Below are positions 1-57,652 of a stretch of 57,652 nucleotides of DNA, one piece after another. The notes beneath the pieces are model-generated. The model was not told where the DNA came from and did no database searches. It saw only the letters and a program-made list of their open reading frames with translations. Within the stretch, counting starts at the first letter, position 1. Each line of letters opens with the position of its first letter. Origin of the DNA: Sedimentisphaerales bacterium (GTDB lineage: Bacteria > Planctomycetota > Phycisphaerae > Sedimentisphaerales > Anaerobacaceae); NCBI GenBank assembly GCA_016927855.1, contig JAFGLV010000074.1, positions 1 to 57,652 on the forward strand. The letters run 5' to 3'. Both the position numbers and the translations under genes were made by a program.

Positions 1-275
1 CCAGCCCTATCCCGCTATCCCGTGTCTTGAATGCAGCCGCCAGCCGGATTCACCACCCCCGATGAAATATGCGGGCTAGACCCACGCTCGCTTGCGTCCG
101 GCAGGCCCGCCCGCCAAGTCCCATAAGCACTGAGGCACCCAAAGCCGCAGGCGTTCTCGCTGCGCCAACCGCCTGTGATTTGGCTCTGCACGCCGCGAGC
201 AAAAGTCGCGGCCCCGTCTGGCCGAATTCCTCTGACGGTCTTTTAACGCCACGCAAGAGTGAAGGAGTCAGCCCG

Positions 276-746
276 ATGGAAATGTACGACGCCATGTTCT
301 CGGCCAGTTTCGCTCTCAACGAGCGGATCGCCAGTGCAGTCTTCGAGGTGCTGCCGGAATGCGCTCCCTTGGTGGCGATCGTGGACCGCGATGGCAATTG
401 CTGGCCGAGTGATTCCGAAGCGTTCGAGAAACTCAACCTCAGTGAGACCCTTCTCAGTGACCTGCGAGCCCAGGTGGACGACGGGGTCGAGCCGGCTACC
501 GCACAGGTTGGCGACGCGGCCGTGACCATGGTGCAACTGTCCACCGAGCACACGAACTGCGGCTACCTGGTCTTGGCGATTGGCCGCGCCGGCTCCGATT
601 CGATTCCCGCCGGGCTCGGCGCCATCGAAACGATTGTCGCGTTGATCGCCTTGGCGGCACGCCTGGTTGAGAAAGAAAGCCTGCTCGGTGAGGCACAGAT
701 CAAGTGCTACAGCGTCTATGGGACGGCCCAAGCGCCGGCGAACTAA
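276..746 (+). CDS. Hypothetical protein, possible GAF/PAS-like sensor domain
   Basis: 156-aa protein starting at ATG 276 behind a clear AAGGAG ribosome site (262-267). An in-frame opening extends upstream, but its translation is low-quality and has no ribosome site. The protein is acidic and alternates helix and strand; the segment around residues 25-45 (PLVAIVDRDGNCWPSD) looks like the first strands of a PAS or GAF fold, and the C-terminal part is a long hydrophobic helix followed by a charged helix. No catalytic motif is visible. It precedes a gene with its own promoter, so it may be monocistronic. The family is not recognised; a small-molecule or redox sensor module is only a guess. Confidence 0.6.
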   Translation: MEMYDAMFSASFALNERIASAVFEVLPECAPLVAIVDRDGNCWPSDSEAFEKLNLSETLLSDLRAQVDDGVEPATAQVGDAAVTMVQLSTEHTNCGYLVLAIGRAGSDSIPAGLGAIETIVALIALAARLVEKESLLGEAQIKCYSVYGTAQAPAN

Positions 747-832
747 CTGAGCGCTCTTGACGTACACCCGCCGTGGGCGCCATCGGAGCTGTGACATATT
801 CCTGCGGTTCGGTCTGTCCTGCCGTTTTCGGA

Positions 833-861
833 TTGCGTCGGTTGGTCGGCGCCCCTATAAT
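833..861 (+). promoter_or_regulatory. Sigma-70-type promoter of the GH10-like gene
   Basis: TTGCGT at 833-838 and a perfect TATAAT at 856-861 are separated by 17 bp. Initiation near 868 would leave a leader of about 70 nt before the GTG start at 936. Confidence 0.65.
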
Positions 862-935
862 GCCTGCGACAGTGCCCGCTGCAGGTCAGCGAGTCGAGTG
901 GCAGCTTTTGAACCGATAGAATCAGGACGTCTGGC

Positions 936-2411
936 GTGAAATTCCAGGTCTTCCAGCGCGGTGACGCAGTGGAGGGATTCAACCTGTGCGGAGCCTACAT
1001 GTTCGGCACCGACGGCATCAGCATTCGCCGCGCCAGGATCGAATTCAAAGATGGGTGCATCGACTGCACCAGACCGAACCTGGAGACGGCCGGGCTGGCG
1101 TTACTCTGGCCGATCGACAGCTTCGGCAAGATCCTTCTGCCCACGACCTGCGTTCCCGAGCGAAAGCGACCCTACAACCTGAACGTCGAGATCGCCCGCG
1201 CCAAGCTCATGCAGATCACGAATCGACGCGAGGACTGGTCCTTCTTCGACAATGTCGAGGGCATGGAAGACATTGCCAAGAAATCGCAAGACCTTTTCAT
1301 CGACGCCATTCAGGATCTCAATGAGCCGCGCAGAGCCTCCGGCCTGGCGGATGAATCTCTCAGAGAAGCGATGGTGTACTCGGAGAAACTGGCTGTTCGG
1401 CAAGGCAAGTCGCTCTTTGACAAGCGGCGCCGCAGTCACGGCTTTGGCCGGGGTTGTCTGGGCTGCCGCATCGACCCGACCCTCATGGCCAAGTCCGGCT
1501 ATGTCGAGAGAGTGCTGGAATCGTTCGCGTCGGTGACGGTCCCGATCAACTGGGCGAAGGTCGAGCCTCGCCAGGGACACTTTGATTTCTCCGAGGTGGA
1601 TCACTGCCTGACCCTGTTGGGACGTCGCAAAATCGTGGTCAGTGCAGGCCCTCTGCTGCGTTTTTCCCGGGAGAATCTACCCGATTGGCTGTTGCGCGCG
1701 GGTGTCGGGTTCGAGCGGATTCGTGAATTGGCGTATCAGTTTGTCTCCAAGGTCGTGGCGCGCTACGCCGGAGTCGTGCATCGCTGGTACGCGATCAGCG
1801 GCCTGAACGCGTTCAACCAGTTCAATTTCAGCTTCGAGCAAATTCTGGAGATGACTCGGGCGGCGAACATGGCTGTCCGTGCCGCGGGCAGCCGAGCCGT
1901 GCGGATCATCGAAGTCAGCAGTCCCTGGGGCGAGTACTACGCCACCGTCTCCAACAGCATACCACCCTTCGTCTACATGGACATGGTGGTGCAGAGCGGG
2001 ACCAGCTTCGACGCCTTTGCGCTGCAAATGCGGTTCGGCAAAGATGAAACCGGCCTGCACCTGAGAGACATGCTGCAAATCTCCTCGCTCCTGGACTGCT
2101 TCGCGCCGATCGCCAAGCCGCTGCACATCACGGATGTGGAAGTCCCCAGTGAGCCCGGCAAGGGGCCCTTCGACGGCGAGGTGGCGGGCCTCTGGCATCG
2201 CGCGTGGGACCGGACGCGACAGAGTCAGTGGTTGGAGCGATTCTACAAAATCGCCTTGAGCAAGCCGTTTGTGGAAGCGGTCAACTATGGCGAACTCGCC
2301 GACGGTGACACCGGCACGATCGCCAACGGCGGCCTGCTAACGGGCCAGTTGGAGCCGAAGGAGTCGTTCGAGACGCTCAAGCGGCTCTACGCCACCATGT
2401 TCAAGCGGTAG
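936..2411 (+). CDS. GH10-like TIM-barrel protein with altered catalytic sites
   Basis: 491 aa from GTG 936. Residues 1-170 form a beta-rich N-terminal module, and residues 175-490 resemble a family 10 glycoside hydrolase (xylanase) barrel: the strand/helix hallmark INWAKVEPRQGHFDF lies near residue 204 and matches the usual W-x-x-x-E-P-x-x-G-x-F-x-F signature. At the acid/base position, where GH10 enzymes carry W-D-V-V-N-E, this protein reads WYAISGLNA (about 283). At the nucleophile position (usual S/T-E-L/I-D) it reads HITDVEV (about 397). Both catalytic glutamates therefore look lost or shifted. No signal peptide is evident. It may bind rather than cleave polysaccharide, or be a divergent enzyme. 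Fold call is fairly confident; function is open. Confidence 0.7.
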   Translation: MKFQVFQRGDAVEGFNLCGAYMFGTDGISIRRARIEFKDGCIDCTRPNLETAGLALLWPIDSFGKILLPTTCVPERKRPYNLNVEIARAKLMQITNRREDWSFFDNVEGMEDIAKKSQDLFIDAIQDLNEPRRASGLADESLREAMVYSEKLAVRQGKSLFDKRRRSHGFGRGCLGCRIDPTLMAKSGYVERVLESFASVTVPINWAKVEPRQGHFDFSEVDHCLTLLGRRKIVVSAGPLLRFSRENLPDWLLRAGVGFERIRELAYQFVSKVVARYAGVVHRWYAISGLNAFNQFNFSFEQILEMTRAANMAVRAAGSRAVRIIEVSSPWGEYYATVSNSIPPFVYMDMVVQSGTSFDAFALQMRFGKDETGLHLRDMLQISSLLDCFAPIAKPLHITDVEVPSEPGKGPFDGEVAGLWHRAWDRTRQSQWLERFYKIALSKPFVEAVNYGELADGDTGTIANGGLLTGQLEPKESFETLKRLYATMFKR

Positions 2412-2445
2412 AGTTCGCGTGCCTATGTGTTGGCGCGGGCGCACC

Positions 2446-2880
2446 ATGATACCGACCCGAGTGACAACGAACCACAGCGTCGACCGACTCGGCAGCCAAT
2501 CGCGAGGGTTCATCGTTGGCATGGGGCTGAGCGTCGCGCTGGCTGTGGGAATGGTGATCGCTGTTCTCCCTGGCGAGGATAGCGACGCATTGAGTCTATC
2601 CGGTCGCCTCAATCCGAATACCGCTACGGCGCCGAGCCTGGCTCGCCTGCCGGGCATCGGACAGGCGCGAGCCGCGGCTCTTCTCGCCTATCGCGCCCGA
2701 ATTCATGCCCAGACAGGCCGGGAACCGGTCTTCAGCGGTCTGGAGGACTTGACGCAGATACGCGGGATCGGCTCCAAGACGGTCGAGGCAATCGCCCCTT
2801 GGCTCGATTTCGACGCCTCATCGCATTCCACAGCCCAGCCCAATACGCCGCCGACATCCAGCCCGACCCCTGCGCGGTAA
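2446..2880 (+). CDS. ComEA-like helix-hairpin-helix membrane protein
   Basis: About 144 aa. One transmembrane segment (about residues 27-46, GFIVGMGLSVALAVGMVIAV) anchors a C-terminal helix-hairpin-helix pair: LARLPGIGQARAAALLAYR and LTQIRGIGSKTVEAIAPW. This matches ComEA-type DNA-binding domains, often involved in DNA uptake. The C-terminus is a Pro/Thr/Ser-rich tail. The start is uncertain: ATG 2446 is used, but an in-frame GTG at 2419 would add 9 residues, and neither has a good ribosome site. It follows the GH10-like gene by 34 bp and may share its transcript. Confidence 0.7.
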   Translation: MIPTRVTTNHSVDRLGSQSRGFIVGMGLSVALAVGMVIAVLPGEDSDALSLSGRLNPNTATAPSLARLPGIGQARAAALLAYRARIHAQTGREPVFSGLEDLTQIRGIGSKTVEAIAPWLDFDASSHSTAQPNTPPTSSPTPAR

Positions 2881-2893
2881 TCTGGGAAGGTGG

Positions 2894-2923
2894 TTGACGC
2901 CGCCGGGTATTTCCCAGTATAAT
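2894..2923 (+). promoter_or_regulatory. Sigma-70 promoter for the CotH/LTD gene
   Basis: TTGACG (2894-2899), 18-bp spacer and TATAAT (2918-2923), close to consensus. Transcription from about 2930 means the ATG at 2925 cannot be used, which supports the start at 3006 or 3009. Confidence 0.75.
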
Positions 2924-3005
2924 CATGAGAATGCGGCTTTTAGGCGGTTTAGGTACAGCCTTGCGGCTGAGGAAAAGCTCTGCACCCACAGATTCGAAAG
3001 CGAGG

Positions 3006-6000
3006 ATGATGGTGAACGCATTGTATGGATTTCCCCGGGCCATCGCCGGCGCGCTTCTCGTGCTGGCCGTTATGGCCGCGTCCGCCCAGGCTGAGGTTCC
3101 CGTGGCGATCAACGAGATTCTGGCCTCTAACACGAAGGGCGCTAGCGATCCCCAAGGCCAGCACGACGACTGGATCGAGCTGTACAACTTCGGCAACAGC
3201 GCTGTCGACGTCGGCGGCATGTATCTGACGGACGACCCCAATGAACCCCGCAAGTGGCAGATTCCCGCCGGAAACCCTGCCTCGACCACCATCCCGACGC
3301 AGGGATATCTCGTGGTCTGGGCCGACGGCGACGCGCAGGACGCGGGACTGCACGCTGACTTCAAGCTCAGCGCCAACGGTGACGAAGTCGCGCTGTTCGA
3401 CACGGACGGCGTGACTCTGATCGACCATCTGACTTTCGACCGTCAGAATCCCGACATCTCCTACGGTCGGTATCCCGACGGGGCCGACGATCTCGTGGTG
3501 ATGGTCTTCCCCACGCCCCAAACGAGCAACATCTATTTCTCCGTCGGGGTCGTTGCCGACCCAAAGTTCTCGCAGAGTCGCGGCTTCTACGAAGAGCCTT
3601 TCATGCTGGAGCTGAGCGTGGAAACGGAAGGCGCAACCATCTATTACACTCTCGACGGTCGCAACCCCTTGGATGACTCGGGGCGCTACCTCGCCGGAAC
3701 GCCCTATACCGGCCCGATCGAAATCTCGGGGACTACGTGCGTGCGAGCGGCGGCGATCCGAGGAGACTGGGTCCCCTCGTCGGTGGTGACCGCCAGCTAT
3801 ATCTTCTTGGATCAAGTCATCCATCAATCTGCGCTGCCTGAAGGATTTCCAAATAGTTGGGGCGGCCGCCCGGCAGACTATGCCATGGACCAGCGCGTGG
3901 TCCAGGACCCGGCGTATCGCGACGAGATCATAGACGATCTCAAGTCGATTCCCTCCGTTTGTCTCGTGCTCTCCAACGACGACCTCTTCGGCAGCAGGGG
4001 CATCTATGCCAATCCCAGCGCTTCGGGGGACGCGTGGGAGCGCGAGGCCTCCATGGAGTGGATCGATTCGAATACCGGCGAACAGTTCAATGTCAATGCC
4101 GGCCTGCGCATTCACGGCGGGCCGTACAGCCGTTCCGGGAACATCAAGAATGCCTTCCGCCTCATCTTCAGGGCGCAATACGGTGCTGCGCACCTGGAGT
4201 ACCCGCTCTTCCCGGATACGGAGGTCGCGGCGTTCAATATGGTCGTGCTGCGATCGATCTGGAACTACTCCTGGACGGGTCACAGCGAACCGACCGCACG
4301 AGCGGACTACCTCCGTGACGTGTTTGCACGCGACACGGTCCGGGACATGGGTCATCTCACTCCTCACGGCAGGCCGGTCAACCTGTACCTCAACGGGCTA
4401 TACTGGGGCTTGTACATCATGACCGAGAGGGTCGACGATTTCTTTGTCACCGAGCACGTGGGAGGTGATGAAGACGACTACGATATTCTCGAGGCGCCGA
4501 GTGGCATGGGCGCGAGCACCACGATGCAGATCGTCGCCGGCGGGCAAAGCGCCGTGCAGGGCTGGAATACGTTGTTTGCCTTGTCGGATGCCGATGTGGC
4601 TGGCGGGGAAGGCTATCAAGCCATCCAGGAGTACGTCGACATCCCGGCGATGATCGACTACATGTTGATGATCTACTATACCGGCAGCCGAGATGCGCCG
4701 GTATTCCTGGGCGACTCGTATACACCGCGAAACTTCTACGCCTTTCGTCAGCGAGACCCGATGAGTCCGTTCGTATTTCTGCCGTGGGACGTGGAATGGG
4801 CGTTGGAGGATCCGTATGTGAATCGGGTGAACGTGGTGGGCGTCTGGAATCCGCACTACCTGATGAGTCGGTTGTCGGCTAATGCCGACTTTCGCGTATC
4901 GCTGGCGGACCGCATCTACCGGCACTTCTTCAACGATGGCGTCCTGACGCGCGAGCAGACGACCAAGCGCTACACCGATCGTGCCGCTGAGATCTACGGA
5001 GCCATCGTAGGAGAGTCGGCCCGCTGGGGTGATGAGCCGCGACCTTCGTTGCCCTATACGAGGAGGGACTGGGAGGCTGAGGTGAATCGGTTGGTCACCC
5101 AGTATTTCTCCGGGAGAACGCAGACGGTGTTGAGTCAATTGAGGAACCGGGGTTGGTACCCGTCTTTCGACCCGCCGGACTTCAGCGTAGACAATCAGCT
5201 CCAGCACGGCGGCCACACTCCGACCGGCGCGACGCTGTCACTCAACGCCGGGGTCGGCACCGTCTGGTACACCCTGGATGGCAGCGATCCGCGCGTATGG
5301 GGCACAGCGACCAAGCCCGGCGCCCAGCACGCGCTCGTGACGGAGAACGCTCCGAAGCGCGTCCTGGTGCCTACCGGTCCCGTCGACGACGCCTGGCGCG
5401 GCGGGCCGCCTTTCGACGATTCGGGCTGGACCAGCGGCGCCGGTGGCGTCGGTTACGAAGCCAGCACCGGCTACGAGCAGTTCTTCAGCATCGACGTGCG
5501 CAACCAGATGTACGGTCGCAACGCGACCTGCTATGTCCGCATCCCGTTCCAGGTTTCCCCCGATGACCTGCCCGACTTGTCCTACCTAGCACTGAGAGCG
5601 CGGTACGACGACGGGTTTATCGCGTACATCAACGGCGCCGAGGTCGCCCGCGTGGCCTTCAACGGGACCCCTGCGTGGAATTCCTCGGCCTCTGTGAACC
5701 ATTCCGACATCGATGCGATCGCGTTCGAGACGTTCAACCTCACCAACGCGATCGATCAGTTGCGTCCCGGCCAGAACATGCTGGCCCTTCAGGCGCTGAA
5801 CGAATCCACCAGCAGCTCGGATCTGCTCTTGTCGGTCGAGTTGCTGGCGGCTGAGGGACCGGCGGCCGGCGCACCGACCGGCGTCTCACCGATGGCGATT
5901 CAGTATAGCGGACCGATAGCGCTCACTGGCAGTACCCACATAAGGGCGCGCGTGCTTAACGGCTCGACCTGGAGCGCCGTGAACGAAGCGACCTTTGCGG

Positions 6001-6512
6001 TCGGACCGGTGGCCGAGAGCCTGCGGATCAGCGAGATCATGTACCATCCCATCGAGTTGGGCCGGCCTGATGATCCCAACGCCGAGTACATCGAGCTAAC
6101 GAACGTCGGCGCCGAGACGATCAACCTCGCGCTGGTCGCGTTCACCAACGGGGTGGAGTTCACCTTCCCGGATCTCGATTTGGCGCCGGGCGAGTACGTC
6201 GTGGTGGTGCGCGACGTCGAGGCATTCCAGGCCAGGTATGGAACCGATGTCACTATCGCCGGGCAGTACGAGCGCAATCTTAGCAACGCCGGCGAGCGGA
6301 TCGAGCTGCGCGACGCGGCAGACCAGGTGATCCACGACTTCCGCTTCGAGGACGACTGGTACGATCTGACGGACGGCCTGGGCTTCTCGCTGGTGGTCAC
6401 CGATCCTGCGACCGCCGATCCGAGCGCTTACGGCGAGAAGAGCACTTGGGTGCCCAGCGCCGAAGCAGGCGGCTCACCGGGCACCGCTAATCCCATAGGG
6501 CCCAATCCTTAG
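3006..6512 (+). CDS. Secreted CotH-kinase protein with lamin-tail domains
   Basis: 1,168-aa secreted protein. A signal peptide covers about residues 1-28 (hydrophobic LLVLAVMAASAQA, cleavage before EVP). Domains in order: lamin-tail domain (about 33-170, opening INEILASNTKG), chitobiase/hexosaminidase C-terminal-type beta domain (about 183-265, YYTLDGRNP), CotH spore-coat kinase-like domain (about 315-690, with VNLYLNGLYWGLYIMTER near 458 and WDVEWALEDPY near 594), a second such beta domain (YTLDGSDPR, about 755), a sugar-binding-like beta region, and a second lamin-tail domain (about 1006-1130, LRISEIMYHP). CotH proteins are atypical surface kinases. ATG 3006 (or the adjacent ATG 3009) follows GAGG, and the promoter at 2894 excludes longer starts. 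It lies directly upstream of the VTC/DUF4956 operon, a pairing seen in other bacteria. Confidence 0.88.
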   Translation: MMVNALYGFPRAIAGALLVLAVMAASAQAEVPVAINEILASNTKGASDPQGQHDDWIELYNFGNSAVDVGGMYLTDDPNEPRKWQIPAGNPASTTIPTQGYLVVWADGDAQDAGLHADFKLSANGDEVALFDTDGVTLIDHLTFDRQNPDISYGRYPDGADDLVVMVFPTPQTSNIYFSVGVVADPKFSQSRGFYEEPFMLELSVETEGATIYYTLDGRNPLDDSGRYLAGTPYTGPIEISGTTCVRAAAIRGDWVPSSVVTASYIFLDQVIHQSALPEGFPNSWGGRPADYAMDQRVVQDPAYRDEIIDDLKSIPSVCLVLSNDDLFGSRGIYANPSASGDAWEREASMEWIDSNTGEQFNVNAGLRIHGGPYSRSGNIKNAFRLIFRAQYGAAHLEYPLFPDTEVAAFNMVVLRSIWNYSWTGHSEPTARADYLRDVFARDTVRDMGHLTPHGRPVNLYLNGLYWGLYIMTERVDDFFVTEHVGGDEDDYDILEAPSGMGASTTMQIVAGGQSAVQGWNTLFALSDADVAGGEGYQAIQEYVDIPAMIDYMLMIYYTGSRDAPVFLGDSYTPRNFYAFRQRDPMSPFVFLPWDVEWALEDPYVNRVNVVGVWNPHYLMSRLSANADFRVSLADRIYRHFFNDGVLTREQTTKRYTDRAAEIYGAIVGESARWGDEPRPSLPYTRRDWEAEVNRLVTQYFSGRTQTVLSQLRNRGWYPSFDPPDFSVDNQLQHGGHTPTGATLSLNAGVGTVWYTLDGSDPRVWGTATKPGAQHALVTENAPKRVLVPTGPVDDAWRGGPPFDDSGWTSGAGGVGYEASTGYEQFFSIDVRNQMYGRNATCYVRIPFQVSPDDLPDLSYLALRARYDDGFIAYINGAEVARVAFNGTPAWNSSASVNHSDIDAIAFETFNLTNAIDQLRPGQNMLALQALNESTSSSDLLLSVELLAAEGPAAGAPTGVSPMAIQYSGPIALTGSTHIRARVLNGSTWSAVNEATFAVGPVAESLRISEIMYHPIELGRPDDPNAEYIELTNVGAETINLALVAFTNGVEFTFPDLDLAPGEYVVVVRDVEAFQARYGTDVTIAGQYERNLSNAGERIELRDAADQVIHDFRFEDDWYDLTDGLGFSLVVTDPATADPSAYGEKSTWVPSAEAGGSPGTANPIGPNP

Positions 6513-6685
6513 CCTGCATTCCGCTGCCGACAGGCTCATCGGATGAACATTGGCCGGCGGCGGACGTCTGGGTAGTCAAGGTCGTACCGTTGGGCTCGGA
6601 CGGTGGGGACCCTGGCGGCTTTGCGAACCGCATGGTCGAACCGATCCGGGCGGCGGGCACACGCTAGCGCCTTTCCAGCAGAGTG

Positions 6686-6714
6686 TTGACGTCAAGGGGG
6701 TTCTTTGTTAAAAT
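6686..6714 (+). promoter_or_regulatory. Promoter of the VTC-DUF4956-efflux operon, with palindrome over the -35
   Basis: TTGACG (6686-6691), 17-bp spacer and TAAAAT (6709-6714). The -35 lies in the 10-bp perfect palindrome TTGACGTCAA (6686-6695), a possible operator. The leader to the ATG at 6902 would be about 180 nt; I see no known riboswitch in it. The rest of the gap (6513-6685) shows nothing recognisable. Confidence 0.65.
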
Positions 6715-6901
6715 GGACAAGGGTTTACAGCCTGAACTGACTGTTTCCCGTTCCTCACAGGGCGGTCTCGGAGGACCTGCCCGCGGCGAGGGGGTCCAAC
6801 CGGTGTGGTGCGTCCACCGGATGGGATATTACGGGACGTGGCAACAGGCTGACGGTACAGGCGCTGGCGGACCCATGGACGTGAGATGGTTTGGATAGAG
6901 A

Positions 6902-7765
6902 ATGGACGCGGCAACGAGCCAGGCAGCAAGGCAGGCGGACACCAAGGCCCTTGGACACAAGGACAAGCGCCCGGTCCACTCGTTTGCGCAGGCCAAGAAG
7001 AGCGGCGACCGCATGCTGGCCTGCCGCTACGAGCTGAAGTACCTCCTGACCGAGTCCAAAGCCGCGGCCATTCACCAGTACATCCAGCCGTTCCTGGAGT
7101 ACGACCGGTATTCGAAACTCCAGCGCGGCGGTATGTACCCCATCGTCAGCCTGTACCTGGACTCGCCGGATTTGCAGCTTTGCCGCGAGACCCTCACCGG
7201 GCGGCAGAATCGTTACAAGCTTCGTATTCGCAGCTACACCGACGAGCCGGAGTATCCGCGCTTCTTCGAAATCAAACGCCGGATCAATCGCGTCATTCTC
7301 AAGAGCCGCGCGCGCGTAACCGATGAGGATGTGCCCGCACTGTTGATGGGGCGGCCTTTGCCGCCACGTGGATACACGACGGACGAAGCGGCGTTGAATC
7401 AGTTTCAATTCTACGCCACGACGATCCATGCTGGGCCGACCGTCCTGATTCGCTACACCCGGCAGGCCTTCGAAAGTCCCTCCGAGAACCGCGTGCGAGT
7501 GACATTCGATCGCGAGTTGTGCTACAAGATCACGGACCAGCCTGAGGTCAGCCTCGGCGGCTCGGGTTGGCAACCCAGCCGGATTACGCAGGGACACGCT
7601 ATCTTGGAGATCAAATTCACCGGAGTCTACCCGGCGTGGCTGGCGCGCATGGCGGCGCATTTCAATCTGGAGGTGCGCTCGATATCGAAGTTCGCGACGT
7701 CGATGACGCAGGCCGGCGAGCTGGGTTTCTGTGGGCCGGTGCGGAGGAATGGTTGGCATGGATAA
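6902..7765 (+). CDS. VTC-domain protein (polyphosphate polymerase-like)
   Basis: 287 aa. After a charged tail of about 40 residues, the VTC tunnel fold is visible through its basic and acidic strands: RYELKYLL (about 42), YLDSPDLQLCRETLTGRQ then RYKLRIRSY (about 95-112), FFEIKRR (about 121), RVTFDREL (about 200) and ILEIKF (about 233). The tunnel Arg/Lys and metal-binding Glu residues expected of the family are present. In yeast Vtc4 this fold makes polyphosphate from ATP; bacterial members are less studied. The stop overlaps the next gene by 8 bp, so it is translationally linked to DUF4956. The start at 6902 is uncertain because the first 37 residues look poorly conserved. Confidence 0.85.
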   Translation: MDAATSQAARQADTKALGHKDKRPVHSFAQAKKSGDRMLACRYELKYLLTESKAAAIHQYIQPFLEYDRYSKLQRGGMYPIVSLYLDSPDLQLCRETLTGRQNRYKLRIRSYTDEPEYPRFFEIKRRINRVILKSRARVTDEDVPALLMGRPLPPRGYTTDEAALNQFQFYATTIHAGPTVLIRYTRQAFESPSENRVRVTFDRELCYKITDQPEVSLGGSGWQPSRITQGHAILEIKFTGVYPAWLARMAAHFNLEVRSISKFATSMTQAGELGFCGPVRRNGWHG

Positions 7766-8453
7766 ACTGTGGCAGTTGATGGAAGAGACTCCCCTCAGCG
7801 GGGGACCGTTTACGCCTCAGAGCATCCTGCTTTCGCTGCTGCTGGCGTTCGTGCTGGGCCAGGTGCTGGCGTGGGTCTACTATGCCACCCACAGCGGCCT
7901 GTCGTATTCGCGTTCTTACGTACAATCCCTGATTCTCATCACGGTGGTGGTCGCAATGGTGATGACGGTCATCGGCAACAACATCATCACCGCGGTCGGC
8001 CTGATGGGCGCGCTGGCGATCGTGCGTTTCCGCAACATCCTCAAAGACACGCGTGACATCGCCTTTATTTTCAGTGCGCTGGTGATCGGCATGGCGGCGG
8101 GTTCCCACCGCTATCTGACCGCCATCATGGGCACTGTCATTCTGAGTCTGATTGCGTTCTACCTGTTCTTCACCGATTTCGGCGCCCACGAGCCTCACAA
8201 CGGTTTCCTGCGCTTCAGCCTGCGCGGGCCGATCGGTCCCGGCCACCCGGTCCCGACGATCCTGGGACGCTTCTGCGGCAACTACACGCTGATCTCCGCC
8301 CAGGACACCGGTTTCGGCGGTCCCGCCGAGTACGCGTACCAACTGATGATTCGCAGCACGAGCCGAAACGAGGAGTTGCTGGCAGAACTCGATAAGGTCG
8401 AGGGCATTGAAAACATCAGCCTCACCATGCAGGAGAGACTGCTCGAGGTCTAG
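7758..8453 (+). CDS. DUF4956 membrane protein
   Basis: 231-aa inner-membrane protein with about four transmembrane helices in the first 140 residues and a soluble C-terminal ferredoxin-like part (residues 145-231). The central GALAIVRFRNILKDTRDIAF is the family signature. ATG 7758 is preceded by GGAGG (7743-7747); ATG 7749 would be too close to it. DUF4956 proteins are almost always encoded next to VTC-domain and CotH genes, as here. Biochemical role unknown; a polymer channel or partner of the VTC enzyme is inference. Confidence 0.88.
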   Translation: MDKLWQLMEETPLSGGPFTPQSILLSLLLAFVLGQVLAWVYYATHSGLSYSRSYVQSLILITVVVAMVMTVIGNNIITAVGLMGALAIVRFRNILKDTRDIAFIFSALVIGMAAGSHRYLTAIMGTVILSLIAFYLFFTDFGAHEPHNGFLRFSLRGPIGPGHPVPTILGRFCGNYTLISAQDTGFGGPAEYAYQLMIRSTSRNEELLAELDKVEGIENISLTMQERLLEV

Positions 8454-8461
8454 GCAGCGCG

Positions 8462-9691
8462 ATGAAGAAAAGCGTCCCGAAAAGCAACCATGTCACCAAG
8501 CGAAACGTCCTGCGCCACGTCGTGCCTGGGGTGGTGTGGCTGACGGCGGTCGGCATGGTCGCCTGGTTGTTCCATCAGCAGTCTCAGCGGTTCCAGATGG
8601 TGGGAATCGCACGCGGCGAAGTCCGACAGATCGCGGCCAGCAGCACGGCACGAATTGCGGATATCTCCGTTAAATTGTTTGAACCGGTGCAGGCGGGCCA
8701 GACTGTGGCGGTTGTGAACACCGTTCTGGACAACGAGCAGACGCTGGAGGCCGACCTGAAGACGCAACTGGCCGCGGCGGTGGGCGAAGCCGAGCGACTC
8801 ACGGCGCTGCTGATCCCGACGCGGGAGCAGATCCAGGTAGACACCGCGGACCTCCGAATCAACCGCGAGGACAACTACCGTCGGTTCGTGACCGATGTCG
8901 AGAACGCTCGCCTGCGCACTTATGAACTGCGGACGCAAATCGCGGCCGACCGCGTGACTCTCGACGACCTGGCCATGGAGGTGAAGGTCAGCGAAAGGCT
9001 CCTCGAAGAGGACGCGATCGTGCCCTACGAGCTGGAGCGTGCCAAGGTCCAGTACCAAAGCATGGCGCGCAAAGTGGAAGAGAGCGAGCGTCTGCTGGAA
9101 CAGGCCGAGGCAGATCTTCAAGAGGCGCAGCAGCGGCGCGACCAGTTTGCCCGGCAGGAACTGCCTGAGCAATCTGTGGACGAGGCGCTCGAAGCGATTC
9201 GAAAGGAGATCGAGGTTCAGCAGCAGTTGATCGACGGCCTGCTCGAACAGCTTGCGGCGCTGCGGTCGCGTCGCGCGCTGGAACTCAAGTCGCCCATCGA
9301 CGGCGTGGTGATCCCGATCGGTACCGACGACAACCAAGCTCTCCACCAGCGACCAGGCGAACAGGTCCTGCGACGAAAGGGGGAGGTCGTGGCGGCCGGC
9401 GAGCCCATTCTGGCGATCTCGCAGTCGCAGCCGACGGAAATCGTAGCCTATGCGACCGAGCAGCAGTTGGGACTGGTGCGCGAGCAAATGATGGTGCAAC
9501 TGGTCAAGACACGCACGCCGGCACAGATCGCACAGGCTCCGGTCCTCTCGGTCGGGCCTACGATCGAACTGATGCCGCAGCGTCTGTGGGCCAATCCGAC
9601 GATCGCCCAGTGGGGACGCCCCGTTCTCATCGGTATCCCGCCGGGCCTTTCGCTCGTTCCGGGGGAGGTCGTGGGAATCCGGGGACTGTAG
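8462..9691 (+). CDS. HlyD-family periplasmic adaptor (membrane fusion protein)
   Basis: 409 aa. One N-terminal transmembrane helix (about 20-37), then the first half of a biotinyl-lipoyl domain (about 45-95, RIADISVKLFEPVQAGQTVAVV), a long heptad-rich alpha-hairpin (about 100-275, many Glu/Gln/Leu), the second lipoyl half (about 280-325, LKSPIDGVVIPIG) and a beta-barrel region. Starts 8 bp after DUF4956. With the TolC-like gene downstream it would form a trans-envelope conduit, but no ABC or RND pump gene lies in this operon, so the inner-membrane partner is either encoded elsewhere or is DUF4956 itself (inference). Confidence 0.85.
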   Translation: MKKSVPKSNHVTKRNVLRHVVPGVVWLTAVGMVAWLFHQQSQRFQMVGIARGEVRQIAASSTARIADISVKLFEPVQAGQTVAVVNTVLDNEQTLEADLKTQLAAAVGEAERLTALLIPTREQIQVDTADLRINREDNYRRFVTDVENARLRTYELRTQIAADRVTLDDLAMEVKVSERLLEEDAIVPYELERAKVQYQSMARKVEESERLLEQAEADLQEAQQRRDQFARQELPEQSVDEALEAIRKEIEVQQQLIDGLLEQLAALRSRRALELKSPIDGVVIPIGTDDNQALHQRPGEQVLRRKGEVVAAGEPILAISQSQPTEIVAYATEQQLGLVREQMMVQLVKTRTPAQIAQAPVLSVGPTIELMPQRLWANPTIAQWGRPVLIGIPPGLSLVPGEVVGIRGL

Positions 9692-9737
9692 CACCGCCTC
9701 TCCGGAATGATCGCATTCGACGCGGAGCTTTCCAACC

Positions 9738-11381
9738 ATGCGCGACGCAGTAGACAACCGAAACTGGACGAGCTTGTGCGTGCTGGGCTTTGCCGGCGCG
9801 CTCATCGTGCTCGGAGGCTGCGCGCGGAAGAACTACAAGCGAGATGCCGACGAACAGGTCTATCGCTTCGTCGACCGTCAATGGAAGCCTGAATTCGGCG
9901 CGCGCGCGAATTACCGCGTCACAGGAGCGCCGCCGGCACCGAATGACATCGACGAGGAGCAGCTTGCTCGGATCGAACGGGTAGTCTCCGACACCGGGGT
10001 CCTCACCGTCTCACAGGCCGCGACGCTGGCGCTGGCACGCAATCGCGACTACCACCTCCAGAAAGAGCTGCTGTACACGATGACGCTGGACATGCGTCTG
10101 ATCCGCCATTCCTACGAAACCCAATGGTTTGGCGGTGGCACCGCGCTGTACTCCGACGACGGCACGACCCGCAGCGTCGTCGTGGAACCGAATCTCGGTT
10201 TTAACCGCCTCCTGGCGACGGGCACCGCGATCGGCGCGCGCATCGGCGCCCGCTGGGCCGACATCCTTGCCGGCTTCGGAGGCAGCGGCTTGTCGGGGGT
10301 CTTCAGCGCGGCCATAGTCCAGCCGCTCTTGCGGGGCAGCGATTCGCGCGTCGTGCGCGAGCCGCTGACACAGGCGGAGCGCAGCGCGCTGTACCAGATC
10401 AGGACCGTTTGCCGTTTCCGGAAGCTGCTGATCGTCTCCGTTGTCACTCAGTACCATGAGGCGTTGGAGTTGCTGGACATCGCCCGGAACGCTGAGGCTT
10501 ACGTCAACTCACTGCTGGCGCTGGAGAGCCGCGTGGAAAAGCTTGTCGAGGCCGCCCGCTTGCCCAAGGAGGAGTTGGACCGCGTCCGCCAGGACATCTT
10601 GCGCGCTCGCGATGCGCATATCCTCGCCCAGAAGGAGTACGAGCGTTTCCTCGATCTCTTCAAGATCACCTTGGGTGTGCCTCCAACTCTCGAATTCGAC
10701 TTGGACGCAAATGTCTTCGCAACGTTGAAGGGCGCAGGCATCCCGCAACCCGACTTCTCGGTGGGCGAGGCGGTCGAGGCGGCGCTGTTGCGACGTTTGG
10801 ACCTGACGAACAATGCCGACATGGTGATCGATGCCCAGCGGGCGGTCTATGTCGCGGCCGACGCGCTGCGCCCCGGGTTGGGCGTGGTCGGCAATCTGCG
10901 CGCCGAGACCGACGGCGACAGGACCGGAGCCGCCGGCGCGACGCTCGACCTGCCGCTGGACCGGGTGGCGGAGCAGGACCTGTACGCGCGAGCGCTGGTT
11001 CTGTTGAATCAGCGGCGCCGGGAGTATGAACTGACCGCGGACACGATCCGCATGGAGGTTCGCGAGGCCCATCGCAAGCTGATCGAGACCGCGGAGCGAT
11101 ATGAGGTGCTCTTGGAGGCCCTGCGCCTGGCGCAGAAGCGCACGGACGACACGTTCAGATTGCTTCAATACGGACTGGTAAGCAGCCGGCGCGTATTGTC
11201 TGCCCTGGAAGACTTGTACGACGCGAGGAATGAGGCAGCCGATGCCCTGAAGGACTACGCCATCGCTACGCTGAATTTCTACCGTGACACCGAGGTGCTC
11301 CAGGTTCGCCCGGACGGGATGTGGGAAATTGAACTGGGAGCCACCCTGGTGGCACGGAACGAGGCGGCAGCAAAAAAGTAA
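9738..11381 (+). CDS. TolC-like outer-membrane efflux lipoprotein
   Basis: 547 aa. A lipobox LIVLGGC places the modified cysteine at residue 28. The rest is mostly long amphipathic helices with the two OEP repeats: about 90-310 (SQAATLALARNRDYHLQKE) and about 330-520 (VGEAVEAALLRRLDLTNNAD). The C-terminal helical repeat AQKRTDDTFRLLQYGLVSSR is typical of the family. It lies 46 bp after the HlyD-type adaptor and ends the operon. Expected to form a trimeric outer-membrane channel for whatever the VTC/DUF4956/adaptor system exports. Confidence 0.85.
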   Translation: MRDAVDNRNWTSLCVLGFAGALIVLGGCARKNYKRDADEQVYRFVDRQWKPEFGARANYRVTGAPPAPNDIDEEQLARIERVVSDTGVLTVSQAATLALARNRDYHLQKELLYTMTLDMRLIRHSYETQWFGGGTALYSDDGTTRSVVVEPNLGFNRLLATGTAIGARIGARWADILAGFGGSGLSGVFSAAIVQPLLRGSDSRVVREPLTQAERSALYQIRTVCRFRKLLIVSVVTQYHEALELLDIARNAEAYVNSLLALESRVEKLVEAARLPKEELDRVRQDILRARDAHILAQKEYERFLDLFKITLGVPPTLEFDLDANVFATLKGAGIPQPDFSVGEAVEAALLRRLDLTNNADMVIDAQRAVYVAADALRPGLGVVGNLRAETDGDRTGAAGATLDLPLDRVAEQDLYARALVLLNQRRREYELTADTIRMEVREAHRKLIETAERYEVLLEALRLAQKRTDDTFRLLQYGLVSSRRVLSALEDLYDARNEAADALKDYAIATLNFYRDTEVLQVRPDGMWEIELGATLVARNEAAAKK

Positions 11382-11492
11382 CGCGCCGGCGGTCGCCTGG
11401 TGTTACAATAGGTGCAAACATAGAAACGACGATGACACGGCGCATCGCGCCGGCGTTGACTTGCGGATCGAAAGGAAGGAAAGGGTGCAATC

Positions 11493-12503
11493 ATGAATAC
11501 AGGTCGAATCCTGGGTGTTTTCGTAGTGCTGGCGTTGATGGCGACGAACGGATGGGGCGCCGACATCATCCTCAACGAGTACAACGCGGTAGACAGCAAT
11601 GACTTCCTCAACGGAGGCACCTCCGAGGCGGATGCCGACGGCGGCAGGGCTTCCGACAGCTATTTCGGTCGCGTCCGCGGTAACGGCGGTGACTGGTTCG
11701 AGCTGGTCGTCATCAAGGACCATCTTGACATCCGAGGCTGGCACCTCGATGTCCTCGTGGACGGCATACTTGAAGAGATTCTCGACCTGACCACCGATCC
11801 GATCTGGTCGGACCTGCGCAGCGGTACCATCATCACGGTCGCCGAGGATGTACCGGCCAATGTCAGCTACAACCCTGCTGCCGGCGACTGGTGGATCAAC
11901 GTGCAGGCCAACAGCGACGTCCAGAGTCCTTACATCTCGGCTCAGTCGTTCCCGGTCAACAACAACAACTGGCAGTTGCGCATCCGCAGCACGCTCGGCG
12001 GGCTCATCTTTGGACCGGCGGGGGAGGGGATCAGCCCGTCCGGCGGCGTCAGCGACACCGAGGTCTTCAGGCTCGAGGCGTCCCCCAGTGCCTCCGTGAC
12101 CTCCGATTCAAACGACTACGACGACGGTGCAGACTTCAGCACTTTCGGTGCTCCCAATCGCTGGGGCATGCAGGACTTTTCCGACCTGCGCATCGCAGTT
12201 CCTGAGGCCGCGTCTTTGACGTTGACGACGCCGCAAGGACCCGACAGCTACCCGGCCGGCACAGGGGTGGTCGTTCGTTGGGAAACCGTGGGACCGGTGG
12301 ACTCGGTTTTGGTTGAATTCTCTCTGGATGGCGGCGCCACCTGGCAGGAAGTCCATCCGCCGAATGTGGGCAACACGGGACGCTACGACTGGTCTATCCC
12401 GCCAATGATTGACTCGGAGCATGCACTGATTCGCATCTCGAACGCCGACTACCTGGTCGTGTACGACACCAGTGACGAGCCGTTCACGATCACGGCCAAC
12501 TAG
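11493..12503 (+). CDS. Secreted lamin-tail-like protein with C-terminal Ig-like domain
   Basis: 336 aa. Signal peptide 1-23 (ILGVFVVLALMATNGWGA). Residues 24-230 begin IILNEYNAVDSNDF and resemble a lamin-tail domain with an insertion rich in Asp and Asn. Residues 240-336 form an Ig-like beta sandwich (VVVRWETVGPVDSVLVEFSLDGG, here split by eye), similar to Kre9/Knh1-type domains found on bacterial surface proteins. It lies 110 bp after the TolC-like gene and carries its own ribosome site (AAGGAAAG). Likely exported; together with the CotH protein it brackets the VTC operon. Ligand unknown. Confidence 0.75.
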   Translation: MNTGRILGVFVVLALMATNGWGADIILNEYNAVDSNDFLNGGTSEADADGGRASDSYFGRVRGNGGDWFELVVIKDHLDIRGWHLDVLVDGILEEILDLTTDPIWSDLRSGTIITVAEDVPANVSYNPAAGDWWINVQANSDVQSPYISAQSFPVNNNNWQLRIRSTLGGLIFGPAGEGISPSGGVSDTEVFRLEASPSASVTSDSNDYDDGADFSTFGAPNRWGMQDFSDLRIAVPEAASLTLTTPQGPDSYPAGTGVVVRWETVGPVDSVLVEFSLDGGATWQEVHPPNVGNTGRYDWSIPPMIDSEHALIRISNADYLVVYDTSDEPFTITAN

Positions 12504-12592
12504 CCGGCGGCAACTGGTCCCGTCAGAGGTCCTGTTACTTGTTAGAGCGCTTGGCAGCATGATCTTCATACGATCGTTGCGGTACGGGCATT

Positions 12593-12645
12593 GTAGGGGC
12601 AACCCCCTGTGGTTGCCCTGGGCAGGCACAGGGGCCTGCCCCTAC
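12593..12645. repeat. REP-like palindromic element between convergent genes
   Basis: Nine-base inverted ends GTAGGGGCA / TGCCCCTAC enclose nested G/C-rich inverted repeats (GGGCAGGC ... GCCTGCCC). It lies between convergent genes and can fold on both strands, so it may act as a bidirectional terminator or as a dispersed intergenic repeat of the REP type. Only one copy is in this window. Confidence 0.55.
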
Positions 12646-12671
12646 GTATCAACAACGGTTGTCAGACGTTC

Positions 12672-14102
12672 TCAGGCCCTGCGGAGGCGGTGGAGGATGT
12701 CCCAGTAGGCGCCGCGCGCGCCGGCGCGGATCGCATCCGCGAGTTCGGTGTTGTCGTTGTAGTTGTGGTCGGTGGCGGCGGCATCGGGCTGCTCTTCCAT
12801 TGGCTCGAAGAACCGCTCGTCACCTGCCATCAACTCCTTGACGAGCCGGGCCGGGTTGGAGCCCAGGTGCCGGGAGATGTAAAATGTCGGCTGGAAGAAG
12901 TCGAACGGACCGGCGTACTTGCGGCGCAGCGCCGGATTGCTTTCGAGGGGGCCTTCGCTGCTGACCACGTCCACCATACCGGTGCCTGGATAAATCCGGA
13001 TGCCAAGCGACGCGCCAGCGCAATCCGGGTCGATCCTCTTGATGAAGTCGATCGTGGTAGCGACCGTCTCCGGCGTCTCGCCGGGCCCGCCCAGCATCAG
13101 GTCGATCATCACCTTGATTCCGTGCTGGCGGCACAGGCGCACCGCGTTCTCCAGGTCTGCGGCGCGGTGTGGCTGACGGTAGGTTTCGAGCATGGCCGCA
13201 CTGGCGGAATCACCCGTGAAGTTGATACCCACACAGCCCGCACGTCTCATCGTGCCGGCCAACTCCGCATCGAAAGGCGTCACCGCCAGGTACGTGTACC
13301 AACGGACCTTCTCACCCAGCGCGCGACGAGTGAATTCCTCGCAGACCGCCAGCGCATGGCTGCGCGGCAGGTTGAACTCCGCATCGCAGGTGTGCAGCAC
13401 GTCGATGCCCTGCGCCAACAGCGATTCGACCTCGTCGGCCACCTCCGCCGGCGGACGCAGCCGCACGCAGGTTCCCTTCGAGAGTGGATCGGCGCAATAG
13501 AGGCACCGCCGGTTGCAGCCGCGCTTGGTCTCGAAACCGCATTGGCCTCCTTTGGTGAAGTAAGTCGCATTGTCCACCGCACGGCGGCGTGTCGGGAGTG
13601 ACACTTGTTCAGGCCAGGCGGGTTGGTTCGCCACCAGTTGGCCGTCGCGCCGCCAGAGCAAGCCGTCGACGGTCTCGAACGCCTGGCGACCGTGCAACTG
13701 GCGGTAGAGGGCAACAGCGGCGCCTTCGCCGTCGCCGTGAACGCCGAAATCGGCGCCGGTGTGATCCACGGTGCGCTCCGCGAAGGCGGAGAACCCGACG
13801 CCACCGAGAGCGATGGGTGCATCGGTCAGCCCGCGCAGCCGCTGGACGAGGTCTGCCAGCGCCGGAACGAACCATTTCGCGCTGGGCCAGAAGCAATCGT
13901 CCGCGTTGCGAAAGGACAGACCGACCAGCGCGGGGCTCCGGCGGGGAAAATACGCCGCCAGCGTTGCGTCCGGGTCCTCGCACAGACACAGGTCCAGCAC
14001 CTCGACTTCGATGCCCTGGTCCTGGACCGCCTCGGCGACGTACTCCAGGCCGATCGGTGCAATGGGCGGAACCATCCGATTCGTATTGATGAGCGTCAGC
14101 AT
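12672..14102 (-). CDS. B12-binding-domain radical SAM protein
   Basis: 476 aa. Residues 1-140 have the Rossmann-like cobalamin-binding-domain layout (PPIAPIGLEYVAEAVQDQG, VEVLDL), but no D-x-H-x-x-G cobalamin loop is visible. The radical SAM core follows, with cysteines 196, 200 and 203 in CNRRCLYC (C-x3-C-x2-C, binding the 4Fe-4S cluster), GGPGE near 342 and HTCDAEFNLPR near 236. The C-terminus is a helical family-specific part. Enzymes of this class carry out methylations or other radical chemistry; the substrate cannot be read from sequence. No strong ribosome site precedes ATG 14102. Convergent with the lamin-tail-like gene. Confidence 0.85.
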   Translation of the reverse strand: MLTLINTNRMVPPIAPIGLEYVAEAVQDQGIEVEVLDLCLCEDPDATLAAYFPRRSPALVGLSFRNADDCFWPSAKWFVPALADLVQRLRGLTDAPIALGGVGFSAFAERTVDHTGADFGVHGDGEGAAVALYRQLHGRQAFETVDGLLWRRDGQLVANQPAWPEQVSLPTRRRAVDNATYFTKGGQCGFETKRGCNRRCLYCADPLSKGTCVRLRPPAEVADEVESLLAQGIDVLHTCDAEFNLPRSHALAVCEEFTRRALGEKVRWYTYLAVTPFDAELAGTMRRAGCVGINFTGDSASAAMLETYRQPHRAADLENAVRLCRQHGIKVMIDLMLGGPGETPETVATTIDFIKRIDPDCAGASLGIRIYPGTGMVDVVSSEGPLESNPALRRKYAGPFDFFQPTFYISRHLGSNPARLVKELMAGDERFFEPMEEQPDAAATDHNYNDNTELADAIRAGARGAYWDILHRLRRA

Positions 14103-14188
14103 GAGTGGACATGGTATCGGCTCGCGCGGTCGGATTCAAGGTGACACCCAACTCCGACCGCTCAGCGTCAGGCGGTCTGAACCGGGCC

Positions 14189-14216
14189 TTGTGCTCGATG
14201 TCGGTTGTGGTAGAAT
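14189..14216 (+). promoter_or_regulatory. Putative promoter for manC-like gene
   Basis: TTGTGC (14189-14194), 16-bp spacer and TAGAAT (14211-14216). Leader of about 80 nt to ATG 14305. Confidence 0.45.
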
Positions 14217-14304
14217 CCCAATCTGGCTCGGCGTGGAGGCCTCTGCGCCAGCGAGATTGGCAATGGTGTGAATTGTGCGCGGTGCTTTCCGAGAGGGTAG
14301 ACGA

Positions 14305-15393
14305 ATGAACTACGCTGTCATCATGGCCGGGGGAACCGGCAAGAGACTCTGGCCCCTGAGTCGTCAGAAACGTCCCAAGCAGGTCCTCAAGCTCCTCGAC
14401 GGCCAAACGCTGCTGGGGTGCTGCTTCGAGCGGCTCTGCCCCATGTTCGATCCGCGTAACATCATCGTCCTGACCAACGTAGGTTATGCAGACGTCGTGC
14501 GCGAGAACCTAGCGGACCTGCCTTATGGCAACGTGATTGCCGAGCCGACGGTACGGGATACCGCCGGGGCGATCGGGCTGGCCGCCGCGATCCTGGCGAA
14601 ATACGATCCGGATGCAACCATGGCGGTCGTCACGGCCGACCAACTGCTCGAGCCGGCGGAGGCACTCCAAAACGCCTTGCGGGACGCCTTCGAGTTCGTA
14701 GGCCAACACCCCGAAGCCTTGGTCACGTTTGGCATCAAGCCGAGCTTCCCGAGTACGCAACTCGGTTACGTCAAGCACGGCCGGCCGGAGAAGTGCCCCA
14801 GGTGCAAAGGCAAGATATACGAGGTTGAGACCTTCAGAGAAAAGCCGGACCTGGATACTGCCAAGACCTACCTTGAGAGCGGACAGTACTTCTGGAACTC
14901 CGGGATGTTTGTCTGGAAGGCCAGGACCATCCTGAAGCACCTGGAGGCCTTCGTACCGGGGACCGGCGAGCCTCTGCGGCGGATCACGGCGGCCTGGGAG
15001 ACCTCCGATCAGGAAGGCGCCCTAAAAGAATGGTTCTTCAAGCTGCCCAAAATCAGCATCGACTATGCCGTCATGGAGAAGGCCGAGCAGGTCTACGTCA
15101 TTCCGTTGGACTGCCGCTGGCTCGATATGGGCTCGTTTGCGGCGCTGGCGGATATCGTGGAGTCCGACGAGAACAATAACCTCGTGGTGACCGGTTCGAG
15201 CGAACTGCTCGACTGCAAGAACAGTATCTTCGTCACGGAAGATAAAGGCCATTTGATCGCCGCCATCGGGCTTGAGAACGTCATCGTTGCGCACACACCC
15301 GACGCCACGCTCGTTTGCAGCGCCGGAGAAACGGAACGGCTCAAGGAACTGCTGGCACTGATCGAATCACACGGCCGTAAAGAGTTCCTCTAG
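14305..15393 (+). CDS. manC: Mannose-1-phosphate guanylyltransferase
   Basis: 362 aa, single-domain form without the isomerase domain of bifunctional enzymes. It makes GDP-mannose from mannose-1-phosphate and GTP for glycan synthesis. Visible motifs: nucleotide-binding VIMAGGTGKRLWPLSR (5-20) followed by RPKQ, EPTVRDTAGAIG (80-91), EKP (179-181) and NSGMFVWK (198-205). ATG 14305 is chosen because AGAGG lies at 14292-14296; an in-frame GTG at 14275 lacks one. An unusual CPRCKG (164-169) is inserted just before the EKP strand. Followed 35 bp later by ruvX. Confidence 0.9.
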   Translation: MNYAVIMAGGTGKRLWPLSRQKRPKQVLKLLDGQTLLGCCFERLCPMFDPRNIIVLTNVGYADVVRENLADLPYGNVIAEPTVRDTAGAIGLAAAILAKYDPDATMAVVTADQLLEPAEALQNALRDAFEFVGQHPEALVTFGIKPSFPSTQLGYVKHGRPEKCPRCKGKIYEVETFREKPDLDTAKTYLESGQYFWNSGMFVWKARTILKHLEAFVPGTGEPLRRITAAWETSDQEGALKEWFFKLPKISIDYAVMEKAEQVYVIPLDCRWLDMGSFAALADIVESDENNNLVVTGSSELLDCKNSIFVTEDKGHLIAAIGLENVIVAHTPDATLVCSAGETERLKELLALIESHGRKEFL

Positions 15394-15428
15394 GGCCGGC
15401 GCCGGCCGAGGCAAAGGCTGCCCAGAGA

Positions 15429-15839
15429 ATGAGGTACCTGGCGATAGACCACGGCACGAAACGCACCGGGTTGGCCATCTGCGACGCCGACGAGAGGGTC
15501 GCATCACCTCTGTGCGTGCTGCAGGGTCGCAAGGGCCTGGCGCTGCGCATCGCCCAGATCGTCAAGGCTGAGGACGTCGGAGCCGTGGTCGTCGGCTTGC
15601 CGGTGAACATGGACGATTCCGAAGGCCCGCAAGCCAAGATGGTGAGAGCCTTTATCGACGAACTGGGCGCGCACGTGAACGCGCCCATCCATGTGCAAGA
15701 CGAGCGTCTGAGCAGTTTTGCCGCCGAGGAGAAACTCCATGCCAGCGGGCTATCCCGAGGCAGGAAACGCCAGGTGCTCGACGCCATCGCGGCCGCGGAG
15801 ATCCTCCAGGCGTTCCTGGAACGCAAGAGCCAGCAGTAA
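15429..15839 (+). CDS. ruvX: RuvX/YqgF-type Holliday-junction resolvase-like protein
   Basis: 136 aa, normal length. RNase H-like fold with the acidic-site strand LAIDHGTKRTGLAICD (4-19), VGLPVNMDDSEGPQA (about 58-72), DERLSSFAAEE (about 96-106) and the C-terminal DAIAAAEILQ (about 119-128). The family is implicated in processing of the 16S rRNA 5' end and in nicking branched DNA. Placed between manC and rpsO. Confidence 0.93.
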   Translation: MRYLAIDHGTKRTGLAICDADERVASPLCVLQGRKGLALRIAQIVKAEDVGAVVVGLPVNMDDSEGPQAKMVRAFIDELGAHVNAPIHVQDERLSSFAAEEKLHASGLSRGRKRQVLDAIAAAEILQAFLERKSQQ

Positions 15840-15867
15840 GACCTCTCACCGCTGTTGAGACCGACGG

Positions 15868-15891
15868 CGCGCGGCCTTCGGAGGCCGCGCG
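15868..15891 (+). terminator. Strong hairpin after ruvX (no T-tract)
   Basis: 10-bp perfect G/C stem around a TCGG loop (15868-15877 pairs with 15882-15891). No T run follows, so it is either a weak terminator or an RNA-stabilising or S15-related leader element. Confidence 0.4.
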
Positions 15892-15946
15892 AGCCGGCCT
15901 CCCTTCGAGGCGCGGCCAGAATTTTGCCACGCCGCGGGGAAAACCC

Positions 15947-15976
15947 TTGCCAAAACCGGGCCAGGTCGTTTATTGT
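15947..15976 (+). promoter_or_regulatory. Putative rpsO promoter
   Basis: TTGCCA (15947-15952), 18-bp spacer and TATTGT (15971-15976). Leader of about 65 nt to the S15 start. Confidence 0.4.
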
Positions 15977-16046
15977 ACGGGATTCAAAAAGGGTTTGTAT
16001 GAGAGTGCCTCAGTGGAGGCCAAGACAGGAAGGATTTTGAAAGAGT

Positions 16047-16313
16047 ATGTTGACAAAAGAGTTAAAGACGCAAATTGTCAGCGATTATGAGACGCACGAG
16101 GGAGACACGGGATCGCCTGAGGTCCAGGTGGCGCTCCTGACCAAGCGGATCAACGACCTGACCGAACACCTCAAGGAGCATCCGAAAGACCACTCCTCCC
16201 GGCGGGGCCTGCTCAAGATGGTCGGCACCCGCTCGGCGCTGCTGAAGTATGTTCGCGGCAAGGACGTCAAACGCTATCAGGCCATCATTTCCCGGCTCGG
16301 GTTGCGAAAGTAA
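16047..16313 (+). CDS. rpsO: 30S ribosomal protein S15
   Basis: 88 aa, the standard S15 length. It opens [20 protein letters not shown] and contains the 16S-binding [32 protein letters not shown] and [16 protein letters not shown] segments. S15 binds the central domain of 16S rRNA early in 30S assembly. The rpsO-pnp order is the common bacterial arrangement, with 121 bp between the genes. Confidence 0.97.
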
Positions 16314-16349
16314 CTTAACCCCGTGTATCACTGCGACCGGCCGAGGTGG

Positions 16350-16398
16350 CTCACTTTGCGTGAGCACGAGATGATCGGACGGAAGGAAGGACGCCTTC
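16350..16398 (+). promoter_or_regulatory. pnp leader hairpins
   Basis: Two small stem-loops lie between rpsO and pnp: CTCAC/GTGAG (16350-16364) and GAAGG/CCTTC (16386-16398). In other bacteria a leader structure here is processed by RNase III and used for PNPase autoregulation; that this applies here is inference. Confidence 0.35.
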
Positions 16399-16434
16399 TC
16401 GGTAGCGCACATACGCACAGACAGTGAGGTAGTT

Positions 16435-18582
16435 ATGTCGGAAGTTCATACTGTTTCCAGAGAAATCGGCGGGCGGACCTTGACGCTTGAGACCGGCAAG
16501 GTGGCCCGGCAGGCCCACGGCGCAGTCGTGGTCCGGTACGGCGAAACCGTTGTGCTGGTCGCGGCGGTGACCGGCCCGCCCCGATCTGAGGATATCGACT
16601 TTTTTCCGCTCAGCGTCGATTACCGCGAGAAGCACAGCGCCGCGGGCAAATTCCCCGGCGGTTTTATCAAGCGCGAAGGCCGGCCCACGACCAAGGAGAT
16701 CCTGACGGCGCGCAACATCGACCGTCCGATCCGGCCCCTCTTCCCGGACGGGTACTTCCAGGAGGTCCAGATCGCGGCGGTGGTGCTCAGCGCCGACCGT
16801 GAGAACGACCCGGATATCCCGGCCATGATTGGCGCCAGCGCCGCTTTGTCGATCAGCAAGATTCCCTTCCAGGGGCCCCTCGGCGCCTGTCGTCTCGGAC
16901 GCGTCAACGGCGAATTCGTCATCAACCCGACGCATCAGCAGCTCGAGCAGACCGATCTGAACGTCCTGGTGGGAGGTCGCAAAGAAGCGATCAACATGCT
17001 GGAGGTCGGAGCCAGGGAATTGCCTGAACAGGTGGTGGCTCAGGCAATCGCGACGGCTCACGAGACCTGTAGGCAGATCATCGAGATGATCGAGGAACTC
17101 CAGCAGAAAGCAGGCGTGGAGAAGGAGATCCCACTCGTCGCGCTCGATGAAGAGCTGTACCGCAAGGTCCGCGAGGAGATCTGGGACAAGCTGCGCGAGC
17201 TCAAGAACATCCCCGGCAAGCAGGAACGCAACAATACTGTCAACGCCTACTTCGACGAAGTACGAGTCAAGTATTGCGCTCCCGAGGACGAGACAGTGGT
17301 TCCCGCCAATCCCGGTATGGTCAAGCGGATACTGGATAAGATCGAAGGCGAGGTGGTCCGCCAGATGATCCTCGAGGAGGGCAAGCGTCCCGACGGCCGA
17401 GGCTACGGCGACATCCGCTCGATCTCATGCGAGGTCGGATTGCTGCCCAGAACACACGGCTCGGCGCTGTTCACGCGTGGAGAGACGCAGGCGCTGGTCA
17501 GCGTGACCCTCGGTACGATTCGGGACGCCCAGATCATTGACGGGCTGCTGGATGAGTACTCTCAGAATTTCACCTACCACTACAATTTCCCGCCTTTTTC
17601 GGTAGGGGAGGTCAGGCCGATGCGCGGTCCCGGCCGGCGGGAGATCGGCCATGGGGCATTGGCGGAGCGCGGCCTGGAATGGGTGCGACCAGCAGAGGAG
17701 ACCTTCGCCTATACGGTCCGCCTCGTTGCGGACATCACCGAGTCGAACGGCTCCAGCTCGATGGCTTCGGTCTGTGGCGGGTCGCTGGCGCTGATGGATG
17801 CCGGCGTGCCGATCAACCGCGCCGTCGCGGGCATCTCCATCGGCATGGTCAGCGCCGAAGGCGGCCGGCACGAGCTGCTTACCGATATCATTGGCGAAGA
17901 GGACCACTTCGGCGACATGGACTTCAAGGTGGCCGGCACCACGGAGGGCGTCACCGCCATTCAGCTCGATATCAAGGCCGAGGGGCTGCCTCACGGGATC
18001 ATGGTCGAGGCGCTTAACCGCGCGCGCGATGCGCGCCTGCAGATTCTGGAGACCATGAACCGGATCATCAGCGCACCGCGCTCCGAGCTGAGTCAGTACG
18101 CGCCGAAGCTGATCACGATCGAGATCGACCCGGAATTCATCGGCAAGGTCATCGGTCCCGGCGGCAAGATGATCAAGAGCATCCAGGAGCAGACCGATAC
18201 GACCATCGAGATCGAAGAGGACGGCACGATCTACATCAGTTGCGTCGGCGGCGACGGACACCTGAAGGCCAAAGCGGTGATCGAGGCGATGACCCAGCCG
18301 CCGGAAGTCGGGCGGCTCTACAAGGACTCCAAGATCGTCTCGGTCAAGGATTTCGGCGTCTTCGTCGAGATCGTGCCGGGCGTGGAAGGCCTCTGCCACA
18401 TCAGCGAACTCAGTGCCGGCTACGTCAAGCACGTCGAGGACGTGGTCAAGATGGGCGATGTCATCCCGGTGAAGCTGATCTCTATCGACGAACAGGGCCG
18501 TCTCAAGCTGTCGCGGCGGGCCGCACTCGAAGAGCTCGGGATCGTGGAAGAGAAGAGGCCGCGGCCACCGAAGAAGGGATAG
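16435..18582 (+). CDS. pnp: Polyribonucleotide nucleotidyltransferase (PNPase)
   Basis: 715 aa, full length. It degrades RNA 3' to 5' by phosphorolysis and can add tails. Domains: RNase PH 1 (about 10-145, with RPIRPLFP), all-helical linker (about 150-290), RNase PH 2 (about 315-545; the catalytic aspartates sit in [16 protein letters not shown]), KH domain (about 555-615, [15 protein letters not shown]) and S1 domain (about 620-695, [21 protein letters not shown]). The acidic degradosome tail of some species is absent; it ends in a short Lys/Pro tail. The start has GAGG at 16425-16429. Terminated by the strong hairpin at 18629. Confidence 0.97.
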
Positions 18583-18628
18583 ATAGGCAACCGTACGGGG
18601 CCCGTTGGACCTTGTATCCGTCGTTCAG

Positions 18629-18698
18629 AGCCGAAAATCACGAGCCTCGATCATGGTAAACCGACGTCGAAGCCCCTGATTTTCGGCTGCGTTTTTTT
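18629..18698 (+). terminator. Rho-independent terminator after pnp
   Basis: A perfect 12-bp inverted repeat (AGCCGAAAATCA at 18629-18640, complement at 18677-18688) with a 36-nt loop is followed by seven T (18692-18698). Confidence 0.75.
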
Positions 18699-18734
18699 CC
18701 ACAGGGAGCACGAGTCGAGCGGAGTGACAGACGC

Positions 18735-19589
18735 GTGAAAGAGTTCATCGGCGGTGTCCTTCTGGCGGTGCTGGTTCTAGTGCCGGTCGCGGCGCTGGTG
18801 TTGCGCCGTCTGACGCGGGGAATGGAGAAAAGACCGTCCGACAGGCGCGACACGGATGAAGAGCTGACCAAGCTCACCGGCGAGCTTGCCCATGAGATCA
18901 AGAATCCGCTGTCGACCATCAAGGTCAACCTGAAGCTGACGCGTGAAGCTCTGGAGGACATCGACCCGGCCGAGCCCGGCAAAGCGGCGGTGGATAGAAG
19001 CCAGCAAAGCCTGGCAAGCGCGTTGAGAAAGATCACGATCATCCAAAAGGAAACGGACCGCCTCGAACAGATTGTGGATGGGTTCCTGCGTTACGTCCGC
19101 CGGCCGGACCTGCAACTGGCGATGGTGGACCTCAATGAGTTGGTTGGCGATATGGTCGATTTCTACTGGCCTCAAGCGCATAGTCATGGCCTGACGTTGC
19201 GGCACTGCCTGGCTGCCGAGCCATTGGTCTGCCACCTGGACGCCGGCGCACTGAAACAGGTGCTCTTGAACCTGTTCATCAACTCGCAGCAAGCCACCGA
19301 CAACGGCGGCGAGTTGATGGTCCGGACGCTCCGCCGCCGCGACCGCGCCATCCTGGAGGTCAGTGACACCGGCAAAGGCATCCCCCCAGAGAAGATGGCC
19401 GCGGTGTTTCGTCCCTATCAGTCCTGGCGTTCCGGCGGCACAGGCCTGGGCCTGGCTACCGCCAAGAAGATCGTCGCGGCGCACAACGGCGCAATTTCCG
19501 TCCACAGCGAGCCGGGCAAAGGGACCGCCTTCACAATCGAGCTTCCCTTGGCCAGTGCGGACCCACCGGTAAGCGAGGTGGCCGAATGA
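18735..19589 (+). CDS. NtrB-like sensor histidine kinase
   Basis: 284 aa. One N-terminal membrane helix (about 4-24) and no extracellular sensor domain. HisKA H-box ELAHEIKNPLSTIKVNLKL (phosphorylated His near 51), N-box VLLNLFINSQQAT (about 176), G1 DTGKGIPPEKM (about 212) and G2 GGTGLGLATAKKIV (about 234) are all intact, so it should be an active kinase. GTG start at 18735 with GGAGTGA upstream. The last 4 bp overlap the sigma-54 activator gene, so the two form a two-component pair. The signal is unknown. Confidence 0.9.
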   Translation: MKEFIGGVLLAVLVLVPVAALVLRRLTRGMEKRPSDRRDTDEELTKLTGELAHEIKNPLSTIKVNLKLTREALEDIDPAEPGKAAVDRSQQSLASALRKITIIQKETDRLEQIVDGFLRYVRRPDLQLAMVDLNELVGDMVDFYWPQAHSHGLTLRHCLAAEPLVCHLDAGALKQVLLNLFINSQQATDNGGELMVRTLRRRDRAILEVSDTGKGIPPEKMAAVFRPYQSWRSGGTGLGLATAKKIVAAHNGAISVHSEPGKGTAFTIELPLASADPPVSEVAE

Positions 19590-20953
19590 CAGAGCAAAGA
19601 CCGGTCGTTCTGGTGGTGGATGACGAGCGGGACCACGCCGATGGAATCGTGGAGGCGCTCGGCAGGCTGCCGGTCAAGGGCATGGCGGTCTACACCGGGG
19701 AAGACGCCATCGAAGTGTTGCGCCATCGGCGCGTCGACGTCGTGGTCACCGACCTGAAGCTCGTGGGAAAGGCCGACGGTCTGACGGTGCTGCGCGAGGC
19801 CCGCCGCAACAGCGAGTTCACCGAAGTCATTCTGATCACCGCCTACGGGACCATCGACAACTGCAAGGACGCCATCCGGCAGGGGGCCTTCGACTACCTG
19901 GTCAAGCCGCTGGACATCGATCAGCTTCGCACGCTCGTCGAACAGGCCAGCCGCAAGGCCGCCGCCGCGTACGCACGCCATGCGCAGGAGGATAGGGACC
20001 AGGACGCGTTCATCTTCGAGGGCATCCAAGGCAATAGTGCGGCGATCCAAGGCGTGCTCGAAATCGTCAGACGCGTGGCGCCCACCAATATCTCGGTCCT
20101 GATCGAAGGTCCGTCAGGGACCGGCAAAGAGTTGATGGCGCGGTCGATCCACGCCAATTCCCTGCGCCGCGCTCAGCCGTTCCGGCCGGTCAATTGCGCC
20201 GGCCTGACCGAGACACTCCTTGAAAGCGAGCTGTTTGGACACGTCAAGGGCGCCTTCACCGGCGCCAATACCGACCGCAAGGGGCTGTTCGAGATCGCCG
20301 ACAAAGGCACGCTTTTCCTGGACGAGATCGGCGACATGCCGCTGACGATGCAGGCCAAGCTGCTACGGGTCATCGAAGATGGCCTGGTCATACCGGTCGG
20401 CTCGAACAAGCCTACGAGGGTAGACGTTCGGATCATCAGCGCGACCAACCATAGTCTGACCAGGCTGATCGAGGAGAACAGGTTCCGCGAAGACCTGTAT
20501 TTCCGCATCAAGGGGGTGAATATCACGTTGCCGCCTGTACGGGAGCGCCCTGAGGATATCTCCTTGCTGGCGGAGCATTTCCTCGCGGAGGCTGCGGCGG
20601 AGACCGGCTCGAACGTGCGTGGGATCACGGACGCCGCGATGCAGATCCTCTCGGCCCACGACTGGCCCGGCAACATCCGCCAGCTCAAGAACACGATCCG
20701 CACGATGGTCGTCATGTGCGATCGAGACAAGCTCGATGTTCGGGACATCCCGCCCGACATCCTCCAGCGGCGCCAACTGACCGGCACCAGCGCCGCGCCG
20801 TCGAACCTGGCGGGGGTCTCGCTCAACGAGCTGGAGAAGAAGGCGATCATCGACACGCTGGCAAAGACGCAAGGCAACCGCGAGCAGGCCGCCAAAATCC
20901 TCGGCATCGGCGAGCGCACCCTCTACCGCAAGATCAAGGAATACGACCTGTGA
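19586..20953 (+). CDS. NtrC-family sigma-54 response regulator
   Basis: 455 aa: receiver (about 6-120; acidic pocket VVDDE, phospho-Asp in VVTDLKL, Lys in LVKPLD), AAA+ sigma-54 interaction domain (about 145-375; Walker A GPSGTGKE, GAFTGAN loop that contacts sigma-54, Walker B GTLFLDEIGDM) and a Fis-type helix-turn-helix at the C-terminus (NREQAAKILGIGERTLYRKI). Activates sigma-54 promoters when phosphorylated by the overlapping histidine kinase. Targets are not evident; no convincing -24/-12 site was noticed in the nearby intergenic regions. Confidence 0.95.
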   Translation: MTEQRPVVLVVDDERDHADGIVEALGRLPVKGMAVYTGEDAIEVLRHRRVDVVVTDLKLVGKADGLTVLREARRNSEFTEVILITAYGTIDNCKDAIRQGAFDYLVKPLDIDQLRTLVEQASRKAAAAYARHAQEDRDQDAFIFEGIQGNSAAIQGVLEIVRRVAPTNISVLIEGPSGTGKELMARSIHANSLRRAQPFRPVNCAGLTETLLESELFGHVKGAFTGANTDRKGLFEIADKGTLFLDEIGDMPLTMQAKLLRVIEDGLVIPVGSNKPTRVDVRIISATNHSLTRLIEENRFREDLYFRIKGVNITLPPVRERPEDISLLAEHFLAEAAAETGSNVRGITDAAMQILSAHDWPGNIRQLKNTIRTMVVMCDRDKLDVRDIPPDILQRRQLTGTSAAPSNLAGVSLNELEKKAIIDTLAKTQGNREQAAKILGIGERTLYRKIKEYDL

Positions 20954-20980
20954 TCGTGCGGCGAGCACAGGCAGAGGCTT

Positions 20981-21640
20981 TCATCGCGGCCGGGCGAGGA
21001 GGTCGGGCTGCATTCCCTGGAGCCAGTCCGGCAGTTGCTCGCGTTTGACCTGGGCCCACAATCCTCTCTGCAAGGACCGCGCCGTCGCCTCCAACTGCTG
21101 ATACCTCTGGTAGCGGCTGTGGCGGAACCGCAGGTCGGCATAGGCGTAGCCTTCCAGCAGCAGCACGTCGTTGAGTATTCTCTCGTCGGGAAGCTCTACG
21201 TACGCCAGGAGCCGGCCATAGTTTCCTCGGCTGCGCCCGGATTCGTCGAGATAGAGCGTTACCGACCGGCCGCAGGCAAGTTGCTGAGCGAATTGGGTGG
21301 CCTCGCGGGCATAGTACATCTGCCCTCGCTCCTCGTCGTTTGTCTCCGGCGCGTCGATCCCCAGGAGCCTGACCTTCGTCATCGAGCTGTCCCCATCCGG
21401 AGCGTTGACGTGCAGCGTGTCGCCATCGACGACTCGGACCACAGTGAAGGTCCGGCCATGGTAGCGCGCGCGATCTTGAGCCGGGTCCGGCTGCCCAGAT
21501 GTAGACCGCTCCAGGCGGACAGGCGTGAACACACCGCGATCGAGCCAGACAAGCAGGACCATCCCCAGCGATCCGGCCACGATCAAGACAGTCCGCATGC
21601 GTCTGCTCAGCGCGCGCGGTTGTCTTCGGGTCTTGCTCAC
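20981..21640 (-). CDS. Membrane-anchored thermonuclease (SNase family)
   Basis: 219 aa from GTG 21640, with GGAAGG just upstream; the longer opening runs into lysC. One transmembrane helix (about 15-33) anchors a staphylococcal-nuclease OB-fold: VVDGDTLHV (metal-binding Asp), KVRLLGIDAPETN (catalytic Arg and Glu) and NYGRLLAYVEL (second Arg). Ca2+-dependent cleavage of DNA and RNA outside the cytoplasm is expected. Last gene of the minus-strand aspartate cluster (26-bp gap to lysC) and convergent with the NtrC-like gene. Confidence 0.9.
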   Translation of the reverse strand: MSKTRRQPRALSRRMRTVLIVAGSLGMVLLVWLDRGVFTPVRLERSTSGQPDPAQDRARYHGRTFTVVRVVDGDTLHVNAPDGDSSMTKVRLLGIDAPETNDEERGQMYYAREATQFAQQLACGRSVTLYLDESGRSRGNYGRLLAYVELPDERILNDVLLLEGYAYADLRFRHSRYQRYQQLEATARSLQRGLWAQVKREQLPDWLQGMQPDLLARPR

Positions 21641-21666
21641 GATCCTTCCCTGAAAGCCGCCCTTGG

Positions 21667-23025
21667 CTACTTGTCCACCTTCAGCAACGCATGTCCCAGC
21701 GCCTGGATGGCTTGTTTGCGATCCACCTCTTTGACGCCGAACATAATGCTGATCTCGGAGGAACCCTGGTTGATCATCTCGATGTTGACGCCGGCATTGG
21801 CCAAAGCGGCACACGCCTTGGCCGCGATGCCGACCGCGTATCGCATTCCCTCCCCCACGATCATAACCAGCGACATCCCGTGTTCGATCGTCACGTCGTC
21901 GACGCCGAGCTCAGTCTGAAGCCGGTTAAGCACGTGCGCTTCTTTCTCGGGCGTAAACGGCGCGCTGCGCAAGACCACCGACATATTGTCGATACCAGAG
22001 GGTACATGCTCGAAAGACAACTGCTCCTCCTCGAGGATCTGCAGCAGGCGACGTCCAAAGCCCAATTCCCGGTTCATCATGTACTTGCTGAGAGAGATCG
22101 TACTGAACCCGTCGGCGCTGGCAATACCGGTGATTTCGCCGTGCTCGTATTTGCGCTCGGCCACGATCATGGTGCCGGGTGCGGCCGGGCAGTTGGTGTT
22201 TTTGATGCAGATCGGGATTTTGGCGCGCACCGCCGGGATGATCGCCTCATCGTGGAAGACGCCGAAACCGGCATACGAAAGCTCTCGCATCTCCCGATAG
22301 GTCAGCAACTTGATGGCCGGCGCGCCGGGTAAGACGCGTGGATCAAGCGCGAAGACGGAATCGACGTCCGTGAAATTCTCGTAGACCTCGGCTTTGACCG
22401 CGGCCGCGAGGATGGCACCGGTAATGTCGGAGCCGCCGCGAGGAAAGGTCGCCACGTGTCCCTGCCTGGTGTACCCGAAGAAGCCGGGGAAAATGACGAT
22501 GTCCTTCTGATCCTTCAATGTCGCCAGGTTCTCGAAAGACTCAGGCAGGACTTGGGCGTTGCCGAAGTCGTCGCTGAGGAGCATACCGGCTTCCTTCGGA
22601 TCCACGTACCGCGCCGGCACGCCTTGGTTGACGAACACCTTGGCGATGATCTTGGCGTTGTTGTCCTCGCCGGAGGCTTTGACGGTGTCGGCAAACTGCG
22701 CAGGGTTGCTGGAGCGGTTCTTGATCCGCTCGCGCAAATCCGCCTCAATCTCCTGCACAATGGCCGTGTCCAGGCCCAAAGCCTGCTGGATTTCCGCGTA
22801 CCGGCCCACCACCACCGATAGCTCATCGTCGTAAGGCCGGCCGGCAATGACGGCATTGGCCAGCGCGATCAGCAGGTCGGTGACCTTGATATCGCCCGAG
22901 AACCTCTTGCCGGGCGCCGAGACCACGACAAGGCGCCGCGCTGGGTCCGCCTTGACAATCTCCACCACCTTCAATATCTGCTGGGCGTCCGCTACCGACG
23001 AACCGCCAAATTTCGCGATCTTCAT
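21667..23025 (-). CDS. lysC: Aspartate kinase
   Basis: 452 aa. Catalyses ATP-dependent phosphorylation of aspartate, the first step to Lys, Thr and Met. Kinase domain with KFGGSSVA (5-12), FPRGGSDITGAILAAA (about 200-215) and FTDVDSVFALDPR (about 226-238); two ACT regulatory domains follow (about 310-450, including IDNMSVVLRS and GVNIEMINQGSSEISIMFGV), so feedback inhibition is likely. Third gene of the hom / apgM-like / lysC cluster, with a 67-bp gap. Confidence 0.95.
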   Translation of the reverse strand: MKIAKFGGSSVADAQQILKVVEIVKADPARRLVVVSAPGKRFSGDIKVTDLLIALANAVIAGRPYDDELSVVVGRYAEIQQALGLDTAIVQEIEADLRERIKNRSSNPAQFADTVKASGEDNNAKIIAKVFVNQGVPARYVDPKEAGMLLSDDFGNAQVLPESFENLATLKDQKDIVIFPGFFGYTRQGHVATFPRGGSDITGAILAAAVKAEVYENFTDVDSVFALDPRVLPGAPAIKLLTYREMRELSYAGFGVFHDEAIIPAVRAKIPICIKNTNCPAAPGTMIVAERKYEHGEITGIASADGFSTISLSKYMMNRELGFGRRLLQILEEEQLSFEHVPSGIDNMSVVLRSAPFTPEKEAHVLNRLQTELGVDDVTIEHGMSLVMIVGEGMRYAVGIAAKACAALANAGVNIEMINQGSSEISIMFGVKEVDRKQAIQALGHALLKVDK

Positions 23026-23092
23026 TCCGTCCCCTTCTCGTTGCGTCTGTCTTTGTACCTGATCACCTTGCGATCGAGCATGCCCGTCCCGA

Positions 23093-24286
23093 TCAGACGG
23101 CGCTCTTGAGAAAGTACTCCATCAGTTCGTGCCCTTTGTCGACGCGGAATCCGGACTTGGCGGCGTTGGTCTCGCCGAAACCGAGATGCAGGATGCCGGT
23201 CATGCCGGTCCCGGCCATGGCGAACGGAACCGCAGCGCCGGAGTGAGCGCCGTGGCGCACCGGCGTCGGATGATCGGGCAACACCAGGATCCGCCAATTC
23301 TCCTGCTCCAGCAGGAAATCGAGGATCGGACCGATGACGTGCTTGTCGATCAACTCGATGGCTTGCTTCTTCATCGCCGCGTTGCCCTGGTGCGCCGCCT
23401 CGTCCGGCGCCTCCACGTGGACGAAGGCCAGGTCGTATTCTGCCAGCGCCTCGATGGCCGCACTGGCTTTGCCTTGGTAGTTCGTGTCGATGAATCCTGT
23501 CGCGCCAGGCACTTCGATCAAATCGAAGCCGACCAGTTTCGCCAGGCCTCGGACCAAATCAACCGCGGTGATTGCCACTCCCTTGAGGCCGAAGCGTTTG
23601 TGGAAATTCTCCAGGCGCGTCTGCTTGCCCTGGCCCCAGAGCCAGATCGAGCTGACTTGATTCTCGCCGAGGTCCTGTCGGATTCGATTGATGTCGTGAC
23701 CGGCAAACAACTGCTGGGAGCGGTTCATCAGCCCGATGAGCACGTCGGCTCCCTTGCCGCGCGGCAGCAGCTTCTCGACCGGCGTGCCGATGTGATCGTG
23801 CGGCGGATACGTACGCACGTCGAAGTCCATCCCCTTGAACACCAGCAAGTGCCGATAGCTCACTCCGGTATGAAACGCCATCCGCTCGTCGGCGACCGTG
23901 GCCTGGAGCTCTCCGATCAGGCTGCTTGCCTCCTCCGTCGAGATATGTCCGGCGCTGTGGTCGGCCATCTTGCCGTCGGCGACCGTCACGAGATTGCAGC
24001 GGAAGACCCAGTCCTGCAGGCCGAGCGGGATCCCGCGTGCCGCCGCTTCGATCGGCGCCCGGCCGCTGTAGAACCGGGCCGGGTCATAGCCCAGCAGGCT
24101 CATCTGCGCCACGTCGCTGCCCGGCTCCATGCCTTCCGGCACCGTCTGCACCAAGCCTTGGCGTCCTTCCGTGCTGATGCGATCGAGGTTGGGCGTCTCG
24201 GCCGCCTCCAGCGGTGTCTTGCCGCCGAACTGTTCGAGGGGTTCGTCCGCCGCCCCGTCGGGAACGATAATCACGTACTTCGCCAT
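23093..24286 (-). CDS. ApgM-type phosphoglycerate mutase homologue / proposed homoserine kinase
   Basis: 397 aa, alkaline-phosphatase superfamily, archaeal-type cofactor-independent phosphoglycerate mutase (ApgM) family. Metal and catalytic motifs: VPDGAADEPL (8-17), GSDVAQMSLLGYDP with the nucleophile Ser (about 57-70), HVEAPDEAAHQG (about 292-303) and LPDHPTPVRHGAHSG (about 338-352). The gene sits 2 bp after homoserine dehydrogenase and upstream of aspartate kinase. A subfamily of ApgM-like proteins found in threonine operons has been proposed to be a homoserine kinase that replaces ThrB; that context fits exactly here. Glycolytic mutase activity remains possible. Confidence 0.85.
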   Translation of the reverse strand: MAKYVIIVPDGAADEPLEQFGGKTPLEAAETPNLDRISTEGRQGLVQTVPEGMEPGSDVAQMSLLGYDPARFYSGRAPIEAAARGIPLGLQDWVFRCNLVTVADGKMADHSAGHISTEEASSLIGELQATVADERMAFHTGVSYRHLLVFKGMDFDVRTYPPHDHIGTPVEKLLPRGKGADVLIGLMNRSQQLFAGHDINRIRQDLGENQVSSIWLWGQGKQTRLENFHKRFGLKGVAITAVDLVRGLAKLVGFDLIEVPGATGFIDTNYQGKASAAIEALAEYDLAFVHVEAPDEAAHQGNAAMKKQAIELIDKHVIGPILDFLLEQENWRILVLPDHPTPVRHGAHSGAAVPFAMAGTGMTGILHLGFGETNAAKSGFRVDKGHELMEYFLKSAV

Positions 24287-24288
24287 GG

Positions 24289-25614
24289 TCAGGTGTCCCT
24301 GTCTTCGGGGATATCGACGATCCGCACGCAGACAGGCTGTCCGCCGAAGACGTCCGACTCGGCCAGTTCCGCCAGCGCGGCCGCCATGTTCCGTTCCTGC
24401 GTCCGATGCGTGGTGATAACGACGGGAACGGTGTTGTCGGGACCTCGGCCCTCGTGCTGCAGCGCACCGGAAATGCTGATCTGGTGGTCGCCCAGGACCT
24501 TGCCATAGCGCGCCACCACACCGGGCTCATCCTTGGCCATGACCCGGATATAGAACCGGCTCACCGAATCATCCATCCGCTCGATGAGAGACTGCACCTC
24601 GCGGCGCGGCTTCAACTGAAGGTGCTGGAACGTCCTCTGTGAATTGCCCAGCGCCACGTCGATGATGTCGGCGACCACAGCGCTGGCCGTCGGCATCATG
24701 CCGGCCCCTCGCCCATAATACAGTGTCTCACCGACGGCACTACCGAACACGCTGATTGCGTTGAAGGAGCCCTCTACCCGAGCGAGTGAGCAGTCGGCCG
24801 CAATGAATGACGGATGGACGCGCAGCGACACCTTCCCCTCAGGATTCCGTTGCGCGATGGCGAGCAGCTTGAGGCAATAGCCCATCTCCCGGCCGTAGCG
24901 GATGTCCTCGCGCGCGATGTTCTCAATGCCCTGGACGAAGATGTCCTCCAGGCTGATCTCGTAGCCGAACGCGATGGACGCAAGGATGGCCAGCTTATGA
25001 GCGCTGTCACCACCGCTGATATCCAGGGTCGGGTCCGCCTCGGCAAAGCCCCTCTGCTGGGCGCGGGCCAGGACCACCTCGAACTCCTCGTCCTTGGCGC
25101 TCATATTCGAGAGGATGTAATTGCAGGTGCCGTTGACGATGCCATACATCGCGGTGACCGTATTAGCCACGAGCCCCGAGCGGATGGCCAGCACGATGGG
25201 AATGCCGCCGGCGCAACTGGCCTCGAAGGCGATGCAGCGGTCCCTCTGTCGGGCCTGGCGAAACAGCTCGCCTCCATGCGCCGCCAACAGCGCCTTGTTG
25301 GCGGTCACGACGTCTTTGCCGGCCGCCAGCATCTTGAGCTGGATGTCCTTGGCGACGGTGGTGCCGCCGACCAGCTCCACCGCGATGCTGATACTGTTGT
25401 CGCCAAGCAGGCGCTCCAACTTGTCGGTCAGCACGCCGTCGGGCAGCCTGACCGGACGCGGCGTTGCCGTATCGAGGTCCACGACGCAGGCCAACTCGAG
25501 CCTGACTCCTGTTTTGGCCGTGATGGCGGCCGCATGCTCGCAGAGGAGCTTGGCTACGCCTGTACCGACGGTCCCGAAACCCACCAGGCCCACTTTCACG
25601 CGCTGCTGTTCCAC
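24289..25614 (-). CDS. hom: Homoserine dehydrogenase
   Basis: 441 aa. Reduces aspartate semialdehyde to homoserine. N-terminal NAD(P) Rossmann motif GLVGFGTVGTGVAKLL (9-24), VELVGGTTVAKD (about 79-90), TANKALLA (about 104-111), catalytic core YGIVNGTCNYILSNM (about 157-171) and EADPTLDISGGDSAHKLA (about 192-209). A C-terminal ACT domain (about 355-435) suggests feedback control by threonine. First gene of the cluster, followed 2 bp later by the ApgM-like gene; a promoter is proposed at 25794-25766. Confidence 0.96.
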   Translation of the reverse strand: MEQQRVKVGLVGFGTVGTGVAKLLCEHAAAITAKTGVRLELACVVDLDTATPRPVRLPDGVLTDKLERLLGDNSISIAVELVGGTTVAKDIQLKMLAAGKDVVTANKALLAAHGGELFRQARQRDRCIAFEASCAGGIPIVLAIRSGLVANTVTAMYGIVNGTCNYILSNMSAKDEEFEVVLARAQQRGFAEADPTLDISGGDSAHKLAILASIAFGYEISLEDIFVQGIENIAREDIRYGREMGYCLKLLAIAQRNPEGKVSLRVHPSFIAADCSLARVEGSFNAISVFGSAVGETLYYGRGAGMMPTASAVVADIIDVALGNSQRTFQHLQLKPRREVQSLIERMDDSVSRFYIRVMAKDEPGVVARYGKVLGDHQISISGALQHEGRGPDNTVPVVITTHRTQERNMAAALAELAESDVFGGQPVCVRIVDIPEDRDT

Positions 25615-25765
25615 TGAATCACCTGCCGATCTAGGCCATGTCGTTTAGCCGAAGGGATCATGCTCTCGTCGCTCGTGCCGCCCGACCATCCGGCGACTGT
25701 CGCTGGCGCCTGGCCCTAGGGGACCCGTCTGTCCAGGGGTTCCGAAAGGCTCCAATGGCCGCTTA

Positions 25766-25794
25766 TCAATAAACAATACCGCGTTTGCGGTCAA
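25766..25794 (-). promoter_or_regulatory. Putative promoter of the hom-lysC cluster
   Basis: Read on the minus strand: TTGACC (25794-25789), 17 bp, TATTGA (25771-25766). Leader of about 145 nt before hom. No leader-peptide attenuator was recognised. Confidence 0.45.
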
Positions 25795-25897
25795 GCAAAA
25801 AGCCTCCTTGGCGGGTTCCGCCGGGAAAGACAAGTGGCGTCGGCGCCCGGCAGGGACGCATTTACGATGCCAGACTAAGAGGATTATGGGGCTCCGC

Positions 25898-25926
25898 TTG
25901 GCGCAGCACTGTGGTGTTGGTATGCT
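25898..25926 (+). promoter_or_regulatory. Putative promoter of the PBP4-like gene
   Basis: TTGGCG (25898-25903), 17-bp spacer, TATGCT (25921-25926); initiation near 25933 gives a leader of about 65 nt. It lies in the 384-bp divergent gap with the hom promoter; nothing else was recognised there. Confidence 0.5.
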
Positions 25927-25998
25927 ATGGTCGGGTGAAACGCAGAGGCGAATGCTATTCGTCGCTATTGATGTCGGAATGTCACGGGCAATCGAACC

Positions 25999-27426
25999 AT
26001 GCAGGACTCTACGAGAGTGTTTCTGAAAAGACCCCTCGTCGCTCTTCTTGTCAACGCGCTTCTCTGCGGTCCGGCACCAGCCGATCTAGCGGAGCGGATC
26101 GCCGGGATCGTGGGGTCGGCCCGACCGAGCGATTACGCCGTTCAGGTGGTCGAGCCGAAGTCCGGCAAGGTGGTCTACAGCCACAATGCCAAGGCGGCGT
26201 TGATCCCGGCCTCGAATATGAAGCTCATCACCACGGCCGCCGCGTTGAAGTATCTCGGTCCCTTGTTCGAGTACAAGACGTCCGTCACGCTGTGGGGCAA
26301 TACTCTGGTCGTCGCTGGCAGCGGTGATCCGCTGCTGGGCGATAGAGCCGCAGACGCTCGCTATGGGCGCGAGGACGGTTGGATTCTCGCCGCCATCGCG
26401 CAGGGCCTGGAGGAGCGCGAGATCCAGGAGATCAACGACATCGTCGTGGACACCACCGTGTTCGACGACGAACGCGTCCATCCGAACTGGCCTCCGAGCG
26501 ACCTGAATCGCTGGTATGCCTGCGAGGTGTGCGGCCTCAACTATAACGCCAACTGCATCCAGATCACGACTGACAACCGCGCCGGCCGGATCGCCATCTC
26601 CGTTCAACCCCAGACGTCATTCGTCGAGATCGTCAACGAGGTGCAGGCCATCACCAGCGGCGAGGGCGCCGTCGGCGCCTATCGCAATCGGCAGCCCAAC
26701 CGCATCACGATTCGCGGCAAGTGCAAGGACCGGCAGGGACCATTCGACGTCGCTATCGAGAAGCCCGCCGCGATGTTTGGCTTTCTCCTGGCCGAGCATC
26801 TGGTGCGCGCCGGGATTGCGGTGCGCGGCCGGCTTGTCGAAGGTGCCTTCGACCGGACCGGAGCGGGTGTCGAAGTCGTCCAGTTCACGACGCCGCTGGT
26901 CGATTGCCTGCACCGCGCCAACAAAGACAGTCTCGGATTGGCAGCCGAGGCCCTGCTCAAGACCATGGCCGCCGAGAACAACATCGACAAGAAGAACGGC
27001 TCCTGGCAGCAGGGCCGCCAGCTCATCGGCCAGTATCTCTGCGACCTTGGCGTCGCTGCTGAAGAGTTCAAGATCGACGACGGCAGTGGGCTCAGTAGCG
27101 AGAACCGGCTCAGCGCTCACAGCCTCGCGGCCGTACTGCTCGACGTCTATCGCAGTGGCAACTGGGAGCTCTATCGAACTTCTCTGGCCGTCGGCGGCGA
27201 GGACGGGACGGTCGAGCATTATCTCAAGTTCAAAGAGGCGAAGTACCGCGCCAACATCCTGGGCAAGACCGGCTACATCACCGGCGTGCGTTCCTTCTCC
27301 GGAGTCTGTCTGACCGACGAAGGTCCGTACCTGTTCTCCATCCTCTCGAATCGCTCAAGTCTCAGCCGCAACGCGATCAACCAGATTGCCGCTGCTATCA
27401 TCGACGAGTATGGGGCCGGTGATTGA
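25999..27426 (+). CDS. dacB: D-Ala-D-Ala carboxypeptidase/endopeptidase, PBP4 (DacB) type
   Basis: 475 aa, exported (hydrophobic segment about 10-28). Penicillin-binding S13 family: catalytic SNMK (S72-K75, within LIPASNMKLITTAAALK), the second-motif region NKDSLGLAAEALLK (about 310) and LGKTGYITG (about 421) carrying the KTG triad. It trims peptidoglycan peptides in the periplasm. The second motif, usually S-x-N, reads S-L-G here, a possible weakening or alignment shift. Convergent with the GT-C-like gene, 25 bp away. Confidence 0.88.
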   Translation: MQDSTRVFLKRPLVALLVNALLCGPAPADLAERIAGIVGSARPSDYAVQVVEPKSGKVVYSHNAKAALIPASNMKLITTAAALKYLGPLFEYKTSVTLWGNTLVVAGSGDPLLGDRAADARYGREDGWILAAIAQGLEEREIQEINDIVVDTTVFDDERVHPNWPPSDLNRWYACEVCGLNYNANCIQITTDNRAGRIAISVQPQTSFVEIVNEVQAITSGEGAVGAYRNRQPNRITIRGKCKDRQGPFDVAIEKPAAMFGFLLAEHLVRAGIAVRGRLVEGAFDRTGAGVEVVQFTTPLVDCLHRANKDSLGLAAEALLKTMAAENNIDKKNGSWQQGRQLIGQYLCDLGVAAEEFKIDDGSGLSSENRLSAHSLAAVLLDVYRSGNWELYRTSLAVGGEDGTVEHYLKFKEAKYRANILGKTGYITGVRSFSGVCLTDEGPYLFSILSNRSSLSRNAINQIAAAIIDEYGAGD

Positions 27427-27451
27427 GACGCCCCGTCGCCTCCGGCGCATG

Positions 27452-29029
27452 TCACGGACGGAAATAGGCGCGGATTCCGTCGGCATAGGTTTCCACCCGC
27501 CAGTCGGGCCCTGTCGCCTCCAGCAACGGCTCCTCCAGGACCGCCACTCCACGCTGCTCGACGCCCGCCACGATGGCAGCAGGGGGATGCTGCTCGACCA
27601 GCGGCACCAGCGCGGCCGGTCCGACCGTATGCGTAACAGCGCGTTCGCGCTCGGTCAGGGCGTCGGCAACCCGGTAGACCACCGAGCCGCTGGCCAACTC
27701 CGGATAGATGGCGGCGCCTCCTTCGAGCGCATAGAGCGGTCCCAAGGTCAGCACGCGCTTGGGTTCCGGCGTCCTGGCGACAATATCGACAGAGGTCTGA
27801 TGCAGGGCCAGTGGCGTCCATGCCTGGGTCGCGGTCGCATCTCGAAGGCGATGAAGGACTGCGGGATTAGCGAACGCCGTCACGGTCGCGCCGATGAATA
27901 CCACCCACGTAGCGACCCTGAAATCCCGTCCAATCTTGTCTTGCCGGCAGCTTCGACACAAGTTCGCCAAAGGCCAGGCAAGCGCCACGGTCAGAAACGG
28001 CACCGGAGCCGCCCAGTATTGCTCCCACATCGTCGGCGGGATGAAGGCAATCAGGCTGAACGCGCCGGCCAGCAGGCAGGCCGCGACGAGATCCCGCCGC
28101 GTCATGGGCTCGAGATGTCGCCACCGTCGCACGGACGTCCACAGCAGGTATCCGCTGACCGCCAGAAGCACAAGATATTCCGGCTTCGTCAGACAGAACA
28201 ATGTCAGCGTCAGCTTGGGCTGGGTCATACCGATCTGGTGGAGCCAGCGCCCGTACAGAACCGGCAGGCGCACGAGATTCAGCCACACCGCCTGCGGTGC
28301 CTGGAGGCAGACCCAGACGGGCCACGCTGCGATCGCCAGGCCCGCCAGCGAGAAGGGCAGGGCGGCGCGCACCCGGTTTCGAACCGATCCGCCTGCACCG
28401 ACGAGGATGACGCCTAGAAATAGCACTTCCACCAGGGCCGTGGTCACGCGCATGCAGGTCGCGAAGGTCAGTAGAGCCCCTATGACGGCGACACGCCATA
28501 CGTGCCCCTTGCCCTGAAAATCGACGGCGGTGAACAGCCAAAATGCCAGCATGACACAGAGAATCACGGCGTCGTGGTTCCAGGCGCGGCCGGCCGCGTC
28601 GTCCACCTGCGGGTTGAACACGTAAAAAACCGCCGCCGCCAGACCAAACAGCAGGCCTTCCAGACGGTACGCACCGAAAACACGATGGTATGTGACCAGA
28701 ATTAACACAACGACGAGGATGTCACACGCCACCGAGACGAGCCGGCCCGCCAGCAGGTAATGGCGGGTATCGAAGACGCGGTAGATACCGGCCAGCAGCA
28801 GAGGATGGTAGGGCAGTTGGGCGGGATACGAGAAGTCCCGGTAAATCTGCCGGCCCTGGCCCAGCAAGACTGCGGCGGTGCAGTACATGTGCTCGTCGCG
28901 GCTGACCGGCTTGAGCATGGCGTTGGCCAGTAGCGCTTCGCATAGCAAGACCGCGATCAGCACGGCGCAGGCGGCCACGATTCGACGCACGAGCCGGTCT
29001 CTCACTAAACGTCGTTGCAGCAAGGCCAT
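27452..29029 (-). CDS. Multi-pass GT-C-like glycosyltransferase
   Basis: 525 aa with about ten predicted transmembrane helices in the first 400 residues and a soluble C-terminal domain (about 420-525). The first exported loop contains SRDEHMY (about 43-49), the acidic pair typical of PMT/ArnT-like GT-C enzymes, which use lipid-linked sugars. Starts 4 bp after the preceding CNNM gene and ends the four-gene minus-strand operon. Substrate unknown. Confidence 0.72.
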   Translation of the reverse strand: MALLQRRLVRDRLVRRIVAACAVLIAVLLCEALLANAMLKPVSRDEHMYCTAAVLLGQGRQIYRDFSYPAQLPYHPLLLAGIYRVFDTRHYLLAGRLVSVACDILVVVLILVTYHRVFGAYRLEGLLFGLAAAVFYVFNPQVDDAAGRAWNHDAVILCVMLAFWLFTAVDFQGKGHVWRVAVIGALLTFATCMRVTTALVEVLFLGVILVGAGGSVRNRVRAALPFSLAGLAIAAWPVWVCLQAPQAVWLNLVRLPVLYGRWLHQIGMTQPKLTLTLFCLTKPEYLVLLAVSGYLLWTSVRRWRHLEPMTRRDLVAACLLAGAFSLIAFIPPTMWEQYWAAPVPFLTVALAWPLANLCRSCRQDKIGRDFRVATWVVFIGATVTAFANPAVLHRLRDATATQAWTPLALHQTSVDIVARTPEPKRVLTLGPLYALEGGAAIYPELASGSVVYRVADALTERERAVTHTVGPAALVPLVEQHPPAAIVAGVEQRGVAVLEEPLLEATGPDWRVETYADGIRAYFRP

Positions 29030-29033
29030 CGAC

Positions 29034-30041
29034 TCACCATTCCGCCAGCTCGCCCAGGAGCTCTTCGACCAGGTCTTTCATCGTGACGATACCGACGGGG
29101 CTGTCCTGGCCGGCGCGCCGGGACCGCGTCACCAGGACGATCTTCAACTCTTCGCGACGCATGATATCGATCGCGTCGATGACGGGAGTCCCGACATCCA
29201 GACGCCGAATCGGCTTGACGAACCTCTCAAGAGTCTCGAATTCGGCCTCCAGGTCCAACACATCGTAGATATCGACATACCCCACGATGTCGGCCAGCGT
29301 GCCTTTCCAGACCGGCAGGCGCGTGTAAGCGTGCCGTTTGAGCCGGTTGAGCAACTCCGTCCGATCGGCAGCGATATCCACCGACTGGACCCGAGCGAGC
29401 GGGACCATCACCGCGCTGAGGCGCAGGCCCGGGATGTTCACGATCCGATCGACGATGTCACTCTGGACCGGGCTGAGCAGGCCTTCCTCGTGCGTGTCGC
29501 GCAGAATCGCACGCACCTGGTGACTCTGCGCCGAGGCAATGGTCTTTCGCGAAGACAGCGGCGCGCCGGTCAGCCGCGCGAAGGCCTGCGACGCCACCCT
29601 CAGCAAAGGCACCGCGCCGCACCAGGTCAGGACGCGATGCGTGGCAAACAGCAGGGGGGCCAGCCAAGCCGTCAAGATATCGGCGCGGTAGAGAAAGAGA
29701 CTCTTGGGTATGGACTCGCCGAAAACGAACAACAGTGGCGCCGTTGCCAGCGTGGCGAGCAGTTCGGCCGCACGCTCCGAGCCTGCCACCGCGAGAAAGA
29801 GAAACGTCACGCAGCTCGTGGCCAGGTAGTTGGCGAGATTGTTGCCGACCAGCAACGCCAGCAGTAGACCGGGACCGTCGCGCATGACGCTGGTGAGCAT
29901 CTGGTGGCGCAGGCCACCCGTCTCGGTCGCCAGCCGCAACCTCAGCCGGCTGAGCCGATAGATGCCGGTTTCCAGACCCGAGAACAGGGCGGAGAAGCCG
30001 AACGCTACGACGGCCAGCAAGATCGCCACCTTAGTGTCCAT
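29034..30041 (-). CDS. CNNM/CorC-family membrane protein (second copy)
   Basis: 335 aa from ATG 30041 (MDTKVAILLAVV); a longer in-frame opening lies inside the neighbouring gene and is rejected. DUF21/CNNM transmembrane domain (about 1-170, with FSGLETGIYRLSR and FGESIPKSLFLYRAD) followed by a CBS pair (about 205-330, with MVPLARVQSVDI). No C-terminal CorC/HlyC domain, unlike its upstream paralogue. The family is linked to Mg2+/Co2+ transport. Its start overlaps the stop of the upstream paralogue by 11 bp, implying coupled translation and perhaps a heteromer. Confidence 0.88.
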   Translation of the reverse strand: MDTKVAILLAVVAFGFSALFSGLETGIYRLSRLRLRLATETGGLRHQMLTSVMRDGPGLLLALLVGNNLANYLATSCVTFLFLAVAGSERAAELLATLATAPLLFVFGESIPKSLFLYRADILTAWLAPLLFATHRVLTWCGAVPLLRVASQAFARLTGAPLSSRKTIASAQSHQVRAILRDTHEEGLLSPVQSDIVDRIVNIPGLRLSAVMVPLARVQSVDIAADRTELLNRLKRHAYTRLPVWKGTLADIVGYVDIYDVLDLEAEFETLERFVKPIRRLDVGTPVIDAIDIMRREELKIVLVTRSRRAGQDSPVGIVTMKDLVEELLGELAEW

Positions 30042-31299
30042 GCGATGAAATCGGCTCCAGCGACAGGACGACCGTTTCGATGCGGTGACGGCGCACGCGC
30101 TGCACTGTAAACCGCACGTTCCCCAGGCGGGCCACGTCTCCGCCTCTGGGAATCTTGCCCAGCAGGGCGGTGACCAGCCCGCCAATCGTGGACAGGCGCG
30201 TCTCGCCCAGATCGATGCCGAACACGTCGGCCCAATCATGAATCGCCAGATCGCCGGACAGGCGGTACTCGAAGGGCCCGAGCTGCTTGATCGGCTCTTC
30301 GTCGCTCGTGACGGCCGCCGAGCCGAAAAGCTCCTCCGCGATGTCCTCCAGGTGCACGGAGCCGGCAATGCCGCCATATTCGTCCACAACGAGGGCCATA
30401 TCCGTCTCGGTCTTGCGAAAGAACTCCAGCAGGGACTCGACGCTCTTCTGCTCGGGCACGAATTGGGCCGGCTGCACGAGATGATCGACGGACACGCCGG
30501 GCCGCAGCAGCAGTTGCCTCAAGTGTACGATGCCGATGACCCCGTCGATGTCCCCGATATATACGGGAATCTTCGTCAGGCGGTGCTTTCGCATGCGCTG
30601 GCGGACAGCGGGCGGAGGTTCGGAAACGTCACACCCGACGATGTCCACGCGCGGCTGCATCACGTGACGTACCTTGAGAAAGCCCAGCTCCACCACCTCG
30701 GCCAACAGCTTGTTCTCGTCCTCGGTGATCAACCCGCGCCGGCGACTGTAGTCGATGACCGAGCGAAACTCGCTCATAGTGATCGCGCGAGGCAAACGCT
30801 GGTGACCGAGCAACAGCCGCAACACGGGTTCCAGAAAGACCGCGCGCGCCAGAAAGGCCACCGGATTGAGAACCTGCACGCACAAATAGACCGGCACCGC
30901 CGCCGCCAGAGCCACCGGCCGGGAGCTGGCATAGGCCAGCGATTTGGGTAGGATCTCGCCGAAGAGAACGAGGGCGAAGAACGTGCCGAAGGCCAAACCG
31001 GTGGCGGCCGGAATGCCCCATTGGGCCTTGACACGCAGCATTAGGACGCTGGAGAGCGCGAAGAACAGGACGTTGACGATCATGTTGCCCAGTAGCAGGC
31101 AGTTCAGCAGTTGACCGGGCTTGGCCAGCAGATGGGCCAGCAGCTTGGAGACTCTGTTCTTGGCGGCGCCGAGTTGCTTGATCTGTCGGCGCGTGAGATT
31201 GAAGAAGGCTGTCTCCGAACCGGAGAAGAAGGCCGATCCGGCCAGAAGAAACACCATGACGATCAGCCGGCCGACGTTCTCGTAGACAGCGGCGATCAT
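30031..31299 (-). CDS. CNNM/CorC-family transporter (hemolysin C-like)
   Basis: 422 aa, complete architecture: DUF21/CNNM transmembrane domain (about 8-185; FFSGSETAFFNLTRRQI, FGEILPKSLAYA), two CBS domains (about 205-330; VMQPRVDIVG, VVDEYGGIAGSVHLEDI) and CorC_HlyC domain (about 345-422; STIGGLVTALLGKIPRGGD). Likely Mg2+/divalent-cation efflux or homeostasis at the inner membrane. Overlaps the upstream histidine-kinase gene by 4 bp and the downstream paralogue by 11 bp. Confidence 0.92.
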   Translation of the reverse strand: MIAAVYENVGRLIVMVFLLAGSAFFSGSETAFFNLTRRQIKQLGAAKNRVSKLLAHLLAKPGQLLNCLLLGNMIVNVLFFALSSVLMLRVKAQWGIPAATGLAFGTFFALVLFGEILPKSLAYASSRPVALAAAVPVYLCVQVLNPVAFLARAVFLEPVLRLLLGHQRLPRAITMSEFRSVIDYSRRRGLITEDENKLLAEVVELGFLKVRHVMQPRVDIVGCDVSEPPPAVRQRMRKHRLTKIPVYIGDIDGVIGIVHLRQLLLRPGVSVDHLVQPAQFVPEQKSVESLLEFFRKTETDMALVVDEYGGIAGSVHLEDIAEELFGSAAVTSDEEPIKQLGPFEYRLSGDLAIHDWADVFGIDLGETRLSTIGGLVTALLGKIPRGGDVARLGNVRFTVQRVRRHRIETVVLSLEPISSHGH

Positions 31300-32087
31300 C
31301 GGTGTTCGGGCCGGGACTTCGGCAGCCGCAGGCGAAACGTCGTGCCCTCGCCCAGACGGGATGTGACGCTGATCCGACCGGCGTGAGCTTCTGCGACCCG
31401 CTGGCAGAAAGCCAGCCCTACGCCGGAACCGGAACCCTGGGCGGGACGATCCGCCTCCGTCTTGGTCGTGAAGAACGGCTGGAAAACGCGCTCGATGTCT
31501 TCCGGCGCGATGCCTTTGCCTGTGTCGCTGACGGCTAGCTCGACGTGCTCGTCAGCGGCGCTGGCGGCAATCGTCAGGATTCCGCCTGCCGGCAGCATTG
31601 CGTCTCTGGCATTGAGGATCAGGTTCATCAGCACCTGTTGAATCTGCACGGGTACGCACGTCAGCTCGAGGTCCTGCGGCACTTGAACGCGAACGGTGAT
31701 CCCGTCCTTGCCAAGATCGCGGCAGAGGCAGGTAAACACCTCCTCGACCATCGCCAGGATGTTGGCCTTGCTCGTTTGCTGTTTGCGACCGTTGGCCATC
31801 GTCAACATGCTACCCATAATCCGGGCGGCGCGCTGACAATTGCGCACCGTCTTATCCAGCGCTTTGGCCGCCAATTCCCGGTCGTCGGGGTTCTGCACCG
31901 CCAGAGCCGCGTAGTTGGCCAACGGCGTCAGGAGATTGTTGATCTCGTGAGCGATCATGCTGGTAGCTGAACCCAGGCTGGCCAGCGCCTGGAGCTGGAG
32001 GTTCTGCGACTTGAGAGCGCTGTTTTCCTGTTCTTTCTTTGCCAGCCGGTGGTGCAGAGACAGACGCTTGTCGATGATGCTTGCCAA
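31296..32087 (-). CDS. Soluble histidine kinase
   Basis: 263 aa from a TTG start (32087) with AAGGAG upstream. A short coiled coil (1-35) leads into HisKA (MIAHEINNLLTPLANYAAL, His near 47) and HATPase (VLMNLILNARDAM, DTGKGIAPEDI, GSGSGVGLAFCQRV). No membrane segment and no sensor domain, so it may be driven by partner proteins. Heads an operon with two CNNM proteins, and a receiver-only regulator is encoded divergently about 600 bp away, a possible partner. Confidence 0.88.
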   Translation of the reverse strand: MASIIDKRLSLHHRLAKKEQENSALKSQNLQLQALASLGSATSMIAHEINNLLTPLANYAALAVQNPDDRELAAKALDKTVRNCQRAARIMGSMLTMANGRKQQTSKANILAMVEEVFTCLCRDLGKDGITVRVQVPQDLELTCVPVQIQQVLMNLILNARDAMLPAGGILTIAASAADEHVELAVSDTGKGIAPEDIERVFQPFFTTKTEADRPAQGSGSGVGLAFCQRVAEAHAGRISVTSRLGEGTTFRLRLPKSRPEHR

Positions 32088-32257
32088 CGGACTGCTCCTT
32101 CTATAGAATGGGCCCGACGGTATCCGTACGAGAGCATTATCTATCGGAAGTCGTTGCCTTACAAGGTTCTATATCGACCTGGGAGGCGTTTTTTCTTGAA
32201 CGGCACAGTCGCTCCTGCCTGGCGTTTGACGAGCCGGCAAATAGGGGGGCACTCGCC

Positions 32258-32524
32258 ATGAACGAGCAACGGATTCTCGACGAGCTTCTAGCTCTGCTGG
32301 AAGGCACTGGCGTGAAGGTGCGCCGGGAAGCGATGGGTGGCAGAGGAGGCGGGCTGTGCGCTGTCAAGGGCGAGCATATCTTCTTCCTTGACACCGAGTC
32401 GGCCTCCGCCGAGACGGCAGCCCTCTGCGCCCAGGCCATCACCAGACTGATGGACATCGAGGCGGTCTACGTTCGTCCTGAGGTTCGCCAGTTCATCGAA
32501 GGCCATGCCGGCTCGGTGACCTAG
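32258..32524 (+). CDS. Small hypothetical protein
   Basis: 88 aa from ATG 32258 (MNEQRILDELLALLEGTG). Small alpha/beta protein: amphipathic helix, a Gly-rich turn (MGGRGGGLCAVKG), strand HIFFLDTES, a helix rich in Ala, and the motif EAVYVRPEVRQFIE. No known catalytic motif. Divergent from the histidine-kinase operon and upstream of the receiver gene. Probably real (consistent codon use, compact fold); family unknown to me. Confidence 0.6.
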   Translation: MNEQRILDELLALLEGTGVKVRREAMGGRGGGLCAVKGEHIFFLDTESASAETAALCAQAITRLMDIEAVYVRPEVRQFIEGHAGSVT

Positions 32525-32705
32525 CCTTCGCAAGAGTGTGTTGTGCCGGCTTGTGTTCTAACGGCAGGGCGGGAAATGCGCTCCGCGGCGGGAAAATGCT
32601 TGAATTCCACGCGGGCAGGAGCGAAAAGATTGGTTTTGAGCACCGAAACCGGAATTCGGCGGCCCACGACAGGGCCCCCGTTGATTGTCAGGATCGGGAG
32701 TCGCT

Positions 32706-33206
32706 ATGTCCCCAGGACGTCGCCAGGCGCAGCCTGAGAAGTTGCCTTTGATTCTGGTCGTCGATGACAACCACCAGAACCTCGAATTGATCCAGGCCTA
32801 TCTCGAAGACGTCGAGTGCGAGACAATGTCCGCGCGCGACGGCGTGGAGGCCTTGGACACGGTCGCCAAGACCAAACCCGATCTGGTCCTGCTCGACGTG
32901 ATGATGCCCAAGATGAGCGGCTTCGAGGTCTGCCGTCGTATAAAGACCGATCCCGAGACCAGCGACATCCCTGTCATCATGGTCACCGCGCTAAACGAGT
33001 TCGGTGACATCGAGCGTGGCATTGACTCCGGCACCGATGATTTTGTCAGCAAGCCGGTCAATCGGCTGGAGCTGCTGACCCGCGTCAAGACGATGCTCAA
33101 ACTCAAGCACCTCAGCGACACGCTCCAGCGCACCGTCGCCTACCTGAGTGAGATCGAGAAGCAGGCGCAGATCACACCTTCGAGCCGGCCCGGCGACACG
33201 CCGTGA
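32706..33206 (+). CDS. Single-domain response regulator
   Basis: 166 aa from ATG 32706 with GGGAG upstream. Receiver domain about 18-135: VVDDNHQN acidic pocket, phospho-Asp in LLDVMMPKMSG, MVTALNEF and KPVNRLEL Lys. A C-terminal helix (about 135-155) resembles the linker of PleD-type regulators, but no output domain follows. Probably relays phosphate or acts by protein contact. Confidence 0.9.
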   Translation: MSPGRRQAQPEKLPLILVVDDNHQNLELIQAYLEDVECETMSARDGVEALDTVAKTKPDLVLLDVMMPKMSGFEVCRRIKTDPETSDIPVIMVTALNEFGDIERGIDSGTDDFVSKPVNRLELLTRVKTMLKLKHLSDTLQRTVAYLSEIEKQAQITPSSRPGDTP

Positions 33207-33418
33207 CCCGTACCACCCCGGCCCAGGACCGCACCTGCAAGACCCTATAACGGTCCCTTCAAGACCCAGACAATCGCTACAGCGTGTACAACCGCCATGA
33301 CGGATGGCGCGACGCGGATGACGGCGGGCCTTCTGCGTGAACGCCAGTTAACCCGCCCTTCAAATCGGCCGATATTACGGCAGTAACGTTTGATTTCTCG
33401 TGTTTCTCGGAGCGAGGG

Positions 33419-35026
33419 ATGACCGGACTGCTTGAGATATTCGGTAGGGCGATAACGGTTGACGCGTCGGATTTGATCTGGCATTGGCTTGATGAGCGCC
33501 GCCAGCGACAGCCCGATACGGAATCCTCTTCGCCGCAAGAGCGTCATCTGGATCGCATCGTTGACCTGATGGGCGAAGGTAAGGCGGACGCCGCTGAGCA
33601 GCAACTGCGGCTCTACCTTTTCGAGCATCCGTCGTGCCCGCACGGTCGGCTGGCGGCAGCCGCGTCGGCCTTGAGAGTCGGCAGTCTAAAGGAGGCCATT
33701 GAGGACCTCAATTCTGTCTACCTCAGGCAGCCCAACCACACCTTAGCCCTCTACGTGCTAGGGCACTGTTACGAGCGATTGGGGCATCAGGCCCAGGCCG
33801 TCGAGTTCTACCAGGACTGTCTCAAGTTCAAAGGCTACCTCCAGTTGCCCGCCCAGCGTCTGGCAGCCGTCTATTTCAAGAACGGCCGGCTCGATGATGC
33901 CATCGCTGAATACGAACTACTCAAGCAGCACTACCCCGACGATATTGCCGCCCTCGTAACGCTCGGCCACCTCTACATCATTACCGCCCAGTACGCCAAG
34001 GCCATCGAGACCTTCAACCAGGCCATCCTGATCCACCCCGACAACTTCGTCGCTCGGGATGAATCCATCGACCAACTCCTTCAATCCGGCCGTCCTGAAG
34101 ATGCGCTGGACGAGGTGGACGCCCTGCTGGCCGGGCAGCCCGAAAGGGCGGACCTCCTCGCCAAGCGGGCCGACATTCTGGTCGGCATGGGCGCCTCGAC
34201 CGATGCCATCGCCCAGTACCAGCAGGCGATCAGAATATGCCCGGACTACCTGGAAGCTACCATCAAGCTCGGCACGGCCTACTTGCGCATCGAGGCCGAG
34301 CAGTTGGCCGCCCAGCAGTTCAACCGAGCCATTGAAATCAACGATGCCATCGTCGAGGCCTATATCGGCCTCGCTGTCGCCCAGCAGTGTGCCGGACATA
34401 GACCTGAAGCCCTCAATACGCTGACCCTGGCCGCCGCAATTCAGCCCAACAGCTCGTTCCTCTTCGCCGAAACCGCCAAGCTCATCCTGAAAGCCGCTCT
34501 GGAAGCGAATCTCCTGGCCGCACCCGACGCTGGCCAGGCACTCGACGAAATCGTCTTGATCGCCCACCAGAGACATCTGGCGGAATTCCCACACAACCCC
34601 GACCTCCATTACCGGCTCGGCATCCTCTATATGAACGCCGACCGGCACCGGGATGCTGCCGCGTCGTTCACCGCGGCGCTTCAGATCAACCCAACCTTCG
34701 CACGGGCCAAGACCAAGCTCGTCGTCTGTCTGATGGAAACCGGACGTCACGACGAAGCGCTCGATTTGATCCGACCCGTCGGCGTAACGGATCCTCGCAC
34801 CCTCGATCTCTACTATCGCACCGCGCTGCTCTACGCCAACCGCGTCAAGTTCGCCTCCTCCGTCATCAACCTCCAACGCCAGATTCAGGACAACCTCGAC
34901 CTGGCGCTCGACCCAACCACGAACCTCGCGATCATCCTCCAGAACCTGGGCCTATCCGACACGGTCGGCCTCATGTGGGAGAACCTCTGCCAGACCGCCG
35001 CCCACGCCTCCGCGGCCGCCGACTGA
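33419..35026 (+). CDS. TPR-repeat protein
   Basis: 535 aa, nearly all helical, with about ten tetratricopeptide repeats (for example ALYVLGHCYERLGHQAQAVE, AALVTLGHLYIITAQYAKAI, HYRLGILYMNADRHRDAAAS). No signal peptide or membrane helix, so a cytoplasmic scaffold. Ends 70 bp before the left provirus boundary, making it the last chromosomal gene on that side. The 212-bp gap upstream (33207-33418) holds nothing I recognise. Confidence 0.88.
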   Translation: MTGLLEIFGRAITVDASDLIWHWLDERRQRQPDTESSSPQERHLDRIVDLMGEGKADAAEQQLRLYLFEHPSCPHGRLAAAASALRVGSLKEAIEDLNSVYLRQPNHTLALYVLGHCYERLGHQAQAVEFYQDCLKFKGYLQLPAQRLAAVYFKNGRLDDAIAEYELLKQHYPDDIAALVTLGHLYIITAQYAKAIETFNQAILIHPDNFVARDESIDQLLQSGRPEDALDEVDALLAGQPERADLLAKRADILVGMGASTDAIAQYQQAIRICPDYLEATIKLGTAYLRIEAEQLAAQQFNRAIEINDAIVEAYIGLAVAQQCAGHRPEALNTLTLAAAIQPNSSFLFAETAKLILKAALEANLLAAPDAGQALDEIVLIAHQRHLAEFPHNPDLHYRLGILYMNADRHRDAAASFTAALQINPTFARAKTKLVVCLMETGRHDEALDLIRPVGVTDPRTLDLYYRTALLYANRVKFASSVINLQRQIQDNLDLALDPTTNLAIILQNLGLSDTVGLMWENLCQTAAHASAAAD

Positions 35027-35095
35027 ATCACTGCGAAAGGTGCGTACAACGCCGCCTCCAACCCGTTTCCCCGCCGCTGCCTCCGCCCGACGCGA

Positions 35096-35123
35096 ATGAA
35101 ACATAACATATCTTGTGTGTCTT
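35096..35123. repeat. attL: dif-like XerC/XerD site
   Basis: 28-bp site with dif geometry: 11-bp arm ATGAAACATAA, 6-bp centre CATATC, 11-bp arm TTGTGTGTCTT. In reverse complement the first arm becomes TTATGTTTCAT, matching 9 of 11 bases of the E. coli XerD arm (TTATGTTAAAT). The arm toward the provirus is the poorer XerC-like one. Shares 15 identical bp (35100-35114) with attR. Confidence 0.75.
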
Positions 35124-35217
35124 GAATCGAGTGACATTCGCTCGCTTCCTTGTGGCGTGGTTCTCATTTCTCCCTGCCGCGTGTCCCTGACCAGTGCTGA
35201 CCGGCACGCGGCTGTTT

Positions 35218-35332
35218 CTCTCCCGAGCGCAAAGGGGCGTGCGCTGGGCTGGCTGCTTCGGTGCACCGGAAACGCTGGCCTTACAGATGAGCAGGAAATG
35301 GCCTGTTCTCGGTTCGATTCCGAGGGGAGAGA
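35218..35332 (+). tRNA. tRNA-like structure, anticodon arm not canonical
   Basis: Acceptor CTCTCCC (35218-35224) pairs perfectly with GGGAGAG (35325-35331), extendable by a T-A pair; discriminator A. D-arm stem AGCGC/GCGCT with loop AAAGGGGCGT (35226-35245). T-arm CTCGG-TTCGATT-CCGAG (35308-35324) has the canonical loop. A variable-arm-like hairpin GCAGG-AAATGG-CCTGT is at 35291-35306. The 63-nt region between D and T arms is too long and contains no good 5-bp/7-nt anticodon hairpin; the best candidate (35259-35277) has wobble pairs and a 9-nt loop. Position 8 is G instead of U. No CCA is encoded. It is viral, just inside attL. Identity cannot be assigned. Confidence 0.5.
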
Positions 35333-35440
35333 TTTCGCTCTACGTCGCGGACCAGGCAACGCAGGGGTGCGACCTGGAAGGACGGCGTGTGAGGTTAGTT
35401 GGCAGAGGGGGCCGGTAGCACGGATGCGACCGGCCCATCT

Positions 35441-35509
35441 GCGTTACGCCTGCCACCTGGTTGCAGACGTATCCGGCGCGAGCGATCCGGCCGGCTCGCG
35501 TTACGCCTG
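35441..35509 (+). repeat. GCGTTACGCCTG repeats in the viral leader
   Basis: Exact 12-mers at 35441-35452 and 35498-35509; a one-mismatch copy at 35709-35720 and an inverted one-mismatch copy at 35830-35841 lie inside the first gene. A 9-mer CGAGCGATC is also repeated (35479, 35521). Candidate operators or Rep-binding iterons ahead of the early genes. The remaining viral leader (35333-35557) shows no convincing gene. Confidence 0.45.
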
Positions 35510-35557
35510 TGCGATCGACACGAGCGATCGGGGAACCGGCCGGCCGGAGGCGTTACC

Positions 35558-35860
35558 GTGAGCTACTACTATGAGCCGCGCGTCTGTCACTGGTGCGGTG
35601 GTGAGATTCCAATGGGAATGCAGAGCAAACGCCGGGGTCTGCACGATTTCTGCTGCACCGCCCACCGCGTCGCCCACCATCGAGCCTATACCCGCTGGCT
35701 CGCCACCCGCGTTACGTCTGAGGCCCGCTGCAGCGACCAGGCCGCAGCTGCATCGAGGAGCAAGCGTAACAGCGACAAGCCCGCCGGCAGCGGCGCGACG
35801 TCCGCCGGAGATCCCTCCGGACCTGGTCGCAGGCGTAACACCAGAAAGGGGACGAAATGA
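35558..35860 (+). CDS. Viral small zinc-finger protein
   Basis: 100 aa from GTG 35558, with GGAGG at 35546-35550. The N-terminal half carries paired metal ligands: CHWCGGEI near residues 9-16 and HDFCCTAHR near 27-35, a C-x2-C/C-C-x-x-H arrangement. The rest is Ala/Arg/Ser-rich and disordered. Stop overlaps the next ATG (ATGA). First gene of the early operon; probably binds nucleic acid. Confidence 0.6.
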   Translation: MSYYYEPRVCHWCGGEIPMGMQSKRRGLHDFCCTAHRVAHHRAYTRWLATRVTSEARCSDQAAAASRSKRNSDKPAGSGATSAGDPSGPGRRRNTRKGTK

Positions 35861-36015
35861 AGTCTGAGCAGGAAATCCGGGCACGGCTACGCGAGTACGA
35901 GAAGGACCCGCGTCACAGCTATCCGCCGGCCAAGGTGCATATCAACGCGCCGCTCGCTCTCATGCAGGTGGGCATCGACGCCAGCATTGCAGCGCTCAAG
36001 TGGGTGCTCGAATGA
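35857..36015 (+). CDS. Viral 52-aa hypothetical protein
   Basis: MKSEQEIRARLREYEKD start, then a short segment ending in an amphipathic helix (GIDASIAALKWVLE). Start and stop both overlap neighbours by ATGA, which supports that it is translated. Function unknown; the helix-only character suits a small regulator. Confidence 0.55.
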   Translation: MKSEQEIRARLREYEKDPRHSYPPAKVHINAPLALMQVGIDASIAALKWVLE

Positions 36016-36251
36016 TCGTGCTCGTACTCGTCGGCGTGTGGTGTTTCGTGATGGGCGCCGTGGCGGTCCTGGCCGTGCAGGTGTGGCTCGAAGCCCGGCG
36101 CTCCGAGCAACGGCGGCGGCAGGGACTCCGGTTGCTCGTGTTCACCTCCGTCAAACCTCCTGCCAACAAACCCCAATCCTCTAAACCCTCCGGCGGCGTG
36201 CCGCCGGACCTGATCGACCCGGACACCGGCTGCTTGAGGGACTATCGATGA
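36012..36251 (+). CDS. Viral small membrane protein
   Basis: 79 aa. Residues 1-21 form a transmembrane helix (MIVLVLVGVWCFVMGAVAVL), followed by an Arg-rich stretch (ARRSEQRRRQG) and a Pro/Ser tail. N-out/C-in topology is expected from the positive flank. ATG 36012 overlaps the previous stop. Role unknown. Confidence 0.6.
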   Translation: MIVLVLVGVWCFVMGAVAVLAVQVWLEARRSEQRRRQGLRLLVFTSVKPPANKPQSSKPSGGVPPDLIDPDTGCLRDYR

Positions 36252-36424
36252 CGCGGTGTGAGTATGCGCAGTGCCGGCGGACGGGGTGCGTGTGGGTGTG
36301 GGACCGCCGGGAAAAGCGGCTCCGATTGTGTTGTGCTGAGCACGCCGAGCTGATCGTGATGGCGGACTGGCCGGAATATGACGTGAATTGTCCGAAATGT
36401 GGCTGTCTGTTTGGAGTGAACTGA
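36248..36424 (+). CDS. Viral small zinc-ribbon protein
   Basis: 58 aa with eight cysteines, including CEYAQC near the start, LCCAEH in the middle and CPKCGC near the end: a likely zinc ribbon. Overlaps the previous stop (ATGA) and lies 2 bp before ssb. Probably a nucleic-acid-binding or regulatory early protein. Confidence 0.6.
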   Translation: MTRCEYAQCRRTGCVWVWDRREKRLRLCCAEHAELIVMADWPEYDVNCPKCGCLFGVN

Positions 36425-36426
36425 CG

Positions 36427-36780
36427 ATGGCGCAGTGGAACCAAGTGACGATGATCGGCAATCTCACCGAGGACCCCAAGCTCAGCTACACGCCGACGCA
36501 GACGGCCGTCTGTGAATTCCGCCTGGCGGCGAATGAGAAGTACACCAACGTCAACGGCACGGTCAAGGACCGCGTCTGCTTCATCGGCGTGCGCTGCTTC
36601 GGCAAGACGGCCGAAGCCGCACACAAGTATCTCAAGAAAGGCGCTCCGGTGTTCGTGGCCGGCCGGCTCGATTACGAACAGTGGCAGAGCAAGGACGGAG
36701 GCAATCACAGCAAGCACGTCGTCACCGCCGACACCGTGCAGTTCCTCTTGGCACGGCAGAACGAGCAGAGCGAATCTTAG
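36427..36780 (+). CDS. ssb: Viral single-stranded DNA-binding protein
   Basis: 117-aa OB-fold SSB from ATG 36427 (MAQWNQVTMIGNLTEDPKL). Core strands CEFRLAANEKY, DRVCFIGVRCFGKTAE, LKKGAPVFVAGRL and HVVTADTVQFL match bacterial SSB. It ends QNEQSES and lacks the acidic Asp-Asp-x-x-Pro-Phe tail that host SSB uses to recruit partners, typical of viral or plasmid SSBs. Encoded 14 bp upstream of rep, so it likely coats single strands produced by rolling-circle replication. Confidence 0.92.
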   Translation: MAQWNQVTMIGNLTEDPKLSYTPTQTAVCEFRLAANEKYTNVNGTVKDRVCFIGVRCFGKTAEAAHKYLKKGAPVFVAGRLDYEQWQSKDGGNHSKHVVTADTVQFLLARQNEQSES

Positions 36781-36794
36781 GGAGTATAGGCAAA

Positions 36795-38060
36795 ATGGCT
36801 AAGCATGGATGCGTAGCAACAGCCGTCGAGGCTGGGAACCCCCCCTATGTACAACGGGGGTTGAATTCACACTCGCAGGAAAAAACCGCGTTTCGAGCCC
36901 AAAAACCGCTCTTCGATTGTGTCGGGATACACTGGCTCCGTGGGACCGCCCCTCAGGTCTGCTTCGATGTCATGCTCGAGTATCTCGATATGTTCTTCGG
37001 TGAGGACCGCGAGCATTTCGACTGGGGCGCGTTGCCCAAGTACGACCGGTCGATTCGCTGGCCGAATGCCGCGAGCCTGAACTACCATTCCACTCAGGAG
37101 CGGGCCGACCGGCTCACCGCCGGCGGCATGACGTTGGAGCTACCGGGCGGGGCGGTCGAATCGCTCGACATCGAGGTCTTTCATTCGTTCGCCAAGGGAC
37201 TGTCGGGCTTTGGTTTTGCGTGTGCCCGCATCGACGTGTTCTTTGACGACTTCGAGCGGCTCATCTCACCGCGTGAATTGTACCCGGCCGTCTATGAGGT
37301 CGATCTGCTGGGAGAGGAGCTCCGGCGGGAATTCACCGGCTTCTTGACCCTGGCTCCCGAGCAGAAGTATGGCGGGCGCCGGGCGCGTGCCCTGGGCGGT
37401 AAACGCGGCCTGACCAGTGACGTCTTGCGCTTCGGCAATCGCGGTAGTGCGGGATCGGGCAAGAGCTTGCGGGTGTACGATAAACGCCTGGAAACGCAGG
37501 GCGAACGCGACTGTGTACGCTGGGAATTGGAGTTGTGCCGACATCGCAGCTTGAAGGCGTATGCGGCCTTGCTCAATACGACGCTGGCTGACTGGCCCAA
37601 GGTCATCGGCATGATGATCGGTGGTTGTATCGACTTTCGCCACCGGCCCGTAAATGCTGACGGCCGGCTGCTCAAGCCTGGCGACAAAAACTGGTCTCGT
37701 TTGATCCGGTTCGACTGGTGGCAACGGATCATCGACAAGCTCGGTCGGCTGCCGATTCAGAACCCCGTCAGTACGAAGGCCGTGGAGCGGTCCGCTGAGT
37801 GGCTGGCGCATCAGGTCTCTGGCACGCTCCAAATGCTGACGTGTGCCTATGGCAGCGCCAAGGTGCTCGCGGACATCATGGACATCGTCGGGCGGCGGGA
37901 CCGGCTCAACGCTGCTCATATGGCGGCTCTGGCTGAATTCGAACAACGCTGTGCCGGACGGCCGATCCCGGACATCCATGAGGTGCGTCATTGGGCCGAT
38001 GGCGTCGGTATCGAGATCGAAACGGACCCCGAGGACCCGCCGGATGCCACCGACCTATAA
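36795..38060 (+). CDS. rep: Viral rolling-circle replication initiator (Rep_trans family)
   Basis: 421 aa from ATG 36795, with TAGGGAG upstream. The initiator hallmarks are present: hydrophobic N-terminal strand FDCVGIHWLRGT (about 40), ARIDVFFDD (about 148), LRVYDKRLET (about 226, candidate tyrosine/lysine motif) and VRWELELCR (about 242). Proteins of this family nick a double-strand origin and initiate rolling-circle replication of plasmids (pT181 type) and filamentous phages. The C-terminal 150 residues are helical and unassigned. A tandem repeat lies immediately downstream. Which tyrosine is catalytic is not certain from sequence. Confidence 0.85.
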   Translation: MAKHGCVATAVEAGNPPYVQRGLNSHSQEKTAFRAQKPLFDCVGIHWLRGTAPQVCFDVMLEYLDMFFGEDREHFDWGALPKYDRSIRWPNAASLNYHSTQERADRLTAGGMTLELPGGAVESLDIEVFHSFAKGLSGFGFACARIDVFFDDFERLISPRELYPAVYEVDLLGEELRREFTGFLTLAPEQKYGGRRARALGGKRGLTSDVLRFGNRGSAGSGKSLRVYDKRLETQGERDCVRWELELCRHRSLKAYAALLNTTLADWPKVIGMMIGGCIDFRHRPVNADGRLLKPGDKNWSRLIRFDWWQRIIDKLGRLPIQNPVSTKAVERSAEWLAHQVSGTLQMLTCAYGSAKVLADIMDIVGRRDRLNAAHMAALAEFEQRCAGRPIPDIHEVRHWADGVGIEIETDPEDPPDATDL

Positions 38061-38090
38061 AATCGTTTGGCAACACACTGGCTCACCCGA

Positions 38091-38117
38091 ACGGGGTAAC
38101 CCTCACGGGGTAACCCT
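38091..38117 (+). repeat. Tandem ACGGGGTAACCCT repeat after rep
   Basis: Two copies of the 13-mer (38091-38103, 38105-38117) with 14-bp period, each containing the near-palindrome GGGTAACCC and preceded by CCCGAACGGG. Lies 30 bp after the rep stop in a 150-bp gap. Candidate replication origin or iterons. Confidence 0.45.
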
Positions 38118-38212
38118 TTTGGGGGAAAGTGACGCTCAAGTCGCCCTGGCATCTCTCCGATATGAGAAGCGTCGGCTGGCACGTTGCCGGCGTTGGCTTC
38201 GGAGGATTCGTG

Positions 38213-38530
38213 ATGCAGTGTCCATCATGCAAGGGCAAGACCAGCAAGCGGCAGGGGGGCATCCACTGTGACACCTGCGGTGACCTGGTACAGTCAGATA
38301 GCGGTGAATGGGTGGTCTCGGATCGAGCGTTGGCGTGCGCGACTGCGCGATCTGGACCGGATCATGGCGAGCCTGACGAAGAGCCTGCTGCTGCCCCAAA
38401 GCCTGACGGAGAAACTGCACGTCGCGGCGGATCTGGCCGAACTGACCCAGCATCGCAAGTGCCTGACGGACAGGATCGGTCGGGAGTGGATGAGGATGAT
38501 GACCTTTTCGTGTGCGTGGAGTTGTCGTGA
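38213..38530 (+). CDS. Viral zinc-ribbon protein with acidic tail
   Basis: 105 aa from ATG 38213 with GGAGG at 38201-38205. N-terminal zinc ribbon CPSCKGKTSK ... CDTCGD (residues 3-24), then a low-complexity Pro/Asp/Gly tail ending DEDDDLFVCVELS. The zinc ribbon and ribosome site favour this frame. A second frame, 38268-38585, overlaps most of the tail and could also be coding. Confidence 0.6.
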   Translation: MQCPSCKGKTSKRQGGIHCDTCGDLVQSDSGEWVVSDRALACATARSGPDHGEPDEEPAAAPKPDGETARRGGSGRTDPASQVPDGQDRSGVDEDDDLFVCVELS

Positions 38531-38532
38531 CC

Positions 38533-39180
38533 ATGAACTACACTGCCCGCGACCTCTCCAGTCTCACCAAGAAGGAACTCAGTGACATCGGTCTGGAGCT
38601 CGGTCTGAGCTTCAGCAAGAATCACAACAAGCAACACTGCCGCCGGGCGATTCTGTCCGCTCAAGCGGCGGCTGCATCGACATCCCCACCGCCGGCACAC
38701 GCAGATAGTGTCTCAACGGAACCTCTCCCTGTAAATCCGCAGTTCGAATCCCTCCTGGGCGACGATGTCGATGAATCCGGCTCCGACTGTCCTCCTTCCG
38801 GTGCGGAGCGGTCTTCGGGGTGGGGGGGCGCACGCGACGGGGCCGGCCGACCGGCCGGCGTCACGAATGCCCACGCGGCGGTAGCACGTCTATCGGAGCA
38901 ACCCCACCCTTTTGTGCGCTCGTCGCTCGCAGGGCTGTTTCGCCTCTGGTCGGTCCGTGTCAAGGTCGATGTCTCGCTCAGTGAGCAGGAAGCCTTTGAC
39001 CTGGCCTTGTGCTATACGCAGGTGGGCGACTATCTCGGCGTCACCGACAAGATTCCGGTCTGGCTCCAGCTCGCCATTACGACCGTCTGGACCACGGCCA
39101 ACGTCGTCAGCGGCAAAGCGCGTCTCATTCGCTTGGAACAGGCGAAACGCCGGGCGGCGACGGAGGCACAAGCCGCATGA
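38533..39180 (+). CDS. Viral protein with HeH/SAP-like N-terminus and GGARxGAGRP motif
   Basis: 215 aa from ATG 38533. Residues 5-45 (LSSLTKKELSDIGLELGLSF) resemble a HeH/SAP DNA-binding helix pair. A Pro/Ser linker follows, then GWGGARDGAGRP (about 98-109), a motif often found at the start of phage small-terminase-like proteins. The C-terminal 90 residues are helical (EQEAFDLALCYTQVGDYLGV). It immediately precedes and overlaps the packaging ATPase gene (ATGA), so a role in DNA recognition for packaging is inferred. Confidence 0.6.
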   Translation: MNYTARDLSSLTKKELSDIGLELGLSFSKNHNKQHCRRAILSAQAAAASTSPPPAHADSVSTEPLPVNPQFESLLGDDVDESGSDCPPSGAERSSGWGGARDGAGRPAGVTNAHAAVARLSEQPHPFVRSSLAGLFRLWSVRVKVDVSLSEQEAFDLALCYTQVGDYLGVTDKIPVWLQLAITTVWTTANVVSGKARLIRLEQAKRRAATEAQAA

Positions 39181-39851
39181 CGGAGCCCGTCGTCCAGTGC
39201 ATCGTCGGCATGACAGGCTGCGGCAAAACAACCAAGGCCGAATGCCTGATGCTGGATCATTCGCGGGTCCTCTATCGCGACGCCATCGGCCACGACTACG
39301 CCGACGGTCTGGTATTCTCCGACCGGCCGGCCCTCGAAACCTACTGGCGCCGTGTCTATCGCGGCCCGTTTCGCATGGTGCATCGGCCGCTGGACCCGTT
39401 GGAGGACTTCGGCCGCGAATGCCACTTGGTCCGCGAGTGCGGCTCGCTGGGCTACGTGGTCGATGAAGCGCACCTGTACTGCAAGGCCGGCAAGATCATC
39501 GACCGCGAGTTTACCCGCCTGATCGGAACCGGCCGGCACTACGACATCGACCTGGTCTGCGTCTCGCAAGCGCCCAAGCACCTCGCGGAATTTTTGCGGT
39601 CGCAGGCCCACGAGTGGTTTGTCTTCATGCTCAAGGAGCCTGGTCACGTGGAGTATGTGGTGCAACGCTGTGGCGGTCTGGTCACGCGTGAGCACGTGCT
39701 GGCCCTGGAGCGCTTCGAGTATCTGCACTACACCGATTACGGCCCGGACGGGACGCCGGCCGTCTGGCTCTGTCGGGATGACATCGTTTCGGGGACCACT
39801 GACCGTGTCCAGCTCGCCTCCGGCCTTGGTCAACACGACGCATCTGAGTAG
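39177..39851 (+). CDS. Viral packaging ATPase (FtsK/HerA fold, PM2 P9-like)
   Basis: 224 aa. Walker A GMTGCGKTT (residues 10-18), Walker B LGYVVDEAH (about 95-103) and the downstream polar Gln of LVCVSQAP (about 130) form a minimal P-loop core, the size and layout of the genome-packaging ATPases of PRD1/PM2-type membrane viruses. It also distantly resembles Zot-like filamentous-phage assembly ATPases, but lacks their transmembrane segment. Overlaps the preceding gene by 4 bp. Lies upstream of the capsid gene. Confidence 0.82.
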   Translation: MTEPVVQCIVGMTGCGKTTKAECLMLDHSRVLYRDAIGHDYADGLVFSDRPALETYWRRVYRGPFRMVHRPLDPLEDFGRECHLVRECGSLGYVVDEAHLYCKAGKIIDREFTRLIGTGRHYDIDLVCVSQAPKHLAEFLRSQAHEWFVFMLKEPGHVEYVVQRCGGLVTREHVLALERFEYLHYTDYGPDGTPAVWLCRDDIVSGTTDRVQLASGLGQHDASE

Positions 39852-40002
39852 ACGCTGGGGCGTCTGCACGCGGACGGTCCTGCGCGTCGCGCGGCTGCAC
39901 GGCCTGACGCTCATCCGCCTGACCCGTCGCGGTCGCTTTCTGCTGTTGACCGAAGAAATCGCCCACCTTGAGGCTCAGACCGGCATTGTGCGCTCACGCT
40001 GA
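39805..40002 (+). CDS. Viral small MerR/excisionase-like HTH protein
   Basis: 65 aa from GTG 39805, overlapping the ATPase 3' end by 47 bp in another frame. The sequence HLSRRWGVCTRTVLRVARLH then RRGRFLLLTEEIAHLEAQ follows the excisionase/MerR-type helix-turn-helix-wing pattern (L-S-x-x-W-G-V-x-x-R-T-V ... R-x-G-R-x-x-L-x-x-E-E-I). It ends just before the proposed late promoter, so it is the best candidate for the late-gene regulator. Confidence 0.55.
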   Translation: MSSSPPALVNTTHLSRRWGVCTRTVLRVARLHGLTLIRLTRRGRFLLLTEEIAHLEAQTGIVRSR

Positions 40003-40003
40003 C

Positions 40004-40102
40004 TTTCGCGAGTTTCGCGACAACGCGGACACGGCGCACCTGCCCTCTAAGTCGCTCCCTGCCTCTATGCGATAATGTGGATGAATAGTGGTCGAATCGA
40101 CC
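40004..40102 (+). promoter_or_regulatory. Putative viral late promoter with operators
   Basis: Two direct TTTCGCGA copies (40004-40011, 40013-40020), then an extended -10 TG-C-GATAAT (40068-40076) without a clear -35, then the palindrome GGTCG-AAT-CGACC (40090-40102) at about +10. The -10 without -35 suggests activator dependence. The palindrome recurs at 45209. Confidence 0.5.
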
Positions 40103-40133
40103 GAAACCATCCATCGCATTTGGAGTGAGAGTG

Positions 40134-40277
40134 ATGAAGCTGACGACCTACATCCCCAAGCCGCGTTTCATGGTCGGCGTCGCGATCAGTCTGGCAGTGA
40201 TTGTGTTCCTGCTTCAGGCCGGGTCCGGCAACGCCACCGTGCAGAAAATCAAAGCCTACCTGGGACTCACCGCCTAA
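40134..40277 (+). CDS. Viral 47-aa membrane protein
   Basis: MKLTTYIPKPRF then one transmembrane helix (MVGVAISLAVIVFLLQ, about 13-28) and a short basic tail. GGAG ribosome site at 40122. First gene of the late operon, 51 bp before the capsid gene. Likely a virion membrane protein like the small integral proteins of PM2. Confidence 0.6.
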   Translation: MKLTTYIPKPRFMVGVAISLAVIVFLLQAGSGNATVQKIKAYLGLTA

Positions 40278-40328
40278 GCGCATCGCGGCGTGACAGGCGT
40301 TCGTCTCTCTCTTTCAGGAGTCTCAGAC

Positions 40329-41204
40329 ATGGCAACGCGACTGAAAAGCACCTTCCTGAGCCCCATACAATCTACGGCGGTTGCTCCCGCCAGTGGGGCC
40401 ACGATCAACCATCAAGTCGACACCACGCGCAACCTGCACGCGATCACGCTGCACTTTGACGATGGCGGTGTGGACGCGACCGAAGCCCAGATCAAGGCGG
40501 ACATCGGTCTGATCAAGGTCCAGTACAACGGCGTGGACATCGTCCGGGCGACCGCGACCGAGCTGTGCGACATCCTCAGCTACTACGAGGATGCCGTCTC
40601 GACCGGTTTCATCGCCGGCACGCTGCGCATCCCCTTGACCCGGCGTGACCTGCCCACCGCGGCGCTGAATCAGCTCTTCGCCATCGGCATGGTCGATGCG
40701 CAGGGCCGGCCGCAGAACCTCACCGCGCAGATTGCTTGCGCCGGGACCGTCACCAACATCGATGGCTGCAACGTGGGCTATGAGTACGACCTGGCTGACC
40801 CGCGTCCGCTGGGTCTGCACATGCGTCTGTTGCAGCATACCCGCACGTTCGCCTCGACGGGCCAGAAGGCCGTCACCGATCTGCCGATCAAGGGCCGCAA
40901 CGCCATCCTGGCCTATCACATCCACGATACGACCGGCACGATCACGCAGATCGAGCTCAAGCAGGGCGAGTTCGACCTGATCGCGAATCAGGCGGTCAAC
41001 TTCTTGAAGGACCGCGATCACCGCGCGGGCTGGATCTGGCAGACGAACTACACGCATGTCAATCTCGCCACGCAGGGCGACCTCAACGATGGTATGCCGG
41101 CCGGCGACAGGGCGTCCGGTGTCATCCTGACGCCGAACTGGCCTTCGACCGGACCCGGCGGCAACTACACGATCATCGAAGAGTGCATGGTGAACGGGCT
41201 TTAG
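40329..41204 (+). CDS. Major capsid protein, double jelly-roll, PM2 P2-like
   Basis: 291 aa from ATG 40329 with CAGGAG upstream. All-beta protein in two halves, about 1-165 and 170-291, as expected of a double jelly-roll. The N-terminal half follows the P2 layout: SGATINHQVDTTRNLHAITL, a Gly-Val turn with EAQIKADIGLIKVQYNGVDI, FIAGTLRIPLTRRDLPT and NQLFAIGM. The second half starts at TDLPIKGRNAILAYHI and ends in a strand (YTIIEECM). Slightly longer than PM2 P2. Trimers would build a pseudo-hexagonal capsid over a membrane. Family call rests on pattern matching; structure prediction would settle it. Confidence 0.75.
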   Translation: MATRLKSTFLSPIQSTAVAPASGATINHQVDTTRNLHAITLHFDDGGVDATEAQIKADIGLIKVQYNGVDIVRATATELCDILSYYEDAVSTGFIAGTLRIPLTRRDLPTAALNQLFAIGMVDAQGRPQNLTAQIACAGTVTNIDGCNVGYEYDLADPRPLGLHMRLLQHTRTFASTGQKAVTDLPIKGRNAILAYHIHDTTGTITQIELKQGEFDLIANQAVNFLKDRDHRAGWIWQTNYTHVNLATQGDLNDGMPAGDRASGVILTPNWPSTGPGGNYTIIEECMVNGL

Positions 41205-41258
41205 TCCCGTTTGCCGCCAACGGACGTGTAGTGTCGGGTTTTCTGCAGGAAAGCGGCT

Positions 41259-41504
41259 ATGAGCTTCTGGGATGACATCAACGAGGTGCTGGGCAAGGTC
41301 GGCGACGTGTCCGAGCAGGTCCAGGATCAGATAAACGGCTGGTCGGAGACGTTCGGCGGCGGGTCCACGAACGACCAGGCCGAACCGAACCCCGGCACGT
41401 CGCCACCGGTCGCGGCCTCGCCTGCCGGCCACGGCGGTCAGAACCTGACTCCGTTGCTGCTGGTGGGCGGCGTGCTGTTCGTCTTGTTCGTGTTGGCGAG
41501 GTGA
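41259..41504 (+). CDS. Viral small membrane protein
   Basis: 81 aa. Acidic amphipathic N-terminal helix (MSFWDDINEVLGKVGDVSEQ), Pro/Gly linker, and a C-terminal transmembrane helix (LLLVGGVLFVLFVLAR). 55 bp after the capsid gene and 4 bp before the next. Probable virion membrane protein linking membrane to capsid. Confidence 0.6.
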   Translation: MSFWDDINEVLGKVGDVSEQVQDQINGWSETFGGGSTNDQAEPNPGTSPPVAASPAGHGGQNLTPLLLVGGVLFVLFVLAR

Positions 41505-41508
41505 CGGC

Positions 41509-41697
41509 ATGTTTCTCGATCTCGCGTCCAGCGCAGTCAAAGGCTTGACGGGCGCCAACAAAAGCTCGTCGTCGTCGGCGACGTCGTCGGCATCGGTAGG
41601 GCAGTTCACCTCCGGCCTGTTCGGCGGCGGTGACACGAACTGGCTGCTGATCGTATTCGTCGGACTCGTCGTCTACGCGGCTATGCGTAAGGGCTGA
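41509..41697 (+). CDS. Viral small membrane protein
   Basis: 62 aa. Short N-terminal helix, a Ser-rich stretch ([11 protein letters not shown]), a Gly-rich turn and a C-terminal transmembrane helix (WLLIVFVGLVVYAAM). Same architecture as the gene before it. Likely virion membrane protein. Confidence 0.6.
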   Translation: MFLDLASSAVKGLTGANKSSSSSATSSASVGQFTSGLFGGGDTNWLLIVFVGLVVYAAMRKG

Positions 41698-41698
41698 G

Positions 41699-42115
41699 AT
41701 GGCACAAGGACAGTATCAATACCGATCCTCTGCGAGCACCACGCTCGAAAACGTCGCGGATAACCGCGTGCTGATCGAAGCGGGTGCTGAGCTGCCCGAC
41801 GTCTTCGTCTCGCCGCAAGCCCGTCTGGCGTCGCCTGGCTCGCTGCAACTGAACCTGGAGGGCATGGGTCAATCGGTGGAGCTGGTCGGCCTCAGCGGTC
41901 CCGAGGCGATCGCGCTGCTGGACCACGCGTACGCCGATTCCAACGCGGACGCGGCCGAACTGGCGAGCCTGGCGGCGAAGGCCCTCGACAGCATCGGGGC
42001 GACGGCGTCGGCCGCTCAAGCGGCTCTGACGGCGCGTGAGACCCCGGACTATCAGCAATGGTTGCCCTACATCATCGCCGGCGGCGTGCTGCTGGCGTTC
42101 CTGGTGAAACGATGA
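41699..42115 (+). CDS. Viral membrane-anchored virion protein
   Basis: 138 aa. Residues 1-70 are beta-rich (ENVADNRVLIEAGAELPDVF), residues 75-115 an Ala-rich helix (ADAAELASLAAKALDSIG), and residues 121-137 a C-terminal transmembrane helix (WLPYIIAGGVLLAFLV). Begins 1 bp after the previous stop, overlaps the next start (ATGA). Confidence 0.6.
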   Translation: MAQGQYQYRSSASTTLENVADNRVLIEAGAELPDVFVSPQARLASPGSLQLNLEGMGQSVELVGLSGPEAIALLDHAYADSNADAAELASLAAKALDSIGATASAAQAALTARETPDYQQWLPYIIAGGVLLAFLVKR

Positions 42116-42687
42116 ACAACCTACCGAACCTCGTCCGCACGCCGAAGACGCTGAGCTTTACGCTCGCGGCCGGTGCGATTCTGCCCTGGCCGGTCCAGGG
42201 TCACGTCGTGCGTCTGCTCTCGCTGACCGGTGTCAGCTCGCTCCAGGTCGCCTTCGACGACAGCGGCGAAGAGACGTTCTACGCGGGCATCTCGTATCCC
42301 TGCCGCGCGGGCCTGCAATTCGAGCGGCTCACGTTTCGCAATGCCGGGTCCGCGTTGGTCGCGGTGATTGCGGTCGTCTCGGATGAACCCATCGACGCGC
42401 CGGCCAACGTAGGCGGGGCCTCGAACGTCATTGACGAAACGACCGTGGCGAACGGGGCCGCGACGCTGCTGTTCGCGGCGAACCCGACCCGGGCGCAACT
42501 GGTGATTGCCGGCGTGAGCACCAACACGAACGTCGTGCTGCTGGGCGATTCCGCCCTGGCGGCGGATCACTACATGTGGCGTGTCACGAACAGCGGTTTC
42601 TGGAACCCGGTTCCCGCGCCGAAACATGCAATCTACGGCTGGGGCCTGGCGGCCTCGCAGAAGGTCTTTGGCTATGAGCTGTCGTAA
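42112..42687 (+). CDS. Viral beta-rich protein, penton or spike-base candidate
   Basis: 191 aa, almost entirely beta strands (VVRLLSLTGVSSLQVAFDD, LVIAGVSTNTNVVLLGD), no signal peptide or membrane helix. Overlaps the beta-helix spike gene by 14 bp. In PM2-like virions a jelly-roll penton base carries the spike; size and position suit such a role, but there is no direct motif. Confidence 0.55.
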   Translation: MNNLPNLVRTPKTLSFTLAAGAILPWPVQGHVVRLLSLTGVSSLQVAFDDSGEETFYAGISYPCRAGLQFERLTFRNAGSALVAVIAVVSDEPIDAPANVGGASNVIDETTVANGAATLLFAANPTRAQLVIAGVSTNTNVVLLGDSALAADHYMWRVTNSGFWNPVPAPKHAIYGWGLAASQKVFGYELS

Positions 42688-44812
42688 ATCTCTGATTCTG
42701 GTCTCGCTGCTCGCCGGCCTGGCCTACGGGCAGGGCTACATGGGTGACACCGACGTCAACGGCGTCCAGCCGTCCACGTGGGGAGCCACCTGGGTGCAGG
42801 AGCCGAACGACGCCAACGCGGTGGCGAACCTGCAATTCACGTCGTGGGGCTGGAAGTGGGGCCGGCAGACCACCGACGCCAACGCGCTGACGGACATCGG
42901 CTTTTCGTCGTGGTTTCAAGGCCGCATTGCGGATGCGAACGAAGCGGCGTTCGCCCTCGATGTCAATGCGCCTACGTACAACGTCCGCCACTACGGGGCT
43001 ACCGGCGACGGTGCGACCGACGACGCGGCCGCAATTCAACTCGCTAACGATACGGCGGCGGCGGTGGGCGGTGTGCTCGTGTTTCCGCCGGGGACGTACT
43101 CCATACAATCGGCTGTTAGCGTCGATGCGTCTGTGGACTGGCGGGGCTACGGGGCGACTCTCCTGCTGGATGGCGGCGATATCACCGTAGCCGGCACTGC
43201 GACTGCTGCGGAGGCCCTGACGGCCGAAGTGGACAGGGGAGATCCGAACGTGAGCGTCGCGAACGAGAGCGCGTTCAGTGGGGGCGATATTGTCTTCCTC
43301 TCTGGTCACGCCAGCGCCAGCTATACGACCGACAACGAAGCGTTTTGGGGTGAGTACCATATCGTCCGGGGTACAGATACCAACGAAGTGCAGCTTGAAT
43401 CGGTCGCGGCGAACCGCCTCGAAACGGCCACACACTATCCCGCGATCAAGATCGTAACACCTATCCGCGTGCGCTTCTACGACTTGACCATCCGGGGCAA
43501 CGATGTCCCGAATTCCCTCGTCTGGTACTACACGCGCGACAGTGGGCTGTACGGCTGCGAGATTACCGGCGACGAGGGCGGCGGAGACCGCATTGTCGAG
43601 GTCCGCGATTCGTGGAACTTCGCGGTGCAGGACTGTACAATGTACGATGTCGGCGTAAATACGGCGTCGTATCCGGTCATGGCCTATCGTTGTGACGGCA
43701 TGACGTTTGCACGCAATCGCGTTAGGAACTCTGAACAGAGTATGACTGCGCAATGGTCGAAGAACGTCGTGTTCGTGAACAATACGCTCACGTATGTTCA
43801 CGCGGCCGGACTGCTGGCACAGAACTGTTTCGGCGTGTCCATCACGGGCAATGTCGTCAGTAACATGCCGCGCACGATGGCGGATTACGAGGCCGCAGCG
43901 ACCAGCGTCAATGGTATCCAGATCGTCGGGGCGGAAAACGTCGCGATTGTGGGCAACAGCCTCTATAGTTGTCACGGCGAAGGGGCCATCTACGTGCGAT
44001 CCTCCAACTACGTGTACGCCGATGGTACGTACAATCCGCCGTGTCGTAACATCGCGATCACGGGCAATGTTGTCATTGATGCCAACGAGACGTCGCAGGG
44101 TGCGGCGAATCATACGGGCTGTATCTACCTCAAGGCGGCTGGCAGCGACATCGTGGTTGCCAACAACACGCTCGAATTTCACAGTCGCACAGCCGCGAGC
44201 GCCGCGATCATGTGGGCGGGTGAATACGAGCGCATGACCGTGTGTGACAACATCATTCGCACCGACCAGGGCGGCATCTACGCCAAGGATTACACGGGTC
44301 CTCTCTATCCTCGCGGTGGCATGATTCGGGGCAACTCGATCCACTTTCTCACCGATATCGTGGCCAGTGCTGCGGGAGCAATTCGCTGTGCCACGGTGTC
44401 ACGCGGCTACGATTGGTACATCCAGGATAATCACGTTACCGGAGTCCCTCAGACGGGCAATCAATGGCACGTGGTAGCCTCGTACGTGACGACGACGTGG
44501 GAAACGGAGCGGCTGTGGATCAGCGGTAACACCGTGGAATTTGAGAGCGACGCGGCCGGGCGGGGCGTGTATACGGTGGCGACGGCCGGTACGCCAGACC
44601 CCCAGCAGGTGCGCGTTTGGGGCAATGATTTCAGCGACCTGGCGGGCGACGACTACAGCCCCAATATTGAAGCGTACGTGCATCCGTCTGGCACGCTAAT
44701 TCTGGATGATGGGACCACGGAAAAACTGACCATGACGTTCGTCGGCGGCAACCTGACTACGCGGACCGTGGAAGCGACCACGGGCAGTGCGTTGACGGAC
44801 TGGACTGATTAG
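42674..44812 (+). CDS. Viral spike: signal peptide plus pectate-lyase-like beta-helix
   Basis: 712 aa from ATG 42674 (MSCRKSLILVSLLAGLAYGQ), which looks like a secretion signal, unusual for a virion protein. Residues 25-85 hold three Trp-rich repeats with a DANA motif (STWGATWV..., TSWGWKWG..., SSWFQGRI...). From about 95 the start of a pectate-lyase-3/right-handed beta-helix is clear (NVRHYGATGDGATDDAAAIQ), then many coils with regularly spaced Asn (ITGNVVSNM, VAIVGNSLYSC, IVVANNTLEF). Likely the receptor-binding or glycan-depolymerising spike. Catalytic residues cannot be assigned. Confidence 0.75.
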   Translation: MSCRKSLILVSLLAGLAYGQGYMGDTDVNGVQPSTWGATWVQEPNDANAVANLQFTSWGWKWGRQTTDANALTDIGFSSWFQGRIADANEAAFALDVNAPTYNVRHYGATGDGATDDAAAIQLANDTAAAVGGVLVFPPGTYSIQSAVSVDASVDWRGYGATLLLDGGDITVAGTATAAEALTAEVDRGDPNVSVANESAFSGGDIVFLSGHASASYTTDNEAFWGEYHIVRGTDTNEVQLESVAANRLETATHYPAIKIVTPIRVRFYDLTIRGNDVPNSLVWYYTRDSGLYGCEITGDEGGGDRIVEVRDSWNFAVQDCTMYDVGVNTASYPVMAYRCDGMTFARNRVRNSEQSMTAQWSKNVVFVNNTLTYVHAAGLLAQNCFGVSITGNVVSNMPRTMADYEAAATSVNGIQIVGAENVAIVGNSLYSCHGEGAIYVRSSNYVYADGTYNPPCRNIAITGNVVIDANETSQGAANHTGCIYLKAAGSDIVVANNTLEFHSRTAASAAIMWAGEYERMTVCDNIIRTDQGGIYAKDYTGPLYPRGGMIRGNSIHFLTDIVASAAGAIRCATVSRGYDWYIQDNHVTGVPQTGNQWHVVASYVTTTWETERLWISGNTVEFESDAAGRGVYTVATAGTPDPQQVRVWGNDFSDLAGDDYSPNIEAYVHPSGTLILDDGTTEKLTMTFVGGNLTTRTVEATTGSALTDWTD

Positions 44813-44821
44813 GAGCATGTC

Positions 44822-44974
44822 ATGCGCAAGCGCAAAAGCACCCGCAAAACGTACCAAAAGAAATCGACGGCGCAGAAGGCGGTGGCACGCGGCCAGAGCG
44901 TCTACAAGGTCAAGGGCGGCTATCGCCTGACCAAGCGGCGCGCGACGCGGCGCCGGCGGCGGAGCTGGCCGTAG
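44822..44974 (+). CDS. Viral Arg/Lys-rich mini-protein 1
   Basis: 50 aa, about 40 percent Arg or Lys. Contains SVYKVKGGYRLTKRRATRR, shared in outline with the next gene (VY-x3-GGYR followed by basic runs). Probably condenses genome DNA or binds it during packaging. 9 bp after the spike gene. Confidence 0.6.
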   Translation: MRKRKSTRKTYQKKSTAQKAVARGQSVYKVKGGYRLTKRRATRRRRRSWP

Positions 44975-44975
44975 G

Positions 44976-45197
44976 ATGCGACGTCCGACGTATGCGACCA
45001 AGGCCCGGGCGATCCGCGCGGCACGCACCGGCCGGCGTGTCTACCGCGCGGCCGGCGGCTATCGCGTCTCGCCGGAGTGCCCACGGGCAGCGGCCCGGCG
45101 GCGGTCTCTCATTCGTCACCGCACCGCCTCACGCCGACCGGTTCGCCGGCGGGGTCTGTACGTCGCGGTCAAGTGGCTCGACACCGTGCCGTTTTAG
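44976..45197 (+). CDS. Viral Arg-rich mini-protein 2
   Basis: 73 aa. RVYRAAGGYRVSPECPRAAA matches the VY-x3-GGYR core of the preceding protein, so the two are likely tandem duplicates. The C-terminus adds GLYVAVKWLDTVPF. Starts 1 bp after the previous stop. Probable DNA-binding virion protein. Confidence 0.6.
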   Translation: MRRPTYATKARAIRAARTGRRVYRAAGGYRVSPECPRAAARRRSLIRHRTASRRPVRRRGLYVAVKWLDTVPF

Positions 45198-45208
45198 GGG
45201 GTGCTACG

Positions 45209-45247
45209 GGTCGGACCGACCGGAGATCGTGGCTCACCGCGAGCCAC
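45209..45247 (+). promoter_or_regulatory. Second GGTCG-N3-CGACC palindrome and hairpin
   Basis: GGTCG-GAC-CGACC (45209-45221) repeats the arms of the palindrome at 40090. It is followed by a perfect 7-bp hairpin GTGGCTC-ACCGC-GAGCCAC (45229-45247). Together they lie in the 141-bp gap before the distal late genes. Confidence 0.5.
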
Positions 45248-45338
45248 AGGACGCCGGATCGGCCCGGCAGAATCCGTTTCCATCGTTTTGCGACCACCGG
45301 GGACGTATCCGGCCCTGGGGCGCGTGGAGGATCTAGTG

Positions 45339-45551
45339 ATGAGTCAACTCAGTGAAGCCCTCAAGGGTGTGAAGCTGACCGTTATCCTGAACATCCTGGA
45401 GCTGATCGTGGCGAACCTGTCCGAGCCCGTCCGCAACGGCCTGGTCGATGCGATCACCAAGCTGGAGCAAACGGCCGCGACGACACCGAGCAAGGCCGAC
45501 GACATCCTGGCGGTCCTGCTGCACCCGATCAAGGAATGGCTCGCCGACTGA
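45339..45551 (+). CDS. Viral 70-aa helical protein
   Basis: MSQLSEALKGVKLTVILNIL: amphipathic, helix-rich, without a clear membrane span. ATG 45339 has a perfect GGAGG at 45326-45330. Stop overlaps the next start (TGATG). Function unknown; a scaffold or small virion protein is possible. Confidence 0.6.
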   Translation: MSQLSEALKGVKLTVILNILELIVANLSEPVRNGLVDAITKLEQTAATTPSKADDILAVLLHPIKEWLAD

Positions 45552-46195
45552 TGCCGGAAATTCTGTCCAGTCTGCCCTGGCTCAAAGGTCCGATCCCAGA
45601 TTCGGTCGTGCTGAATCCCGGCGACGAAATTTGGCTGCGCTATCAAATGATCGATTCCGGTTCGTGGCTCGAACAGACGATGGTGGCGCAGATCGAGACC
45701 GAGCTGAGAGCGGACCTGCGCGTCGAGTTGGTCCGCACGATCCGCGAAAGTGGCTACGACCTGAGCCCGCATTACCCGGTCGTCTCCGATCCCTCCGACG
45801 TCGGCGCGTCACCAGTCACCGAGCCGCAATACATCACCTTCGTCTGTCGTGCTCTGCCCGCGTCCGACTCCGACCAGCCCGCTGATCCGCGTGCCGGTGG
45901 AGTGATGCCCTGGCCTCTCAAGGCGGTCCTGATCGCGTCGGCCATCGCGCTGGCCGGGTACGCTACCTGGGTGTACTCCAATCGTATCGAGTACGTCATG
46001 AAGCCCGCCGTCGCCACGCTCCAGGAGACGGCCCAAGACCCCAACGCCACGCCGGCCGAACGCGAAACGGCCATCAAGGCCCTGGGCGAAATCGCCGATA
46101 CTTCGATCGTGGGTGAGGTCGCGTCCGGCCTGGGATCGAGCTTCGCGTTGCTCGTCGGCCTGGCGGTCCTGTACCTGCTCTTCGGAAGGGATTGA
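45551..46195 (+). CDS. Viral two-helix membrane protein
   Basis: 214 aa. Beta-rich N-terminal domain (about 1-110), then two transmembrane helices (about 120-142 KAVLIASAIALAGYATWVYS, and about 193-210 SFALLVGLAVLYLLFG) separated by an exposed loop (EYVMKPAVATLQETAQD). Candidate for a vertex or membrane-associated virion protein. Confidence 0.6.
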   Translation: MPEILSSLPWLKGPIPDSVVLNPGDEIWLRYQMIDSGSWLEQTMVAQIETELRADLRVELVRTIRESGYDLSPHYPVVSDPSDVGASPVTEPQYITFVCRALPASDSDQPADPRAGGVMPWPLKAVLIASAIALAGYATWVYSNRIEYVMKPAVATLQETAQDPNATPAERETAIKALGEIADTSIVGEVASGLGSSFALLVGLAVLYLLFGRD

Positions 46196-46197
46196 CG

Positions 46198-46503
46198 ATG
46201 ACACTGAGGGAACTGCTATTAGGCAAGATCGTGAACCAGCCCGGTTTGCGTGAAGGCGTGGCTTTCGGTTTGTCGATGGCGCCGCCGGCCCTGGCCGCGA
46301 AGCTTGATGCACCGTTGCACCTAAGGATCTATGAGACGTTCTACCGAGCCGACGTCAGTGGTATCGAGGTGCTACTGACCCTGGGGGACGATCAATGGGG
46401 ATGGAGTGCCGATGAACTGGAAGCTTTCATCAACGGACCTGCCCAAGATGCTCTTGGGTGTCCTGGGCGTGGTCCTGGCCTGGACGGCCCAGCAGACCAT
46501 TGA
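46198..46503 (+). CDS. Viral hypothetical protein
   Basis: 101 aa from ATG 46198, 2 bp after the previous stop. Starts MTLRELLLGKIVNQPGLREG; mixed alpha/beta; no recognised domain. The last 91 nt overlap the next gene in another frame, so its 3' end may be shared coding. Confidence 0.5.
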   Translation: MTLRELLLGKIVNQPGLREGVAFGLSMAPPALAAKLDAPLHLRIYETFYRADVSGIEVLLTLGDDQWGWSADELEAFINGPAQDALGCPGRGPGLDGPADH

Positions 46504-46738
46504 CCGCCTGGACTCCATCGAGTGCCGCCTGCGGACCCTGGAATGCCAGACTACCCGCATTCTGACCCGCCTGGACATGCCCACCAGCCGGGGCGATACC
46601 CTGGATTTCGGGGTAAAACCGGCTTGTTGGGACCTCTGGCCGGGGAATCAAAGAAATCAAGAAAATCAAACTACACCTTTTTCCCTTGACGAACCGATGG
46701 TACACTTGGTAGGGTATAAGTGCCGTAGTAACCGATAG
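46412..46738 (+). CDS. Viral small membrane protein with coiled coil (holin-like candidate)
   Basis: 108 aa. N-terminal hydrophobic helix (MLLGVLGVVLAWTA, about 13-26), then a heptad-like helix (QQTIDRLDSIECRLRTLE). GGAG at 46403. TM-plus-coiled-coil is common in holins and spanin-like proteins; no lysis enzyme was recognised in the provirus. Assignment tentative. Confidence 0.5.
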   Translation: MNWKLSSTDLPKMLLGVLGVVLAWTAQQTIDRLDSIECRLRTLECQTTRILTRLDMPTSRGDTLDFGVKPACWDLWPGNQRNQENQTTPFSLDEPMVHLVGYKCRSNR

Positions 46739-46764
46739 ACAGACAACTCGACCGAGCTTACTAC

Positions 46765-46804
46765 GGCGGGTGGATTGCCTCCAAGGCGTCCATCCGCCTT
46801 TTTC
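46765..46804 (+). terminator. Rho-independent terminator in the late operon
   Basis: GGCGGGTGGA (46765-46774) pairs with TCCATCCGCC (46789-46798) with one wobble, followed by TTTTTC. Ends most late transcripts before the last viral gene. Confidence 0.65.
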
Positions 46805-46825
46805 TTTGGCCTGGGAGTGCGTGGC

Positions 46826-47092
46826 GTGTTGGAGCTGCTGAATCTGCTGCTGGAATCGGATAAGCAAGACCAGCTCAAGGTCTTGGCGGCCGCCGTGTCC
46901 AGGAACGCGGCGCAGATCGAAGCGATGGATCGCGCTGTTCGCACCCTATACACCGCCTCGCTGGTGTCCTTAGGGGGCGTGTTGCTGTTGCTGGTCACCG
47001 TGCTGTATCTCGATCACTGCACGGGACGCCGGCTCAAAGCGTTGGAGGAACGGGTGAAGTCGCGGGAACGCGAGATTATACCGGTCTCATAA
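46826..47092 (+). CDS. Viral small membrane protein
   Basis: 88 aa from GTG 46826 (GGGAG at 46813-46817). Helical N-terminus (LLESDKQDQLKVLAAAVSRN), one transmembrane helix (about 48-66, LVSLGGVLLLLVTVLYL) and a charged coiled-coil tail. Lies after the terminator, close to attR, so it may be expressed separately. Confidence 0.5.
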   Translation: MLELLNLLLESDKQDQLKVLAAAVSRNAAQIEAMDRAVRTLYTASLVSLGGVLLLLVTVLYLDHCTGRRLKALEERVKSREREIIPVS

Positions 47093-47134
47093 AAAAGGCC
47101 CTGTGCCGGAGAATCTCAAGGTGCAACCGACTGA

Positions 47135-47162
47135 GTGTAACATAACATATCTTATGGGACGT
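47135..47162. repeat. attR: dif-like XerC/XerD site
   Basis: Arm GTGTAACATAA, centre CATATC, arm TTATGGGACGT. Shares the 15-bp core 47139-47153 with attL. Excision would rejoin the attL left arm with this right arm, giving a host dif whose reverse complement reads ACGTCCCATAA, GATATG, TTATGTTTCAT, close to known bacterial dif sites. Confidence 0.75.
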
Positions 47163-47269
47163 TATGCGTGAGGTCTGGCGCGGAGGCCGGTGGCGTGAGT
47201 CTGGCGAGGCCGCTTTACGGCCGCACACGGTGTTCTCCGGGCGCTCCGCAGTTCCTTGGCGCGATGCCG

Positions 47270-48016
47270 TCAGTAGTCTGCGGTGCGCTCAAATGGGTCA
47301 CGCATCGCGAGGGGCTTGCCGAGGATTTCGTAGTGGAGGATCGCTCGGCGCAAAGCATCGGGATCGTCGTAGTCGATCACTAAGGAGACCGGTGCGCCGG
47401 CATTCGGCTGGGCGGCGGGAGTCTCGATAGTCGCGACAGCCGAGGGCTCGTGTGGGTACAGGGTTGGGGCCGCGGCCTCCGCTTCACGTTGGCGCCGCGC
47501 GGCCAACCGCCGGCTCGCTTCGGCGCGCCGGGCGGCCGCCACCGCCTCGCGGGCTTGCTGCTGTCCGGCCGCCTGCTGTTGGGCGATCGACTCCGGACGG
47601 TCCCTCTCGAAGACCAGAACCGATTCGCCGCTGGAGTCGGTGCGGATCATCAGTTTACCGGGCTCCGGCCGTCTGGGGCCGGCGGGGGACGGCGCCTGCG
47701 GCGAGGACTGGGCCTGCTGGTATTTGGCTTCGAGCGCGCGCTGCATTTCTTCGGCCTTGCGTGCCAGACGTTGTTGCCAAGTCTCTCGCGGCTGTCCCGC
47801 AAGCGAGCGTTGGGGAGCAGCTTCTCTGCCGACGCGCTGCTGTCTTTTCTTGGCCTCGGCGTTCTTGATCAGCCCGCCGATCATCGAGAAAACTACAATG
47901 ATCAGGAGGATGAGGATATTGGCCCAGTCGCCAAAATCGTCCCACTGGGCCAGCAAACCAAGTTGGACAATCCATTCCTGCATGCGTTGCCACCCGGACC
48001 TTCGGTCTCGGGTCAT
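47270..48016 (-). CDS. Unknown FloA-linked membrane protein
   Basis: 248 aa. One membrane helix near residues 32-48 ([19 protein letters not shown]), then a long Gln/Arg/Ala-rich helical region (about 50-200) and a conserved-looking C-terminal segment ([20 protein letters not shown]). Start overlaps the floA stop by 4 bp, so it is translationally coupled to the flotillin and probably acts with it. First chromosomal gene right of the provirus. Family unknown. Confidence 0.75.
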
Positions 48017-49032
48017 TCCGACTTCTTCGGCTTGGCGATGGATTCACGCATCTGGGTGTCGGCGCCGATGTTCTTGAGGCGATAATAGTCCATGATGCCG
48101 AGATTGCCTTTGGTGAAGGCTTCCGCGATGGCCAGCGGCACCTTGGATTCGTTCTCGACGACCAAGGCGCGCATTTCCTGCTCGCGGGCGACCGCCATAG
48201 CGCGGCGTTTCTCCGCCTCGGCCTTGGCGCGGCGCATGTCGGCCTCCGCCTGGGCTGCCTGGAGCTGGGCACCGACGTTCTCGCCGACGTCCACGTCCGC
48301 GATGTCGATCGAAAGGATCTCGAACGCGCTGCCGGCATCCAATCCCTTGCCTAACACCGCCTTGGAGATCCGGTCCGGGTTCTCCAATACGCTCTTGTAC
48401 GTGATCGAGCTGCCGATGGTGGTGACGATACCTTCACCGACGCGGGCGATGATCGTCTCTTCCGTCGCACCGCCGACGAGCCGTTGGATGTTCGTCCGGA
48501 CGGTGACACGGGCTTTGGCGCGGAGCTGAATGCCGTCCTGGGCCACGGCGTCGATGGTCTCCTTGCCCTTCTTCGGATCGGGACAGTCGATGACCTTCGG
48601 GTTGACACTGGTCTGAATCGCATCGAGGATGTCGCGTCCGGCCAGGTCGATGGCGGTGGCGGTTTTCAGGGTCAAGTCGATGTTGGCGCGGTTGGCAGCG
48701 ATCAGGGCGCGCACGACGTTGGGCACGCGGCCCCCTGCCAGGTAGTGGCTTTCCAGGTCCGTCGTCGTCAGCTCCAGACCGGCCTGGATGGCGGTGATCT
48801 TACTAAGCACGATGACGCGCGCGTCGACCTTGCGCAGCCACATGCCGATCAGCTCGCTGAGCTTGATATCGGCCCGCGAGAAATACGCCTGCAACCACAG
48901 CCGCGCGAACTTCGCCACGACCAGTACGAAGATCAGCACCGCAATGGCAACCACGATCAGAATACCGATAAGAACGGGATTCATTCCGTCCGACGGCGCC
49001 TGTCGCAGCAACATTTGCATCATCTCAGACAT
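48013..49032 (-). CDS. floA: Flotillin-like protein FloA
   Basis: 339 aa, the usual FloA/YqfA length. N-terminal membrane segment (about 19-42), PHB/SPFH domain, and the conserved [14 protein letters not shown] (about 62-75) and [20 protein letters not shown] (about 235-254) strings, then an Ala/Glu-rich helix ([20 protein letters not shown]). Organises membrane microdomains. Within an operon after two NfeD genes, the typical partner arrangement. Confidence 0.95.
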
Positions 49033-49047
49033 CCTGCCATCCTTTCA

Positions 49048-49542
49048 CTAAGCCTCGTCCGTCGTTCGAACGGTCAGTTGCGTTCCTTCCACCCGAATGA
49101 CTTTGACGATTGTGTCTTTTTGTATGTAACCGCTTTCGGCGACACATTCAACCCGTCGCGTACCGAAAGTGCAGGTGCCCACCGGCCGCAGCGGGGTCAG
49201 CACCTTCCCGGTCTGGCCGAGCAGCTTGACCAACTCTGCGGTATCGGAGATCGCGTCGCCCCGTTCGCGCGAGGGAGGCGCCAGAATCACCCGTTGGCCG
49301 AACCGCGTCTTGGGCAGCATTCTGTACGCCGCGACCAGCAGCGACGGCACCATGACCAGCGCGACCATGATCCCTATCCATCCGGCCGTCGAGCTGTAGT
49401 GGAAGAACGTGGCTATCCCCCCTACCAGGCACGCCAGCGCGCAGATGCCCAGCAGGCCGCCGCTCGGGACGAAGACCTCCACGACGATCAGCGCCGCACA
49501 CGCGACGTACAAAAAAACGGCAAACAGGAGCCACCACACCAC
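49048..49542 (-). CDS. NfeD-like short membrane protein
   Basis: 164 aa from GTG 49542 with AAAGGTGG upstream. Two to four transmembrane helices (about 1-75, ending around WIGIMVALVMVPSLLVA) and a C-terminal NfeD OB-fold (about 110-164, GQTGKVLTPLRPVGTCTFG). It lacks the protease domain of the longer NfeD upstream. Expected to act with FloA at the membrane, from which it is 15 bp away. Confidence 0.85.
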   Translation of the reverse strand: MVWWLLFAVFLYVACAALIVVEVFVPSGGLLGICALACLVGGIATFFHYSSTAGWIGIMVALVMVPSLLVAAYRMLPKTRFGQRVILAPPSRERGDAISDTAELVKLLGQTGKVLTPLRPVGTCTFGTRRVECVAESGYIQKDTIVKVIRVEGTQLTVRTTDEA

Positions 49543-49587
49543 GTTTCCACCTTTCCTTGACGAGCGCACGGCGCAGCACGCGACATG

Positions 49588-51132
49588 TTACGTGCTATCG
49601 ACACTCTTGACAACTACGCGGTTGCCGTGAATCTCGACGATCTCGACCTTGGTCCCGACGTCGAGGAACTCCGCGGTCGCGACGACGTCCACGACCGCGT
49701 CACCGAAGCGTGCCTTGCCGGCCGGGCGCAGCTTCGAGGTCACCTTGCCGACCTCCCCGACCTTCACCTCCACGTGCGCGCTCTCCGGCGGCGCCGTCAT
49801 GCTGAGCCTGGCGCCTGCGGGACCGGCGCCGGCGGCCGACGGCACCAGGATCAGGCCGCTCATGAAACGCAGCTTGGGCAGGTAGCGCGAGACGATCATC
49901 GCCAGGACCGCGAAGCCTATGATCCCCAAGGCCAACCCCAGGACGCCATCAGTCAACAGGCTCCAATCCTGTGGGGTTTCGGGCCAAGGCAGCCTCTCGG
50001 GTGCGTTGGGAAGCAGCATCCCGAAGATGCCGGCCAGCACGCAGATAATGCCGAGGATGCCGGCGATTCCGAACCCGGGGAGCACAAGAAACTCGATCAA
50101 CAAAAGTATGATTCCCGCCAGCAGCAGGAGGATCTCCACCCAGTTGGCCAGACCGGTGAGGTACTTGCTGCCGATGATCACTGCAAAGCAAATCACGGCG
50201 ACGAGACCCGGCAGCCCGAGCCCCGGCGTGCTGAACTCGATATAGACGCCCAGCAGAGCCAGCATGATCAAGACGCCCATCACCGCCGGCGAGTTGAGCC
50301 AACTGACCATGACCTCCGACCAGAGCGGCTTGAGCACCTTGGGTTGTCCGGGGAATACCACGCCGTCTCGTTTTTCCAAAAAGTCCACCGCTCCGCTGAC
50401 GTCGTTCACCACGGCCCGCGCGACGCCGTGCTCGAGGGCCTGTGCATCTGTGAGCGTCAGGATCTCATCTGGCGGCACGACCTGTTCGGCGCCGTCCACA
50501 TCGTACTCATTGGGATCGGTCGGCAGCTTGCCACCCTCGAAAAACTCCCATTGGCTGGTCCGGAGGTTCTTGACCCGCCAGACCTCGATCTGCATCGTGA
50601 CCATCGCCTTGAGCAAGAGTTCGGGATAACCGTTGGCTTCGGCAGCTCTCTGGAAAGCGGCGCGGATGAAGCTCTCGATCTTCTCGCGCTCGACTCCTTC
50701 GAGTTTGCCTCCCAGTGAGATCGGGGCGCAGGCCCCTATCGTGGTGCTCTTACGCATGATGATGTCGTTGCACGAGACGCTGATCAAGGCTCCGGCGGAG
50801 ATCGCCTCCGTCGTGACATAAGCCACCGTGTGGGCGCGGTCACCGACGGTCTGGATGAAGTACTTCGCGATGCTGTCGGCGGCATCGACCATGCCGCCGT
50901 ACGTGCCGATCTCGTAGATCAGGTAATCGACGCCCTCCGAGATGGCCAGTTCGCTACGCCGCTCAATGGACGCCAGTAGCGCTTGATCCACCAGGCCCTT
51001 GCAGGGAATCAGAACGGCCTTCGCGCTAGGTGCGCCTTGGGCCGGTGCGCCGGCGGTGTTCGGCTCGGCCGAACGGCCGAACGGCGCCGCGCACAGCGCC
51101 GCGGCGAAGATGACCTGAGCTATCCGTCTCAT
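49588..51132 (-). CDS. NfeD1 membrane-bound ClpP-class serine protease
   Basis: 514 aa. Signal peptide (about 1-21), ClpP-like protease domain (about 38-190) with the nucleophile Ser in EAISAGALIS and Lys in MRKSTTIGA (Ser-Lys dyad as in the STOMATIN-operon protease 1510-N), five or so transmembrane helices (about 270-415) and a C-terminal OB-fold (about 445-514, GEVGKVTSKLRPAGKARFG). Cleaves membrane-associated partners of stomatin/flotillin. Upstream of the short NfeD and FloA. Confidence 0.9.
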   Translation of the reverse strand: MRRIAQVIFAAALCAAPFGRSAEPNTAGAPAQGAPSAKAVLIPCKGLVDQALLASIERRSELAISEGVDYLIYEIGTYGGMVDAADSIAKYFIQTVGDRAHTVAYVTTEAISAGALISVSCNDIIMRKSTTIGACAPISLGGKLEGVEREKIESFIRAAFQRAAEANGYPELLLKAMVTMQIEVWRVKNLRTSQWEFFEGGKLPTDPNEYDVDGAEQVVPPDEILTLTDAQALEHGVARAVVNDVSGAVDFLEKRDGVVFPGQPKVLKPLWSEVMVSWLNSPAVMGVLIMLALLGVYIEFSTPGLGLPGLVAVICFAVIIGSKYLTGLANWVEILLLLAGIILLLIEFLVLPGFGIAGILGIICVLAGIFGMLLPNAPERLPWPETPQDWSLLTDGVLGLALGIIGFAVLAMIVSRYLPKLRFMSGLILVPSAAGAGPAGARLSMTAPPESAHVEVKVGEVGKVTSKLRPAGKARFGDAVVDVVATAEFLDVGTKVEIVEIHGNRVVVKSVDST

Positions 51133-51195
51133 ACACTGATCCTACCGCGCCGCGAGCCGTCGGGCAATACCCCCCTACCGCCCATTCTCATCTCG

Positions 51196-52308
51196 TTATG
51201 CCAGGCTTCGCAGGATTTCTACGCCTTGGCGAATCTTCTCATCGGTCGTCGCGAAACTGACTCGGAAATGGGTGTCCTTCTCGCTGAAGACGTTGCCCGG
51301 GATGACCAGCACGTTGTTCTTGATGGCTTTGGTGACGAACCCGGTGCCCGATCCGCCGGGCGCCTTGATGAAGGCATAGAACGCCCCACTCGGCCTGACC
51401 ACGTCGAATTTGTCTTTGAGTCCGTTGTAGAGCAAGTCGCGCTTCTGTGCGTAACCGCCGACCAGATCGCTGACGTCGTAGTCCATGGCGGCAATCGCCG
51501 CCCGCTGGAACGGCGTCGGCGCGCAGACGAACGTGTACTGCTGGACCTTGGTCATTTCTTCGATCACCGGACGTAGGGACCCCGGCGCCGCGACGTAGGC
51601 CAGGCGCCAGCCTGTCATCGCGTAGCTCTTGCTGAAACCTCGCATGACCAGCACCTTCTCGTGGTACTTGCCGACGCTCTCGCACGGCCCGTCATAGCAG
51701 AACTGCTCGTAGATTTCGTCGGTGAGGATCAGCACGTCCCTGGCGGTCGCGACCTCGGCCAACGCCCTGATCTGCTCAGACGTGTAGACCATCCCCGTCG
51801 GGTTGCAGGGAGAGTTCAGGATGATCATTTTCGTCTTGTCGGTAATCGCAGCCGCGATCTTCTCGACCGGCAGCGCGAAGTCGGGGTACGAGTCGACGAA
51901 GACGCACTTGCCGCCCAGGAGGTTCACGACGTGCTTGTAGATGACGAAATAGGGATCGGGAATGATAACCTCGTCACCTGGGTTGATCAGCGCCATGAAG
52001 GCCAGCAGCAGCCCCCCGCTGACGCCGCTGGCGACGAGGACGGCCGGACGGTCCCAGCCGAACTCGGCTTGCATCTGGGCAGCGATCTTGTCCTGCAATT
52101 CCTTTTCGCCGGTCGTCTGCGAGTACTTGTTCAGGCCGGCTTCGATGGCCTTGATGGCCTCTTGCTTGAGCGCTTCAGGCACATCGAAGTCGGGCTGGCC
52201 AATCGAGAAGTTGATCGGGTCCTTCAGTTCCGCGGCCAGCGCGAAGACCTTTCGTATCCCGCTCGCATCGATTAGACCCATACGGTCCGCAACCAGTTTC
52301 TTCGTCAT
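51196..52308 (-). CDS. Class I/II pyridoxal-phosphate aminotransferase
   Basis: 370 aa from ATG 52308 (GGGATGG upstream; a longer opening is rejected). Fold type I aminotransferase: FSIGQPDFDVPE (about 35-46), YSQTTGEKELQDKIA (about 63-77), NSPCNPTGMVYT (about 164-175) and PLP lysine in GFSKSYAMTGWRLAYVAAPG (about 229). Aspartate or other broad-specificity amino-acid aminotransferase; precise substrate not readable. First gene of the minus-strand NfeD/FloA block, 63 bp upstream. Confidence 0.9.
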   Translation of the reverse strand: MTKKLVADRMGLIDASGIRKVFALAAELKDPINFSIGQPDFDVPEALKQEAIKAIEAGLNKYSQTTGEKELQDKIAAQMQAEFGWDRPAVLVASGVSGGLLLAFMALINPGDEVIIPDPYFVIYKHVVNLLGGKCVFVDSYPDFALPVEKIAAAITDKTKMIILNSPCNPTGMVYTSEQIRALAEVATARDVLILTDEIYEQFCYDGPCESVGKYHEKVLVMRGFSKSYAMTGWRLAYVAAPGSLRPVIEEMTKVQQYTFVCAPTPFQRAAIAAMDYDVSDLVGGYAQKRDLLYNGLKDKFDVVRPSGAFYAFIKAPGGSGTGFVTKAIKNNVLVIPGNVFSEKDTHFRVSFATTDEKIRQGVEILRSLA

Positions 52309-52539
52309 TCGCCCATCCCTTGCTATCGTCGGCAATGGTCTACCCGTGACCGGAAGTCCACGGCACATGTACGAGCATGATAGCCGCCGGTGCCACGGAT
52401 TTCCACAGGAAAAAAACGCGTCCGCCCCGTGGGCACATGGCGACTAAGGATTGAAAGATCGACCGATGGTCGGTACTCTATCGGTCCTGATGCACAGGAA
52501 CGGCAAATCGGTCACTGTGGGGCTGGCGCAAGAGGTCGC

Positions 52540-52938
52540 ATGATGGATGATCCGGGACCACGCGAGCAGTACAAAGTCGAGGAGGAACTCCAGGACCTCA
52601 AGCAGGAGCTGGAGAACTTCGAAAAGGAGAAGGAGCGCGTCCGTGCGATCGTGGGCAAGATCGGCGGTGCACCGAAGACACGCGTCAAGCTCGTCAATGC
52701 CCTGTTCATCGCAGTCATCACCGTATCCGTGGTTGTCTCGATCCTGGCGCCGGAGGAATGGCGGTTAATCATGATCGAGGTGGCGACGGTCACGGTCTCG
52801 GTCAAGATTCTCTACCTCATGCACGCCCAGATGCGGGTCGCCCACTTCGAATTCTGGATTCTGTCGTCGCTCGAATGGCGGATCAACGAAGTGATGAAAC
52901 AGGTTCGCCAACTCCGCAAGGACCTCGACAAGTCATAG
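52540..52938 (+). CDS. Small two-helix membrane protein with coiled coil
   Basis: 132 aa from ATG 52540 (AGAGG upstream). Glu/Lys-rich coiled coil (about 10-40, EEELQDLKQELENFEKEKER), two membrane helices (about 56-74 and 79-98), then a basic helix (EVMKQVRQLRKDLD). Divergent from the aminotransferase. Unknown function; possibly a membrane anchor or stress protein. Confidence 0.7.
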   Translation: MMDDPGPREQYKVEEELQDLKQELENFEKEKERVRAIVGKIGGAPKTRVKLVNALFIAVITVSVVVSILAPEEWRLIMIEVATVTVSVKILYLMHAQMRVAHFEFWILSSLEWRINEVMKQVRQLRKDLDKS

Positions 52939-53084
52939 CCCTTTGCCGAAGCTGCGGTGTCTCTCCAGCGCCTATCGCGCGCACTCCGCCGGCGCGCCCG
53001 CAAGAACAGCGTCATTTACTGCAATCGCACCGAACGTTCCCGCGCCGGCGGCTCGGCGGATTTCGGCAACGCCATTGGGGCCGC

Positions 53085-53483
53085 TCATCCCTCCAAGTTC
53101 TTCCGCATCTGCTGAAGGATCAGTCGCGACTTGGTCTCATTGCCGAACACACCGACCCGCACAGATATCTTGGTTGTGCCTGCCGTCGTCGATTCCAGTT
53201 TGATCTTGATCTCTTTATCCTCTGCATCGCGCGCCGTAACGGTCGCCGCCAGCGCGTCCTTGGCTGTCTTGTACTCGATGATATTGACCTCGAGGTCTTC
53301 CAGGGCTTTCCTGGCCGCAGCGTAGACAACGTCGAGCGCGTAAGGTTCCTCGGCCTCAAGGTCTCCTGAGAAGTAAGCCACCGTGCCGGCCGCACCGGCG
53401 CCCACTGCAACCGCCAGACAGCCGCCTGCACCCACCGCGACTGTCAGCGCCAGAGAAGCACCGATAATCATTCTGGTCCACAT
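53085..53483 (-). CDS. DUF3568-like lipoprotein
   Basis: 132 aa from ATG 53483 with GGGGGTGA upstream. Lipobox VGAGGC (cysteine near 22), a Gly/Ala hydrophobic segment, then an alpha/beta domain (DVVYAAARKALEDLEVNIIE; TTAGTTKISVRVGVFG) as in the DUF3568 lipoprotein family. Anchored in the periplasmic face of a membrane; role unknown. Confidence 0.78.
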   Translation of the reverse strand: MWTRMIIGASLALTVAVGAGGCLAVAVGAGAAGTVAYFSGDLEAEEPYALDVVYAAARKALEDLEVNIIEYKTAKDALAATVTARDAEDKEIKIKLESTTAGTTKISVRVGVFGNETKSRLILQQMRKNLEG

Positions 53484-53639
53484 ACGGTCACCCCCAAACC
53501 CACAGATATTGTCCCTCAATGTCTACTAAAAGTATGGCAAAGGCACGGACCTGTGACAAACACGGTCTCAAGCCGCCCGCAAGACACCCAGCACCGTATC
53601 CCAGCGGCAAACTCGCCGTCTCCCCGGCTGCGGGCCAAT

Positions 53640-53672
53640 GAAAAAGGGCCCGCCGCAACAGCGAGGCCCTAC
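53640..53672 (-). terminator. Rho-independent terminator of the cold-shock gene
   Basis: Minus strand: AGGGCCTCGC, TGTT loop, GCGGCGGGCCC, then TTTTT. Stem interrupted by a bulge. Lies 30 bp after the csp stop. Confidence 0.6.
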
Positions 53673-53702
53673 CCCTTCCTATGGTGATCGGCTGAGGCGG
53701 CC

Positions 53703-53906
53703 TCAGGACGGCCGCACGCTCATCGCCTGAGGCCCTTTCCGGCCCTCGCCGACCTCATACTCCACCTCTTGTCCCTCCAGAAGCGACTTGAACCCGTCGG
53801 CCTCGATATTGGAGAAGTGCACGAACAGGTCCTCACCTCCATCGTCCGGCGTGATGAAGCCGAACCCCTTCTTGGCATCGAACCACTTTACCTTGCCTCT
53901 GCTCAC
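53703..53906 (-). CDS. cspA: Cold-shock domain protein
   Basis: 67 aa from GTG 53906 with AAGGAG upstream. Complete [22 protein letters not shown] (RNP-1) and [10 protein letters not shown] (RNP-2), [22 protein letters not shown] chaperone; whether cold-induced is not visible. A well-formed 8-bp inverted repeat lies in its upstream region. Confidence 0.95.
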
Positions 53907-53963
53907 GGTACTGCTCCTTGTTCCCTCTCTGACACTGGAATGTGACGCGCCGATTTCGCAAGG

Positions 53964-53995
53964 GGGTATTCATTCTGAGGGGGTAGAGAATACCC
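53964..53995. promoter_or_regulatory. Inverted repeat upstream of the cold-shock gene
   Basis: GGGTATTC (53964-53971) and GAATACCC (53988-53995), perfect 8-bp arms 16 bp apart; possible operator or leader hairpin. The rest of the 440-bp gap 53907-54346 shows only A/T-rich runs near 54000 and no gene I can support. Confidence 0.35.
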
Positions 53996-54346
53996 TCTGT
54001 CAAAAATCAAAAAAATGCTACAGAGGCGGGCCCCGCAATGTCAACAGAATTCTCCGGAAAACGCCCGCCCGCGCCCGGAAGAGGTGACCCGTGAGGCCCT
54101 CGCGGCGGCCCGGCCCAGGCGCGGCAGGACCTGTAACAACGGCGCTGATCGCCGCAAGGGAGAGATTAAGGCGCTGGGACCGCTGGCAGGAAGAAAAATC
54201 ACCCTCCCCCGCGCCGGGGAAGAAACCTCATAAGCCTGCGGGCTCCGAGCCGCAAGCCTTGCGAAGAGGTACGGCTAACGCCGGATGTACATTTCGTCTG
54301 CAGACTCCGGCCTAGGTTCGACAGACTATCCCTGCTCCCTGCCTAA

Positions 54347-54784
54347 TCAGAACGGCCAGACGGGCCAACAAGGCGCGCAGCAAGGATTGCACGACTTGGC
54401 AGTGAAGCACTTGTAGCCCACGGCCGTCAGCACATTGATGCCGCCGAAGGGACACGGGCCTACGTCTTTGACATAGACTCGAGCGATCACCGTGTACGGG
54501 CCGGGGCAGAGCTTCTTGAGGTTGATGTCCTTGCACAGATACTTCGCGTCGTGGCACGCGTCGATACGCTTGAGGTACATGTCCACCTGGATAATGCTGC
54601 CCTTAACGCACCATTTGACCTCCGGGCAGCCCTCAAAAGTGCCCGGAATGCAGGTACCGACTTTGATGATCACGTCCGTATCGCCGCATACAACGGCCGG
54701 GACGTCGACACACGCCCAGGGAGCGGCCCATGCGGCCGTGCTGGTCCCGAGCACTATCAACGCCAACAATGCATACTTTTTCAT
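54347..54784 (-). CDS. Cys-rich secreted protein, unknown family
   Basis: 145 aa from ATG 54784 with GGAGGT upstream. Signal peptide (MKKYALLALIVLGTSTAAWA). The mature part has 14 cysteines, ending KSCNPCCAPCW, so it is probably disulfide-rich or metal-binding. Repeated V-x-C-G / C-x-P-x-x patterns suggest beta strands stapled by disulfides. No homologous family recognised. Confidence 0.75.
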   Translation of the reverse strand: MKKYALLALIVLGTSTAAWAAPWACVDVPAVVCGDTDVIIKVGTCIPGTFEGCPEVKWCVKGSIIQVDMYLKRIDACHDAKYLCKDINLKKLCPGPYTVIARVYVKDVGPCPFGGINVLTAVGYKCFTAKSCNPCCAPCWPVWPF

Positions 54785-55035
54785 TTTACACCTCCATGCA
54801 AAACAGAAGTTTATTCCCCCATTCCGATCGGCCCTTCCCCGACAGGCCGTTTCCTCCTTGCGTTGTCGGACTGAGCGCAAACGTAACACACCGGCGCAAA
54901 CGAATGTCGCTTCGCGCACGATGTCAACGCGCATACAGTCACCGGGATACGATGGGACCCCTACCTCAGAACGATCCGCAAACCATGTCCCTCCCACACC
55001 GAAACCCAATACCGGACCTCCTCCAACTACAATAG

Positions 55036-55064
55036 GATTTACCGGCGCGACGGGACGCTGTCAA
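55036..55064 (-). promoter_or_regulatory. Putative promoter of the Cys-rich gene
   Basis: Minus strand TTGACA (55064-55059), 17-bp spacer, TAAATC (55041-55036). Leader of about 245 nt. Otherwise the gap 54785-55159 holds nothing recognised. Confidence 0.5.
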
Positions 55065-55159
55065 GAAAAAAAGCCAAATTCGAGAGGATAAATCCGCCCG
55101 GTTTCAGGGGTCGCGACAGCAGGCGTCTGCGGTGTGGCGTGCGGCGACGGGAGGCTCGC

Positions 55160-56059
55160 CTAGCGACGAATCAGCTCTTGCAGTTGAGCGGCCAACTCGC
55201 TATCCAGGTCTTCGAGGATGCGTTGCTCCCTTAGGGCCAGGTCCACATCTCCCACGGACAGATAGGCTCGACCCAAGTTGAAGTGGGCCCGCGCGTGGCC
55301 CTGGTCGATCAGAACGACATCCTGGAAGCACTCGATGGCCTGCCGGCAGAGCCCGGCCTCGAGGTAGGCCTTGCCCGAAAGGACCTGAGTTTCGCTGACA
55401 TCCGGGTCGAGCTCTTTGGCGTGTTTGAAGGCTTTCATGGCCTCTTCGTAGCGTCCCAGGCTGGACAGAGCCAGTCCGAGCGCTACGTGGGCCGGCGCCG
55501 AGTCGGGACGGACTCTGACCGCTTGTTTGTAGGAGTTCAGGGCGTCGGCATGGAGGTTCATCGCCGCATACACCCGGCCCAGGCCCAAGTGCGCTTCGTA
55601 ACAATTAGGATCCAGCTTCAGCGCCTCGTCATAACAGGCAATCGCTTCCTGGGGCCGGCTGACCTCCCGATAGGCGTCCCCCAACAGGGCGCGCGCCTGG
55701 GGATCATCAGGCCTGACCTGCACGAGCTTCTCGCAGGCATCCACCGCTGCCTGGGTGCGTCCGGCCGTGCTGTAGTGATTTCTAAGGAATTCGTAGGCAT
55801 GGGCGCGGTCCGGATAGACTCCGGCGACCCGGCTGAGGATCGAGGCGCGAACGACATCAAGATCGATGACATCTACTTCGATGAGTCCGAAAACGGTCAG
55901 CAGGACGACCGCAACGCCACCCAAGACCCATGTCGGGCGCCGCGCGGGCTTCCTTCGCTTCGGTGGAGCGTTGTCCGCGGTCGGTGACTCCCGCAAGAAC
56001 GCAGGGCGCCCTGCCGCGCTTGGCAGCGTGTTGTGGGACTGTGACATTCCGTACGCCAT
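55160..56059 (-). CDS. Membrane-anchored TPR protein
   Basis: 299 aa from ATG 56059. A short cytoplasmic Pro/Lys-rich tail, one membrane helix (about 43-60, VLGGVAVVLLTVFGLIEV) and six TPR repeats (about 85-290, for example ALLGDAYREVSRPQEAIACY, AHLGLGRVYAAMNLHADALN, AHFNLGRAYLSVGDVDLALR). The upstream extension to 56383 is rejected because its composition is not protein-like. Confidence 0.85.
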   Translation of the reverse strand: MAYGMSQSHNTLPSAAGRPAFLRESPTADNAPPKRRKPARRPTWVLGGVAVVLLTVFGLIEVDVIDLDVVRASILSRVAGVYPDRAHAYEFLRNHYSTAGRTQAAVDACEKLVQVRPDDPQARALLGDAYREVSRPQEAIACYDEALKLDPNCYEAHLGLGRVYAAMNLHADALNSYKQAVRVRPDSAPAHVALGLALSSLGRYEEAMKAFKHAKELDPDVSETQVLSGKAYLEAGLCRQAIECFQDVVLIDQGHARAHFNLGRAYLSVGDVDLALREQRILEDLDSELAAQLQELIRR

Positions 56060-56261
56060 GTCGAATCTGACTCCATGACTTCGGGCGCCTCCCGGTCCGC
56101 CCAAGTAGAGGCCCAGCCCGGACAGTCTCCGAGCAGCGGCGGCGCCTTCTGTCTCTAGAAAGCATACGGAATGCCCGGCGCCGCTCAAAACGGCTCCGGT
56201 GTCGTGACGCACCTGGTGGGAACGCCTTACGTGCGGACCGCCAGCGTGTCGGTGAGCAGGA

Positions 56262-56405
56262 TCAGCGTTTGGAATTCGAGAAGTAGGGCCCAAGAATCGA
56301 ATGGCCGCGCTTCTTGGCTTTCTTGTCCGAGGTCTTCGGCCTGACCCACAGACGGTAACACCCCAGTTGTTGGTCCTTCGCATCTGCCTTGTGCGGTGCG
56401 CTCAT
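56262..56405 (-). CDS. Small basic hypothetical protein
   Basis: 47 aa: MSAPHKADAKDQQLGCYRLW then a Lys-rich stretch and YFSNSKR. Preceded by AGGTGGGG. Short and basic; low support but the composition is protein-like and the longer opposite-strand frame is not. Confidence 0.4.
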   Translation of the reverse strand: MSAPHKADAKDQQLGCYRLWVRPKTSDKKAKKRGHSILGPYFSNSKR

Positions 56406-56459
56406 GGTCCCCACCTCTCGTGTTTGTGCCGATATGGCTGGCTCGGCCCAAGGAACGCT

Positions 56460-56855
56460 TCAGACCGCGCAGGCCGTGCGTTCGCGTGCCGAGATACAGA
56501 GCCCTCGAAGCTCGTTTGAGTCCTGGCCGGCAAAATCTGCGCCGAATTCTTCCAACTCCGCCTGGCAGTAGTCATCCCAGATGCAATCGGCGTCGCGGTG
56601 GACGTCGAAGTAGGGACGAGCGGTGTTGACGATCGGCGAATGGACCATCCGGTGGAGGTCGTCACGCCGCTCTCTCATCTGCCTGAGGATGCGTGTGATG
56701 TCTGTATCGTCCTTGATGTCCAGGGCGGTTTTGGCGTCGGCGTACCCAATGCGATTGACTCCCAGCCGGGCCTGTTCAGCGACCCAGGTACATAGCTGCC
56801 TCTGGTCGTCGGTCAGGTCGAACGTGAAGCGGGTCCTCGAACGGCATCTGATCAT
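56460..56855 (-). CDS. Hypothetical protein
   Basis: 131 aa from ATG 56855 with AAGGAG upstream. Helical, with a possible winged-helix core (YADAKTALDIKDDTDITRIL) and acidic C-terminal part. No recognised family. Confidence 0.55.
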   Translation of the reverse strand: MIRCRSRTRFTFDLTDDQRQLCTWVAEQARLGVNRIGYADAKTALDIKDDTDITRILRQMRERRDDLHRMVHSPIVNTARPYFDVHRDADCIWDDYCQAELEEFGADFAGQDSNELRGLCISARERTACAV

Positions 56856-57114
56856 GGCGGTCTCCTTTCTCAGACATCAGGGCGGCCCCTTGCCGCCGTG
56901 CGCTCATCGACAGAACAGAGACCTTGCTTGAGAACGGATCGAGAATAATGGAGGGATACCGCTTCGGGGAGCAGTGTACTGCGGCGCTACGCTGATAAGG
57001 TCGGATAAAAGCGGCTCAACGGCGGTCCTGCAAGGCGGCGCGGCAGGCGTGGAGAGCGCTAGGCAGTAGGCTCAGATCGACAAGATGCCGGCACTGGGCC
57101 GGGTCGATCACGAA

Positions 57115-57339
57115 TTATGAGACATGCGCGCTCTCCGAGCGCCGTACCTGTGCAGTCGCCGTGCTCTCGGCAAGCCCCCCTCGCCAGCGGGCATCATAGC
57201 GTTCGCGCTGATGCACCGGCACGTGCATAGGCCCCGCGATGCCAAGCCGGACCTTGCCGCCGCCGATATCGACCACGAAGACTTCGATGTCGTCACCGAT
57301 CATGATGCTCTGGCCGCACCTTCGGGACAGAATCAGCAT
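57115..57339 (-). CDS. csrA: Carbon storage regulator CsrA
   Basis: 74 aa from ATG 57339. Core MLILSRRCGQSIMIGDDIEV, then KVRLGIAGPMHVPVHQRERY: the five beta strands of CsrA with the usual Arg in VHQRERY. The C-terminal about 25 residues (WRGGLAESTATAQ...) are longer than usual. Binds GGA motifs in mRNA to control translation. Its own ribosome site reads GGAGGAAGG, so autoregulation is possible. Confidence 0.92.
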   Translation of the reverse strand: MLILSRRCGQSIMIGDDIEVFVVDIGGGKVRLGIAGPMHVPVHQRERYDARWRGGLAESTATAQVRRSESAHVS

Positions 57340-57552
57340 GGCCTTCCTCCGTTCTCCGAAGACACCCCTGGGCAGGTCCGCGCTCGTGGAGCACGCCGCT
57401 GCCATCGCGGCGGCCGCTCCGCCTCCCGCCGGGGTGCGCGACGCCTACCCACGTGACGCGAAACCACCTCCGGTACATCTATTGCCAAGGGCTCGCGTGC
57501 CCGCTGGACAATGGCGGCAGGGTGACATGCGAAACCCTAACGCTGCCAAAAA

Positions 57553-57601
57553 GGGAGACACAGGTCGAATAAAGAAGGCCTTTTCGTCACCCCTGTCTCC
57601 C
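57553..57601. repeat. Inverted repeat at the window end
   Basis: GGGAGACA (57553-57560) and TGTCTCCC (57594-57601) as 8-bp inverted arms 33 bp apart. Could be a chromosomal intergenic repeat. No gene is supported in 57340-57652. Confidence 0.35.
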
Positions 57602-57652
57602 AGTCGCGAAGTGCCTTAATCTCTAATCCGTTAGTATGAGAGTCCTTTTTGC

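Follow-up and report, generated by a model that had tools for sequence, protein, structure and literature searches.

Most reports of PM2-type phages concern Proteobacteria, and Verrucomicrobia joined the list in 2022; the Vinavirales prophages of Verrucomicrobia and of the gut ('Mestraviridae' and others) share PM2-type core genes with the element presented here and, in some cases, have hosts of the PVC superphylum (PMC9502842). The Pseudoalteromonas phage PM2 (Corticoviridae) resembles this element in the fold of its capsid protein and the Pfam domains found there, in having a P9-type ATPase, in the order of its genes (orf h-P9-P7-P2-small proteins-spike) and in genome size (10,079 bp versus 12,039 bp), whereas the element has a Rep_trans initiator in place of P12 and a beta-helix spike, falls on a separate capsid branch and is integrated. 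The Vibrio phage NO16 ('Asemoviridae') is likewise described as tailless and temperate, with dif-like sites and a proposed use of XerCD (PMC9966536), and differs in its Vibrio host and in its separate capsid branch. Rhodobacter phage Jorvik, for which the account cited here gives no predicted integrase, has attP and attB sequences resembling dif, and XerCD has been proposed for it too; however, its site is said to vary between hosts (the RuBisCO operon in R. capsulatus; PMC10589892), whereas our element occupies one conserved locus, and its capsid is very distant in our capsid tree. The PhiCjT23/FLiP group shares the double jelly roll and comprises dif-flanked prophages in Flavobacterium (PMC9719478), but has an ssDNA genome, while VGJphi, CTXphi and TLCphi of V. 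cholerae, described as borrowing XerC and XerD at dif (PMC4246890), are filamentous or satellite phages with unrelated virion genes. Phage-ZRK32 of a cultured planctomycete was considered as the same thing and set aside, being 21.9 kb long and extrachromosomal, with no double-jelly-roll capsid named in the part of the report cited here (PMC10945688).

The DNA analysed in this work (the window, 57,652 nucleotides) belongs to a Sedimentisphaerales bacterium whose draft assembly comprises 180 contigs and is 87% complete. Its positions 35097-47156 very probably represent a PM2-related prophage lying in the predicted dif of this planctomycete-related bacterium, encoding no recognised integrase and likely using the host XerC and XerD for entry and exit. 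In this chromosomal stretch of about 12 kb the virus gene set looks intact, and the 12,039 bp between the sites fit the description of Vinavirales genomes (9-12 kb, circular or with inverted repeats). The virion is predicted to be tailless and icosahedral, with an inner membrane. To our knowledge, few viruses are known from planctomycetes, which seem to be a new host phylum for PM2-related viruses. A preliminary description had read the locus as PM2-like, integrated and planctomycete; the capsid fold, the end sites and the same-family relatives bear out the three parts of this reading, and the ends that it gave (35100-47153) fall within a few bases of the sites at 35097-35117 and 47136-47156. 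A planctomycete would extend the host range, as it proposed, but it had drawn the previous range (mainly marine gammaproteobacteria and a few metagenomic groups) too narrowly, Vinavirales prophages being described also in Alphaproteobacteria and Verrucomicrobia (PMC9502842).

The major capsid protein (291 aa; 40329..41204, +), proposed earlier as a P2-like double jelly roll, carries the Pfam domains P2_N (32.2 bits) and P2_C (33.7 bits), both over the cut-off of 25, which is the capsid type of the Vinavirales. Structure prediction, suggested in the same description as a check, gave an AF2 model with a pLDDT of 86.6, whose best fold match is PM2 P2 (13% identity in the structural alignment), so that the double-jelly-roll fold is shown by prediction. 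Close upstream, as in the Vinavirales, lies the short P9-like packaging ATPase of the FtsK/HerA type that had also been anticipated (39177..39851, +). This protein matches those of the relatives G029 (37%, E 3e-45) and G027 (39%, E 1e-43), and it shares 22% identity with PM2 P9 when the two are aligned through Walker A. BLASTP of the window's ATPase against PM2 P9 gave no significant match; it is through the relatives' proteins that the PM2 match is significant (E 5e-6 and 1e-5). Its best Pfam match, AAA_22 (E 0.012), is under the cut-off, and that to NCBIfam HerA (E 1.2e-5) far under the model's own. PHROGs labels it 'terminase large subunit' (phrog_2666, E 9.8e-14), which we read as a P-loop label in view of the alignment with PM2 P9. 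The statement that the block holds no tailed-phage gene is correct for portal, HK97-type capsid and tail-tube families, absent from the Pfam and PHROGs matches of the 23 gene models, but has to be amended for two PHROGs labels of tailed-phage type, namely this one and the 'tail spike' (E 2.5e-20) given to the beta-helix protein. The element does not fall in the Caudoviricetes, characterised by HK97 capsid, portal, terminase and tail genes.

The gene order is PM2-like, with homologues in two relatives. Upstream of the ATPase, the orf h position is occupied by a conserved protein (38533..39180, +; 28% to both G029, E 4e-12, and G027, E 5e-8) and the P13/P14 position by a zinc-ribbon-like protein (38213..38530, +), weakly matched by BLASTP in G029 (E 0.018), with Zn_ribbon_6 (E 0.0039) under the cut-off. 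A 50-aa membrane protein between P9 and P2 (40125..40277, +; hydrophobic stretch 2.37) and an 81-aa one downstream of the capsid gene (41259..41504, +; 2.33) are candidate equivalents of P7 and of P3/P4/P8, respectively, by their position alone. Then follow a 62-aa membrane protein (41509..41697, +; 1.68) with a weak match in G573 (E 0.005), a conserved protein of 138 aa (41699..42115, +) matched in G573 (E 0.001) and G654 (E 2e-6), and a two-domain beta protein (42112..42687, +) linked by BLAST to G027, G029 and G607, via G029 also to G573, and to G654 by position and alignment only. The AF2 model of the latter (pLDDT 78.9, pTM 0.62) has fold matches that include a protein of Vibrio phage 1.249.B (E 2e-10) and the PM2 chain 2w0c_L (E 1.5e-3); since these matches are weak and mixed, its possible role as penton or spike base stays a lead. 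The adjacent right-handed beta-helix protein (712 aa; 42674..44812, +), which exceeds the Pfam cut-off for both Beta_helix (40.8 bits) and a pectate-lyase-like family (40.0 bits), is predicted to be the receptor-binding spike. For the further core genes of the Vinavirales (lysin, P3, P8, P10 and spike P1) the positions fit, with the beta-helix protein as the putative spike; no lysin was found over the cut-off in Pfam, and PHROGs gave a single weak endolysin match (E 0.026), to an 83-aa membrane protein (36000..36251, +; hydrophobic stretch 2.86).

The remaining small genes lie towards the two ends. On the left there are a zinc-finger-like protein of 100 aa with a GTG start (35558..35860, +; 33% to a 70-aa ORF of G027, E 6e-7; zf-FCS, E 0.03, under the cut-off), a 52-aa ORF (35857..36015, +) matching phrog_22742 of no assigned function (E 1.7e-5), and a cysteine-rich ORF of 58 aa with no family match (36248..36424, +). 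On the right, two strongly basic proteins, of 50 aa (44822..44974, +; net +21; 62% over 34 aa to G029, with matches in G573 and G607) and of 73 aa (44976..45197, +; net +20), are followed by a 70-aa protein in which the hydrophobicity scan found a hydrophobic stretch (45339..45551, +), a 219-aa protein with C-terminal hydrophobic segments (45536..46195, +; 2.11; weak match in G654, E 0.002), a conserved protein of 110 aa (46406..46738, +; 32% to G027 over 47 aa, E 9e-5) overlapping a putative 103-aa ORF (46192-46503), and a 105-aa membrane protein (46775..47092, +; 2.35). Seven of the 22 gene models measured (23 in all) have a hydrophobic stretch, defined as 19 residues with a mean Kyte-Doolittle value of at least 1.6, which is close to the "about eight" short membrane proteins counted previously.

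Both replication genes that had been reported are present, that is, a single-stranded DNA-binding protein (36427..36780, +; Pfam SSB 104.9 bits, NCBIfam ssb over the cut-off) and a Rep_trans-family initiator of 421 aa (36795..38060, +; PF02486 52.3 bits, cut-off 29.6), which probably acts by rolling circle. The Rep_trans family was found in the window's element alone among the six genomes carrying such elements. This pair of genes would also suit a FLiP-type virus with a circular ssDNA genome (Finnlakeviridae-like) instead of a PM2-type dsDNA one, as would the four weak matches of the Rep query in phage records, all of them small viruses with annotated replication proteins, and the use of dif by PhiCjT23-like FLiP relatives (PMC9719478). 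The capsid fold matches the FLiP group much less well than PM2. We regard an ssDNA virus as very unlikely.

The PM2-related prophage is bordered by two 28-bp sites, both read on the - strand. The left one (35096..35123, -) consists of the phage XerC arm AAGACACACAA, the centre GATATG and the chromosomal XerD arm TTATGTTTCAT, with 4/11 and 0/11 mismatches to a host-type dif in the XerC and XerD arm, respectively; the right one (47135..47162, -) of the chromosomal XerC arm ACGTCCCATAA, the same centre GATATG and the phage XerD arm TTATGTTACAC, with 0/11 and 2/11 mismatches, and is, judging from these arms, the more intact dif after insertion. A search with a pattern taken from the right site found 35097-35117 and 47136-47156, and nothing in 100 shuffles; of 60 genomes, that of the window included, 39 gave dif-type matches, against one of 60 with the reversed pattern. 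The joined flanks equal the dif of relatives over at least 28 nt in 6 of 28 cases (31 nt in G032, 30 nt in G030). The host gene on the left, encoding a TPR-repeat protein (33419..35026, +; TPR profiles), adjoins dif in 27 of the 28 dif loci fetched from relatives; on the right, a host gene labelled HYP (47270..48016, -) is followed by a flotillin-like FloA (48013..49032, -; NCBIfam FloA 479.5 bits, cut-off 393), found across dif from the TPR gene in 15 of the 28. In one closed relative (G011), GC skew was sampled but proved too noisy for a clear terminus signal, so that we call the site dif on the grounds of its sequence, copy number and synteny.

In all four integrated elements, the window's counted, insertion is at this locus and the orientation is the same; their sites are 10.5-12.2 kb apart. 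Two further relatives, of 10,683 and 12,197 bp, have exact terminal repeats, which make it likely that they are circular, and one attP-like site each. Two features expected of an IMEX, an element that integrates at dif by means of the host XerCD, were found: dif-like sites at both ends with an empty dif in relatives, and no recognised tyrosine recombinase of its own, the Phage_integrase domain being matched in none of the six elements. Recombination likely proceeds through the host proteins, represented by XerC (356.7 bits, over the cut-off of 335.15) and a XerD-like protein (329.2 bits, 0.4 under the NCBIfam cut-off of 329.6). That tailless Vibrio prophages at dif are described as regularly carrying integrases (PMC11630473) might suggest a phage-encoded recombinase, unrecognised here, with dif as its target; given the host pair, the six elements and the lack of any recombinase among the Pfam and PHROGs matches of the window's 23 gene models, we would allow it only a slender chance. 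With XerC and XerD as the recombinases, the unequal central hexamers in G029 would favour a first exchange on the XerC side; the poor XerC arm of attP, with 4-9 mismatches in 11 across the six elements and thus weak as a XerC substrate, argues against it.

According to the cycle that we propose, the circular genome, some 12 kb long, would be replicated from its own Rep_trans initiator with its own SSB, and its single dif-like attP would recombine with the host dif. As attP combines a poor XerC arm with a good XerD arm, an intact or near-intact dif would be left beside HYP, the TPR gene would adjoin a hybrid site, and the cell would retain a usable dif for chromosome-dimer resolution. Upon induction, packaging of the circle would fall to the P9-like ATPase, and the double-jelly-roll capsid that takes it up would have a membrane lining and bear the beta-helix protein as its receptor spike.

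Relatives of the element were found in 6 of 89 genomes of the host family, two of them in Planctomycetes bacterium RBG_13_46_10 and Phycisphaerales bacterium CSMAG_1251 (matching G027 and G029). A six-row capsid profile matched the window alone in a phylum draw of 392 genomes; of the 21 genomes listed for this draw only the window's own is from the host family, so that the result bears chiefly on other families. No relative turned up when viral_contigs was scanned with the capsid or with an ATPase pair, nor did the capsid query find one in phage records, where the ATPase query gave one very weak match. The element is known here from its genes alone and its lysis genes escape recognition, as might be the case for an old, inherited insertion, decayed or domesticated and no longer a virus. 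Yet the scanned genes are all open and two relatives are likely circular; moreover, the other three prophages have capsids only 21-28% identical to the window's, those of G607 and G573, from one genus, 57% to each other, and this divergence, together with the presence in 6 of 89 genomes only, makes vertical inheritance unlikely. We regard such a remnant as very unlikely.

With four prophages at the same site and two genomes that are likely circular, this planctomycete lineage offers a defined attB and attP as well as a defined host range, and its six genomes allow the capsid, spike and replication modules to be compared within one host family. Proteobacteria and Bacteroidetes would thereby be joined by a third bacterial group in which double-jelly-roll phages capture dif, a hint that such capture is general among small circular phages lacking integrases. 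Going further, we lean, with some reserve, towards a new lineage, at family level, of tailless viruses that contain a membrane and are confined to one Phycisphaerae-type planctomycete family, whose lysogeny would be tied to dif beside TPR/FloA, whose attP (degenerate XerC arm, good XerD arm) would rebuild the host dif at each insertion, and in which replication and spike modules would be swapped while site, orientation and capsid core are kept. The name Corticovirus used in the preliminary description captures the kinship with PM2 but is too narrow at the family level. Indeed, in a capsid tree with ten known phages, leaving out the Verrucomicrobia and gut prophages, 19 capsids of the planctomycete group form their own branch (support 100/100), outside the PM2 clade and separate from Corticoviridae, Autolykiviridae, NO16 and Jorvik/YY, the last two being long branches of unsure placement. 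The P0016 capsid fell outside the group of 19 in one tree and was counted within the group (97/94) in another.

Matches to a single 21-nt dif-type motif bound the PM2-like prophage of the window (about 35097–47156) on both sides. On the minus strand, from the XerC arm through the centre to the XerD arm, these read AAGACACACAA GATATG TTATGTTTCAT on the side of the host TPR gene (33419..35026) and ACGTCCCATAA GATATG TTATGTTACAC on the side of the host HYP gene (47270..48016). The motif is present in 39 of 60 genomes, as a single copy in 35 of them, and a control with the backward pattern gave a match in 1 of the 60. Joining the two flanks yields AATGAAACATAACATATCTTATGGGACGTT, a sequence that occurs in genome G030. 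We compared the joined flanks with the dif loci of 28 relatives, taken from 44 places with the motif; the longest common stretch is 28 to 32 nt in six of them. In the remaining 22 it is shorter (15 to 24 nt), chiefly owing to a different central hexamer. The TPR gene adjoins dif in 27 of the 28 loci, and in 15 the flotillin-like gene floA (in the window 48013..49032) lies on the opposite side within the stretch analysed. Since the two genes flank dif in these 15 relatives, the empty site is directly visible there. The same arrangement recurs across the planctomycete family (dif loci L007–L036). In the remaining 13 loci the stretch analysed showed no FloA on the far side of dif, and further elements may occupy dif there.

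Three related elements share this locus, in the same orientation and between the same TPR, HYP and FloA genes; they measure 11,037 bp (G029), 12,208 bp (G607) and 10,491 bp (G573) between dif sites, with capsid identities to the window of 26%, 28% and 21%, respectively. Two further contigs, G027:C52 (10,683 bp) and G654:C485 (12,197 bp), are likely circular genomes, because an exact direct repeat (84 and 99 bp, respectively) is present at both ends; each carries one attP-like site. Against the host-type dif, the phage-side arms of the window have 4/11 (XerC) and 2/11 (XerD) mismatches, and those of the other elements 5 to 9/11 and none. The central hexamers of the G029 element are unequal (TGAGTG and TATATG); if TATATG, the form found in many relatives, is the chromosomal one, the crossover would fall at the XerC-arm boundary.

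A profile search for Phage_integrase gave no match in any of the six elements. In the window's own host genome, which the Xer typing covered, XerC scored 356.7 bits (cut-off 335.15) and a XerD-like protein 329.2 bits, just below the cut-off of 329.6. Integration is likely catalysed by the host XerCD, and the restoration of dif would be a possible benefit. Passages of the papers on NO16 (PMC9966536), Jorvik (PMC10589892) and Vibrio prophages (PMC11630473) describe dif-like sites, with XerCD proposed or left open. The host genome also encodes an integron-type integrase (G000:C79, L040; TIGR02249, 485 bits, cut-off 265).

All the genes named in the preliminary description are present at their stated positions, and the 23 gene models of the block were all scanned against Pfam and PHROGs. 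The proposed P2-like capsid (40329..41204, 291 aa) exceeds the Pfam cut-offs for both PM2 coat protein P2 domains, and the SSB (36427..36780) and Rep_trans (36795..38060) proteins exceed those of their profiles. The presumed FtsK/HerA protein (39177..39851) is indeed a short P-loop ATPase, with weak similarity to HerA. The statement that the block holds no tailed-phage gene requires some qualification: PHROGs describes the 712-aa spike (42674..44812) as tail-spike-like, and its best match for the ATPase is "terminase large subunit" (E 9.8e-14), a label that under the refuting condition of the preliminary description would speak against its reading. We read the label as one for P-loop proteins, because each of the six elements encodes a homologue of this ATPase no more than about 2.5 kb from a P2-type capsid gene and the protein aligns with PM2 P9; the alignment of the window, G029, G027 and P9 ATPases spans Walker A, and in BLASTP the G029 and G027 homologues match P9 (E 5e-6 and 1e-5). 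The ATPase would package DNA and the 712-aa protein would serve as the spike; PM2 and the small membrane proteins suggest a virion with an inner membrane. Replication would be of the rolling-circle type, which we take to be that of the Rep_trans family. Two neighbouring small proteins (44822–45197) carry a net charge of about +20 each and may serve to condense DNA inside the virion; for the first, there are matches in G029, G573 and G607.

The capsid profile matches 6 of 89 host-family genomes, the window's own included, in 5 of 45 genera; in a draw from the class it matches 5 of 397, all within this family. A protein search returned 16 sequences, the window's own among them. For one, NCBI already carries an automatic label, "major capsid protein P2 [Phycisphaerae bacterium]". 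Two relatives lie in genomes named Planctomycetes bacterium RBG_13_46_10 and Phycisphaerales bacterium CSMAG_1251. In a tree with the capsids of ten known Vinavirales phages, a branch with 100/100 support sets off the 19 capsids of the window's group. According to published work, the PM2 group consists mostly of Proteobacteria prophages (Yutin 2018, PMC5894146, where "planctomycet" is absent from the available text; for earlier related work see Krupovic and Bamford 2007, PMC1950889), and gut Vinavirales have Alphaproteobacteria and Verrucomicrobia as hosts (PMC9502842). Searches of open-licence papers listed no title or opening of an abstract that describes a corticovirus, double jelly-roll, Vinavirales or Varidnaviria virus in planctomycetes.

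BLASTP revealed a run common to the window, G027 and G029 elements and PM2: zinc ribbon, orf h-like gene, ATPase, capsid, small proteins and a 200-aa two-domain protein. The replication genes differ between elements: the window has Rep_trans and SSB, a profile search found no Rep_trans in the other five genomes, and at this position G027 and G029 share a different gene (165–173 aa, 50% identity), to which sequences in G573 and G607 are more weakly similar. The spikes also vary, with a Pfam beta-helix in the window, an Lcl_C domain in G027, a pectate-lyase match under the cut-off in G654 and no Pfam match in G029. The 3.2-Mb G029 genome also contains 33 tyrosine-recombinase matches, many in open frames of about 200–260 aa on short contigs; the three contigs analysed (C4, C21 and C28; L085, L086 and L087) each have a dif-like site, with a conserved 93–100-aa ORF nearby followed by a 202-aa recombinase. 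The pattern suggests a family of small mobile elements, linked to dif, that has become amplified.
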